From: Cornus controversa
Taxonomy: Eukaryota > Streptophyta > Magnoliopsida > Cornales > Cornaceae
NCBI GenBank assembly: GCA_026545225.1
Contig: CM048845.1
Coordinates: 120,221,033 to 120,285,032, forward strand
DNA length: 64,000 nt
Direction of reading: 5' to 3'
Below, piece by piece: positions 1 through 64,000 of this stretch. The position numbers were made by a program, and so were the translations under genes. Numbering within the stretch: position 1 is the first letter of the stretch; each line of letters opens with the position of its first letter. The notes beneath the pieces were generated by a model, which saw only the letters and a list, made by a program, of their open reading frames with translations, was not told the DNA's origin and did no database searches.

Positions 1-800
1 CGACTACTTTTTTATTTTATGTTAATATTATTATTTATGAAAATAAATAATTATATATATTAAGTTATATATATATTATAGTGTATATATAGAGATGAAT
101 AGAGAAAAAGAAAGAAAAATTTAATTACTTTTTTATTTAATGTTAACATTATTATTTAAGAAAATAAATAATTATATATAGGTTATATATATATATACAC
201 ACACACATTATAGTATACTATATATATATAGATAGATAGAGAAAAAGATAACTTTAATTAATTTTTTATTTGTCTTAACATTATTATTTATGGAAATAAA
301 TAATTATATATAGATTACATATATTGTAGTAAATATATATAGGTATATTCAAAGGGTATTTTGGTTCATTAGACATGGTTAAATGTGTAAATTTAGTATT
401 CAAATGTGTTAGGTTAGAAGTTAAAGGATATCATGGTCATTTCAACATCAAAAAGTACTAACTGCGTGTCTATCAAACCCGTGTCAGTGATATTTACCTT
501 TAATTTTTCATAAACTTTCTCATGTTGACTTTTTTATTAATAAATTAATAATACTCAAAATATTAAAATAATTAACCTCAAGGGTGTCAGTAATATATAT
601 ATACTATAATATATAAAACCTATATATAATTATTTATTTTCATAAATAATAATGTTAACATGAAATAAAAAAAGTAATTGAATTTTTTTTCTTTTATTTA
701 TCTATCTTTATATATAAATACTATAACATATATAACCTATATATATAATGATTTATTTTCATAACGTATATAACTTATAATTATTTCTTTTTCTCCTGCA
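1..800. repeat. Foldback-type AT-rich inverted repeat
   Basis: Three direct units of about 125 bp (1-350) each carry TTATTATTTATGAAAATAAA followed by TAATTATATATA. Two copies in inverted orientation lie at about 600-780 (TATTTATTTTCATAAATAAT). The spacer between the two sides (about 350-590) is less repetitive. It could form a large cruciform or foldback element. The left end may lie outside the window, so no TSD can be checked. Confidence 0.6.
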
Positions 801-1090
801 CAAATACAAAATTAAGTATTATTTATTATTACAGGAAAAATTATAAAGCCATATACTTGAAGCTTTATTATTGTAAAATCCCCTTAATTTTAGGAATCCA
901 TACCTTGTTTGAACCCTAGAACCACAATGACCATCGCATAACCTTCTTCTACATTGTTTTGTAATTTTGTTTCAGAAATTAGAAAAAGGACTCCACATAA
1001 AAAAATATTCCTCCAATTCAAGAACCAACCTAATCAATATAAAGTGACGGAATAAATCAGAACACGAATACCCAATTTATGAAGATAAGG

Positions 1091-1773
1091 TAAGCGTGGC
1101 AATTCGTGTTCCGTGTCGTGTTCGTGTCATGTCGATCTATAAGTATTCTACTAAACAGCTCAATCCTAACCCAACCCATTTAATAATCGTGTCAGAGGCT
1201 CTCAACACTAACCCAACTTCTTTATTAAACGTATTACCCGTGTCGACCCGTGTAACCTGTTTAATAAACATTGGCACGACTTTTTTAATAACATTTTTAA
1301 TCCGTTTAACTTATATCATATTAGTTTCTCCACCCCTAAAAATCTCTCTGAAGATCATATAAAAAATAAAGTACATATCAATACATAAATCCTAAAATAA
1401 AACTATATTAGAAATTTTGTATCTATATATAAACTTTTTTAAGGTGATTCAAAACTGGGAACACACCATAACAATCTCATCCTTGTATTTTATGGCTATA
1501 TCAGTCTTGTAAACAAACAAATAGATTACAAATCATGTATAAAACCATGTATATATGAATAACTCATGTCCTATATAACTATGTATATATAAGTTTGTAT
1601 ATAAAATCATAATATATGAATAACTCATGTCGTAATCGTGTCATGAGTTAAACGGCTTAAACCCAAACCCAACTTTGCGTGTCGTGTTCGTGTTGACCCA
1701 TTTATTAAACGTGTCGACTTAAGTCAAACCCAAACCTGCTTAATTCGTGTTGTGTCCAATTTTGTCACCCCTA
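1091..1773. mobile_element. Non-autonomous hAT element with 8-bp TSD
   Basis: Flanked by a perfect 8-bp TSD AGATAAGG (1083-1090 and 1774-1781). The right end TTGTCACCCCTA is the inverted match of a slightly mutated left end TAAGCGTGGCAA. The interior has CGTGTCGTGTTCGTG-type repeats and CCCAACCCATTTAATAATCG. There is no transposase ORF; the 88-codon ORF inside is not recognisable. The same family occurs at 23516-24058 and, as a fragment, near 62200-62350. Confidence 0.85.
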
Positions 1774-2682
1774 AGATAAGGCCTTCCATTGAATATAGTA
1801 AAAACTAAAAACCTATCAAATCTTCCAACCTATTGATTGAAAAAAAAAATGGACCGAAGAAAACCAAAACCCATATGCCACTTAACATCCAAATACAATA
1901 TACACTAATCAAACAAATGTGGAATCATGAAAAAGATATATCTATATTAAATTTAGGACGCCTTTTGTAAAATTTTGTAAATCCATATCTAATAATCGAT
2001 TATATATCTATATACGATATGTATATATACAAATATATTAGATCTCCAAGGAGCTAAGAAAATCAAGACGGAAGACACGGAGCAAACAATTGATCTGAGC
2101 TAAAGAGCAAAAAAAACTATGAATATAGGTACTGACAATTGAGTTGAAGAAGAAAAGGAAGAAGAAGAAAAGTTGCTAGAAAATTTGAGAAGCATTCTCA
2201 TATTTGTAGGAAGGAGAAAGATAAAGTTTAAGAAGAAAGTGGCCTTGAAATAGAATCGTCCTCCATCGGCTTCTCCCTCGGGGCAGAAGGAAGAGGTTAA
2301 AGAGAAGTATGGTTTAATAATGATAAAGGCTTTTTGGTCATCTTGTATAGATGATATTTTTATATTATAAAATATTTGGTGGTGTTGGTGACAAAATTTC
2401 ACAAAATTGTAATCACGATACATCAAATCTCTCAGAGAATGTCAATGATATTACCCTATTAGTTATTAGGCATCCCTAAAAACCATTAGCAAGGGACAGA
2501 AATCCAACAAGACTAGACGTTTTGTCATTCCTACTTCTAACCTTATTTTTAGTATTAAGTTATTAAATGTGCCTTTATTAATTTTATTTTCTAAAAAAAA
2601 CTTAAAACTAACACACACAAAAAAGTTTATTATTATTTTTTCAACATCTATGATATGAAAATTTCAAATTTTTATACATTAA
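1774..2682. other. Intergenic, no recognised gene
   Basis: AT-rich sequence between two elements. A minus-strand ORF at 2100-2426 has low-complexity composition (Phe/Ser runs from GAAGAA repeats) and no recognisable domain. Nothing else was identified. Confidence 0.5.
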
Positions 2683-3759
2683 GGGCCCATTTGGTAACTA
2701 TTTATGTTTAGCATTTATTGTTTATAAAAACAAATTTGTAGGATAAACATGTTTGATAAGTTTCGTTTTGTTTATAAATAATTAAAACACTTTTAAAACA
2801 ACACTGTATAAGTCTTCAAATCTTAAACACCAAAATGATGTTTTAGTGTTCATGTTTATTAAAAAAAAAAAATTTATTTTTTTATCTAAAATGGTGATTA
2901 TATTATTTTAATTAAAAAGTGAAGCTAAAAGTGAGAAAATGAAAGGAAAAAAATTATAAAACGGTATTGCTTTATACAATGATAAAAATTTAGAATTATC
3001 TAGTGTAGGCAAAATTGAAGAGTATCAATTGCATTAAGGAAAAAACATTAGGTACAATGTGAATAATTACTATGTTACTTGATAATAAGAAATAGTTAGT
3101 TAGGGATATTCGTGCTATAAAATAAATATATAAAAAAAAAACTTATCTAAGAAAAAAAAAAAAGCAAAGAGGTCCCAATCATCTCTTTGTCAAAGAAATA
3201 AGATTGATATTTTGTACTCATATCATTCATTCATTTTCAATGTTGAAAGGAAAATATAAACCAAAAATGGAAAAGAAAGTAGTAACAGAAAAAGTTCAAG
3301 AACAAGAACAAGAGCATGACTCCCAAGTCCTTCTCCTCACTCTATACAAATTGAATTTTTTTTAACTTCTCATAGTTATATATATTTTGGTCTTGTTGGG
3401 GCATTGTGAGTTGTAAGTCATTTTAGTTTTTCAGTATAATTTGTAGTGTGTATATATATATATATAACCCAATATTGTTGGTTTCTTTTTTATATATATT
3501 TCTTATTCTATTTTTGTTGTATAGATTTGTTTTTAGCATGAACATGACTTTTTATGTAATTTATTGTGTTGAATTTTTTTTAACAGTTTAAGGTTAACAA
3601 ACATGTTTTTTTTGTTTATGATTTTTAAAATAAGTCAAACGTTTTTTGTTATCAAACAATAGTCATGTTTATGATAAACAAAATCGTAACATAATTAAAC
3701 ACTGTTTATATAAATACTTAAACAATAACACTAAATATAAATGGTTACCAAATGGGCCG
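2683..3759. mobile_element. PIF/Harbinger (Tourist)-like non-autonomous element
   Basis: Terminal inverted repeats: left GGGCCCATTTGGTAACTATT, right the inverted form ending CCAAATGGGCCG, flanked by TAA on both sides (2680-2682, 3760-3762). The 3-bp TAA TSD and G-rich ends fit Tourist-like elements. Subterminal TTGTTTATAAA / TTATGATAAACAAA stretches extend the symmetry. The interior is AT-rich without a transposase. Confidence 0.75.
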
Positions 3760-3949
3760 TAACTTTTAAATTAAAAACTTATTTCGGTACTTTCAAGGAC
3801 TTAGGGCCTTTAAATAGCTTCGGAAGGAAAGGTAAATTATTAAAGAAAAAAAATGAAAAAAAACCTAGTAATGAGGGTGTTTTTGGTAATCCCACCATCA
3901 TGATCTCCTAATTATATTTCCTTTTTCTTTCTCAATATCGAACGTATGG

Positions 3950-4992
3950 ATTTAGGGTTGAACCTTGAACTAATAACCTTTTTCTACACATGTATTGTAT
4001 AGATCATTTTTGACCGATTTTCATTTTAATCATCATTTTTGCCATAATTGTATTTTAAACGATATTTAGCATTTTTTAATGTGGAAAACATGTTTGAGAA
4101 GTTGTTTTAAGGTTTTGGGAAGTTTTAAAATCATTTGACATAATTTGAGATTTTTGGGTCAACGGGGCTCGGGACAAGGTCCAGGTGGACCCGAGAATTC
4201 AAAATTTTTTTGAGAAAATATTATTTTTGATTTTGGAGTAAATGAAATGTTAAATGAGTTAAGGAATCGACTTCGGAGCCATAGTCGCTTTCAAAATTGA
4301 AAACTGAGGTCGGGAGGGTAAGTTAAGTGACCGGAGGCATTTTGGTCATTTCGCACCCCAAGAGAATATAAATATCTAGAGCTTGAATCTCATCCATTTA
4401 GATACATAGAAATATCTCTCTCTCACTCTCCCTCTTCATCCCTCTTCCTTCTCTCTTGCTCGTGCATTCTAAGTATCCCGAATTGTTCACCACTTGAGGT
4501 ATATTTTAATTTTGAGAACGAAATTCCTTGAAGGTTGAAAAGTTGTAGAAACCGGGTCTAATTTTGACCGATTTTCATTTTAATCATCATTTTTGTCATA
4601 ATTTCATTTTAAATGATATTTAACATATTTTAAATGTGAAAAATATGAGAAAGTTTTGGGCTATGATTTGGAGAACGCTGAAGGTAAGGGGATTGCTTTA
4701 CTCGACAAGGGTTACGGATTTGATCGAACAAAATTCATTTTTGACAAGGCTGAACGGGCTGGGATTTTGAAACATTAACTTCAAGGCTTGAGAATTGAGG
4801 TAGGGGTGTGAATCTTTTCTCTATTTTGATTCTATATGTCACATACTTGTGATATGAAATTTTTCTATGAATTTTTGTGTGAATTATGATATTTCTTATA
4901 TATGCAGATTGTCTAGCATGCCTAGATAGAATTTATACATTGGGTATGTGTTGGTTGACATTAATGAATGCATCACATGATCATTATGTTCA
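3950..4992 (+). mobile_element. Older LTR-like sequence, left part
   Basis: Looks like the first part of a plant Ty3/gypsy LTR. It has a GAATATAAATATC TATA region at about 4366 followed by a CT-rich leader, preceded by TTTTGGTCATTTCGCACCCC. A block beginning TTTTGACCGATTTTCATTTT is directly repeated about 553 bp apart (about 4010 and 4562). It is interrupted at 4993 by the solo LTR and seems to resume at 8361. Outer ends were not found. Confidence 0.45.
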
Positions 4993-5869
4993 TGAAATAC
5001 CCCCCAGAAAATTTCGCGCATGAGGTGGCCAGTCTCATACACAAAACCTGAGGAATATTAACCACTGATAGCAACAAGCATAGATGCAAAAGAAAGAAAT
5101 AGAATAATTGCTAAAAGCTGAACAGAAATCCCATTGAACTGAAATAATTGATAAATAAATAAATATATTCTGGTAATACAATTTGGAAGTCCCGTAACCC
5201 AAGGACCCCTTAACCAGAAAGAACAAAAGTTTTTAAATTCTAAAATTAATACCAACAATCAAAGTCTCAAAAGTTCATAGTATGACTCTTGATGAAGACA
5301 AGTTCCTACCCTGTAACTGATGAGATGAGACGCCTGCTACAACCAAACCCTAAAACTCTATCCTCGCGGTGGAACCTGTCTGAAATCTGAAATATCAATA
5401 CAGTGGGTTAAACCAACGAGCAAGTTCTATCTACTACATCCCAATCAGAGAACCAATATACATACCCTCAGTATAAGGGACACAAAATAAGTCTATAGAT
5501 TTAACCTACAAGTTATTCTTTTACCCAGTTTCGTGTTTCCAAAACAACAGGTCAATATTTATAATATTCCACCCAAACCCTTATTATGCAAACGTGAACA
5601 CATTCCTTACGTTCAGCAGAAATAAACATAATATAAAATAATATCAAGTTTAAGCAATCCTAACATGCCATCATTTAATCTTTTGATACCTGAATAGGTA
5701 TAGATATATACATACTAGTCATTTCCTATTTAGCTCATGTTTTCAGAAGTAAAATCATCTTATACATTGTTCCAACACACCCTTATCATCCAACAATGAA
5801 TATATTCTTTAAGTTCAAAATAAAGAAAACATGTGCATACACATATAGATACCTTATTAGATATGGGCG

Positions 5870-6085
5870 ATCCTGACACGCCAAATAAATTGTATAGATA
5901 CCTTATTAGGTATGGGCGATCCTAACACGCCAAATAAAATGTATAGATACCTTATTAGGTATGGGCGATCCTGACACGCCGGGCAATCCTGACATGCCAA
6001 ATAAAATGCATAGATACCTTATTAGGTATGGGCAATCCTGACACGCCGGGCAATCCTGACACGCCGGGCAATCCTTACATGCCAA
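5870..6085 (-). repeat. Tandem repeats inside the solo LTR (about 61 bp, with 18-bp subunits)
   Basis: About four units of TAGATACCTTATTAGGTATG followed by GGC(A/G)ATCCTGACACGCC; the latter part is itself repeated as 18-bp subunits. Each long unit contains the palindrome ATACCT-TATT-AGGTAT, so single strands could form a small hairpin array. Confidence 0.8.
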
Positions 6086-6439
6086 AATAAAATGCATAGA
6101 TACATTCCAATATGCAATATAAAATAACAAGGTGCATTATGATTTAAATTTGCACAACCGTTATTTCAAATCATCCAACATGAAATTATCATCATAAGAC
6201 AAATCGTTCACAAGTAGACTAAAATCAAGTATTTGATGGGCATTTATATCCTTAAAGTAAAATATATTCAAATAAACCAAATAACCCAAGCATCCATTAT
6301 AGAAGCAATTTCCCAACTTAACCTCCAATGCACTCAATTCTACGAGGGAGTTTAAACCTAACTTTTATCTAGGTTTCTGGGCCTATTCCACTTCTCAGAA
6401 CCCTATTAAATCATTCTGGAATTTTCTAGAATTTTTGAA

Positions 6440-6935
6440 ATATTTTCAACAAATAAAAGAAGGTGAAAACCCAACTTTTAGACACTTTAAAAATTCATTG
6501 AACACTAAGGGAAGCTCATTTCGAGATGAAAATTTAAAACTAAGTTTATTTAACCTCCAGAAAGTTACAGCAAAAATTTGGGAATTTTTGGAATTATAAA
6601 AATATTTTGTAAAATTACAGAAAGTGAAAAGCCCCACTTTTGGACACTTTAAAAATAAATTGAACAACAAGGGAAGATCATTTTGAGTTGAAACTTTAAA
6701 CCCAAGTGTATTTAGCCTCCAGAAAGTTTCAGTAAAAATTTGGGAATTTTTGGAACTTCATAAGTATTTTCTAAAATTAAAGAAGTTGAAAAATCCAATT
6801 TTTAGACATTTTAAAAATTAATTTAAAGACAATGGTAAATCATTTTGACATGAAATTTAAACCCCAAGCTCCTCAAGCTCCCAGGAGGTTGACATAAAAA
6901 TTTGGGAATTTTTAGAATTCTAAAAGTATTTTTAA
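6440..6935 (-). repeat. Three diverged units of about 150-165 bp inside the solo LTR
   Basis: Repeated landmarks: GAAA(A/G)(C/G)CC(C/A)A(C/A)TTTT(A/G)GACA followed by CTTTAAAAAT, then GGGAAG(C/A)TCATTT and CAAAAATTTGGGAATTTTTGG. The units decay toward the right. Confidence 0.75.
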
Positions 6936-7009
6936 AAAATAATTTTCCTAATTTTCAAGTTTTTCCAAAAATTTTAAAAATTCAAAACAAATAATAAAAT
7001 AATTCGGAA

Positions 7010-7135
7010 TGGGCCCATATCGGACCCAGAGGTGGGCCCCCGAGAGTGGGCCCCAAAAATACTTTTCCGGCCACCGGCGCCGGCGGCACGCGCCCCCACG
7101 CGCCGGCGGCCGGGTGGCCCCCCCATTTTTTTTTT
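7010..7135. other. GC-rich island inside the solo LTR
   Basis: A sharp composition change. GGCCACCGGCGCCGGCGGCA and neighbouring CGCGCC repeats stand out from the AT-rich surroundings, followed by a T-run at 7127-7140. GC-rich segments of this kind occur in some large plant LTRs. It is open in several frames but has no recognisable protein. Confidence 0.7.
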
Positions 7136-8360
7136 TTCTTTTTCTTTCCTTCTTCTTCCCCACCTGAAGCTTCACGCTCCCAACAATGGAGGAAAACTTC
7201 CCGATCACTTTCCGATCACTTCTGGGCACCGAATCGCGTATATAAATATACCATTGAACTCGTATCGATCTAAGCTACGCATTGATACCAAAATTATCCC
7301 CTCTCGCGGACTAAATCAAAAACGCCCAATTTCAAGTTTCGAAAATCTAAAATTTTAAACTCAATTTTTCGTCAATCTACCCAACGGTTCATAACGAAAC
7401 TTTCAAGGATTGTTCTAGGAAGTAAGATCTACCTTTTAATCGGAACAAAATCCCTCAAAAATGATAAACACAGTAGACCCAAATTTCATGTTTATATATA
7501 TATATATATCCGCCTATACAATCATATATATATGTATATACATATGCAAAAATACTCTAAAACAGTACCAAAATTCTAATGTTTAATTCACAGAATTATT
7601 CTTAGCATGCAAAATCATTTAAATTTCATAATTAAATCCATACAAATTTCTAGCAATATGTCTATACAATTATCATAATTAATTCTCACAAATTTTATCA
7701 ACAGAAAAAAAACAAACAATTATATACAAATCTTCAAAGTAAACACAATCCTCAAACCTAGACTATGCATACGGATTCAAAGGGGAAGAGAAGAATCAAA
7801 CTTGCCTCTTTGACGAATCAAACACTCGTTCACCCGAACTCCTTCTCTCTTTCGTTTATTCTCCTGATTTTTGTGCGTAATGCAAACGGCAGAAACCCTA
7901 GTTTCTATTATCTTTTGTCCTAATCATTTTTATTCTATTATTATTATTATATTTTCTAAAAACTAAATAACTAATAATAATAATAATAATAACCATAATA
8001 ATATAACTATAACCATGGCCCAACAACTTAAGCATATCCTTAGCCCAACCATTCCAGCCCAGATTCCTCCCTAACCCAATTCAAAGCATTTAAAATATTT
8101 AAATCAAATAATACACAATCAATAAACAATTAATATAAATTGATAAAAATAAAAATAGAGCAATTCACATGAAATGAAATAATTTATAAAGACAACCAAT
8201 TCACATAAAATAATAATTGTATAAAGACCTAACAATTCACATGACATGATAAAATGCATATAAAGGCATTCTACATGAATTGAAAATTAATAATAATAAT
8301 AATATAAAGAAATTTAAATTCTTTAAAATAATAGACGTCCAAATTTTTCGGGGTATTACA

Positions 8361-9750
8361 GTTCATTTGAATAGTTTGTGAAATTGGACCTTGTGTGAGA
8401 GGTATGCATAAAAGGAGATTTTTTTGAAAATGCATTATGGTTGATTTTCATGAGATGATTGGAATTGCATTATGGTACATGCGTGAGTTAAAATTTAAAT
8501 GCATTAACTTGATAAATGTTGTGCATTAGTGAATTTTGTGTCAATCATGGATTATGTGCATATATGTGATAAATGTGCACTTATGTAAGAAATTGTGTTT
8601 TTTGGAGCATGTGTGAGAATTAAAAAGGGCCCGCAGCCCTAAGGTGCAAAGTCCAAAACTTAACCAAACGGATGTCGCTTCCATCGGGTTAGCAATCCGT
8701 AGAGCGTAGGGAGAGTTTGTGGTCTTGAAAAGACCCTTACTATGGAGTGTAATAAACAGAAGTCCCCACTTGAAGTGATTTTTGGATATACGTGGTGTTG
8801 AGTTTAATTGTGAACCTGAATTTTTTTTGAACTGTTTATGTGAATTGGAGATGTGTTGTGACATTACATGATTTTAAAAGCATTTATGTTTTGAGCATAA
8901 AAATCGTTGGAGCATGTCATGTAACCATATAGAGATTTCATTGTGCATTCATGCATGACTGCTTGAGTCAAGGTTAAGTCGAGTGAATTATTCCTACTAG
9001 GCGTAGTTGTATGCTCACCCCCTTCCCCCAAATTTTTTTCCAGATAAAACTCTGATGTAGGATGAGGCTTAGAGTGCTCGAGTGAATTTTTGGAGTTTCT
9101 TTTGGACACATATATATAGATGTCCATGTCGGCTTGTGGCATGTGGACTAGTTTTCTTTAAAAATATTGTTTTACATTTGGATAAGTTTTATGTTATTGA
9201 CTTCAGTGTAATCACCATATGTGGCATGTATACTTTTGAGTAATGCAATTTATGATGTTTAGTTTGAATCTCAATGTGTATATCTTATGGATATGATTAA
9301 TCGGAGAATCAATTTATGTGTTTGGACCATGTGAGGTATGTTTGGATCATTTAAGAATGTTTGGTATTTTATAGAGGATGTATGTGTATTGATGAATAAG
9401 GATTTGACATGAAAATTACCTTTTTGTAGAATTGCAAGATTCTGTCAAAAGCATTTCAATTGTGCGAAATGACCTTTTCGCACGATTGAAATCTTTCGAT
9501 TGTGCGAACTTTCGTCGAAATTTTTGATAATATAGACCTCAAATTCCAGCGCGATCTCAATAGTACTTCGCACGTACTTTGATCAATCGAGAATTTTGAT
9601 TGTGCGAAATAGAACTTTCGATAGTGCGAAGTAGGATTTTCGATTGTACGAAATTATGGTTTGTAGTTAGGCTTAAACAAGTGTTGCCATGTGTGGGGCC
9701 TTAGTTAGTGATTGATGTTGAGTTATACGTAGATAATCGTATGTATATAT
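8361..9750 (+). mobile_element. Older LTR-like sequence, right part
   Basis: Continues the sequence interrupted by the solo LTR. A block with GGGCCCGCAGCCCTAAGGTG and AAGTCCAAAACTTAACCAAA, then a stretch ending ATGCTCACCCCCTTCCCCCA, resembles the 3' half of a plant gypsy LTR. The 9440-9655 portion repeats ATTGTGCGAA-type motifs on both strands. No clear CA end or TSD was found. Confidence 0.4.
9440..9655. repeat. Cluster of ATTGTGCGAA motifs in both orientations
   Basis: At least five near-copies of (C/G)(A/G)ATTGTGCGAA(A/C), for example around 9460, 9499, 9599 and 9642, plus inverted forms (TTTTCGCACGATTG at about 9475). Short, diverged, not a regular tandem array. Confidence 0.65.
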
Positions 9751-10619
9751 ATTACGCTTCCCCCATTGAATTAAAGGTTGAGGTATTCCATTTGAGGTTA
9801 TGAAAGTGTTCACCCTCAAGAGTCCAAACTTGGACTCGGAGATGGTATCTCCGGTAACTCAAAAAACGGAATGTGACATGTACTCTCTCGGTCTCTTTTA
9901 TTTGAAAAAAAATCAGATTACTGCTATGAAAAATCACATGGTCCATCTCAACAACCACAAATACCATTCGAACTTTGTAAAAAAATTTAGTTAGAATTTC
10001 CTATATAAAAATATATATTTATATGTGTATATAAATATATATATGTATATATATATAGCTTTTGCTGATATCATTACCCATGTGCTAATAAAGACAGACA
10101 ACAACCTGCTTCATTACGTATGCCGCTTGCATTTCTTCAAAACGGTCTCTCTCTCTCTCTATCTCACACACACGCACATGTCCTTTGGTATAGCCTATTT
10201 GTCTGGCGTCAGAAATATAGCTTCCAAATCACATTAGCAAGAAATATAGCTTCTAAATCACATTAATAAGGTGTAGATTGATGGTTCCAAACATTAGGAC
10301 AACCCAGTAAAAGCATAAGTAAATTGTTTCCAGCACAAGTCACTCTTGTAAGTTGAACCCATATAGCTTATAACTAGTTTTATAAACCAAACTACATACC
10401 ATCTATAATTTGCAGATACAATAAGAAAAAATATGATTTTGTATTGCTTAGGAAAGGCTTCTAATTGTTGAAAGAAAAGAAAGGCTGGGATTTGTACTGT
10501 GGGTTTTAGATTCCAAGTTATATATACCAATATAGCATAGTTTGTTGAGCTTATACTGGTACTACGGCCTAGAATGAGATTAGGCCTTTTCATAAGCCCC
10601 ACAAGAGAGCAGCAGAATC
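9751..10619. other. Intergenic downstream of GS1
   Basis: AT-rich, with a (TA)n tract at about 10008-10056 and a CT-rich microsatellite at 10146-10165. Small ORFs on both strands overlap each other and show no conserved motif. No gene recognised. Confidence 0.5.
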
Positions 10620-10922
10620 TGATATATTTTCAGCATCCTAATGTTAAAAAAATATAATAATAATTTCACCCCATGAACACAATAAAAATCAACCCTTTCG
10701 ATATATTATCAATGAAAATGTACTGTTATTTATCACAATGGCCAATCATAAGGCAAATGAGGTCGCCGTTACACTTGAAATACAAAGACAAGGAGCGAAA
10801 CACAAGGAAGAAAATTAAACAGCTACTTAAAAGGGTTGTTTTGAGATACAATTCTACTATCATGAAATGTCACCACCAAGAAACAGCAGCAATTTAAAAG
10901 TTACATGTAGATGAGCGCAGAA
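10620..10922 (-). other. Probable GS1 3' UTR
   Basis: This sequence lies downstream of the GS1 stop codon. It is AT-rich, has no coding signal and carries several A/T-rich near-matches to plant polyadenylation elements (for example around 10725-10735 on the minus strand). The exact poly(A) site cannot be fixed by eye. The short plus-strand ORF across it (10673-10897) is taken as a shadow. Confidence 0.45.
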
Positions 10923-13900
10923 TCATGGTTTCCACAGGAGTGTGGTCTCTGCAATCATGGAAGTGACAACATATGGATCCATGTTCGAAGCTGGCCTCCG
11001 GTCCTCAAAATACCCTTTGCCCTCTTTTTCTGTGTCTCGGCCAACCCGAATTGATGCACCGCGGTTAGCCACCCCCTGTTGACAGCATAGTATGTACAAA
11101 TGAGAGAGTGCTTTGTTCACTATTGTCAGAGACTAATTATGAAGAATAGACCATAATTATGATCAGACCTATCTAAAGAAATTCACCATTCTAGACCGAG
11201 AAATTTTCTTTTATTGCACCATTGACAATCAACTAATCCAATGCTCATTTAAAGGAATTATTTCTCGTATTTATAAAGAATTGTAACATCTTTGCAGTAT
11301 TTATAAAGAAAAAAAAAACTTACCCATAAAAATGTGTTGATATCAGCTGTTTCATGTCGTCCAGTGAGACGACGTTCGTTGCCTTCACCATACGCAGCAA
11401 TATGTTCTTTGTGCTTCAGCCCAAGCTTCTCAATAGCCTTTTTGATGACTTCGTAACCACCATCGTCCCTCATAGACTTGGTGCTGCACCATCATAACTT
11501 CACTATCAGAAAAAGAAGGATGGGGGGAGAATGGGAGGAGTGTACAATATAAATACCATCGCCGGGCACAAGCTCATATATTACCTGTAGTTTGTGTGCG
11601 CACCAGCTCCGTTCCAATCACCCTGCAGGTGAAAGAGGATTTAGTGATAACTAAAATCAGTATGAAATCATAGAGATATAATCTACGCTGCTTGGGAATT
11701 AAGAACATTGAAATAATATAAAATAAATCTAACAAAAACTAACCTGAATTGGTTTGGGGTCAAAAGAAAGCACCACATCAGCAATCTCAGTAATCCTCTG
11801 TCAATGGAAACAATTAAAAAGATTAGTACATTGCTCAATCCCAGATACCAAGCATTGTCTATTTTCCCCCTAAGAACATGAGTAGTAAGTATTTTATACG
11901 GTACCTCCAGAATGTAACGAGCCACCCACAACTCATCTCCAGCTGAGATGCCAACCGCAGGTCCAACTTGGAACTCCCACTGTATAATATGAAGAAAGGT
12001 TCAAGTTCCACAATAATCTACTAATGACAAAAAGCCAATTCATATTAAAAGGGACGAGAAACAAAAAAGAGATGACTCAAAATGTTTTCTTACTTGGCCT
12101 GGCATGACTTCTCCATTGATGCCACTTATGTTAATGCCAGCATAAAGGCAGGCCTTGTAATGAGAATCAACAATATCACGTCCAAAGGCTTTGTCTCCAC
12201 CAATCCCGCAGTAGTATGGTCCCTTTGTCGCAATAAAAGGGGCAAGCACAAATACTTATTAGCAACAATATTTATAACACAAGTAGAATAAAAGAATTAT
12301 CAGGTTGTAAGAAGAAAAAAATATACAGTGACAGTGTGGGAGGATAATAAATAAGAAAGACTCAAGTAACTCGGAATTTAATTGAAGAGAACAAATATAA
12401 AGGAACTGACTGAATTTTTGGTGAACCAATGCACATATTTTTGAAAAGCATAGTTTCATTCCACAATTAATCAAGTTCTCTATAACTTGGTATTATTTGT
12501 TGAATAATACAAAATAAACTATATTCTATTTAATTAAAAAGAAGCTGCATTTACTGACCTTCATCATTAAATCCTTAAAAAATTATAAATGTGATGAGAA
12601 AAGAAAAAAAAACAAAGACAACTAGAAGGCACAGAACTATTAAATTGGTGATATGAGAAGAAAAAAAATGATCCTATTGAGAAAAAACGGTCTTCAAAAA
12701 CATAAAGACTTAAGTGATTCAAATGACGAATAGAAAGAAAATTATTTATAAAATAAAAAAGGACTTTGTTAAATTTTATGAAAATAATGTGACTATCGTG
12801 TGTTTCGTTACCTGTGGTCCAGGATACCCTCCCACTGGCCATCCAATGGGCCACTTAACATCTTTCTGCAACAAGGTGTACTCCTGCTCAATGCCATACC
12901 TGTTTTAAATATTGGATTCCAAGTAAATTACAGACTCCCAAGAACTTACCGAGCATATACTTGAATAAAAATGAGACTAAAGTTTAAAAATAAGATTTTA
13001 AAATAATTTATACCAGGGTACTTCAGCAACAACATCAGGATGACTGAAAATTTTGGCTGCATTATGCCTCTTGTTTGTTGGAATTGGCTCACCAGCAGGA
13101 GTGTAAGTATCACACATGACCTAAGACAGTTGAGAGAGAGAGTGTTCAGCACAAGAATTAAAACGTAATTATACAAGCGGCCACACATCCAAAGAAATTA
13201 ACGCAAAATAGATGTTTCACTCACTAAAATATTATTGCCCCTCCTGAAAGGATCCTTGAAAATTGCTTGGGGACTGCCAGTACATAAAGAACACCCGTTA
13301 AAGATTTATAGTAGAACTTAAAAGGTAAAACCAGAAGAGATAAAAGGTTTATAAATAATAACAAGACATTACCAATTGTTTAGAATTTGACAGATAAAAT
13401 AGGGAAAAAAGACAGTAGAAGATAACATACTATAGGATGACTTCACTGTCTTCCCCAGGGGCTTGACCTGTGCTAGATCCATCATAATTCCACTTTGGGA
13501 GCTCTTTGGGATCGGTAACAGGTCTTGGAAGAGTCTGAATATCACCAATAACCACATACATCACAAATCATCATACCAACCATGAAGACAGACAGTAACC
13601 CAACAACAACCACCGCAAAAACAAGTATTATCATAATGAGATGAATAAAAATATTACCCTAGCTTTGCTCCTGAGATCCATGCCCGAACCACCAATCCTG
13701 TTGAAGGATTTGAAAATGAAAATTAGAACTCCAAAATACTAACAACTATCAATACCGTTAAAAATGAATCAACAACGGAACAACCCATTAATCATAAAAC
13801 TATGCACACAAGGGCCATAACTAACTGAAGTTCCACACAGTAAAAAGAATAAGGAGTTCACAATCAAAAAACCATTTAAATTTCCTTCACCGACAGAGCT

Positions 13901-14858
13901 GGGATCACCACTGACAGACCTTCAATCCAACAGAAATAAACAGAATTCGCGAAAAGCAATATCTTACAACCATTCGGTCAAACAGGAGAGGCAAACAAAA
14001 AGTATACACGTTCACTATCAAAACTGTAACAAACTAGAGTAGGAACAGGGTCTTAGCAATGAAAATACAGTAAAAACTAAACCACTAAAACAAGATCTTA
14101 TAAACTACTTTAATTGACCAGACAAATAAAGAAAAATCTAAAAACTATCCCATTAATTATATATATACACTAATAACAAGAACAGGGAATCACCAATGAA
14201 ACTCCCATAAAAATCAAAACCCATAATTGTTATAAAAAAAAAAAAAAGGAAAAAAATAAAAATATTGTAAAAACTGGTTGACCATAAGGAGGAGAAAAGT
14301 AAAGTAATTCAGAAACAAAAGGAACAGGGCCAGAACAATGGAACACCATTTGAGATCTTGCAAGGATATTGATTGGGCTCAAAGGAGAGAATCAAGCAAG
14401 AAAAAAGTAGTACCCATTGACTAATGAAACTGAATAAAAACATACTTCCATAAAGATAGAGTGAAACATGAAGATGCAAACGTGAAAGGTCCAAAAAAAA
14501 ACACTAAAACAAAATCGAGATCGCATAAAGTATAAACCAATTAATGATCTCAACACGAAGAGCAAAAACACAAAAACAAAAACAAAAACAAAAACAAAGC
14601 AGACCCATTTGCTATCTAAACTGCAAGACCCAGATCAGTGCACAGACAATAAAAGCAGGTGACTAACCAACAAACACAAAAACAACTAAAAAAAAGCAAA
14701 CCCATTAAGGAGAAAATCAGAGCACACGTTAAAACAGAGCAAACTCATTCATGGTGAACTCAGTCAAATCAGAGAGAGACTCACCATATGTATTCAGCAA
14801 TCACCTTATCCGTGGAATCGGAGAGGTTGAGGTTGAGTAGATCTGAAAGCAGAGCCAT
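10923..14858 (-). CDS. GLN1: Cytosolic glutamine synthetase (GS1), 12 coding exons
   Basis: Catalyses ATP-dependent amidation of glutamate to glutamine in the cytosol (ammonium assimilation and remobilisation). Exons (minus strand): 14858-14785, 13697-13658, 13534-13431, 13273-13225, 13120-13014, 12899-12812, 12222-12094, 11979-11905, 11797-11744, 11622-11585, 11483-11324, 11075-10923. Every intron is GT..AG, and the exons sum to 1071 nt, giving 356 residues plus TGA, the usual plant GS1 length. The protein starts [18 protein letters not shown], with no plastid transit peptide and no C-terminal extension, so it is GS1 rather than chloroplast GS2. Recognisable motifs: [11 protein letters not shown] near residues 27-38, [14 protein letters not shown] from residue 56, the ATP-binding region [17 protein letters not shown] at 237-253, and the glutamate-binding [10 protein letters not shown] at 310-319. 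It ends TTLLWKP. No frameshift or internal stop was found, so it looks functional. Intron 1 (13698-14784) is much longer than the others. The family call is very secure; the isoform within GLN1 is not resolved. Confidence 0.97.
13698..14784 (-). other. GS1 intron 1, 1.09 kb
   Basis: First intron, with donor GTGAGT next to 14785 and acceptor CAG next to 13697. It splits the tryptophan codon at residue 25. It is several times longer than most other GS1 introns, AT-rich with A-runs, and includes a short (ACAAAA)n-like tract at 14570-14597. No transposon ends were recognised in it. Long first introns near the 5' end of plant housekeeping genes can enhance expression; that role is only an inference here. 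Confidence 0.8.
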
Positions 14859-14970
14859 ATCTGAAACACAGGGTTAACGAAGACTTCCAATGAATCACAC
14901 ACAAACTCTCTCTCTCTACTTGATCGTATGTAGAGACCATCACTGAGGGGTAATGAGTTCCTTATATAGT
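14859..14970 (-). promoter_or_regulatory. GS1 core promoter and 5' leader
   Basis: On the minus strand a TATA box reading TATATAAG lies at 14968-14961, about 100 nt upstream of the ATG. That places transcription start roughly at 14930-14940 and gives an unspliced leader of about 75-80 nt. The leader contains a GA-rich stretch (the CT run at 14908-14918 on the plus strand), common in plant 5' UTRs. The start codon is chosen because it opens the canonical GS1 N-terminus. The TSS is inferred from TATA spacing only. Confidence 0.7.
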
Positions 14971-15780
14971 GCGGTCTTTGTGTTGATAACATAAAACAAT
15001 TGAAAATTATTTCGATTTTCTAATTAAACAATTGGTCATTGTTTATTAAATAAATGGAAATTAAATTAAAAATTAAATTGAAAGGCGCGTTGTTCGGAGG
15101 TGGTAGGTAATTGATTTACATGTAGAAAGAATCTATCAGTATTGGATTTCCGTATTCTTAGATCGGTTACCGGTTAACTGCCGGGCCAGTTGTCCAGCTG
15201 TAGTAATTCCTCGCAACCCGGACCGTCTACATTGATGGAATTGAGAAGAGAAAAAAAAGTAGGATTGTATTTTTTTTTTTGTGTTTGGATTGTTATTAAT
15301 AAAAAAAAAATATTAAGAGGTATAATTTTTAAAAGTTGAAAGATTCGAAAAGAAATGAAAGGAATAAGTGAATCTTTTATGATACAAAAAATAATCCTAA
15401 TATTTTAAAAAATAAAATTTAAAAGACATTTGGGTCTATCTTGTAATATAAATACAAAACGACATGATAGTAAATTGATTAAAATGAATTCTTTTCTTTT
15501 CTCTCCTTTACCTTTTTCAAACTAGTATGCTATAATTTCCTTTCTTTTTTATCATAATTTAACCAAACATAAATATATGTTATCCTCTCTTCTCTTTTCT
15601 CTCATCACTAATGTTATCATTTCTTTTTTTTTTCTCCAACTTATCCAAACGAAGCATAAACATTCATCATCAATAAGAGGTAAAAAAGAAAAGAAAAAAA
15701 TCATTATAAAATAATATTTTACAAAATAAGCCCATGAAACGATATAATCTATAATTTTATTAAGGGAAATATCAATGCCA
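14971..15780. other. Upstream intergenic region of GS1
   Basis: The first about 270 bp upstream of the TATA box include a less AT-rich stretch (15140-15235, with CGGTTACCGGTTAACTGCCG) that could hold GS1 regulatory sites. The rest is A/T-run rich. No gene recognised. Confidence 0.45.
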
Positions 15781-16890
15781 AATTTCATTCAAGATGGATA
15801 AATAATCTTGTTCTTTTTTTCCTTCCTAATATAGATAAAGAATCTTTATTACATGAATTTCATGATCTTTCCTTCAATTTCATTCAAGATAGATAAATAA
15901 ATTTTTTTTTGAACTGATATTGACGCTCCACCAATATTTTAAGAGCTCCACTTTCTTTTTTTCTTTAAAATAAAATTACAAAAGAGTTTTTACACCACAC
16001 GTGTGTTTGGTTATTATATTTTTAATGTCATAATTGATCTTTTCCGTTAAAGTTAGAACTTTTGACTCTAAAATGTAAATTCATTTATATTCTCTTTATA
16101 CATAAATGAAATATTATAGTAATCATATATAGTGTCTGAGTTAGGGGAAGTTATTAAACTTGTTAAGAAAAGTAATATGAAAAAATCTCAGAAAATCTAT
16201 AAATTATTAAACACTTCTAATTCTTGTGGCAATGATGATTTTTTTTCTTTAGAATATATTTTTTGAGTTGATTTTGAAAATAATGATTTGAGAAAGTATT
16301 GATGATTAGGATAAAAAAATATTTGAATTGAAATTAAATTTTATATCATTTAATAAAACCTATTTATAACATTAAATTGAAAGAAAAAGAATCTCTATGA
16401 TACAGGAAAATCAAGTTTTTTTTAAGGGTAAGAAAAACTTAGTTTTTAGAAATTATATTGTTATGTGATTAAATTTACTTTTAATTATTATATAGTATAT
16501 TTTACATATAATGTGTATATATATACCGTTTGTAATTTCAATATGAGAAAGAAAATTCTTGAGAGTGAATTCAAGTGTTTTGACTTTAATAAAAAAAAGG
16601 TAATTATGGTATTAAAAATGTGAGAATAAAGTATTTTGTAATGCAGGGACTTTATTTAGAAAAAGAAAAGAGTGGATCGCCTTGGGTCATTAGTGGTGTG
16701 ATAAGCTCAGAATATTGCGCATTTAAGCCTTATTAGAAGGCTTTTTTTCCCTTCCTAATATAGATAAAGAATCTTTATTAAATGAAATTCATGATCTTTC
16801 CCTAAATTTCATTTCAGATGGATAAATAATCATTTTTTATTCTTCCCGGTACAGATTAAGAATCTTTATTAAATGAAATTCATTAATGTA
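15781..16890. repeat. Repeats of about 98 bp, split by roughly 840 bp
   Basis: Units containing CCTTCCTAATATAGATAAAG, then AATCTTTATTA and CATGATCTTTCC, occur at about 15781-15905 and again at about 16745-16890. The intervening 15905-16740 has different sequence and probably inserted into, or was captured by, the array. No target duplication was resolved. Confidence 0.6.
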
Positions 16891-18084
16891 GCTTTTTGTT
16901 CAAATAATTTTCCTCCATCCTACCTCCAAACATGAATTCCATCCCACCTGAGTTAGCATAAGTCATTCAAATCCCAAAGTGACTACGACAATTCGAGGTA
17001 TTGTCAAGTAATAGCCACTAATCACTTAAGTTATTTCAAACTCCCTGTAATAAAACGAACTGAGCAATAATTGTAGACCAAGTCACATAAAGTGGAAATT
17101 AGAGTGACAAAAAAATTCAATTTCTTCTTGTGACGTAGCACGGAGCACAAGAGCAACACTATTTTAGAATAATTATGCGACTTAAGTTATAGAAGTCTTT
17201 ATTTTAGACTGTTCATGGTTGAGCCTTATTACATTTTTTTTTTTTAGATGGGAAAATTCTAAAAGTTGTTGAAAACGGACAATCGAGTGAGAGAAATGTG
17301 GGCAGTGATTTCAAATTATTATTTTTAGATGAGAAAACTCTTCAGTTGTTTAAAACTAACAACTGAGTGAGAGAGAGTTGTGGGGATGATTCGATTTGAT
17401 TCCAATTTAAAAAATAAAAAACCATTAATAAACTGTTGGATTCTTAGCTTGGGGTCCTACAGGACCGAACTATTAATTATATATATATACACTAAATTTT
17501 CTAAATCCTAATTCAATATAATATATAATTTACATGAGTCAGTGACCTACATATGTGCGAATTAGGGGCTAGGTGGGAACAGTAAAATGTATGCAACCCT
17601 TACCTCCGATCCACATGCGAAGAGGCTGATAATTGATATGTTCAGATACCAATTTATGAGGTTTTATCAATTAATATGAAAAGATGTCAATTAAAAAGAA
17701 TTTGACTGAGACAATAGAGTAACAACCAAATACTAAGTGCACAACATTGTTTTGATCTAGCAGGGCTAGAGGGAGTGAATAGGTGTTGTGAATTTTATAG
17801 ATAATTTTCCAGCCTCTTAATTTCTCTTAATTTAATCTCAATTTTATCATTCAATAACAACATTTTATACTTATGAAAATAATGATATCAATTCAATCCT
17901 AATTTGCAAATATAATGAGAGTAATAAAAACAAATAAAGGTAATGTAATGTAATGTAAATAAATAAGAAAAGACAATTGATAAACATGGAAAACGCTCAA
18001 AGAGAGTAAAAAATTAGGGGGACCTCTGCAAGGTTTGGAACAATCCAATAATGAGAAAGAGATGTACAATCAAGTAAGTTCCGT

Positions 18085-18638
18085 ACCCTCGAGCTCCTAA
18101 TTGATATCAAGACACCAAACCTTCAGTCCTTCGAAGATCTCCAGGTCATTTTTCTAATATGTCTACGACATTTAGTACACTTGAATCTGTTTCTCCAATA
18201 ATTATTCTTCAATTTCAGAAGTTGTTATATCGCTTGATGTAAAATACGACTTTCTCAACAAATATTCAATCATCCAAGCATAAACTATATAGTTCTTAGA
18301 TTCAACATGTAAAAATAAATACACAAGAGTGTAAACATATGAAAACCCAAATTCCACTTTACCTCGAACTCCTAATTGATATCAAGACACCAAACCTTCA
18401 GTCCTTCGAAGATCTCTAGGTCATTTTTCTCATCTATCTACGACATTCACTACACTTGAACCCGCTTCTCCAATAATTGTTCTTCAATTTCAGAAGTTAT
18501 TATACCGCTTGATGTAAAATACAGCTTTCTCAATAAATATTCAATCATCCAAGCATAAACTATATAGTTCCTAGATTCAACATGTAAAAACAAAAATACA
18601 CAAGTGTAAACATATGAAAACCCAAATTCTACTATAAA
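18085..18638. repeat. Tandem duplication, period about 275 bp
   Basis: Copy 1 at about 18085-18359 and copy 2 at about 18360-18638. Both contain CTCCTAATTGATATCAAGAC, CCTTCAGTCCTTCGAAGATC and CAAGCATAAACTATATAGTT. The copies differ by scattered substitutions and small indels. No ORF. Confidence 0.85.
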
Positions 18639-19719
18639 GTTATAAATTTCTCATCAAAAGATATGAATATTTTCTTCTATATTTCTTTATATTTTATTAA
18701 TATGTTCTAATCTTATATTTATAGGAAACTAACTTGTTCCCCAAGTTTTTGGTCTTTTAATATAAGCAAAATATGTTTTTGGAAACGATTCTCGTTTTTC
18801 ATCTTTCCATTTATTGAAGTTACCGCAATCATCGATTGATCAAAATGCTTCAAGCATTGATCTAACCATACTTTTTTTCCGTTGATCAAAAGTTGTTTAT
18901 CGCTCGATCAATCAAAGCTCTGTATATCTTTATATTGAAGGTACAAAAAACATATGCGTGATTTATTGCACTTAACTTTAATACTCAACTAAACCCTGTT
19001 TGGATTGGCTTTTGAAAAGCGATTTTCGACTTTTCAAACTCAAAAGTCGATTTGGAGAGTGTTTGGATAGGTAAGGCTGAAAAGCTTCGGAGTCTAAAAA
19101 GAGCGTTCAAAGGAAGCTGGTGGGTACCAACTTCCTCATTTCATTTAGATTCTGCTTCTCTTTTTCTTTTGCGTAAAAGCCGAAGCAAACTTTGAAACTT
19201 GATATATTTATATATGTATAATGTATACATGATTAGTAAACCTTTAGGATCATATTTTAACTAAACCCATACCCAAAAATAAACCAACCTAAGGTCATTA
19301 TTGGTAAACTATTCAAGTGATTGAATATTAATTCATTATATTCATATCCTTGCGTCAAACATGTCTGCTACACAATTACATTGCATGTTTTGATAAGGAA
19401 TATGCCAACACATGACTCAATTTTCTAACATAGGTTATTTTCTTCATACCCATGACCTCCATGTCATAATGAAGCAACCTCACCATTATGTCAAGGCTCA
19501 CGCTCAGGTTGAGAACAAAGTAGAATCTAAATATAAAAAATTCAAACAATCAAGGCCAAAACCATGGAATGGAGTTGAACCAACTGGTCAGTTCTAATGA
19601 TCCATACAATTCAGTTTGGTGCCAATTTTCATGAAATTATTAGGACTGGTTTAGTCATGATTTATTGCAAAATCGGTTCAAATCGGATCGTGTGCACCCT
19701 TCCTACAACTCAACCAAGC

Positions 19720-20100
19720 CCATCTAAACCTAACTTGTTTTTTTTACAGGTTTGGACAACCATTTTTACAATTAGGGTTAGGCTTGAGCATAAGTTGACG
19801 TGTCACCAACCTAAACTCAAATTATAACTTTACTTTTTTCTAATTATAATTTTAAATATATTATATTTTTTTTCTTAATTTATTGTATATTAATCAATTG
19901 AAAATTTAATATCTTGATTTTTTTATTTAATTTCAAAAAATTACATTTAGTTTTACAATTTTATCTTTTTGAGCATAAGAATAATCTAACCTAACATTAA
20001 CCCAATTTTCAATTCGATCTCTCTAACTCAAGTTTAACTGAAGTTCAAAATTTTAAATTCAACTGAGTTTGGCTTTTATTACTTGAGTTTAATAGTAAAA
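19720..20100. mobile_element. Fragment of the 38.3/45.8 kb hAT family
   Basis: Contains GGTTTGGACAACCATTTTTA, CAATTAGGGTTAGG and later TAAGAATAATCTAACCTAAC, in the same order as the elements at 38255 and 45760. No TIR or TSD is visible, so it is a degraded copy. Confidence 0.5.
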
Positions 20101-20211
20101 TTATTTTTACTTAGTTTACCTCAAAAATAAGTATTTATAAAAAGCAAAAGCATACAACTTTCTCTCTCTCTCTCTCTCTCACTCAAATTACATGCAAACA
20201 AGATAACTAGT

Positions 20212-20639
20212 TGTTAGAGGGGTCTTTTTTGTTCCACATCAGATCTGAATGAGAAAGATAATTGGTATAAATGGACAGGTAGGCTGCACTACCCAATAAC
20301 TTAAGCTTTTGGATCATTGGTAAGCAGCGCCCGACTGTTACAGTTGGTATTAGAGACAAACTCAATTCTTAATCCGGTGTCACACCTAGCGCCCACCCAG
20401 GTAGAGTTCGGGTCCGGGTCATTACTGGATCCTCCTCTCGTTGTAAGAGGGAATGGATAAGCAGAGTGGTTCGACCGCAACGAGAGCGTTGCGAGTTTGG
20501 GTGGGAGAGAATGTTAGATGGGTCTTTTTTGTTCCACATTAGATCCGAATGAGAAAGAGAATAGGTATAAATGGGCAGGTAGGCAACACTACCCAATAGC
20601 TTAGTTTTTGAGTGATTGGTAAGCGTCTGACCTGTTACA
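20212..20639 (+). mobile_element. Complete TRIM (terminal-repeat retrotransposon in miniature)
   Basis: LTR1 20212-20342 and LTR2 20512-20639 both begin TGTTAGA and end CTGTTACA. The whole is flanked by a 5-bp TSD CTAGT (20207-20211, 20640-20644). Just inside LTR1 is TTGGTATTAGAGAC, a near match to the initiator-Met tRNA primer-binding site. Just before LTR2 is the purine tract GGGTGGGAGAGAA. Interior 169 bp, no coding capacity. Each LTR carries a TATAAAT element. Movement would need proteins supplied in trans. Confidence 0.9.
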
Positions 20640-20644
20640 CTAGT

Positions 20645-20708
20645 CTGAGGTAACACTACTCAATAGCTTAGGATTTTGAATAATTGGTAAGCGCCTACGT
20701 GTTACACT
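20645..20708 (+). repeat. Third, partial LTR tail with another CTAGT
   Basis: Directly after the right TSD, AACACTACTCAATAGCTTAG and then ATTGGTAAGCGCC and GTGTTACA repeat the last about 60 bp of the TRIM LTR, again followed by CTAGT. This gives a third LTR end at the same locus. Confidence 0.8.
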
Positions 20709-21839
20709 AGTCTAAGTGTTGATCCTATAACTTTTCATAAAATAATTACCAATTTTGTTTTTGTTCTGTTTTTTTTTTAAATACCAATATGGACGTATAA
20801 AATTAATATAAATCACTTTCTTTTTATTATTTCCTACTTTAAAAATTACTTAAAATCTCTTACTTCAATCAACTGAATGGGGAAAAAAAAAGGAAAAGAA
20901 AAAAGGGGAAAAATTAACAAGAAGTCCTATTTTTTCCTATAGGACCAATAAGTCCTACATTTGAAAAAAAAATTCATTTGAGTTTTAAATCACTAAATCT
21001 TCTATTTATATCCTTGCTAATTAGACATAAAATTTACACTCAAACTTTCATTTATACCCCTAAAAATAAGATATAAAATTGAAAGAAGATAAAAAAATAA
21101 TATTTTATTTATTTTTTATAAAATACTTAAAAGTTATGGTGAATACTACACAATATATTTTGAATTGCATTTAAATTAAATTAATTAATATTTAAACTCA
21201 TAATACAATATTCATTAATTAACAAAAACTTAAAGGAATATACATAAATTTAGACTATATCACTTTTTGAATAAATTTATAATTACAAAGTGTTACTTCT
21301 ATCTAGTAAGGTTATAAATGAAAGTTTTAGTGATTTAGATGAAAAAAAATTCAAAAGTAAAGATTTATTGGTGCTAAACAACATTTATAGGACTGGAGGG
21401 CAATTTTTTCACAAGAAATTAAAAAAAGAAAGTGGTCATTGTCAAGTATAGAGCAAGTTGGAAGGTCAAGCTCTCGACCATCCTGCCCAACCTAACGGTC
21501 TATGTCACCTAAATTGGTTAAATAAAAAAATCAAAAATCAAAAGTCTAAACTTATAATAAGCACCCTTTATTATTATTATTTTTATTATTTTGATGAATG
21601 TATATACTAAGCACTTTTTTTTTTTTATGAAGCAAAAGTCTGAAAATAAAAAATAAATAAATAAAAAAAAGAAAAGAAGAAGTAAACCACACACTACCTT
21701 GTTCTGCTGCCATCAATTTGCAATAAGATGAGGGACTATTCTAAGCAATTAGTTAAAAAAAATTGGAAGAGTAAATAGGGGATACCGGTTTAGCCGGTGG
21801 AGGAATTCTGAATCTTACCGTACGGTGAAGGACTGTGCT
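20709..21839. other. Intergenic AT-rich sequence
   Basis: A/T runs and poly(A) stretches with no convincing ORF. The segment 20925-21410 is bounded by related phrases about a sequence AAGTCCTA..TTTTTC and GGACT..TTTTTTCAC and may be a degraded MITE, but its ends were not resolved. Confidence 0.4.
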
Positions 21840-21847
21840 GTTGCAGG

Positions 21848-22017
21848 TAGGGGTGCACACGGTACGGTTCTTCACGGTTCTTGGTGGAACCGGAACCGGA
21901 ACCGTTACCAACGGTTCCTGATTTTCGGAACCGGAACCGGAACCGTTGGGGGTTGGAACCGTGAGGAACCGTACCGCGGTTCTCGGTACGGTTCCGGTTC
22001 CGAACCGCGGTTCCTTA

Positions 22018-22059
<42 letters not shown>

Positions 22060-22607
22060 GAAGCTTGAAAATACAAAATATATATATATATATATTCATT
22101 AAATAAATGTGAGACCTACAATCTAAAAATGACACCCTATATATATATAATTATTATATTATATTATAGATATATATACATTACATATAATGTATATATA
22201 TTATTTATAGTAATTATATTATAATATAATTATTATACATAATATATGATAATATAATTATTATACATAATATATGATAATATAATTATTATACATAATA
22301 TATATACATTATATATAATTATTATATGTAATGTATATATATATATATTATATATAGTTATTATATTATATATATATATACACATATTTAATATAAAACG
22401 GTTCCGGTTCCAAGGAACCGTTACCCCCAACGGTTCCGGTTCCGGTACGGTTCTATTGGTCCTGGAACCGGAACCGGAACCGTTGGTAACGGTTCCTAAT
22501 TTTAGGAACCGGAACCGGAACCGTAGCCACGGTTCGGTACGGTTCCGGTACGGTTCCCCTCGGTTCCGGTTCCGGTTCCGGTTCCGACGGTTCTTTGTGC
22601 ACCCCTA
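21848..22607. mobile_element. hAT element built from GGTTCC/GGAACC repeats, 8-bp TSD
   Basis: Perfect 12-bp TIR TAGGGGTGCACA / TGTGCACCCCTA and perfect 8-bp TSD GTTGCAGG (21840-21847, 22608-22615). Both subterminal regions (about 21860-22015 and 22398-22590) are dense in GGAACCGGAACCG and its complement. The middle is a T-run (about 22021-22056) and TA-rich sequence. There is no transposase; ORFs across the repeats are artefacts. Subterminal repeats are where hAT transposases usually bind. Confidence 0.9.
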
Positions 22608-22933
22608 GTTGCAGGTGAACAGCATCATTTTCACCGACACCTGTCGTCGGGTAGGAAGAATCCATCATTTCTCCATTTCAATAAGGGTTCGGAGTCTACT
22701 AGTCAGATGGCCCACCATTACCTTGAAACTCCCAATTAGATGGTGTTCAGTGGTTACGGATAAGTTTTTTTTTTATTTTTTTCCTTTTCTAAATTTGAAC
22801 CGAGTCGTATGGTGGACATAATCACACGCCAAACCGGCGAGTGAATATGTTATATTATGTTCAGCAAAGATGGCGCGCACTTGTCAACCACGAGTTGGCA
22901 AATAAGTCAAACTGTTTATAAGCATATTGGACG

Positions 22934-23455
22934 TGGGCATGTAAACGGATCTGAATTGAATTGGAACTCATCCGATCCAACTCCAATAAAAAATATATTT
23001 GATTTGATTCAATTCAATAATTTGATGAATTGTTTATGATTGGATTTCATATATGATTTGTTGTTAATCAGATATTTGATCCAATATATATATATATATA
23101 TATATATAAATATATCTTGTTAAAAAATTTAATATCAAAAGAGATTAGAAACAATGATTAAGAAAAAAAAAACCCAAGACGAAAAATAAAATATGAACAA
23201 AAAATAGTAGAAAAGAAAATATTTGACTTTTTATTATAGAAAAAAAATAAAGAGGGAAGAAGAAAAAAAAATTCATAGTGTAAATATTATATATTATAGT
23301 ATTAGATAATATATTTATTATCAAATCAGATCGACCATAATCCGATTTTTTTAGCTAATCGATTATCAAATTTAATATTTCAATACATATCATAATTATC
23401 AGTTTGGACTCGGATCGGATTCAGACCAAAATCTGATCAATTGACCAGTCTACTT
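22934..23455. mobile_element. Degraded DNA element, same family as 42596-43280
   Basis: Starts near GGGCATGTAAACGGATC and ends near CGGATCGGATTCAGACC. It shares with 42596-43280 the order ATGTAAACG(G/A)ATC, AACAATGATTAAG, ATAATCCGA/ATAATTC, TTAGCTAA(T/C)G and ATTATC(A)GTTTG. A possible imperfect TSD around TTGGAC was seen but is not convincing. Confidence 0.5.
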
Positions 23456-23515
23456 GGACTTGGCTTAATTAACATCAGTTTGAGTTTATTTTTAAAACTT
23501 GTATATAGGGGTGAT

Positions 23516-24058
23516 AAAATTTGAAACGGCTTGAACACAACACGAAATTAATGAATTTAGTTTGACCTTTATCATATTCATGTCATAATTGTATCAATTC
23601 GTTTAATTAATTGTGTTAGGTCAATCTGATGAACCCATAACCTATTTTAACCCAAATATTAGGGACATTTCTATTATTTCAATATAAATTCAATATGAAT
23701 ATTGTTTGGCCTTTTTTTAGATGTTCCAATTATTCTCATTTTCATGAATTTAGTCATCCATTATTTCAAAATTTTATTATATTTGTATTTAATATTTAAG
23801 TTAATAAATATGTTACATGACCCATTTGAGTTAAACGACTTAAACAAGTCATTAAATGAGTTGTGCCAGTACATGACCGTTTATTAAATGAATTATATGA
23901 GTAGTATTGTTTTGCCTGTTTAATAAACGAGTTTTTTCATGTCAATGGGTTCTTGACACGATTATTAAACGGATCGTGTTCGAGATGACTTGTTTAGTAG
24001 AATACTTGTAGGTCGACATGGCACAATTATGATTCGCCAACACAAATTGTCACTCCTA
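23516..24058. mobile_element. hAT element related to 1091-1773
   Basis: Ends TAGGGGTGATAAAATTTG and CAAATTGTCACTCCTA are imperfect inverted repeats. The interior has TTTAATAAACGAG, GACACGATTATTAAACGG and GTAGAATACTTGTAGGTCGA, matching the 1091-1773 element in reverse orientation. The flanking 8-mers (CTTGTATA, TTTGTGTG) agree at only 5 positions, so the insertion is old. Confidence 0.65.
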
Positions 24059-24669
24059 TTTGTGTGATAAATAAGTCAAGCCTGAAAAATTCTTGACCTG
24101 GCTCATGAGTCTTCTTAACATGTTTTGCTCACAAACAATCTCAATAAAAGAGTGGTGAATATATTTATTTATTAGGAATTGATTCGATATATAGTTATTT
24201 TTTCTTCCTAACAAGTTCGATTTCGAGTTGGAACTCAAGTTCAATATTAAATCATAATTAATTAAAGAAGTAAAATAATTGAGGTCAAATTCGACGGGTA
24301 ATATTTGAGAGACCCATCTAATATGCATATACATGTAAAGTATTTAAGTTAAATGTCGTAACCAACTACTTGGATTGTGTTAGTCCTGTGCAATGATGGC
24401 ACTTAATGTTCGTTTGATGACATGCTATGACAGTAATTTTTTAAAAAAATTTATAGAAATAATATAGATATAGCAATAATATCACAAACTAATTTAAAAA
24501 AAAATTAATCATAAAAGTAACTTAACCCGTAATTATTGTGAGATCAATCTGATTTTTAGAGAAAATTTGTAATGTCCATTTGGATTACACTTGATTTTAT
24601 AGCTTGAATTAAGCAGCTATTTAGACAAGATCCTCTAATTTCGCCGCTAATTTCAGTTTAAGCTTTGAT

Positions 24670-24860
24670 AGTTAATTGTGACGCGCGGCCGTGGATGCAT
24701 GGGCATTGCACATCACTGTGTCTTGAAATAGACGCGCCTCAGAAGATGACGTGGATAGATCTGACCCGCACGATGATGGACCTTGCCGTAAAAGCTGACT
24801 TCTGGTAAGTCTTTTTGACGTGCTGACCCGGAAATAGTTGCCACTCACGTGGATGAAGTG
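24670..24860. promoter_or_regulatory. Isolated region with several ACGT-core boxes
   Basis: Less AT-rich than its surroundings, with GACGTGG (24750), TTGACGTGC (24816), CACGTGG (24847) and GACGCG motifs, followed by GTATAAAAGC TATA-like sequences at 24869 and again at 24939. No ORF follows. It may be a promoter remnant or part of an unrecognised gene; the assignment is weak. Confidence 0.3.
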
Positions 24861-24990
24861 TTTTAAAGTATAAAAGCTTCTGAGGTCACTTTTTTATTTT
24901 TTATTTTATTATTATTATTATTTTTTTGTGTTTTAAAGTATAAAAGCTTCTGAGGTCACTTTTTTATTTTTTATTTTATTATTATTTTTC
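24858..24990. repeat. Tandem duplication, period 70 bp
   Basis: GTGTTTTAAAGTATAAAAGC followed by TTCTGAGGTCAC and a T/A tract occurs at 24858 and 24928, nearly identical. Confidence 0.9.
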
Positions 24991-24999
24991 TTTTTTTAA

Positions 25000-26246
25000 A
25001 AAAAAAAAGCTTTCTTAGAGATGACAACGGGTTAGTTATGGAGCGAAGATCTCAATCTTCATCTCCATAATTATTTGATTTTTAAAACTCCATAACTGTC
25101 CTATAATTGATTATAAATTTTCCCCCTTTATCTATTCCTGTCTCATAATCGACCTAACTCATTCCGCCTCAAATCGCCTCGCCTCATAACCGGTTAAAAC
25201 TCATTTAATTCATGAATTTTCGACATCCTCCAAACATTAACATTCTATCATTTTTAAAATTTATTTATAATTTTTGTTATCCTTATTTAAAATAGAGGAT
25301 TACACAATTTTCAACAAAATCAAATATTTTAAAATTTAATATTTTTTAAAATATATATACACATAAATAATATAATATAAACAATTAAGTGTAGTATAAT
25401 CAAGACGAGTTTTAAATGAGGCAGAGCAACCTTATCTCATCTCCGTCCCAAAACAGACGATATTTTCAATAACAAATTAATTTTCATTCCATTTAAATAA
25501 ACAGTTCCAAATTCACTTTAAATAGGGCAGGGTAGACAGATCTCCGCCGGATTAAAAAATTTTGCCCCCTAGGTATTCTACTACACATGTTATACTTTTT
25601 ATTTAAAATATTTAAAGTATTAGGTGGCACTTTTTACTTTATTAATTAAAAATAGAAAAGGTGTTCTAGATGCGTTATACTTCAGTCGTACTATATCTAC
25701 AATGAGAGCGTGCATATCCTCTACTTTTATTGATAGAGAGAAATCAGTTTCCTGTTCCAAGCTTAGAGGTGGAATGGTTGACGTACTAACAATTTGGTTG
25801 GTAAGGAAAATAATCAAGGGCAGGGAAAAGATAAAAGGAAAAGGAATGAAGGTGAATCCTTTGTTTGGTAGGAGAAAAGGAGAGGAATCTTTAAGCTAAA
25901 CAAAAACCTCTCTTTCCTAAGTTGATCGGGATGAGAGAACATTCTCCCAACCTTTTAATACACTTATATCATTTTAAATATATATATATTTATTAATTAT
26001 TCGAAGTGTGTAATTGTCATATCATGTAATATTCATTCCTTTCATTTTTTAATTTTTGCTCCTCAACCAACCAACATGAGTAAATGACTCCTTCATTTAT
26101 TTAGTCCATCTTATATTTATTTTTCTTCCAATTAATTCTCATGCCTTCCACTAAACTCAGCTTAAATGGAACTTTCTCCCCTCACATGTTGAAGAAAAAT
26201 AATCTATTTATTCACATAAATAACAACTAATATATAAGAATCTTTA

Positions 26247-26284
<38 letters not shown>

Positions 26285-26440
26285 ATTGAAAGTACACAAA
26301 GTTTCTGATATTTTTTTATTTTTATAATAAAATTTTAATTTTTATAGTATTATTTATTGTAATAAATATCTAGAAACATAACCTTCATTAACTCTTAAAT
26401 ATCAAATATTCTTTTTTAATTCTATTTCTTCTCTCAAACT
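25000..26440. other. Intergenic AT-rich sequence
   Basis: No recognised gene. A possible decayed MITE lies at about 25800-26200 (GAATCCTTTGTTTGGTAGG to GGAACTTTCTCCCCTC), with ends not defined. A (TA)n(CA)n microsatellite lies at 26249-26280. Confidence 0.4.
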
Positions 26441-26447
26441 TCATACG

Positions 26448-26632
26448 CAACACAAACTCTTTCATCTATAAAATTTAGAGAAAAAAATTAATAATAATTT
26501 TATATGAAGTGCATACCTAATCACAAACTTAATAACAACACAAACTCTATTTCATCTCTAAAATTTAGAAAAAAAAAATTAATAATATTTCTATATAAAG
26601 TGTATGCCTAATCTACAAACTTAATAACAAAA
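26448..26632. repeat. Tandem duplication, period about 92 bp
   Basis: Two copies sharing AACACAAACTCT, TTCATCT, AAAATTTAGA, TTAATAATA and ACAAACTTAATAACAA. Confidence 0.8.
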
Positions 26633-26975
26633 TAAACTCCACTCTCATCCTCACATACTCATTATTAATTTGAATAACAATTTCAATTATAAATTATAAA
26701 TTACTTATAATCACGTCCACTTAAGTTTTTACTAGTGTGTATATATTTATATATATAGAAGTCAAAAAAAAATAAGTCTTGGTCTATTATTCATTGTGTT
26801 AGACTTTGAATTAGCATTCTCTGCGGGGTCAACTGTAGTTGGGTTAGGTAACCTTTCTCATGAATGAAAGTATACGGCATGCGTAGGTATGAGCTAAGAA
26901 TTAATGAAGGAACAGAAGCACCATTTTAACAACCCACCGAATTAAACCCATTAGTGATTAGTATAAATATATATC

Positions 26976-27407
26976 TATTAGATAATATATTTAATATTAT
27001 GTTAGTTTTATTCTAAATCACATAGTATGAAGATTATGTACTTATAACTAGGCCTTTATATGTTGTTCATAAGAAATCAATTAAATCAAATATAATTTTC
27101 TTTTATTTCTAACATAGTATCATAACTTACCTAGTTTGAGGGGTTATTAAATAATATATTTAATATTATGTTCCTTACTTACTATTTTGGTTTTATCCTA
27201 AAACATCTAGGATTAGGATTTTTTATACCCTCTCCTAAACTATCTAGGATTAGGATTTCTTATACTTTTTGCTAAATCATCTAAGACTAGAATTTCTTAT
27301 TTTCTAAGTTTATTTGGCCTTCAAAATTATGTGCATATAAATAGACCTTTGTGTATTATTGATAAGAAATCAATTAAATCAAATACAATTTTCTTTTATT
27401 TCTAACA
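26976..27407 (+). mobile_element. Minimal LTR retroelement (SMART/TRIM size) with 30-bp interior
   Basis: LTR1 26976-27114 and LTR2 27145-27407 share their first about 25 bp (TATTA(G/A)ATAATATATTTAAT) and last about 90 bp (ATAAGAAATCAATTAAATCA to TTTATTTCTAACA). Between them are only 30 bp: TAGTATCATAAC, a diverged initiator-Met primer-binding site, and GTTTGAGGGG as a short purine tract. LTR2 has three about 37-bp tandem units (TAGGATTAGGATTT(C/T)TTATAC), largely missing from LTR1. TATATC flanks both sides. No coding capacity. Confidence 0.75.
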
Positions 27408-28320
27408 ATATATCTCACTCCAAGTCTACATATATATATTTTGAGTCTAGGCAAACAGTAGGCTGAAGCTGAAATTTGTGAAAATTTGCTACCTCATGCG
27501 TGATGTATTCTGCATCATCTATATATCCAACTGCTATAAAAAAATGTGAATCTATCAATTTTATACATATGCAATTTATACATATAATTGTTGTTCTAGC
27601 TCTCTGCCTGTTACAATCCTAGCTCGCTGACTTCAGTTTTCAAAACTTTATTAATTTAGGGTGTGCAAAGTATATGACAACCCTACATGTCTTTTGATCG
27701 AATGATAAAAAGTCTAAAGAGTTGTTAAAGCTGCTAGAGAAGCCGTTTTGCTATATAAGTTAGCATTAGACTATCTTGAAAGGTTAAATTTGAGGAATGA
27801 AAATGACTTATAGTGTATATATATGAGATTATATACTTGGTGTTGGTTAGAGCTGAAGTGTACTAAAACTGTTAAACAATTATCAGTCCCATTCTCTGCT
27901 TAATTTAATTTACATTTAATGAACGACAATTTGCAACTACTGATCCTAGCATCGCATGCTGTGTATCCAACTGATCCAGGTTAATTAGGCAAAAATATCC
28001 TTATCAAATGATGATTCCAACCCTAATAAAAAATGTTATCGAAGACATTATTGTTATACGTACATATATCTGTGTATAACTTATACATAATTAATTCAAC
28101 CGGAAAAATACATATAATTCAAAATATAAATCGAGACGAATATATTTGTTTACTCTTGAAGGCGACGGTGATGACGACGAGGAAGATGCTAGAGTGCGAG
28201 TGGGACAATGTACATGAGAGAAGCGAGGGATGAGGGCTTGGTGACCAAATTTTCCCTAGCATGAAAGCTACTTCTTACCACTCATTCTATTAGAGGATTA
28301 ATCGAAGTTGTCTTCATTAT
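27408..28320. other. Intergenic sequence, nothing firm
   Basis: AT-rich. A short less AT-rich stretch (28160-28260, GGCGACGGTGATGACGACGA) gives a 66-codon ORF at 28033-28233 without recognisable features. No gene called. Confidence 0.4.
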
Positions 28321-28329
28321 GCAGACTTG

Positions 28330-28790
28330 TAAGGCACATAAGAAGTCATGCATGCCTTTCCAATTTTTTGGCTTAATGGGAGAAACAATTTCCATCTCAT
28401 GGTCTCAATTGAAAACCTATCCATCCACCACAATTTCAAATCTTCCAAATTTTCTATTTTGTTGGGTAGCTACCGGAAGATTTAGCAAATTTGCATACTT
28501 TTAGTAGTTCTTCCTCCTCCCTTTTTATCAATTTTCAGTTTATTTCCCTTTTTTTCAACTTTTTTATTTTGTTGGGCAGCTACCGGAAGATTTAGCAAAA
28601 TTGCATATTTTTATTAGTTCTTCCCCCCTCCCCTTTTATCAATTTTCGGATTATTTCCCTTTTTTCCAAGTTTTCTATTTTGTTGGGTAGCTACCCTTTT
28701 ATTAAATTTTAATGTATTTCTCTTTTTCAGAATGAATAGAGTCGAGTCTAAGAAAGGTAAGAAGATTGCCTACTACTAAAGTTAAAAGAT
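28330..28790. repeat. Repeat block, copy 1 (internal units of about 115 bp)
   Basis: Units begin TCTATTTTGTTGGGTAGCTA and include AGATTTAGCAAA, TTTGCATA and AGTTCTTCC, then TTTATCAATTTTC and TTTCCCTTTTT. Three successive units occur here; the whole block recurs at about 29310-29700. Confidence 0.8.
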
Positions 28791-29309
28791 TTAATGCAGG
28801 GTTTAGTACGCGATAATGAAATGGAATAAAAGTGAGAATAAAATAGAATTATCATTCTCATTTTTGGTTTGACGCGTGAATCATGATAGAATGGAATGAT
28901 CATTACCATTCCATTGTTTGGTTAGACTCATCATTAAATCTAGAATGAAATTATTTTTCTCCAAAATACTCCTGATATTGACTCACGTTACTTTTTAGGA
29001 ATATTACCCAATTAAATTATGATGATAAATTATAGGATGCTATAAGATGCGCGATACCACCATCGTAAATAAAAAGAAAAATAATAGGTAGGCAGAATTA
29101 ATGTTTAACAGAATTGTACACTTTCTCATTCATAGGATGCATGTGGTGGGACCTACCACATGCATCCAATGGATGTCTAGTAATTTTGTATAACACTTTT
29201 GCCTAAATAGCATGATCCAAAACAAAAAGGGGTAAAGTGCAAAAAATTCGTGACTTATTGCTCTTTTGCAAATAACTCCCTTGAACTACAAATTTTGCCC
29301 TTGAAGTAA

Positions 29310-29700
29310 ACCTGTCCCTCCATCACAATTTCAAATCTTCCAAATTTTCTATTTTGTTGGGTAGCTACCGAAAGATTTAGCAAATTTGCATACCATTATT
29401 AGTTCTTCCCCCTCGCCTTTTATTAATTTTAAGTTTATTTCCCTTTTTCCAAGTTTTCTATTTTGTTGGTAGCTACTGAAGATCTAGCAAAATTGCATAC
29501 TTTTATTAGTTCTTCCCCCCTACCCTTTTATCAATTTTCAGTTTATTTCCCTTTTTCCAAGTTTTCTATTTTGCTTGGTAACTACACTTTTATTAATTGT
29601 CAGTTTATTTCCCTTTTTCAAAATAAATAGAGTTGAGTCTATGAAAGTTAAAGAGCGTAGAGATTTTAGTAAATTGCCAACTACTAAAGTTAAATGGTAA
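29310..29700. repeat. Repeat block, copy 2
   Basis: Same order of units as 28330-28790, including ATTTCAAATCTTCCAAATTT and the final AGAGT(C/T)GAGTCTA with AAAG(G/T)TAA. The about 500 bp between the blocks is not repeated. Confidence 0.8.
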
Positions 29701-30289
29701 AATGCTCCGAACCCCCCCCCCCCCAGGTTTTCATTTATTGTCCAGAGATAATACTTGTGTCAAAAATTATTTTGGTTTAACGGGCTCTAACACCTTTTTT
29801 TTCCCCCCAAAACTACCCTTCTTCTTTACTTTTTTTATTTTCTTTTTCCTTCTCTCTCTTCTCACCTTTTCTCTCTCTACCTGTTGTCCTTTTCCCTCTA
29901 TCATTTACTGGGGATATAAATTTGAAATGTCATGTAATGACCTATAATTTTTAAAAATTACATGTTGTTCTAAAAGAAATTTATAAACAAATATCAAAGT
30001 AGTATTCTCCACGTGAGGGCGAGTCAAACGAGTATAATGTTGCCTATGTTTTAACTTAGAGGAATTCATATTTTTATTGTTATTTTTATTATTATTAAAA
30101 GATTTTGTTCCAAATTTATTTTATAAAATAATTATATTAAGGTATAGATATGTATAAAATTATACAAATTGCCATGTGTATAGAAACTCAATGAGTGCAC
30201 TTAATGAGAAAAATTAAACTCATGACTCTTGGGGTTCACTAGCAGATGCCATTAATGGTTTTTAGGTTACAACCATTTTCTCTTACTAA

Positions 30290-30450
30290 AGTAATGATAA
30301 GATCATTGGTTACAACCTTTCATCTTACTTGAGTAATGATTAGAGCTTAGGATACAATCTTTCATCTTTCTTGAGTAATGATTAGAGCTTAGGATACAAT
30401 CTTTCATCTTACTTGAGTAATGATTAGAGCTTAGGTTACAGTCTCTTCAT
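30290..30450. repeat. Tandem repeats, period about 53 bp
   Basis: About three units of TTGAGTAATGATTAGAGCTT followed by AGGATACAATCTTTCATCTT, with an older diverged unit on each side. Confidence 0.85.
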
Positions 30451-30544
30451 TGACTAAATTAATGAATAGTTGATTTCTATTAATCTAACAAATTTGATAT
30501 TCTATATAAATGGGTGCTTGAGAAGACCCACATGATCATATGAT

Positions 30545-30658
30545 AGTTTGTGATGACCTGTAATTTTATTATTATTATGAGATTGTTTTTATTATTATTA
30601 CTATTATTATTTAAAAAAAAACGTTGTTACAAATTTATTTTGAGACAGTGATATAAAA

Positions 30659-30697
<39 letters not shown>

Positions 30698-31865
30698 TAT
30701 ATAGGTGAGTGTGAAAAATAGTAATGTGGGGATGTGAAGGGTTAGTACTGATGAGTTATTTATTGCAAGGGGTGTTATTTATTGCAAGGATTGTTACTTA
30801 TTGTGTTATTAATGAGAAGTAAAGCACCAATTAATAGAAGACTTTACAGCTTCTCAACTGACACAAGATTTATATTTAATTATTACCTCAATTAAATGTC
30901 AGACCTTTCATTTCTCGTTAGTTACAAAAGGACTATGTATATATATATATAATAATAGATCTCTTTTATTTTAAATATAACATTCAGTCATTCAAAAGTT
31001 AGAGGGAGAAAAGAGGGAATGAGATAAAAGGTTGATCGACAGAGAAAAAGAGGTACAACAGGAAGGGGATTTAAGGGGTACTCTATTTTTATATATGCTA
31101 GTAGATGGAAGTTACAAAAGAAATATATATATATATTTATTTATTTATTTTATATTCTGTTTTGTTATATACGTTCTTATATATTTTCATATTTATGGAA
31201 TTCATTTGCTAATAGGTCTATATAATTAACGATATGTGTCTTAGAATAGCATGTTAGTATAGCAGTGGGTGGTATACATATTGTAAACGGTTTGAAAGTC
31301 GTTGACTTTTTAGTTTATATATGTATTTTATTTGGTTCTTAGTATATCATTATAATGGTATATATATTACATTGGTATTACTAGTAGTTTATATATATAC
31401 ATGCGTGTATTATTTGCATGGAATCAATGGACCCAAATTCTGGACAAATGTAACTTAATATATATATATATTTTATTTTCTTTAAGATTGTAAACTCACT
31501 TTTTATGTCATATTTTCTTTCATCTTTTCAAGTTGTAATTGGATTGGTGAAGTGTATTGTTTATTCGAGGAAAAATCATATAAGAATAATAGAAGATTTA
31601 TTTATGCGGATTCGTGGTGGTGGATTCCCTTCCCTTGAAATTTATTTTATTAGTATAGTTTTATTTATTTATTATAATTCCAAAATAAAAAAATATTTTA
31701 AAAAAAATTATTTTCATTCCATAAATTAGTGTGTGAATTTGAGCTCATTCGAAATCTCACTTGAGAGTGGTTCGACCCTGCTTATTACTATACAATTTTT
31801 AGTAGTGTTTTTGTAGGTTTTATTTACGTACGAAGTGTAGAGAAGTAACGACATTCATCCACTAA
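30545..31865 (+). mobile_element. Probable LTR-type sequence
   Basis: Begins TGTGATGACCTGTAATTTTA followed by TTATTATTATGAG, resembling starts of plant gypsy LTRs. It includes a long (TA)n tract (30658-30705). Its 31520-31860 part has a second copy at 58380-58745. No TSD or gag/pol was recognised, so the boundaries are approximate. Confidence 0.4.
31520..31860 (+). repeat. Dispersed repeat, copy 1 (partner 58380-58745)
   Basis: Shared landmarks: GGATTCC(C/A)TTCCCTT, TTTATTTTATTAGTAT, AATTCCAAAATAAAAA, AAATCTCACTTGAG(A/T)GTGG, TCGAC(C/T)CTGCTTA and GTACGAAGTGTAGA(G/A)AA. Confidence 0.7.
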
Positions 31866-32400
31866 TCTACACTCGTCACACACCCTTCGTTATCTGGAGC
31901 TCCGGGGCGAGCCCCAAGGAAATCCATCTGTCCAGGGGGTTGCATGCCTCCCTGTTCTGCTATTGGCACTTTGTGGCCGGGTAGATCAGGGGTGACAGGC
32001 GGATCCAGTCCGGCTGAAAAGTCCTGTCCGACAGGAGGGTACCGTGCAACTGAAGGATTGTGACTAGTAAGATGATCCTGTCCGATTGGAGGATTGTGAC
32101 CGACAGGAGGGTCTTGTTCGGCCGTAGTTTCTAACCCAGATCGTAGGTGCATCATGTTTCATGTATAATTCGTGTGGAACAATCAAGTTTATGTTCTTTC
32201 CCACAGACAGCGCCAACTGATGAAACAGAAATTCACCCCAGCTGGTCAAACACCAACATGTAAAACGACAAGAGTAGGGCAGTTGAAAAGACACCGACGT
32301 GGTGCCGACCGACTATACTCTGACGATCAAGTCAGATATCATAAATGCTTGATAAAGCTAGAAAGGCACTTTAGAGGGTATTAATTGTGTACCTCTATAT
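31866..32400. other. Less AT-rich segment, possible element interior
   Basis: Stands out in composition. A minus-strand ORF at 31862-32155 is rich in Pro and Gly with repeated GQDPP/GHNPP-like phrases, from repeats such as CCGACAGGAGGGT. ACAGCGCCAACTGATGAAAC at 32205-32224 resembles a phrase often seen near ends of plant retroelements. No conserved domain recognised; probably element-derived rather than a gene. Confidence 0.35.
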
Positions 32401-34901
32401 ATGGACCGTCCCTATATTTATAGCGGTTAAATGAGAACCTGTCGTAATAGAATACTGAATCTTTAGTTTTCCTTTTCTACCGAGAGATAGAAAAATTCTG
32501 GTCAAAGCATTTCTTTTGTCCACATCACTTTAACATTAACTTCCACATCATACGTTCTAGGACTCAAATATTCTATCAATAACGATATAAATATTATTAG
32601 ATTTCTTAAAGCAAATTGGAACTCTACCTAACATATTTAAATTGTCATATAATAAATATTTTGATGTCAATTAAATTAACTACAACATGAATGCAAGTGT
32701 ACACTAGACACTCGTTTTCTTTTACAGATCAACTCAGTAGTAAGTAGCAGTGTATGTATTGGAGAGGATTTTGATTCTCCATATACCACTTACTTTGGCG
32801 GTATTATTCCTTTATCTTTGTTTTTTTAAGTCAGAGTAGATATTGATTGGCATTACCCAAAATTTCCTTGTGAACTCTTGTTGATGGAATTGTCCAAATC
32901 TGACAAGACTCATTCATTGGGAAATGGGCATCAAGTGTCCTACTCATCCTTGGCTTGGTCTATGATTTTGTGCCTAATTGGCAGGCTTTTGTAGTTTCCT
33001 TTGTTCGACACATTGGTGGATGATAGTTACGAGAGCATCCATTGGGGAGGTCTCTATATATATTGTCTGCACTGTTTGAGGAACATATTCTGCTGTTAAC
33101 TTCCCATGTGGCCAAAAAAAATAAAACTTCCCATGTGGCTACCACAAAAAACATTGAATTCATACTATAAATAATTTCCAATTCAAGTAATCTATCTTCT
33201 GGAACAAAAGAAAGAATAAAGGTATCAGTATGTGTTGATCGAAGATTTTCAAAAATTATTTATGTGAGAGGAATGCTGCACCTATCATATTATATGGGGT
33301 GTCGATTATTCCACTCATGTAACATAAATTTAAAAACAATTAAAGTCAAATTCGGAACAAGTGTTTGTCTTCGATCGGAAAAAAAAATGCTCCAACCTTT
33401 TCCCACTAGGGTTAATTGGTATCAAGATAGTGGGCTAAAAGTTGCTGTTGCTGTTGGGAAATCCACGTGGACACTACAAAATGTCCATCAACAATGGGGA
33501 GCCAAAAAGAGAGGTAAGAAGAGCTTTTTTTCAGACCAACGCCAAACCTAACCTAGTCTTTGAATTGGAAATGGGTAAAAAAAAAAAATATATGAAAAAC
33601 AAAGATGTGTTAAGATCAGCTTTTTAAAAATAATATTTTATTTTAGAGAATAAAAAACATATAATAGTTGAAAATTTTGTTTGATTGCGGCTATAAGAGA
33701 GAGAAATCTAAGTTTTTAAAATTATTTACACAAAAAATGTGTTCGTCTTATTCGCGAGCACTTCTGTATATATGTATTTTCACAAAGTGACGGTCTACAG
33801 ACTCAATTCCATATTTTCAACCTTTTACCACTTGCATTCTATAGAATGATTTGCTAAAAAAAAAATAATAATAATAATTCAACCAATCAATTTGTTGACA
33901 TCTTTTACTTGAATGGCCTTAGTTGAAACTCATGGAAATTCCGTATGAGGAAGAATCGTCAGTGTCGTTATGACATGGCATGCACTAATGCACTAATTTT
34001 ATCTCCTTCTGGTAGGTGCCTTAAAGAACAAGAAAGTATACAGTATCTCAGATAGTGATGATGTGGTATGCTTCAAAGAATCGTTATTTTTTTTTTTCTT
34101 ATTTATACTTTATAGAAAAAAAAGAAAAGTAAAAACAAATCATTTGCCATGAATTGAGAAAAATAATAATAATAGAATTATTTTGTGATATGTAATAATA
34201 ACAGAATTATCTCGTGATATGTATCATGAATTGAGAAACGTTATCATTTTTTTGTGTCTTGTTATTCATTTTAAATTCTTCTTTTCAAAGATAAATACTA
34301 AATTTTATGATTTTCTATCATGAATGATGTCGCATGTGATAATACCATTGAAACTCCATGTATGTGAGAATTCCACTAATACTAATTCACTATTTAATTT
34401 TATCTCCTAAAATAATAAAAAATAGAAATTTATTGTTAGTGTAATTCCTATAAATATAGAATTGTTACCTGCCACATCATTCATTATAGAAAATCATGAA
34501 ATAATTTCATGATTTCTCCTTTTCAAAATTCACATCTTTTGCTATTGCTTGTAATACAAGGACTCTATTATGCCAAATTATCATTTTTCATAATTGCCGT
34601 TATTGCTTGTAATACAAGGACTCTATTATGCCAAATTATCATTTTTCATAAAACAAAATTCTGAGGAGCTACCATAACGTCATTAAAAGTTGGCCCGAGC
34701 TTGGTTCTAAACGATTTAGATTAATTTTAGACAACAGGCAAGATTGGGCCTAAACATTTTATATGTAACTAAAACCTTGTACCATATGAATTGGGATATT
34801 GAATTAAATTTTGCCAAGGCCCAAGCCTGTCTTTGCAGCCCAACTTGCTAGGCTGCTTAATTGAAAGAGGTACGGAGAATATATTATATATAATAAGAAA
34901 A
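32401..34901. other. Intergenic sequence
   Basis: Mostly AT-rich, without a recognised gene. A 58-bp tandem duplication (TATTGCTTGTAATACAAGGA at 34543 and 34601) lies inside. Plus-strand ORFs at 33264-33551 and 33442-33627 overlap each other in different frames and look random. Confidence 0.45.
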
Positions 34902-35801
34902 GGGAGGCGATATTCGCACTCCCCTTTTCTTCAGTTGTACTCCTATTTTAAAAAATATGTCACTTTTAACCTTAACTTCACATTTGAATGAATGAGTACC
35001 TTTTTTCAAAATACTAAACTACCCTTTCAGATATCCTCTCTTTGTTTCCGATATTTAAATTTTTTGAATTCTTTTGACAGAATAAACCAAAAAAAACAAA
35101 AAAGATACCCGAAAAAAAATAACCCAAAAAAAAAAGTTCTGGACTCAAAAAAAGTTATATATGTTAATAAATTATCTTTTGACAAGACAAAAATTAAAAA
35201 GTACCCAAAAAAAAAAATTTAATTTTCTCTTTTGGCAAGAATCAAAAATTAAAAAGTACCCAAAAAAACAGTTATCTTGTTCAATAAATTATATCTTTTG
35301 ACAAGACCCAAAAACAAAGTACCTGAAAAAAATTTATTCTTGTTAAATAAATTATTTCCATTGAGAGGACCCAAAAATAAATTATATTTTTTAAATAAAT
35401 TATTTATTTTGATAGGATTAAAAAAAGTAATAATCTCTTTTGGAAGGACTGAAAAAAAAAGAAATATTTGTCGAATAAATTTTCTCTTTTTGTTAAGTTA
35501 AAAAAATAATAACCTAAAAAAAAGTTATCTCTTTTGACGGGAGCAAAAAATAAAAAAAGTACTAAAGAAGGTAAAGAAATTATTATTTTTTGACAGAAAT
35601 AAAAAATAAATAAAAGTAATATAGAAAGTAAAGTAGCTAAAAAAAAAAAAAAAGTTTAAGTTTACAGTATAAGGGTAGTTGTAGTATTATAAAATAAGCG
35701 ATGATATAATAATTAATTTAAGGGCCTTCTTGTTATTTCTTTAAAAAAAAAATAATAAGTGAAGTACAATCATTAAAAATAAGAGTCTAAATACCGCTTC
35801 C
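34902..35801. mobile_element. Mutator-like non-autonomous element holding a minisatellite
   Basis: Terminal inverted repeats: left GGGAGGCGATATTCGCACTC, right the inverted counterpart ending AATACCGCTTCC. The similarity runs about 45 bp inward (..TTGTACT..). Flanking 9-mers ATAAGAAAA (34893-34901) and ATAAAAATA (35802-35810) agree at 7 of 9, as for an old Mutator-type insertion. The interior (about 35075-35600) is a diverged tandem array. It ends about 100 bp before duplicated block A. Confidence 0.6.
35075..35610 (+). repeat. Diverged minisatellite, unit about 55-65 bp
   Basis: About eight units built around AATAAATTATCTTTTGACAA, then GA(C/A)(C/A)(C/A)AAAA and AAAAAGTACC(C/T)(A/G)AAAAAA. 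The array is nearly free of in-frame stops on one strand, producing two spurious Lys-rich ORFs (34992-35222, 35277-35501). Confidence 0.75.
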
Positions 35802-35918
35802 ATAAAAATATATATATATACACCAAAGATTCGGTTTGCGCAAGGTACACTAATATAATATTGTGTGAGAATAGGAACAAATGGAATTCTACAATTTTAT
35901 ATATATTTTTTTCAAAGT

Positions 35919-36260
35919 GAATGTTGAAAGCGTCACAGGGTAAATCGGTCAGAAAAGATCTATTATGAGGGCACATATGCCATGTAGTAAGCAAATCTAT
36001 TATGAGGGCACATATGCCATGTAGTAAGCAAATAAGGGTTTTGACTTTTGATTTTTGAAATAGGTTTCAACATGACACGTATGCTTTAATCCAACGGCTA
36101 TACAAATGAATGTTGAAAGCGTCACAGGGGTAAATCCGTCAGAAAAGATATATTAGGAGGGCACACATGCCATTGAACAAGAAAATTAGGGTTTTGAAAT
36201 TTTGACATATAGATTCCAATCTGACACGTGTGCTTTAATCCAACGGCTGTGAACTTACCC
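35919..36260 (+). repeat. Tandem duplication of the copy A upstream region (period 189)
   Basis: The block starting GAATGTTGAAAGCGTCACAG occurs at 35919 and again at 36108. Both include the ACACGT/CACGTG box and TGCTTTAATCCAACGGCT. Only the second is followed by the TATA box. Inside the first, a 37-bp segment (35958-35994) is itself repeated at 35995-36031. Copies B and C have a single block. Confidence 0.8.
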
Positions 36261-36345
36261 TAAATTGATAAGTCTCTTTTCCAGCGTCCGCCCCAACACA
36301 GACACCATTCTATATAAGTCACGCTAGGGCAGTCAGATCTGGTGT
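36108..36345 (+). promoter_or_regulatory. Promoter of microRNA-like copy A
   Basis: TATATAA at 36311-36317, followed after about 25-35 nt by a conserved GGGCAGTCAGATCT block that probably covers the transcription start. Upstream, shared with copies B and C, are the block beginning AATGTTGAAAGCGTCACAGG, a CACGTG G-box within TGACACGTGTGCTTTAATCC, then CAACGGCTGTG and ACCCTAAATTGATA. These shared blocks suggest the regulatory region was duplicated with the hairpin and stayed under constraint. Confidence 0.6.
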
Positions 36346-36419
36346 CACTTTGATAGCTTTAGCTTATTCAAGCAATTGTGTGTGACTGTGTATGTACTTT
36401 CTCTCTCTCACTCTCTGTA

Positions 36420-36514
36420 TGCCAAAGCTTAGATACGCACCTGAATCGGCCAATAGAAGAGTGTAGATCTGCTCTCTTTCTGTGCCGGTTCAGGTTCGTG
36501 TCCAAGCCATGGCA
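36420..36514 (+). ncRNA. MicroRNA-like precursor hairpin, copy A
   Basis: Inverted repeat with a 5' arm at 36420-36450 and a 3' arm at 36484-36514, separated by a loop of about 33 nt that can itself pair partly (AGAAGAG with CTCTTTCT). From G36427 to C36450 the arms pair with only two mismatches (A/C and C/U) plus G-U wobbles; below that a short internal loop is followed by UGCCA/UGGCA pairing. The 5' arm core is CTTAGATACGCACCTGAATC. It lies about 109 nt downstream of a TATA box, like a Pol II MIRNA gene. The same 31-nt 5' arm occurs unchanged in copies B and C. I do not recognise the mature sequence as one of the deeply conserved plant families, so no name is given. Alternative: a structured long non-coding RNA. 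Confidence 0.72.
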
Positions 36515-37080
36515 CACTAAAGGGTTTATTCCACCATGAAATAAGGTAAAAGTTTTTTTTTTTATTTATTTAGGAGTTTCATTTTGGTACATCAAATGTT
36601 TAAGTGTGTTTGTGTGTGTGTGTGTATATATATATATGTATGTATATATAGAATTTTCATTAACAGAAGAGATGAGAGTTACAATTATTAAGTTATGTGT
36701 TTTTGTATTTTTATAATTAGTTTTTCAAACTGTTAAAAAATGTGTAATTATGCCTGTGAGAGAGTGAGTGATTGTTCAAGTATAACATATATTTTAGTAA
36801 TTATTTTGTTATTATTATTTTTTGCTTTTTCATCATTCAGTATAATTATATTATTTTGGAAATTATCATTCAATATAATTATTGACTATTTTTTTATATT
36901 TAGATTTTTAATAAAAATACTCGAGAATCTTTTTTTTTTATAATTGAACTTTAAACTTCTGCATAAAGGTTCAGATTTAATCGGGACACCGGCCATTGTA
37001 GATGATTTTCCTCTTCCTTAACGAAGGCAACAATCTGATGGAATTTTAACTTCTTGTTTTCTTGTTAAGTACATGTATTT

Positions 37081-38216
37081 TAACTTTTAAGATTTAACCT
37101 AGAAATAATACAAATCTAAAAAAAAAAGAAACCGAATAAGGCAAAAAAAAATGGTTATGATATTTACACTATAAAAAGTATTACATTAGATTTTATATAT
37201 ACAAAAATTTAATTTTATGTAATATAGATTGTTATTAATATTTTTTATAAAATATTCTAATTAACATACATTTGTATAATAGATATTATGTACTTAGAGC
37301 AAATAAGTCTTCAAATTTTAAAAAGATAGTCCAAAATCATTTTTAGTTAACTCTTGAAATAGAATTCCTAAACAATTTTTGTATGTAATAATTAAAAATA
37401 AAAAAAAATTCAAAGAATTGTCAAAAATTCAAATTAGTAAAATTAACAGTGCTAATAATATTTTATATTATACAAAAATATTAATTGAGTTAGCATTATT
37501 TTTAAATTTGATATTTTTTTTAAAATTATTTTATTAAATTTAAAATAATAATAATAAGTGTATTTATAAAAAAATTAAAATAAAAAGTATTTATTAGCAA
37601 AGTTTCAGATTATATAAGTTTGCCCACATTAAATTATTTTAAATTTAATAAAGTAAATAAATTTTTTATTTTAATTTTTTTATAAATACATTTATTATTA
37701 TTTTAAATTTATTAAAGTAAATTTTTATTTTATATAAGAAAGATCAAATTTTAAAATAATGGCTCAACTAATATTACTTGTATAATGTAAAATATGATTA
37801 CTAGTTTAAGTAGTTTAAGAATTGTGTTTCAAAATTGGCTGAAAAAGATCTTAGAAAGGCATCTCGCTCACTTTTTAAAAACTTTGGTTATATGTTGTGG
37901 TTGTTGTGTTGGCTATTTGGCCATGGTTAAAAAATGAATAAAATATTAAACAAATTGGATCGGAATAAGACATCTTACCAATCAAGATTGAATTCAATTT
38001 TAATCAATCTGTTGGGATCGAATTAGATCCGAAGGCAAGTTCGCAACGTCTCTATAAACATATTAATTAAAAATTTCAAACCTAAAACAAATTAAAATAA
38101 ATTTTATATATATAAAAAAATAATATAAAGTATTTAACAATCATAATAACAAAATATTGTCAAATTTTAAAATGATTATAAGAAATAAAATAAAAATAAA
38201 AATCATACCTAATAAA
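37081..38216. other. Intergenic AT-rich sequence
   Basis: Very AT-rich. An inverted pair lies at about 37500-37570 and 37630-37735 (TTTAAATTTAATAAA with ATAATAATAAGTG in opposite orientations), a possible small foldback. No gene recognised. Confidence 0.4.
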
Positions 38217-38254
38217 AAATATTTAGGGTAAATACCACTTACATCCCCTCAGTT

Positions 38255-38878
38255 TAGGGCTGCAATTTGTATTGGGCAACCCGAATTCAACCCGAGCCCA
38301 ACCCAATTTTTTACGAACTTGGACAACTATTTTTACAAATAGGATTGAGCTAGGGTTGAAAAACTCCAACCCGAACTTAATTAGGGTTGGGTTAGGGTTG
38401 AGGTGCCAACAACCCGAGCCCAACCCGAACCCAAATTATAATATCATTTTTATACATATTTTTTATTTTAAATATATTATATATAATATTCAAATTATGA
38501 TAACATTTTTCTTTTCAACTTCCTTTATTTAAAACTGTATTTATTGTTATGTTAACATTTTGGATAATTAATTTTCTAAAAATTTGTTTGTAATTTTTTA
38601 GAAATTTGCATCAAATTATTAATTTTTTGTGTGTTTAGGAGTAATCTAATGTGAAACTTATTAAAGATCACTTTAAATTTTTAACATGAAAATTGGTGAT
38701 ATAGATAACCTGAATTAACCCAACTTTCTAACCCTAAATCTCAACCCGAGTTTAAAAATTTAAGGATGGGTTGGGCTAGGATTGAGTAGTTAGGGTTGAA
38801 AGTAGGGTTAGGGTTGAACATTTCATATGTAGGGTTGAACCCGAATTGTACCTCTAACCCGCCCGAGTTGCAGCCCTA
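38255..38878. mobile_element. hAT element nested in the Mutator-like TIR, 8-bp TSD
   Basis: Perfect 11-bp TIR TAGGGCTGCAA / TTGCAGCCCTA and perfect 8-bp TSD CCTCAGTT (38247-38254, 38879-38886). Subterminal repeats of the type CAACCCGAGCCCAACCC and GGGTTAGGGTTG. Non-coding. It splits the left TIR of the 38226-39797 element, so it is the younger insertion. Relatives at 45760-46406 and about 19720-20100. Confidence 0.92.
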
Positions 38879-39049
38879 CCTCAGTTTAGGCAATATCTCG
38901 ACTAAACCTTAGCTAACGGTTTTAGATGAATTTACAATTTTATCCATCATTAATACATTTAATTTAATCAATAAAAGCTATTTATGTAAAAAGACATAAT
39001 TGCCCTTCCTTATATTGAATCAATCTTCTCTCTCTCACTAGTCACAGTC

Positions 39050-39430
39050 TCAGTTTCTCTCTCTAACTCTCCCTCATCTTTCTCTCTCTAACTTCCGTCT
39101 CCCACTTTCTCTCTCTAACTCTCCCTCGTCTCTGTTTCACTGCACAGCGGCCATGGTGTCCTACCCACATCACACCCTCCTCCTTCTCCGACAACCCCAC
39201 CACACCCGCCAATGCCGCCATCACCTCCTCCGACTCCCCCACCCTCGTCACCCACATCACACTTTCCTCCTTCTCTGACGACCCCACCACACCTATTGAC
39301 ACTGCCACCATCTGCTCCGACTCCCCACCCTCGTCGTATCTCTCCGTCGCCTCGTCTCCTCCGACTGAGCCCCCAACATCAATTAGTTCTCTGGTTGTCG
39401 CAAAACCCCCCTCCACCCCTCCATGCGCGA
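39050..39430. other. GC-rich, gene-like insert inside the Mutator-like element
   Basis: A CT-rich run (39025-39130) leads into a C-rich segment with two tandem 86-bp units (39164 and 39250, each beginning ACCCACATCACAC). Overlapping ORFs are open on both strands (Pro-rich plus 39212-39436; Gly/Glu/Val-rich minus 39063-39416). The composition suggests captured exon or 5' UTR sequence. No domain recognised, and no evidence that it is translated. Confidence 0.45.
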
Positions 39431-40041
39431 GTATAGAAATATGTATATATATATATAGATATATATATCATCTTGGTAATTGATCTATGTGTATAGAAAT
39501 ATATATATATATAATATAAAATAATTTGTATAATATATAGTAAGGGTATTTTTATAATTGTGTATTGATTAATGAGGTTAAAGATGTCATTTATAAATGA
39601 GAAGGGCAAAAAGGACCATTCATATATTTTTCTAGTACTAACATCAACAAATTTCGTTTGTTGCTGACGTCACATTAACGAAAGGGGCAAATCAATACGT
39701 GAATCTAAAATTGAGGGGGTATAGTCAGCATTATTAAAACTAGAGGGGGTCTAGTTGGGATATTGCCTAAACTAAGGGGTGTAAGTAGTATTTACCCAAA
39801 TATTTATTATTAATCAAGATGCGGGGTTTGATGGATTTCATACTATTTTTCTAAATCCGCCTCTAACCCTAGCAGAATGATCTCAAATCCTTCTAATAGG
39901 AGGGGGATGAGGAAATTGATATTCCTTCTAAACCGATTCGAGTTGTGGTCATCCCTATTAAACGATTCACAAATTGTCGAGTCGTGGTCATCCCTTTAAA
40001 CAATTCACGAATTGTTGATTATAGAATCCTTTTCTTTTTTA

Positions 40042-40642
40042 GGAGGGTGTATTCAATTAGGATTTTAAAATATCTTTAAAAACTGGGTGTATTTAATCCA
40101 AACTTTTATAGACTTTTAAAAAGTCATACAAATCTGACGGTATTTAATCCAGACTTTTTTAAAGAGTCCATACAAATTTGGCGGTATTCAATTAGAATTT
40201 TAAAAAGTCTACAAAAGTCTAGGTGTACTCAAAAAGTCATAGATTTTGAATGATTACATTAAGTGGTAGATTTTGATGAATTTGAGGGTGGAAGTTATAA
40301 ATACCGAAACTCATAACAAATCCAACCTTTCTCCCACAAATTTGGTTGATTTTTTTTTTCTGCATAATACCAACACTATTTATCCATCTTAAGGTACACT
40401 TCTTTTTTCTCTCTGCTTTATCAAATTCTCTCTTTTTCTATTCACTTAGGACTTTAAAAAAGTCATAATACAAACAAAATCAAATGAATTGCACAAATAA
40501 AACAATCAATATATCAAAGATCATCAATGTCAAAACTCAGTTTAATGCATAGTCCAATTTGTACCACAACACCGAAACCAAGAATTGAATTTCAAATGGT
40601 GCAATGGATCTTTGAACTATAAACAAAGATATCAATTCTTAA

Positions 40643-40689
<47 letters not shown>

Positions 40690-42066
40690 CACACACTTAC
40701 ACACAAAATAGGGTTTGTGAGGGTGGTATTACCTTGTTGTTGAAAATAATGGTCCGTTGAGGGCATGTACTTTAGGTTCACACTGTCTTTACTATGAAAA
40801 CAGTTTATTCAAAAATTGTACGGATTTACTCTCATATAGATACTCATTTAACATGCTACAATATTTATACATGCTTGTATATATTTATACTCATATGTAT
40901 ACTCATTTAACAAGCAATACATACAAGAAAATAAATGTCTATATACCTTTTAAATAACAAAATAAAAAAATTATAAAGAATTTCATATGAAAAATATTTT
41001 ATGGGGAAACAAAAGTAGATATTTAGAATATGTTTGGTTTAATTTTTTTAAAACAGTTTTATATTTCAGATAAATGAAAACCCAGAAAGTTGTACAAAAA
41101 AAAATTTGTTTTATTGTAAATTTAATGAAAATTGTTTTATAAAAAATCAATTACAAAAAAAAATTATTTGTAGATAGCTATCCTTTATAATTTTTTTAAA
41201 AATAATTTGTTCAAACACAAGAGCAACAACGAAATAATGCTAATGAATGAAGAGTTTATACCTTTGAATATGTACAGAGATGTCGGGCACAATAATAACA
41301 ATGAGAACTAACGATATTGAGTAATGAATGTTAAATATTTTCATTTAAATTTTGCTTTTAAAATTGTTATAAACTTGTTACTATACTTTTGTGAATTCCA
41401 GTTGTTTTACGTTTGTTATAACTTTTGTTTTTCGTGAAAATTATGATGCATGCCACAGTAGTATAATCATTTTTTTTCTACTTTATAAAAAAAAAAACAA
41501 CATATCTATATATCTTATATATCTAACACAGTGAGAGCAAAATTTAAAAAATATGAAAATATTCCATTTACCATGAGCATAACTTTTTTATCATTAACTT
41601 AACATATAATATGAATAAAATAAGAAAAGAAGGAACATGGTTCATCTCAATCCAAATCATACGTTCAACTTTCATTTGACATATATTGCTTAATCATTCT
41701 TCGCACTGTTATGAGGAGGGATATATGTAATTGTGTATAGGTTCTTAATAATTATATTGAATAATTTCAAATAACAGAAACCATGAATGATAGTTTATCT
41801 ATTTTACATTATACCTGTATCTTGAACCATTGGTTTATTTGTACGCAAAAATATAAATCAAGGATACAAATAAATAAAATATATTGAAAAAATCATTACA
41901 AGTATATAAGAATCTATCAAAATTTTTAATAGAAGTCTATACAAATCTCTAAAAGTTTCTAATAAAAGTTTATAGAAATCCATGAATTCTACTTAAATCT
42001 ATAGAAATTCATGAAAACTTGTCACTTAAAAAATGTCTTTCAAATTCCTAATTTAATGCACCCTCC
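40042..42066. mobile_element. PIF/Harbinger-like element, TTA TSD, 2.0 kb
   Basis: Ends GGAGGGTGTATTCAATTAGG and the inverted CCTAATTTAATGCACCCTCC, flanked by TTA (40039-40041, 42067-42069). Subterminal blocks such as TACAAAAGTCTA and AAAAGTCATAGATTTTGAA recur near both ends and in the 43419 element. A (AT)n(AC)n tract lies at 40648-40696. No transposase ORF. Confidence 0.82.
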
Positions 42067-42595
42067 TTAGTTTCACTCAATTCATCTACTTCTCTCCATC
42101 TAAATAATAGAATTGGATTTATTTTTAAACTTCTTTTATTATTCTTTTTATAAATAAAATGCTCTTGAAAACCTTTCTTTTAAAAAAAAAAAAAAGTCTT
42201 AGAACTATAAAAAACTTCATTTTCAATTGTTCAAATTTTTTTTCAAGTTCCTTAAAAATTGGTTCAAAAAAGGAAAGCCATTTTCGAGGATAACCAAAAG
42301 GAAGGTCGGTTTCCATTTCTCAACATTTAAAAAACAAAAATCCTCTTTTTGTTATTTTCCTGAGAGGAATGTAACTTAGATTTGTGTCAAGGTTTAGACA
42401 GAAAGGAAATAATTTGCCTATACATTTGCAATTTTTGAAATTTGCTTTGAAATTCCATATCCAACTCGATGTCATCAATTAATAACTTTAGAGAAGTTCA
42501 AAATTATAACAAACTCAATTTGTGAACTTTATTTCTCTGTTCTTTTTTTTTTATTATTTTTTTTTATGTGAAGAGAAAATGACACTTATGAATTA
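42067..42595. other. Intergenic AT-rich sequence
   Basis: Homopolymer-rich (A-run at 42181-42195, T-runs at 42543-42565). The minus ORF at 42125-42316 is Phe/Lys-rich and unconvincing. Nothing else recognised. Confidence 0.4.
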
Positions 42596-43280
42596 ACATG
42601 TAAACGAATCAGATTTATATCCAAATCCGACAAGAGTTATGTTCAATAATCCCATTTGCAAAGTGTGTGTGTGTGTGTATATATATATATACACACATTA
42701 AAAAATTGACATGAAAATAAAATAGCGAACAATGATTAAGGGAAAAATAGAGAAATCATAGAAGAAAAATACAATATAAACAAAAGATAGTAAAAAAGAT
42801 GGTATTTTACTTTTTATTAAAGAAAAAAATAATAAGAGAGAGAAAATATAGAGAGGGAAGAAAAAGGAGAAGAAAATAATGATAAAAATATTTTAATAAT
42901 ATGTAAATATTTTATATTACATAATTAGATCATATATTTATAGTACTTTATTGGTATTTTACTTTTTATTAAAGAAAAAAATAATAAAGAGAGAGAAAAT
43001 ATAGAGAGGGAATAAGAAGAAGAAAATAATGATACAAACATTTTAATAATATGTAAATATTGTATATTACATCATTAAATCATATATTTATAGTACATTA
43101 TATATTGTATTATATCGAATCAAATTATTATCAAACCAGATTAACCATAATTCATATATGAGTTATTTAGCTAACGAATTATCAGATTCGATCGAATCGC
43201 TAATAAATTATCAGATTGATTGTTCTAATCCATTTTCTAATTATCGGTTTGAATTTTGATCGAATTCGGATCAAAATATT
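42596..43280. mobile_element. Degraded DNA element with internal tandem duplication
   Basis: Related to 22934-23455 (same order of shared blocks). Here a segment of about 155-160 bp starting TATTTTACTTTTTATTAAAG is tandemly duplicated (about 42802-42955 and 42956-43110). A (GT)n(AT)n(AC)n tract lies at 42664-42698. Ends not resolved. Confidence 0.5.
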
Positions 43281-43418
43281 TTTATAATTTTACTTTACAA
43301 AAATAGGAAGAGTGGAGAGTTGTGATCCAAGAAAAAAAATATAGCATAAAGTGGAATCAATTTATTCCAAAGGTACGATGGCATTGACTATTTGTTTATG
43401 AGTCTCATTCTAATATTA

Positions 43419-44278
43419 GGAGGGTCTATTCAATTAGAATTTTAAAATTATAGTTGTATTCAATCCAGACTTTTATAAACTTTTAAAGAGTTCATACAAA
43501 TCTGATTGTATTCAATTAGGATTTTAAAAAAGTTTACAAAAGTCAATGTGTATTAATAAAATCATAGATTTTGAAGGATTTCATTAAGTGGTGGATTTTG
43601 GTGAATTTGAAGGTGAAAAGTATAATTACTGAAACTCATAATAAATCCAACCTTTCCCCAATAGATTTTGGTGGAATTTTTTTATTTTTTTGCTTAATAC
43701 TAATAGTCTTTCTCCATCTCAAGATACACTTCTTTTTTCTCTCATTATGGAAGGGATTAATCCCTCTATACTATTTGTTAGGGATCAATTTCTTAAGGAT
43801 TGATACTGAAATTCAGTTAATATTTTAATATAACCTAAGTTCAAGGTTCTCCAATTATCTATCTAATGATTTAATATAGACCTTATAAGTAAAATCTGTA
43901 CTTTTTTTTTTTTTTTCATAATGTACGATTGAAATATGAGCTTCATCAATTGAGTTACTTTATTATCATCGCTTTTTCATGGGATATTTGTAGTACACAA
44001 TAATTTTTAGACAATATAGTAAGTGATAGATTATTGGTTTTGTATTATAACTACTTCTCGAGCTATTGGTTTACTTGTTTGCAAAAATATAATTCAAGGA
44101 TATAAATAAATAAAACATGTTGAAGAAATCAATACAAGTCTGTAAAAATTCATCAAAGTCTCTAATAGAAGTTTATACAAATCAACGAAATCATGTAATA
44201 AAAGTTTATAAAAATCTATGAATTCACGTAAATCTATCATTTAAAAAATGTATTTCAAAATCCTAATCAATTACATCC
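43419..44278. mobile_element. PIF/Harbinger-like element, TTA TSD, 0.86 kb
   Basis: Same family as 40042-42066: left GGAGGGTCTATTCAATTAGA, right inverted CCTAATCAATTACATCC, flanked by TTA (43416-43418, 44279-44281). About 1.2 kb shorter than its relative, so either it is internally deleted or the other has gained sequence. An ORF at 43571-43828 has no transposase motif. Confidence 0.82.
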
Positions 44279-44489
44279 TTAGAATTTTGACAATATTTAT
44301 GATTGAGTAATACAGATCACTCTCAAAATAAATATATTAGAACACAAAAAAAAAATCACCTAGACGATACTAAAATTACCTCAAATAAAATATTTATGTG
44401 ATGATAAAAATATTTATATTTTTCTTGTGTTCAAAAAATATTTATTAGCTGATTGATTTAACCCTATACATTTGTTCCAAAATGAATAA

Positions 44490-44690
44490 ATGAATGTTGA
44501 AAGAGTCCACACGAGCAAATCGGTCAGAAAAAATCTACTCCAAAGGCACACATGTCAATGAAATATAATATTAGAATTTTGATTCTGACACGTATGCTTT
44601 AATCCAACGGCTGTGACATTACCCTAAATTGATACTCTCTTTTTGGGTGGCCATTCTATATAAGTCAGACGTGGGCAGTCAGATCTCGTA
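44490..44690 (+). promoter_or_regulatory. Promoter of microRNA-like copy B
   Basis: TATATAA at 44657-44663 and GGGCAGTCAGATCT just downstream. The upstream blocks match A and C, but the G-box is altered (CACGTA instead of CACGTG) while TGCTTTAATCCAACGGCTG is kept. The leader between TATA and hairpin is about 28 nt shorter than in A and C. Confidence 0.6.
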
Positions 44691-44737
44691 TCACTTGCAA
44701 TAGCATGTATACTCTTTCTCTCTCTCTCTCTATGCGC

Positions 44738-44841
44738 GCCAAAGCTTAGATACGCACCTGAATCGGCCCATAGAAGAGAGTAGATCCCTCATCTCTCTCT
44801 GTGTCTCTCCTGCCGATTCAGGTTCGTGTCCAAGCCTGGCA
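44738..44841 (+). ncRNA. MicroRNA-like precursor hairpin, copy B
   Basis: 5' arm 44738-44767, 3' arm 44812-44841, with a pyrimidine-rich loop of about 44 nt that is longer than in copy A. The 5' arm is identical to copies A and C over 31 nt from GCCAAAGC to TCGGCC. In the 3' arm a G in A and C is A here, turning a U-G wobble into U-A, so pairing is improved rather than lost. The base of the stem differs (CCTGGCA instead of CCATGGCA), removing part of the internal loop. The TATA box lies 81 nt upstream of the hairpin. Confidence 0.72.
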
Positions 44842-45759
44842 CACTAAAAATATTCATTTTTCTTTGTTTATTTAGGAGTTCCTTTCCGTGTTCTTGTGCT
44901 TCCATCAATTGTTTAAGTGTGTTTGTGTACATGTATATCTATATATTATAGAAATTTCTGAGATTGGATTTACAGTTATCAGGATATATATTTTTATTTA
45001 TTTTTATTTTTATCAAAAAGTTTTTCAAACTATTAGAAATTTAAAACATGTAATTATGGTCTACTTATATTGTTTAAGTATAACATATATTTTAGTAATT
45101 AGTATTATTTTTTTATTATTTCATTCTTTTTCATCATCCAATATAATTACTTTTTATCGGAAATTATCATTCTCTATAATTATAGAGTATTTGTTTATAT
45201 TTAGATTTTTTTAGTAGAAATTTTTTACAACTGAACTTTTAAACTTATGCATAAAGGAAATTAAAATAATTGTAAATGATTTTCCTCTTCCTTAATAAAG
45301 CAAATTAGGGTATACAATCCGATGCTATTTTAACTTGTAAGGGGATAAACTCAAAATTACCACCAATTCTTTTTTTTTTTTTTTTTTCAAATTCAAATGA
45401 GTCTTCTTAAGTTTACTTTTAGATTTAATTATTAAACTTTCAATTTATTCCCTTGCCAAATAGAAAATAAAATTCTTGCAAATTCCCACACCAAATGGAA
45501 ATAAAATTTTGCAATAATTTTGTTCAAAATATCAGCATTGCAATTTTATTTTTTATGACGACTTTGATAAAAAAAACTAAATTTTGTTAAAAAGTCAATA
45601 AAATCTTATCATTTTCTTTTAATAAATTTGTATCTATTTAGTATAAATGAATGTTCAAAATTTTAACTCCTTAATCTTTAACAAAAGTTAATAGTACTGA
45701 TTTGTGGTTCATGATAAAGTGATACAAGAATGTTTACCTTTTCATATACAAATTAATAG

Positions 45760-46406
45760 CAGGCTCTAGTTCGAGCGAGTTAGGCTGAATCATATATGTC
45801 AAATATTCAACTTTAACTTAACTTTCAATTTTAATTACTCAATTATAGTTCAACCCATATTTAAATTTTTAAATATGGATTTGTAATTCAGGTTAAGATT
45901 TTAGATTAAAAAATCAGATTAATTTGGATTATCTATATCACTAATTTTTTTGTTGAAAATGTAAAGTGATTTTTGATAAGTTTCACATTAGATTATTCAT
46001 AAATAAATAAATAAAAATTTGATGCAAATTTCTACAAAATTACAAACAAATTTTTAGAAAACTAATTATTCAAAGTATCAATATATAATAAATTAAGATT
46101 TAAATAAAGAAAGTTGAAAAGAAAAAGGTTATCATAATTTGAATATTATATATCATATATTTAAAATAAAATATTATATGTTATTATAGGTTTGGGTTGG
46201 GCTCGGGTTATTAGCATCTCAATCCAAGTCTAACTATAATTAAGTTTGGGTTGAAATTTTTCAACACCAGCTCAATTCTAATTGTAAAAATAATTGTTTA
46301 AAGCTGTAAAAAATTAAAATGAGCTCGGATTGAATTCAAGTTGTCCATCTCAAGTTGTACTCGTCTTGGGTTGAATTCAAGTTGTCCAGTCCAAGTTATA
46401 CCCCTA
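45760..46406. mobile_element. hAT element, 8-bp TSD, related to 38255-38878
   Basis: Bounded by the perfect 8-bp repeat ATTAATAG (45752-45759, 46407-46414). The left end CAGGCTCTAGTTCGAG and right end ATACCCCTA are decayed TIRs. The interior has GGGTTGGGCTCGGGTTATTA and ATAATTGTTTAAAGC, as in the 38255 family. The flanks on both sides contain copies of AAAGTGATACAA(G/C)AATGTT, so it sits in a locally duplicated stretch. Confidence 0.75.
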
Positions 46407-46407
46407 A

Positions 46408-46460
46408 TTAATAGTACTGATAATAGTATAAATTAATAGTACTGATAATAGTATAAATTT
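46408..46460. repeat. Tandem duplication, 25 bp
   Basis: TTAATAGTACTGATAATAGT followed by ATAAA occurs twice in a row just right of the hAT element. Confidence 0.9.
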
Positions 46461-46932
46461 TGTTAGTGACAAAGTGATACAACAATGTTACTTTTTCATA
46501 TACTTTTTTTCCCTTAGATTATTGCTCTCAACTCAATACAACTTTGAATTACAGCGCTTATTTGATCCGTAGCCATGAATTATTTCATTTCAATCTCAAC
46601 ATTGACCTAATTTTTTTAAAAAAATTTGTTTATAAAAGTTAAATAATTTAAACTAATAATAATAGGCTCCTATAAGATTGAATTTGTTTCAAATTTTATG
46701 AATGTGTTAGGATTGGATTCCAAATTTTAAGAATGTGATAGGATTGGATTGATTTTAGTTAGAATGTGATAGGATTGGATTGATTTTAGTTTTATGAGAG
46801 TGTTTCCTATCATTAACTATTTCTAACAATAATAAAAATTTAAAAATATATTGTAATATATTTTTAATTTTACTCACATACGTTGCTATGTATTGATATT
46901 ATAAAAAAATTGTTAATGGTGCACATCATAGG

Positions 46933-47971
46933 CAGGGGCGGAGCCGCCGGGGGGGGGGGGGGGGGGGGGGCGGGGGGGGCATGGTCCCCCCAAAATTTTT
47001 AAAATTTTTTTTTATACCCCCAAAAAAAATAATTAATTTTAAATACTACCTTAAAATTTATTAAAAATTTCAATTTGGCTCCCCTAAATCTTTTAAAAAA
47101 ACTCATATATTGAGCTCAAATAGGAAATTTGAAAATAAATTTAGCTTGTGTCTCCTTGAAAACTATATAAAAAAAATTAAACTTAGACCTTGTAGCCATA
47201 CTTTTGAATGCCCAAATATTGTGAAATAAAAATTTAAGTTCATTAATATTGTAATCCTTATCACAACAAATCGTTATTTTATTTACATATACATATATAC
47301 AATATCTATTATATTAATTCAAAAGAGAAATACATTAATGTCCCTGCATAAACCTTTCTTATCAAATATTTTTATAAATTGATGTTTACAAGAAAAACAT
47401 CTAGAATGGAGGAAAAACAAGTGTTGTGAAATTATAAACAACAATTATCATATTTACTAAAACTTTTAATGGTCATTTACTAACAAATAACAAATTCTAT
47501 GACTAATTTATGTATAAGCCACTAAAAAATAATCTTGTTTTGTTAAAACTTGTGAGATTTTGTTTAGTTAAAATTATTTTTTTTTTTAATCAAATATATC
47601 TTTTCGAAGTGGAATCAAATTACTCAAAATCTTTTTCTAAAAATTGGATTTTTGAAAAACTGAAACAATTAATTGTTGAAAAAAAATTGGTTCTCTAATA
47701 TTTTTTTCTTTACCTTTTCACTTTTTTGTTGTAATTTATCGTTTCATCTTTTCAATTTTTTTCATTCTCACATCAATTTTCTATCTAATTATTTAAGTTG
47801 CATTTTTCTCAATTTTTCAATTTTTTTTTTCCTAAACAAATTTCTCAACATATATACACTATAACTAAAATTTTAAAAAATTATATTACAATTGGTTGCT
47901 AATATTTTTAAATTTTAATTGCATAATGTAAATTTGGCCCCCTCAAAGAAAATTTCCTGGCTCCGCCCCTG
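46933..47971. mobile_element. hAT element, 13-bp TIR, 8-bp TSD, with long G-run
   Basis: Perfect TIR CAGGGGCGGAGCC / GGCTCCGCCCCTG and perfect TSD ATCATAGG (46925-46932, 47972-47979). The right end continues as CCCTCAAAGAAAATTTCCTG. The left end has instead a run of 22 G, one C, then 8 G (46949-46979). Non-coding interior; the ORF pair at 47510-47864 is Phe/Leu-rich noise. Confidence 0.92.
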
Positions 47972-48089
47972 ATCATAGGGTCAATAATTTTCACAATACC
48001 ACGTACCTTAAATATTCGTAATTTTTATTTATTTCAACCGTTTAATTTTATGGAGTTACAAATTAGTCAATATTTATATGTTTCACAAC

Positions 48090-48250
48090 AATAGACATCG
48101 TTTTTAGCGGTGGTTAAAACCACGCTAAAAGTTTCCAAAATACTGTTATAACTGTTGCCACAATATAACAGCGGTTATGACAGCCGCGATTGGTCTTAAA
48201 ACTTTTTTCCTTTTGCGGCGCTTAGGTAACCGCCGCTAAAACCCTCAACT
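48090..48250. repeat. Short GCGGTTA/CGCTAAAA repeats
   Basis: TTTTTAGCGGTGGTTAAAAC, CCACGCTAAAAG, AACAGCGGTTATGACAGCCG and AACCGCCGCTAAAACC form direct and inverted copies, as in the subterminal parts of plant CACTA or related DNA elements. No CACTA ends or TSD located. Confidence 0.4.
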
Positions 48251-48678
48251 TTAAGAAATGAAAATTTTAATAATAAAAGACAAAAACCTAAAACCTGTTA
48301 CCCTCATATCACATCCATTCCAAAACTAATGTCATCTGTAAAAAAAAATAAGATTCAACAGCATTGTTACAATAACCCAATCATTTTTAATGATTGAGTT
48401 AACAAATAAAATACAAATTACAAGCAACTAGCCATTTTCAATCAAGACTTTGTTGCCCCTTTTATTGGTCAAAACAAGCAATCCTACAAAATCCCAAAAT
48501 GCAAAGGTCATATTTGCTGCATATAATTTAAGAATTAAATTAAAAAAATATTAAATTCTAATAATGATATTAACATATATATGAATTTATAAAGCATACA
48601 TCGAGTGTTTATAAAGTTGCAGATGAAAATCATTAATCAAATGCATTGCATGATTATTCTCATATATAGAAAAATTTA

Positions 48679-49088
48679 GAGCAAATTATACTCACCTCCT
48701 CTTTAAATAGGCTAAATAACATTGATCTCTCCTGTACAATTTTTTGACAATTATACCAATGTACAAATTTTTTTAATTAATTTTTTTTTTGTAAGTAAAA
48801 TTAGAATAAATTACTTTCTGAAAAAAAATAGAATAAATTAAAAAAGCAAAGTTACATGATTATAAGGGGTATATCCCATGTGAAAATCTCAAAAAAAAAA
48901 ATATATTATTATGTAAAAATTCTAAGGGTATTTTTAGTATTTTTAGGTGATTTTTGTATATGAAAAACTAATAGGGAGGTCAATGTTACAAAAACTTGCG
49001 GACATAAGAGGTTAGTGTTATATTTGCAAATACTAGAGAAGTTTTTATTATTTAACTTATTTATAGAAGAGGTGATTGTAAGTTATCC
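48679..49088. mobile_element. Mutator-like MITE, 410 bp
   Basis: Long imperfect TIRs: left GAGCAAATTATACTCACCTC, right inverted GGATAACTTACAATCACCTC, continuing as TAAATAGGCTAAATAACATT versus TAAATAAGTTAAATAATAAA. Flanking 9-mers AAAAATTTA and AAAATTTTA agree at 8 of 9. Non-coding. Confidence 0.7.
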
Positions 49089-49097
49089 AAAATTTTA

Positions 49098-50180
49098 TTA
49101 TTTATTTGCTTTCTTTCTATAAAAATTGTTAATGATAAACAATCCAAAACATTCTATCACTGATGATTTCTACAAAAATAAAGTAGGCTAAGTAACAACT
49201 ATTTTTGTAGACTTTATTTATATCATAAAGAGGGTGTGCTAATGAACCTTAAAGAATGAGGTCGCTGATGAACTAATCAGCCACGGTAGTAGTGGATTTA
49301 TCATATGACTGCCCTTGTTGTTATTTATATTCTTGTCTTGTCCAAAAATCATTTCACTATCAACGAAATCAAGAATTAATTACAATTGGAAATTCACATC
49401 AAACTGCCAAGGCAATATGTAATAAAAGTAAATATTTCAACCTTTGTTTGGTTGCTCAGAAACAAGAAAAATAAGAAATAAAATAAAACACAACTTGAAA
49501 TTATCTGCGGGAATTTATTTACCATAAGAGTCAGCCATCAGAATCAGATTCCAAAACCATCTCAACAGAATATATAAACAGAATCAGAAAGCCAGAAGTG
49601 GTTCGGTTCAAATCTTTATGATTATCAGACTCAAAAAAGGAGGAGAGCTTGTTATATAAATATGCATCTGAATCCCTATTCATGAATTCCTTAGTTCAAA
49701 AAATAAGAACAAGAGAATAATCATTTTTTGTGATCCTTTTGCAAATTTGGTAAATTTTGATTAATTATATATATTATTATAATTTATGATTCCGTGTATT
49801 TTTTTCACCCTATTGATCCTTATGATATTTTATACTTATGATGGTTTTATGGAAATTATTGATGCAAAAAAATTATACTTGTGATGGTCTTATGGAAATT
49901 ATTGATGCATTAAAAGAGTAAATCACAATAATTGTTTATAGGGTGAAGGACACACAGCATCAGAGGACACAATGTCACGGAAAACAAACCTAATGTAGAG
50001 AAAAAAAAAAAAAAAAACTGGACTTGAAATTTCGTCGCAATTAAAACACCCAATAAAAACTTCATCAGGTGTAGATAAAAATAAATAAAATAAAATAAAA
50101 AAAAAGAAGAAGAAGAAAATTTGAGAAAATAAACCTTAAAACAAAAGAATTACGAATTTCAAACAAGATTCACATTATCC
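49098..50180. other. Intergenic sequence
   Basis: AT-rich, no recognised gene. It contains a short internal duplication (TATACTTATGATGGTTTTAT at about 49830 and a near copy at about 49874) and A-runs at 49998-50018. Confidence 0.4.
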
Positions 50181-50375
50181 ATTTTTTTTTTTTGGGGTAA
50201 ATGAATATATTCAAGAGGGGAAGAAACAAAACAATACACCTGCAGAGAGCCCAACAAGCCCAAAAGGCAAGAACAACAACTGACAAGACCAAAAGAGTTG
50301 AGAGAAAACAGCCCAACAGAACCTAAATCCGTGGGACAAGGATCGGAGGCAGGGACAGGGGAAGAAACTAATGAA
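50181..50375 (-). mobile_element. 5'-truncated LINE 3' end
   Basis: Read on the minus strand, GGGCTTGTTGGGCTCTCTGC leads to a CTTCCCCTCTTGAATATATT and ATTTACCCC stretch followed by an A-run (T-run at 50181-50193). This resembles 3' ends of plant L1-type LINEs. The minus ORF (50159-50512) has a Cys/Leu-rich tail without reverse transcriptase motifs. TSD not found. Confidence 0.45.
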
Positions 50376-50532
50376 CATAAAAAAATAAAAATAAAAATAA
50401 AAATAAAAACAAAGCTTGGAAGTTTTACGATTACCGACCTTATAAGGAGTACCTCTACAATACATTCGGTGTAAATACACAAAATGAATCTGATATCGTG
50501 TGTGTACAACAATCAGGTACAAATACACCGGA

Positions 50533-50886
50533 TGGTATGTATGTGTAGGTGTATGCTATAAACTTTTTCACATAAAGAAAAGTAGTTGTAGTGTAAATAA
50601 GAAGAGGAGGGAACGTTGTTATACATACATATATACGTACGTATAATATATATATATATATATATAACTGATTTATGTATGTGTTCTATCTCTATTGGAA
50701 TTTCTGTCTTGTTTCCTAGCTTATCAGTGTTAAATTAGAACTTGGATTTTCTTTTTTGAGTTTCTTGCACTGCACAACTTTATATTCATACAAATGAACC
50801 GTTGGATCATGTGAGTTTCAATGTGAGGTCCACATGATTGAACTGCTAAGTGTCCACTGTACTTAATGTTGGTAAACAAAAAAAAG
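50533..50886. repeat. Segmental duplication, first part (partner 60917-61250)
   Basis: CTATAAACTTTTTCACATAA, AGAAAAGTAGTTGTAGTGTA, TGTTCTATCTCTATTGGAAT and GTTTCCTAGCTTATCAGTGT are shared with 60917-61250. On the minus strand this region is the upstream flank of the 60607-60903 ORF in the partner copy, but here the ORF is absent. Confidence 0.85.
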
Positions 50887-50888
50887 TA

Positions 50889-52196
50889 GGTCCTTCTAAT
50901 TTAGGCCAAATTGCACTACACCCTCCTATACTTTCAAAAATACTAAAATACCTCTCTGTGTTATTTTTGTCACCAAACAACCCCCTCGTACTTTCAAAAG
51001 TTGCAAAAGACTCCCCTTTTGCAAAAAAAATCTCCTTTTGGATGATCATTTTACCCTTTTCATGATTATAAAAAATAAAAATAAAAAGAAAATAGAGAGA
51101 AGAGGGTCTTTTTTTATTAATTTTTTTTACTTTAATTAAAAAACAGGAGCTTTTTCTAGAAAATAAAAAAATTATGGAAAAAAATACTAGATAAGCACAA
51201 TTATATAATAAAAAATTTCAGAATATTTTTTTTCCATAAATTATTTCCAAAAAAAATTCCATTACAAAGAGAGGGAATTCTCATAAAATAAAAAAAAAAT
51301 CTGGCAATTTTTATTAAGTAATTGTTCTTATATATATATATATTTTGAAAATTGTTTCCGAAATTGTTTTGTTTTCTGGAAAAACTCCTTTTTTTATTTA
51401 GGTAAAAACAATAAGATAAAACACCATCTTCTCTCAATTTTCCTTTTAATTTAATAATCATGGAAAGGGTAATATGGTCATACAAAAAGAGATTTTTTGC
51501 AAAATGGGGGTTTTTGCAATTTTTGAAAGCACAGGGGGGTTATTTAGTGACAAAAATAGCACAAAGAGATATTTTGCCATTTTTTGAAAGCATAGGAGGT
51601 TTAGTGCAATTTGACCTATAATTTATTGGTGCTCAAATAAATCACCTTTAAAAATTAAAAGGTCAATGTATTGTTAATTTTTTAATCAAATTTTACTTTT
51701 GTACATTAATTGCAAAAAAAGAAAATGCATATTACCTCTTCTTCAAGGAGATAACATGTTAATTTTTTTATAGTTTAAGGGGATTTGCAAAGTTAACTAA
51801 TATGATATTATTTTGTAGAAACCATGTAATTGTGGCCATAAGGCCTTGAACTAATATATGTTAAGATTACGAATACACTTTTGAGGAATCTACCTTAGTA
51901 TATGAATAGTTGATGAATTTATGTATGAATGACCAATGAGATGGTTTAATTGACAAGTTCAAGTTCCGTTCATTTTAATACATCTTTCCTCAAGTGTTGG
52001 TATTGATTTATGTTGATTGGGGTAGAGAAGTGGTCATGCATGGACTTGGAGTGAAAATGCAAGTTCAATCGAGGAGCATTATAATGAATCATAATATGGG
52101 TTACGCGAAATCATAATACTAAGATGAATCGTAACCTGGATTGTACGGAATCATAAAATTGAAAAAAATTGACATAAAAAACTAGTGTGATTATGC
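50889..52196. repeat. Recent duplication, copy 1 (partner 62673-64000)
   Basis: Contains the MITE and about 570 bp to its right, nearly identical to the block at the window end. Right-hand landmarks: AACATGTTAATTTTTTTATA, CATAAGGCCTTGAACTAATA and CATGCATGGACTTGGAGTGA. Confidence 0.9.
50904..51616. mobile_element. Mutator-like MITE, about 160-bp TIRs, copy 1
   Basis: Left TIR from GGCCAAATTGCACTACACCC, right TIR inverted from GGTCAAATTGCACTAAACCT. The arms align over roughly 160 bp (50904-51065 versus 51455-51616). Flanking 9-mers TCTAATTTA and TATAATTTA agree at 8 of 9. Interior AT-rich, non-coding. The two small overlapping ORFs in the left arm are shadows. Confidence 0.85.
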
Positions 52197-52664
52197 AGAT
52201 TGTGCGTGGACTCGTAATTACACAGAATTGTAACTGAGATTGCGTCGAATCATAATCCTCATAACGATTCAGCACAATATGTGAGGGCAAGTACCTCTTT
52301 AGTTGAGATTGCATTAGGGAGTTACTTGTAGAACCTATCCATAGGGATTGTTTGAGACATGTTCACTTGTTAATACATGTGTAGACACTTCCGCGAGGTT
52401 GTGAAACCAAAGCCTTAGGTTAATGACTGAGATTTGAGATTAGAATCCAAGTGTTCCATATAGGAACGTAGGGTGGGCTAGTAAGGCTTTTGCAAGAGTT
52501 ATCTCGGTGGTTCAGATCAGAATTGAGGGTGAAAGGATAGTGATTGTCACGGTTGTTCGGGGGCACGGGATAATGATTGGGTAAGTGTAACATCCCATGA
52601 CGCGGAGTTTAGGCTCAGACCAGGGGGGCGGGGTTCCGGTGTCTCAAATTTTGGAGTGTGATAG
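52197..52664 (+). mobile_element. 5' LTR end of a decayed Ty3/gypsy element
   Basis: Sequence immediately left of the primer-binding site. It includes GTGTAACATCCCATGACGCG and ends ..GGAGTGTGATA, where an intact LTR would end in CA. The LTR start is not identified; it probably lies to the left, inside the duplicated block. Confidence 0.5.
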
Positions 52665-52666
52665 TT

Positions 52667-52680
52667 TGGTATTAGAGCAT
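52667..52680 (+). other. Retrotransposon primer-binding site
   Basis: TGGTATTAGAGCAT matches the 3' end complement of initiator-Met tRNA (TGGTATCAGAGC) with one change. It sits just after the LTR end and about 380 bp before the gag remnant. Confidence 0.75.
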
Positions 52681-52829
52681 AACTAGGTTTGAATATCTAG
52701 GGACAAAAGGTAAGGATCGGATCATGTGTGATTCAGAATGGTTAGAGTCTCTAGGTTTGAAAACCTAAAAACGTGGTTAGACTTAACATAGTTGAATTGG
52801 GATCTAAAATGTGCATGTTATATGTTTGT

Positions 52830-52990
52830 TTGATAACACGTTTATGTGATATGTGTCTATATGATGAAAACACGTTTATGTGATATGTGTTTATATGATT
52901 ATAACACGTTTATGTGATATGTGTTTATATGATAACATAATTGTATGGTAATACGTCTATGTGATAACATACTTCTATATTTTATAGTAT
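52830..52990. repeat. Tandem repeats, period about 46 bp
   Basis: Three to four units of AACACGTTTATGTGATATGT followed by GT(C/T)TATATGAT, between the primer-binding site and the gag remnant. Confidence 0.8.
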
Positions 52991-53059
52991 GTTGGTTATG
53001 TTGAGTGCGTAACATGAGTATTCGATTGTTATTAACCTATCTCTTTGTTATATAGCACT

Positions 53060-53405
53060 ATGCCTCTTAGGCGAGCTATAGTAGTGGTTGAGGATGATAT
53101 TCCTGAAGGAAACCGTTTGGTCTTGGATATGACTACGACTCTTAAGGACTTTGTAAGGACGATTGTTGTTGAGATACAATAACTGGTGGGACAATCGGAC
53201 GAAACTAAATCGGAGAGGTGATTCAAGTACATTACAAGGTTCAAGAAGTTGTTGCCTTCTAGTTTGAGAGTAGTTCAGATCCATTGGTGGCGAATAATTG
53301 GCTCGAATAAGTTAAGAAACATCTGAGGGTGACGTTTATGCCTGACGATGGAATGGAGGTGATACTAGCCACTTATCTATTCTCAGGGGGTGCCGAGATT
53401 AATTA
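53060..53405 (+). pseudogene. Ty3/gypsy gag remnant
   Basis: ATG at 53060 opens a short frame MPLRRAIVVVEDDIP typical of the N-terminus of plant gypsy Gag, closed by TAA near 53182. After a frame change, pieces resembling the retrotransposon Gag core are readable (FKKLLPSS, then DPLVANNWLE, then a Met/Asp segment and ATYLFSGGAE), with another stop and a frame shift between them. Similarity stops abruptly at about 53402, where AT-rich DNA begins. No protease, reverse transcriptase or integrase follows. It is a dead fragment. Confidence 0.65.
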
Positions 53406-53800
53406 TTATTAATTCCCTAAATTGACTATAGAACTAAATTATTCTATTATTATATTACATATACACACTATGATTACTATGATTTTTTTTTAATCAATTT
53501 TTTGATGGTCTAGAAGCTCTGTTCTTCACTTTATCAATTACTTACTCCTACAAATTCTATTTTCTATTTCCTTATATTATAAAAATTTATCCAAAAATAT
53601 AAATATAATCACCAAACAACTTTTAGGATCTTATCACCATTATAATATATATGACGTCAAATAAAATTAAAATTCTTAGATTGTGAAATTTGTTTATGGT
53701 TTGATTGCTTGAATTGTCATGAGAATCATAATAATTTATATATTTTAGTGAGAATGGTTTACATAACATTTTAAATTTGAAACAGGGTAAAAAATGCATC
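53406..53800. other. AT-rich sequence after the gag breakpoint
   Basis: No ORF or element ends recognised. Confidence 0.4.
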
Positions 53801-54075
53801 CAATTTATGTATGTTGTTAAATTTTGATTTAATGATGATGATGAAATACTAATAAACAAGAAGTTGTTATGTTTGCATAAAAGTTTAAATTTTAATAAAT
53901 AAATAAACTAAATTTAGAGGAATACAACCTTTTTCATTTAATTTATGTATGTTGTTAAATTTTGATTTAATGATGATGATGAAATAATAAACAATAAGTT
54001 GTTATGTTTGCATAAAAGTTTAACTTTCAATAAATAAATAAACTAAATTTAGAGAAATACAACTTTTTCATTTAA
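53801..54075. repeat. Tandem duplication, period about 137 bp
   Basis: ATTTATGTATGTTGTTAAAT, TTTAATGATGATGATGAAAT, AGTTGTTATGTTTGCATAAA and AATAAATAAATAAACTAAAT occur twice in order, with few differences. Confidence 0.9.
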
Positions 54076-54599
54076 TGTTGTTAAAATTTGATTACTGGAC
54101 CACTGACATCAAATTGCACTCTACATGCATTTTTTATATGTTATTATTTAAAGGGATAAAAAATTATGTTAAACAAACTCCTTTAACTAATCAATTATCT
54201 CAAACATATACTAGGACCAAGCTTAAATGTAATATAGATATATATTTGAGTTAAATTGAATAACATCTTGTTTTAAAATTTAAAATTGGTATAAAAATTT
54301 TACATATATGTAATAGTAGAAAGTTAAAATTTAACAAATTTTTTATTTTCAAAATATAAAAATCTTAGATCAATTTTAAAACCATATGCAAATTAAAATT
54401 TCTCTACTGTTTGTAATTTGTTTTTTTCTTTAGATTAATAGAAACTCTTTAAGTTCTATTTACTTTTTTTTTTGTTTTCGTTTTTATTTTTGTTAATTTT
54501 AAGCAGTATATATTCCTATAATAAATATTAAAATCACATGCATCGCACATGATTTTTATACTATCTTTTCACTGTGAAACCTAAATTTTCTAGCCAATA

Positions 54600-54900
54600 T
54601 AAACTTTATTTATTATATAAAAGTCTTTTATTGATAAAATTTATTTATTATATAAAACTCTTTTATTATAATCAATCATAATTCTAAATTTTAAAAATTA
54701 TAACCAATAATAATTCCGCATGATTCGCCACAAAATAATACTCACCTAAAAATATCATAAAAAAATTATAAAAAAACTCTTTTATTGATAAAATTTATTT
54801 ATTATATAAAAACTCTTTTATTGTAATCAATCATAATTTTAAAATTATAACTAATAATAATTTCACACGATTCACCACAAAATAATATCATACCAGACCT
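54600..54900. repeat. Repeats containing ACTCTTTTATTGATAAAATT
   Basis: Two main copies (about 54620-54740 and 54775-54890) sharing AATTTATTTATTATATAAAA, TCAATCATAATT and GATTC(G/A)CCACAAAATAAT, spaced about 160 bp. Confidence 0.75.
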
Positions 54901-55014
54901 GAAAAATAGTATTAAATAAATTTTGTTAATGATATATTTTTTATTTAATATTCTTTTAAATAATATTTGTAATATATATAATTAGAGTATCCCACATGCA
55001 ACAATGCATTTAAA

Positions 55015-55015
<1 letters not shown>

Positions 55016-55047
<32 letters not shown>
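55016..55047. repeat. (TA)n microsatellite
   Basis: About 15 TA units. Similar tracts occur at 22078-22095, 23082-23107, 30658-30695 and 50646-50667. Confidence 0.9.
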
Positions 55048-55050
<3 letters not shown>

Positions 55051-55284
55051 GAGTGGTTTTGTGTGAAATTACCATGTCTGCCCCTATTCTATTTAGAAGG
55101 TTACAAAATTCGTTCCATTAGAAGCGGGGCACAGCAGAAACCCGCCGAAGCGGATGATATTGCCATCGAAAAGGAGTCAATTTCTACCAAATGTACGCTG
55201 AGATTCACTATTATAATACTGTGATAGAATAGGTAAAAACGGAATTCTACAATTTTACGTATATATTTCATAATAAATTAAAAG

Positions 55285-55520
55285 TAAATGTTGAAAGCGT
55301 CACAGGGGCAAATCGGTCAGGACAGACATATTCTGCAGGCACACATGCCATTGACTAAGCAATTAGGGTTTTGATATTTGACCAAGGCTCGAACATGACA
55401 CGTGTTCTTTAATCGAACGGCTGTGACATTACCCTAAATTGATAATCTCTTTTGTTGTGGCCGCCACAACACTGACAGACCATTCTATATAAGTCACGTT
55501 AGGGCAGTCAGATCTGGTGT
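55285..55520 (+). promoter_or_regulatory. Promoter of microRNA-like copy C
   Basis: TATATAA at 55486-55492, GGGCAGTCAGATCTGGTGTC downstream, and the upstream blocks AATGTTGAAAGCGTCACAGG, TGACACGTGTTCTTTAATCG and ACCCTAAATTGATAATCTC. The intact CACGTG G-box is present. Copy C matches copy A through TGATAGCTTTAGCTTATTCA in the leader. Confidence 0.6.
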
Positions 55521-55593
55521 CACTTTGATAGCTTTAGCTTATTCATGCTTTACTATATAACTTCTTATGTACTACTCTCTCTCTTCCTCTGTG

Positions 55594-55698
55594 TGCCAAA
55601 GCTTAGATACGCACCTGAATCGGCCAATAGAAGGAAATAGATCACTTCTCTCTCTCTCTATCTGTCTGCCGGTTCAGGTTTGTATCCAAGCCATGACA
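55594..55698 (+). ncRNA. MicroRNA-like precursor hairpin, copy C
   Basis: 5' arm 55594-55624, 3' arm 55668-55698, with a loop of about 43 nt rich in CT. The 5' arm is the same invariant 31 nt. The 3' arm differs from copy A at two core positions: C to T (G-C becomes G-U) and G to A (U-G becomes U-A), both keeping the pair. Near the base TGGCA has become TGACA, opening one pair. The TATA box starts 108 nt upstream, as in copy A. Confidence 0.72.
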
Positions 55699-56450
55699 CA
55701 CGAAAGGCCACATCTCACAAATTTTTCATTTTCCTTTGTTTATTTAGGAGTTTCATTTTCATGTTCTTGTTCTTCCATCAAATGTTTAAATGTGTTTGTG
55801 TACATGTATCTAAAAATTTCAAAGATTGGATTACAATTATCAAGATATATATTTTTTTTTATCAAAACTTTTTCAAATTATTAAAAATTTAAAATACGTA
55901 GTTATGGCCTTTGTGTGTGTGATTGTTTAAGTAAAATATATATTTCAGTAATTCTTTTATTATTATTATTATTTCATTCTTTTTCATCATTCAATATAAT
56001 TACTTTTTATCGGAAATTATCATTCTCTATAATTATAGAGTATTTGTTTATATTTATATTTTCTTTAATACAGTATTTTTTAAAACTGAACTTCAAACTT
56101 ATGCATAAAGGAAATTAGGACCATTGTAGATTATTTTCCTCTTCCTTAGTAAAGAAAATTAGGGTATACAATCTGATGGAATTTTAACTTTTTTTACTAG
56201 GTAAGTAGATGGTATTTTATTTTAACTTAACTCAAAATTGCCACAAATTTTTTTTTTTTCAAATCAAATGCGTCCTCTTAATTTTCAACAAGATCAATAC
56301 GTTTAAGTTTACTTTTTGATTTTTTAACTGTTAAAAGTTCTACACGATTAAAATTTCAATTTATTCACTTACCAAAAGGAATAAAATTCTTGCTAATTCC
56401 CACCCCAAATGTAAATAAAATTTTCCAATAATTTTGTTCAAACCATCATC

Positions 56451-57180
56451 AGTCCGATTGAACTCCGACAAAAAAAGTTTCTAATCTTTAACAATAATAT
56501 GTTATTGCAAAGACAAGAGTATGTGAAAAACAGAGATACTTAGATCAGTACTATTATCTTTGCAATAACATATTATTCTTTCTATAACTATTTTATCCAT
56601 TTCATTATTATAAAAAATAAAAAACAATAGAGAAGAGGTTTTTTTATATTAATTTTTTTACCTTATTAAAAAAATGACAGTTTTTTTCTATGAAATTTTT
56701 TTTGGGAAAAAAAAAATTCCCAAAAAAAATTACACAATTACATAATAAATTAAATTTTTTTTTTTTGTTAATTCTTTTCAAAAGTAAAGATGTGATATGG
56801 TTCAAAATATAAAATAAATTAAGCAAATTGAATGGAAAAGTAAATCCATTCACTTAATCATACCAATTAGATCACAAATTCTATCAATTGTTTTTATGTA
56901 TTATACAATATAGGGTTTAAAACAAAGAAAATAAAGAGGGCGCCACAAGTTGCAAACAACAGTTAGGATGGGTGAGTTGGATTATTTTTTAAGAGGAATA
57001 CAGAGAGAGGGTAGGGAAAAATATATCTGGTAGATGAGCCTTAAAAACTGCCACCAACAACACAGCAAGATAGAAAATCTGTAAGAGGAATCTGGCATTA
57101 TGACTATCCTACAAGAATTGACATTAGTTTGGAATATTTTATTATTTTGATGATATGGTAAAATAAAGATCGAGCATTAT
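56451..57180. other. Intergenic AT-rich sequence
   Basis: Contains a short inverted pair at 56496-56515 / 56551-56572 (AATAATATGTTATTGCAAAG and its inverse) and a decayed piece resembling the MITE at 50904 (56580-56770). No gene. Confidence 0.45.
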
Positions 57181-57310
57181 TTGTGAATTCAACTTATGAT
57201 AATTTAGAGGGTTTTAACTTAGTGGATCCTCGTCCATTCATTTGTCATTTGTGAATTCAACTTATGATAACTTAGAGGGTTTTAACTTAGAGGATCCTCA
57301 TTCATTCATG
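57181..57310. repeat. Tandem duplication, period about 66 bp
   Basis: TGTGAATTCAACTTATGATA, then A(T/C)TTAGAGGGTTTTAACTTA and GGATCCTC(G/A)(T/C)(C/T)CATTCAT, occurs twice. Confidence 0.9.
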
Positions 57311-57439
57311 AACAATGATAGTAATGAATTATTTCATGTTAATCTCACATTAGGCTAAGTTTTTTTATAAAACTATCAGATTGTTTATAAAAGCTCAATA
57401 TATAAAACTAACATTCAATCGGATGTTTCACGGATTCCC

Positions 57440-58080
57440 TATCAGAAATTTATTGATAAGTGCACAAATTTACTATTTTATATTTCAAAATAAGTTTTTA
57501 ATTACTCTTTTATATTATTTTATTGTTTTTATATGTGTTTTTTTATATTTTATAGGGATTCATTTTGGACTTAGAAGAAAAGAATAAAAAATGACAAATA
57601 AGGAAGAAATTATGACTATTGAAATGAAGGTTATATTTGTCATTAGCCAAAAATGAAGATAAGAAACACAGGAGGAAAGATGGTTTTGTACATAGTTTAA
57701 AACTTTGAAAAGTATTTTTGATACATGGATTAGTGAACTTGGGACGTAGCAGTGAGATTCAAGTTAAGATTTGGAATTCTTCTCAAATGGAAAGAAGTTG
57801 GTATCTTATTTTGTATTTTGATTTTTTCTTTTTCCTCCTAAAACCATTCCCATATAGCTTTATAAATAGAAGGTCTTAGGGGTTAAAAAGGGAGGGGGAA
57901 AATTGAAGAAAAAATATAGTGTATTTATTTTCTTCTCATTCAATAAAAATACTTTTATTTTTATTTGATTATTTTTATTAATATACTAGTTTAAATATTC
58001 TTCTCGAGGGAGTGTCGAAACTACTATGGATGAAGTTTAAATAAATTTTTTTTTTTTTTTTTTATAATTTTTTCTCCCAA
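57440..58080 (+). mobile_element. LTR-like remnant
   Basis: TTGATAAGTGCACAAATTTA followed by CTATTTTATATTTCAAAATA resembles LTR starts. The same beginning recurs at about 60033-60160 (TTGATAACTACACAAAACTT). Ends and TSD unresolved. Confidence 0.35.
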
Positions 58081-60606
58081 GAGTATTCTTTTATGAATCT
58101 TAGTGACAAAATCTCGCAATGGAGGCCGGAGCCAAAATTAAAGGGAGAATTCTTTGTGTTTACCTTGAGTGGTAATTTGAAAAATGCCTACTACTATTTA
58201 TTTATTTTTAAAATAGGATTGTTAATAAGAGGGAATTTTTTGTGTTTGCCTGGAGTGGTAATTTAGAAAATGCCTACCACTACAACTATTGACTTTCTTG
58301 TCAACAACAAGTAGTCGTCAAGATTTTGCAAGAACATTTCTCATAAACGACCAATTTATTTAACGTTATATCTTTTCTTCATCTTTTCTGCTTATAATTA
58401 GACTGTGGAGTGTTTCATTTATTGAAATAAAAGTTATATAAAAAAATTAAAAAAATTATTTATGTGAATCTGTGCTGGATTCCATTCCCTTTAGATTTAT
58501 TTTATTAGTATTAGTTTTATTTACTTCATTAGAATTCCAAAATAAAAAATATATATTTTAAACTATTCATTTTACATCTTCATAATAAAGGTTTTGAATT
58601 TAAGTATTATAATCAAATCTCACTTGAGTGTGGAGTCGACTCTGCTTACTAGTATACTTTCTTTTTCAATTACGTGTTTGTAGATTTTATTTTTATTTTT
58701 GTACGAAGTGTAGAAAAACAACGACATCTACTATTCTATCTTCGTCAAATGGTGCCATTGCCGGCTTAAGATTGAGACTTTGTTGGCCACCGATTCAAAA
58801 TTTTTCTTTTATTTATAGCAAAAATTTTTTTATAAGAAAAATGGGTACTGTTTGGGAAAAAAAATCTACTGTTTGAAAACATTTTTACACACTTTTTGAA
58901 AAATATTATACTATTTGAAAATTGTTTTGGCACTGTTTCAAAAAAATAAATTTTAGGCACTGTTTCGAAAAATATTTTACGGTATTATTTTTTTAAAAAA
59001 ATGGGTTATGCTTCAAATAAATATATTTTTGCATCAGCCCACTTTTTAAACCCATTTTACTATAAGCCCAAATAATTTTTTAAAAACCCAGCCCATTTAT
59101 ATAATTTGGCCCAAATACCCATTATTGTTTTAAAGCCCAACTCAACACCCGCTTTTCATGTTAGCCCATATTCCTCACCCAACTACCATTTAAAAGAAAC
59201 AAAGAAAAAGACATGGAGGGGGTATAATTGTTGATAAGATTTTGAGCAGGGTATACAAAAAGAAGTGAATTAGAAATCGGTTAATTGACAAAAGTTTGGA
59301 AGAGAGAGTTGAAAGTAATATGATCTAAGTGAGTTAGTTCTTTCCAAGCATTTTCAAATGCACATTTTCATTATTATTATCACCTTTTTATCTTCTTGTT
59401 TCTCAAAGTTATACATAATTACATCCTAATAAAAGTCCTTTTGATTTTAAGGATAGTATGGTTCGGATACAGATATGAGTGAGTTATAATGTTGTAGCAT
59501 AAATTCTTAATATTTGATACTCCTTTCATGGGACCATATGCCTTTTCTTGAAAATTTGTTCTTCATTGAAAAATATTTGAGATATACTTTGTATTTGTTT
59601 ACATTATTCTCCTCACATATACTTGAGTGCAAAATTAGCCAAATTTTGAGTGTTTTATTTTGTGTGAGATTTGATTTGAAATCAAGGCAAATTTTCTAAA
59701 AAAATCTGAAACTCACACACACTCTGAGTCGAGAATAATAATAAAAATATCTTTATTACACAGTAAAGTGGAATGATTAAGATATTCTTGATGTATACAT
59801 ATTATTGGAAAAAATTCTTTGACTGTTAATTTATGGGTATCATAATTGGAAACCCTAACGAAGCTATAACTCATCCACTAGGGGTAACTTAGGGTTTAAA
59901 GCCTCAATCGAGAACAACTTTTGAAAGTGGCACATCTTTAATTAGGAGTTAATTAAAAGTAGCAATTTTGTGCACTTATCTCTTTTGTTTATATTTGCTA
60001 AAGAAACTAAAAAAAGCTCGTTTGAGAGTAATTTGATAACTACACAAAACTTACTATTTTATATTTCAAAATAAGTCTTTAATTACTTTTTTATATAATT
60101 TTAAAGTTTTTGTATGTGTATTTTTATGTTTCACGGGAATTGATTTCGGAATGAGAAGCAAACATAAAAATAGTGTGAAAAATGATAATTGGATAGAATT
60201 GTCAAACTTACACTTTCATATGATGGGACCATGCATTAAAAGTTTAGGTTTAACAATCTTTCCTACCATGCCCAAAAGGTATAAGGTATATGCATCCTGC
60301 AAGGCATAATCCTATCTTCCTAATACAGAGTTCTGTATCCAACCAAATATGTATATATAATATTGCAAGAATTATGTTTAATAAAATAGTGTTATGAGGG
60401 AGCCATGTTTGATGATTTGGATATGATCAAGTAATAAAGAAGTAACAAATTCTATATAGGATTTGAGAATCGCAATAAATTTAATTAAAGAATTTATTAT
60501 TGTTTAGCAGTGTCCAAGAAAAAAAAGAAAAAATTAAAAAACAAAACTATTCAAACACCATCACTAAACGAAAACTACAACTAGTACAACTATTGACTAG
60601 TATAAC
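58081..60606. other. Intergenic with repeat fragments
   Basis: Includes a short direct repeat (GAATT(C/T)TTTGTGTTT(A/G)CCT at 58148 and 58235), the dispersed repeat 58380-58745 (partner of 31520-31860), a cluster of ACTGTTT(G/C)(A/G)AAA-type words (58848-58990), and the LTR-like start at 60033. No gene recognised. Confidence 0.45.
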
Positions 60607-60903
60607 CTATAGTAACTCCCTCTTTTTGGCACTGTGCACAATCTTTATCTCTTTTTTGGTAATGACTATGTAGAGTCCCTTTTCCTTTCCTGTTCGTTGT
60701 ACTATTTGATGTACTTCAGTTACCACCACATTCTCTTCTTCTTCTTCTTCTTCTTCTTCTTTAAGCTGTTCTTTGGCATGATGTTCTTCATATTCTGTAT
60801 ATCCGCTTATGATACCATACAGATCCAATCCCAAAAATACAGCAGCTGATTGATTGAATTGAGGCTGAGGCAAGAAGTCTTCTATATCAATATGATAATT
60901 CAT
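60607..60903 (-). CDS. Hypothetical 98-residue protein, unrecognised
   Basis: The ORF starts MNYHIDIEDFLPQPQFNQSA and contains a run of about nine Glu encoded by a GAA repeat (TTC repeat at 60734-60760). It ends in a basic segment (KKEIKIVHSAKKRELL). No known domain, signal peptide or membrane segment. On the minus strand a TA-rich TATA-like tract (61005-61020) and TTATATAC (about 60979-60986) lie upstream, so a short leader is possible. The upstream region is duplicated at 50533-50886, but the ORF is not, and there the second TATA-like word reads TTATTTAC. Codon structure looks better than most small ORFs here, yet it may be a fragment or chance. Could be a lineage-specific small gene. Confidence 0.35.
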   Translation of the reverse strand: MNYHIDIEDFLPQPQFNQSAAVFLGLDLYGIISGYTEYEEHHAKEQLKEEEEEEEEENVVVTEVHQIVQRTGKEKGLYIVITKKEIKIVHSAKKRELL

Positions 60904-60916
60904 GTTAGCTGATTCA

Positions 60917-61500
60917 ATAGTATGTATGTGTACGTTTATGCTATAAACTTTTTCACATAAAGAAAAGTAGTTGTAGTGTATATAAGAAGAGGAGGCAACG
61001 TTGTTTTATATATATATATAACTGGTTTATGTACGTGTTCTATCTCTATTGGAATTTCTATCTTGTTTCCTAGCTTATCAGTGTTAAATTATAACTTGGA
61101 TTTTCTTTTTTGAGTTTCTTGCCCAACACAACTTTATATTCATACAATTGAATTGAACCGTTGGATTATTTGAGTTTTATTGTAAGACCCACGTGATCCA
61201 ACGGCTAAGTTTGCATAGTCTTATCCTTTTATATACGTTAATAAAAAAAAAAAGGTTTTGTTACAATTAAAAATAGCCCGACCTTATAATTTATTGTTGG
61301 TCAATTCAGATTTAAAAAATAAATGGTCAAGGTATTATTATTATTATTAATCCAAAGTTACAATATTTTTAAATTAATTGCAAAAAATTCTTGCACTAAG
61401 AACAAATTTACATATTACCAATTGTTCCAGGAGATAACATGGTAATTTTTTATAGCTTGTGGGGATTCGTAAAATTAAGCAATATAGTAATTTTTAACGG
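60917..61500. repeat. Segmental duplication, MITE-free copy
   Basis: Matches 50533-50886 and then, across the MITE insertion point (about 61255-61300), continues with sequence like 51617-51830 (AATTAATTGCAAAAAA, GGAGATAACATG(T/G)TAATTTTT, GGGGATT). The MITE itself is absent, so this is an unfilled paralogous site. Confidence 0.75.
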
Positions 61501-62672
61501 CATCCAAACAGCAGTTAGACTATGATCTTTATATGTAAAATTTCAATAATTCAGGGAATTAATTTATTCCAAGAACAACGTCCAAATTTTAATTAATTGC
61601 TCAAGAGGTTTTGTGCATTAATGTACCCTTTATATTTTATAATTTGTATCTATATAAATGAAACCTAAGAAGGTTATCTTTACAGCTAAAAATCATAGGT
61701 TTTTGGAACTTATAGGTTGGTCATCACCACAAAAAGCTAATCGGGCTATACGAACTCATAGTTGTGGGCCGTTTGTGAGGAAATTGACTTTATCTTAGAA
61801 AGCAAAGTAACAATGGTTTGGTCGGCGTTTTAAAGGATGGTTGATTGTGAGCCTCATGCCACATTCAGTTCAAGACAAACTACCATTGAATCAAAACGAC
61901 ATTATTGAATGTGACACTCCATCTTCGACCTCCTTCCTCTCTTAACAATATAATATATATATATAGAGAGAGAGAGAGACAGAGAGTTGTTTCTTTTCAC
62001 ATCCAAAGAGAAAAACTACTTTCAAATTGAAAAAAACTTTTTCATTAATTGCACACACATGCAACACAACGGATTCTATAGCCCAATTGGGTTGAAATAG
62101 TTTAGTCATTTGGGTAATCCGGAAAAAAACAAATAAATAATAACAATTTCAATGAATCGAATGGACCACGCCTCAAAGTTATAAAAGATGGCCGAACTAA
62201 ATATGCAACACAATCCCACAAATTAATTCAAATATGATCCGTTTACTAATTGCGTCAGAAACTCTCAACACAAATACAACGAATTTATTAAACGACTAAT
62301 ATAATTCGTTTAATAAATATTTTTTGTAATTCGTTTATTAACACAAGTACAAAATGCAAATATAATAATAATAATAATAATAATAAGAAGAAGAAGAAGA
62401 AAAAGATAATAAATGATTATATTATTGAAAGTTAGAATAATTGGGACAATACAATTATAAAAAAAAGGCTTGATTGTCATGCAGACGTAAGTAAGCGTGC
62501 TCTAACTTTTCTTTCCTTGAATTCTTTGGCTTCTACTTTGAAATGAAAGGAGATGCCACCAAGCCACAGATTTTGTTGGTGCAATTAAATCTATTTTTTA
62601 ACACATTAAATATGGTGTTTAAATATACTTGATTGTCCTGCATCACAGAACTCATTGAAAAAAATAATTAGC
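61501..62672. other. Intergenic sequence
   Basis: AT-rich. It contains a fragment of the 1091/23516 hAT family (about 62200-62350, with AATTCGTTTAATAAATATTT) and microsatellites (AATAAT/AAGAAG at 62362-62400, GA at 61964-61985). No gene recognised. Confidence 0.45.
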
Positions 62673-64000
62673 AGGTCCTTCTAATTTAGGCCAAATTGCA
62701 ACACCCTCCTATACTTTCAAAAATACTAAACTACCTCTTTGTGTTATTTTTGTCACCAAACAACCCCCTCATACTTTCAAAAGTTGCAAAAAACTCCCCT
62801 TTTGCAAAAAAAATCTCTTTTTGTATGATCATTTTATCCTTTTCATGATTATAAAAAATAAAAAGAAAATAAAGAGAAGAGGGTCTTTTTTATTAAATTT
62901 TTTTTACTTTAATTAAAAAAAGGAGCTTTTTCTAGAAAATAAAAAATTTCTGGGAAAAAAAATACTAGATAAGCACAATTATATAATAAAAAATTTCAGA
63001 AAATTTTTTTTTCCATAAATTATTTCCAAAAAAAATTCCATTACAAAGAGAGGGAATTTTCAGAAAATAAAAAAAAAATCTGGCAATTTTTATTAAGTAA
63101 TTGTTCTTATATATATATATTTTTTTTTGAAAATTGTTTCCGAAATTTTTTTGTTTTCCGGAAAAACTCCTTTTTTTTTATTTAGGTAAAAAAAAAAACT
63201 TAATATAAAACACCATCTTCTCTCTATTTTCCTTTTAATTTAATAATCATGGAAAGGGTAATATGGTCATACAAAAAGAGATATTTTGCAAAATGGGGGT
63301 TTTTGCAATTTTTGAAAGCACAAGGGGGTTATTTAGTGACAAAAATCGCACAAAGAGATATTTTGCCATTTTTTGAAAGCATAGGAGGTTTAGTGCAATT
63401 TGACCTATAATTTATTGGTGCTCAAATAAATCACCTTTAAAAATTAAAAGGTCAATGTATTGTTAATTTTTTAATCAAATTTTACTTTTTTACATTAATT
63501 GCAAAAAAAATTTGCACTAACAAAAAAAAATGCATATTACCTCTTCTTCAAGGAGATAACATGTTAATTTTTTATAGTTTAAGGGGATTTGCAAAGTTAA
63601 CGAATATGATATTATTTTGTAGAAACCATGTAATTGTGGCCATAAGGCCTTGAACTAATGTATGTTAAGATTACGAATACACTTTTGAGGAATCTACCTT
63701 AGTATATGAATAGTTGATGAATTTATGTATGAATGACCAATGAGATGGTTTAATTGACAAGTTCAAGTTCCGTTCATTTTAATACATCTTTCCTCAAGTG
63801 TTGGTATTGATATATGTTGATTGGGATAGAGAAGTGGTCATGCATGGACTTGGAGTGAAAATGCAAGTTCAGTCGAGGAGCATTATAATGAATCATAATA
63901 TGGGTTACGTGAAATCATAATACTAAGATGAATCGTAACATGGATTGTACGGAATCATAAAATTGAAAAAAATTGACATAAAAAACTAGTGTGATTATGC
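62673..64000. repeat. Recent duplication, copy 2 (runs off the window)
   Basis: Nearly identical to 50889-52196, including the MITE, its TSD and the right flank, with scattered substitutions and small indels. The left break is at about 62672, just outside the MITE TSD. The right end is beyond the window. Confidence 0.9.
62689..63405. mobile_element. Mutator-like MITE, copy 2
   Basis: Same element as 50904-51616 with the same flanking 9-mers (TCTAATTTA at 62680-62688, TATAATTTA at 63406-63414). The identical flanks show that it arrived by duplication of the filled site, not by a second transposition. Confidence 0.85.

Follow-up and report, generated by a model that had tools for sequence, protein, structure and literature searches.

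The 64,000-nt stretch of Cornus controversa DNA analysed here (the window) contains three MIR6149-like hairpins, all on the plus strand, at positions 36419..36517 (copy 1), 44736..44844 (copy 2), and 55593..55701 (copy 3). An initial annotation had described three hairpins with an identical 31-nt 5' arm, and this was confirmed by exact matches as well as by alignment. Exact matches to CTTAGATACGCACCTGAATC start at 36428, 44745, and 55602, all on the plus strand, where none is expected by chance; the 3' arm of copy 2, read on the minus strand, provides a fourth match with three mismatches. When the three loci are aligned, 601 of 1157 columns are invariant; the longest invariant run is the 31-nt arm GCCAAAGCTTAGATACGCACCTGAATCGGCC, and none of 20000 column permutations reached this length. 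Folding of each locus, which the initial annotation had called for, yielded z-scores of -7.73, -8.80, and -7.08 for copies 1, 2, and 3, respectively, with no equally good fold among 200 shuffles of each hairpin. The 5' arm is fixed in the three copies and the 3' arm differs at three stem pairs, with pairing kept at these three; 77 of the 78 stem-pair cells are paired across the copies, one base pair near the stem base is lost in copy 3, and two-sided stem-pair changes were absent among the three copies.

With the mature register set by inference from tobacco miR6149a, the putative mature 5p miRNA, predicted to start with UUAGAUACG, would occupy positions 36429..36449 in copy 1 (predicted star 36487-36507), 44746..44766 in copy 2 (predicted star 44815-44835), and 55603..55623 in copy 3 (predicted star 55671-55691), all on the plus strand. 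The putative miRNA/miRNA* duplex of 21-mers has only positions 3 and 10 of 19 unpaired (1x1 mismatches) in each copy, so that the two-mismatch core duplex proposed earlier is borne out at every locus; given the symmetric stem, the product is expected to be 21 nt long. The spacer between the two 21-mers is 37, 48, and 47 nt long in copies 1, 2, and 3, respectively.

The hairpins sit in a duplicated block of approximately 1.0-1.2 kb on the plus strand. In a self-BLAST of the window, the block with copy 1 (36101..37090) aligned to 55279-56225 with 73.7% identity over 1039 columns, and the block with copy 2 (44480..45545) aligned to 55275-56459 with 73.2% identity over 1223 columns; the block with copy 3 (55275..56459) was delimited by its alignments to the other two. 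Outside the hairpin, the copies show 77%, 79%, and 83% identity at ungapped positions, and gapped BLAST alignments between copies range from 67.5 to 74% identity. The earlier description of the surroundings as strongly diverged is thus somewhat overstated. A 17-nt sequence, CCATTCTATATAAGTCA, which contains the TATA box, is the second-longest invariant run of the alignment; the TATA box itself, CTATATAAG, is located at 36310..36318 in copy 1, 44656..44664 in copy 2, and 55485..55493 in copy 3, all on the plus strand, and its previously reported distance of 81-109 nt upstream of the hairpins is correct to within a base.

Other repeats near these blocks include foldback elements and inverted copies, and a 94% repeat links positions 50874-52196 and 62659-64000. 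The window also carries a glutamine synthetase gene that matches plant enzymes of unrelated orders along the full query length, with identities as high as 93% (among the best 120 of 410 matches). A tRNA gene scan found no tRNA genes, and the copy 1 region had no match in a plasmid collection.

That the hairpins are transposon-derived inverted repeats giving rise to heterogeneous 24-nt siRNAs might be considered, as the blocks are themselves repeats with elements of these kinds nearby. Each hairpin, however, lies inside its block, approximately 260-320 nt from the left edge and 575-760 nt from the right, a position that speaks against a transposon terminal repeat; in addition, a conserved TATA box precedes the hairpin, the arm stayed fixed while the block diverged, and in tobacco and pepper the miR6149 family yields abundant, discrete RNAs. 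We therefore regard a transposon origin as very improbable. Loss of expression, which would leave the loci as relic MIRNA copies, would fit the base pair lost in copy 3, yet every copy retains its stem and TATA box along with the 31-nt arm, while about one fifth of the other ungapped positions have changed, and we consider relic status unlikely.

Probable assignment to the MIR6149 family

MIR6149 (RF03905) was the best Rfam family at all three hairpins, with the whole model covered at 46.6 bits (E 2.4e-8), 43.2 bits (E 9.7e-8), and 45.8 bits (E 1.9e-8) for copies 1, 2, and 3, respectively; these scores are far under the RF03905 gathering cut-off of 100 bits, and an Rfam scan at default thresholds found nothing. 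The 5' arm contains the final 19 nt of tobacco miR6149a without a mismatch, and all three hairpins carry UUAGAUACGCACCUGAAUCGGC on this arm, near the MIR6149 mature form UUGAUACGCACCUGAAUCGGC. The full-model match, together with the 19 nt in common with tobacco miR6149a, leads us to assign the loci, at the level of sequence, as three probable tandem MIR6149 genes. Copy 1 alone also had a weak Rfam match to MIR530 (20.4 bits, E 0.26), and a relation to that family was set aside.

Compared with known MIR6149 members (nta-miR6149a, vco-miR6149a, pepper can-miR-n005, and probably can-miR-n002), the hairpins described here share a full-length covariance match, a mature RNA on the 5' arm (predicted here), and an F-box reading in antisense; they differ in carrying an additional A close to the 5' end and an additional base in the 3' arm, in having another loop, in being arranged as three tandem copies, and in scoring under the curated cut-off. 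While the initial annotation rightly expected plant genes of the MIRNA type, each with its own TATA box and with the mature RNA coming from the 5' arm, its suggestion of an unrecognised, perhaps lineage-specific family was mistaken. A new MIRNA family unrelated to known ones might be argued from the Rfam cut-off not being reached and from the exact arm variant not being found in the main texts of the literature searched; this is contradicted by the full-length match at all three loci and by the overlap with tobacco miR6149a, and we give such a family hardly any credence. Mature miR6149 sequences have been published for tobacco, N. benthamiana, tea, and blueberry and, differently named, for pepper; the family name has also been applied in potato, Camellia oleifera, and Lonicera.

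F-box-like codons in the hairpin arms

The antisense of the 5' arm reads GRFRCVSKLW, i.e., the core of an F-box. The RFRCVSK codons lie on the minus strand at 36428..36448, 44745..44765, and 55602..55622, with F-box profile segment scores of 15.3, 16.9, and 17.3 for copies 1, 2, and 3, respectively. When 3593 six-frame segments of the window were scanned with the F-box profile, hairpin arms took the top five places, and four arms exceeded 11.9, the maximum over 60 shuffled windows; because the copies are related, the scores of the three count as one observation. Pfam called an F-box for two of six exact pieces (E 0.098 and 0.14). Exact GRFRCVSKLW was absent from the 99 proteins of one set and the 89 new proteins of another, and RFRFVSK, the reading of the 3' arm, was absent from the 99 proteins.

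Approximately 12 codons are still recognisable as F-box in the hairpins, and in the variant of this window F-box-like codons flank the mature site on both sides. These flanks bear on whether the likeness is one of function only, i.e., whether a MIR6149 hairpin of other origin resembles an F-box merely over its target site of approximately 21 nt. A miRNA that targets a motif necessarily resembles the motif there; the left flank by itself gives p ~0.1, the overall flank signal comes largely from one W codon, and CCA pairs with TGG at the stem base of copies 1 and 2, so that both arms hold the same information at this point. Against a purely functional resemblance, only 0.68-0.75% of 4000 random flanks match the F-box equally well when the seven core codons are fixed (p ~0.007), and among 77 real proteins the motif has a W directly after it in 72 and an S directly before it in 75, as in the hairpins. 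We judge functional resemblance alone a serious possibility, if somewhat short of an even chance.

With regard to targets in relatives, the antisense motif is RFRCVSK in tobacco and in pepper can-miR-n005, as here, and RFRCVCK in pepper can-miR-n002; both pepper miRNAs have predicted F-box mRNA targets at penalty 0, and four F-box mRNAs were positive for cleavage in 5' RACE. Potato miR6149-5p lowered a CPR30 F-box target reporter, and targets of the F-box/CPR30/galactose-oxidase kind have been predicted in potato as well as in tobacco and C. oleifera; the portion considered of the N. benthamiana degradome table for miR6149 lists tubulin and HT1 kinase and no F-box mRNA. By analogy with these relatives, in which others have shown the small RNA and F-box mRNA cleavage, the same may be expected of the loci described here.

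Discussion

For the source plant, we infer that each locus probably constitutes a short Pol II unit with a TATA box, a 5' leader of approximately 50-80 nt, and the hairpin, which DCL1 would cut to a 21-nt duplex with retention of the 5' arm UUAGAUACGCACCUGAAUCGG. Loaded into AGO1, UUAGAUACGCACCUGAAUCGG would pair with mRNAs of CPR1/CPR30-kind F-box genes at the R-F-R-C-V-S-K codons of the F-box core and cleave them; cutting at these core codons would therefore lower many members of the F-box family together. The hairpin itself probably derives from inverted duplication of a CPR1/CPR30-kind F-box gene, of which the F-box likeness of the 3' arm in sense and of the 5' arm in antisense would be traces; this origin is suggested because the hairpin arms top the F-box scan and the flanking codons fit. 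As a whole, we consider it likely that these are three tandem MIR6149 genes which encode a 21-nt 5p miRNA that cuts F-box mRNAs and whose hairpin originated when an F-box gene underwent inverted duplication.

Allen et al. reportedly described, in 2004, Arabidopsis miRNAs that originated from their target genes through inverted duplication. In these, as in the hairpins here, the 3' arm is target-like in sense and the 5' arm in antisense; the Arabidopsis genes are young with long homology, whereas only approximately 12 codons are recognisable here. In miR482/miR2118, a single miRNA covers the codons for the best-conserved motif in the very large NLR family, and MIR6149 can be likened to them, by description alone, in its design of one miRNA on a family motif; motif, target family, and sequence all differ. 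Clustered miRNA genes acting on F-box mRNAs, as proposed here, are known from the miRFBX cluster of wild strawberry; miRFBX is a 22-nt trigger of phasiRNAs, reported in strawberry only, and differs from the 21-nt product expected here (PMC5902766). The same review places F-box genes among the largest plant gene families (PMC5902766). A wider proposal, which we put forward tentatively and hold at slightly less than an even chance, is that MIR6149 emerged early in the asterids when a CPR1-type F-box gene underwent inverted duplication, that it has been kept ever since on the core codons of the F-box, regulating the family as a whole, and that its subfamilies track the two common motif versions, RFRCVSK and RFRCVCK; this would parallel miR482 for NLR genes and, in strawberry, miRFBX. 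Among the papers found by a literature search, none had a title or opening of its abstract that gave an F-box origin for miR6149, which is weak evidence that no such account has been published.

What looked like a new miRNA family is placed in a known one, MIR6149, for which an origin and a logic can now be put to the test. Immune receptors are restrained by proteins of the CPR1/CPR30 type, and F-box genes form one of the largest families in plants; a conserved miRNA on a common F-box motif would therefore offer a simple means of controlling protein turnover and immunity.

Three hairpins within a duplicated block

The three microRNA-like hairpins placed here by the initial annotation are present on the plus strand (copies 1, 2, and 3, at 36419..36517, 44736..44844, and 55593..55701), as is the 31-nt 5' arm (GCCAAAGCTTAGATACGCACCTGAATCGGCC) that it had described as identical in all of them; the 20-nt core has three exact matches on the plus strand of the window (0.00 expected). 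Folding, which had been proposed as a check, yielded minimum free energies of -54.7, -53.3, and -49.8 kcal/mol and z-scores of -7.73, -8.80, and -7.08, respectively, with none of 200 shuffles per locus folding as well. Each hairpin lies in one copy of a duplicated block that spans about 1.0-1.2 kb (36101..37090, 44480..45545, and 55275..56459). When the three blocks were aligned (1157 columns, 601 invariant), the 31-nt arm was the longest invariant run, a length reached in 0 of 20000 column permutations, and the TATA box was located in the second longest (17 nt); beyond the hairpin, identity between copies, counted over ungapped positions, is 77%, 79%, and 83%. An upstream stretch conserved in all three blocks (36222-36270, 44586-44634, and 55396-55444), which contains TGACACGT as well as a 16-nt invariant run (TTACCCTAAATTGATA), possibly represents shared regulatory sites. 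Just left of copy 1, an extra partial copy of the block's upstream part (35848-35994) shows 79% identity to 55206-55362.

Across 26 stem pairs in three copies, 77 of 78 cells are paired, with one broken pair close to the stem base in copy 3. Three pairs vary (UG/UA, GC/GU, and UG/UA), in each case on the 3' side only and with pairing retained, and none of the 26 pairs is altered on both sides in the three copies; drift is therefore confined to the 3' arm, within the limits set by pairing, and the 5' arm is fixed. This is the pattern predicted for a functional 5p miRNA, which these loci may encode, as judged from three related copies, a depth that is low and at which a shuffle control is uninformative.

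The surrounding window is plant DNA (29% G+C), in which the sole clear protein gene recognised lies on the minus strand (10925-13700, about 10.9-13.7 kb); it has multiple exons and was identified by protein database matches as encoding a cytosolic glutamine synthetase. Among the matches listed, identity to enzymes from unrelated orders reaches 93%. Tandem repeats are found at 6417-6941 (162 bp, 3 copies) and 18087-18636 (275 bp, 2 copies, 91%), and an inverted pair on either side of copy 2 (38273-38828 and 45794-46347; 78% identity over 571 columns) is probably a transposable element. Two segments about 11.8 kb apart (50874-52196 and 62659-64000, the latter ending at the window edge) are 94% identical, and represent either a mobile repeat or a recent long duplication, the latter predicting a fourth hairpin near 67.4 kb; each contains a foldback element of about 730 bp (50898-51623 and 62683-63412) that is 74-75% self-complementary.

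Probable assignment to MIR6149

The hairpins had been regarded as an unrecognised, possibly lineage-specific family. In a permissive Rfam scan, MIR6149 (RF03905) was instead the top family at all three loci, with the whole model covered (E-values of 2.4e-8, 9.7e-8, and 1.9e-8 for copies 1-3), at scores (43 to 47 bits) that all fall below the curated cut-off of 100; a scan of the window at Rfam's own cut-offs gave no match. Every hairpin additionally has a lower-scoring match to this model on its minus strand. The window variant (UUAGAUACGCACCUGAAUCGGC) is one base longer than tobacco miR6149a (UUGAUACGCACCUGAAUCGGC; PMC6566703), and its spellings AGATACGCACCTGAAT and UUAGAUACGCACCUGAAUC were not found in the main texts of the searched literature.

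The earliest record of miR6149 that we found is Nta-miR9a/b (PMC3306195). Mature sequences have been reported from blueberry (CUUCAUACGCACCUGAAUCGG; PMC5751366) and tea (AUACGCACCUGAAUCGGUAG; PMC4929424), and the name has also been applied in a second blueberry (PMC5979386), Lonicera (PMC5053492), Camellia oleifera (PMC8750442), and potato (PMC9921761). A tea paper comparing six species gives miR6149, in its available text, for tea only (PMC5697157), and a N. benthamiana paper, after others, terms the group containing miR6149 predominant in Solanaceae (PMC4667520). The taxonomic range of miR6149 hints at an asterid host for the window. We place no weight on a pitaya report of the tobacco sequence at few reads (PMC7510087).

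An F-box motif antisense to the 5' arm

Read antisense, the 5' arm (GGC CGA TTC AGG TGC GTA TCT AAG CTT TGG) gives G-R-F-R-C-V-S-K-L-W. A profile was built from the F-box starts of 99 F-box proteins, gathered using a probe masked at the motif, and was scanned against 3593 stop-to-stop segments (>=12 residues) from six frames of the window. The top five segments were hairpin arms, i.e., the antisense of the 5' arms (17.3, 16.9, and 15.3 for copies 3, 2, and 1) and the sense strand of two 3' arms (13.9 and 11.2 for copies 1 and 3); the remaining 3' arm, that of copy 2, ranked seventh (5.6), below an unrelated segment at 9.8. Since the best score per window in 60 dinucleotide-shuffled windows ranged from 6.3 to 11.9, four arms exceed all shuffles and the fifth does not, and the 3' arms add little independent weight because they are complementary to the 5' arms. 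Among 24736 Pfam families, F-box was the sole family reported, for two of six exact hairpin pieces and below cut-off (E of 0.098 and 0.14), with no family for the other four.

Resemblance over 21 nt is required of any miRNA that targets this motif; the seven core codons (RFRCVSK) were thus held fixed while six codons per side were randomised (4000 random flanks). Random flanks drawn at window composition reached the observed scores (19.2, 18.9, and 19.0) in 0.68%, 0.75%, and 0.75% of cases, and those drawn at uniform composition did so in 0.58-0.68%. Most of this signal comes from the right flank, with its in-frame W (p about 0.009); the left flank (S-I/M-G) gave p about 0.1. In the 77 of 99 F-box proteins where the motif pattern was located, W follows it in 72 and S precedes it in 75, and the hairpin's other neighbours are rare (G in only 5, L in 2). 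A second collection, whose probe contained the hairpin-like peptide, newly listed 89 proteins, with RFRCVSKLW in six, SIGRFRCVSK in four (e.g., P0233 of Oldenlandia), and exact GRFRCVSKLW in none. Birth of miRNA genes via inverted duplication was reportedly described by Allen et al. in 2004, and the flanking codons lend moderate support to the hairpin having arisen in this way from an F-box gene.

Target logic

The targets reported for this family tend to be F-box genes. Predicted targets include F-BOX in tobacco (PMC6566703), CPR30 in Camellia oleifera (PMC8750442), and galactose oxidase in potato (PMC3913621), and potato miR6149-5p weakened a GFP reporter with the target sequence of a CPR30 galactose-oxidase/F-box gene (PMC9921761). 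In pepper, can-miR-n005 and can-miR-n002, which the available text does not name miR6149, are predicted to target F-box mRNAs (one each at penalty 0), and 5' RACE was positive for four F-box mRNAs (PMC3667847). By contrast, a N. benthamiana degradome table gives tubulin and HT1 kinase for miR6149 (PMC4667520), and a blueberry degradome report, in its available text, names no CPR1-type F-box target for it.

The antisense of published mature RNAs reads RFRCVS in tobacco and pepper n005, RFRCVC in pepper n002, RFRCV in tea, where the sequence is too short for more, and RFRCV followed by a stop in blueberry. As the sixth motif position in real F-box proteins is S in 47 of 76 and C in 28 of 76, the two pepper miRNAs appear, in a striking match of just two sequences, to correspond to the S and C versions.

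The nearest system in logic is the strawberry miRFBX cluster, whose 22-nt miRNAs hit one third of F-box genes and trigger phasiRNAs (reviewed in PMC5902766). The initial observation was sound but misfiled: these hairpins appear to belong to a known family, present here as three tandem copies, and offer a testable clue to its origin and target logic.
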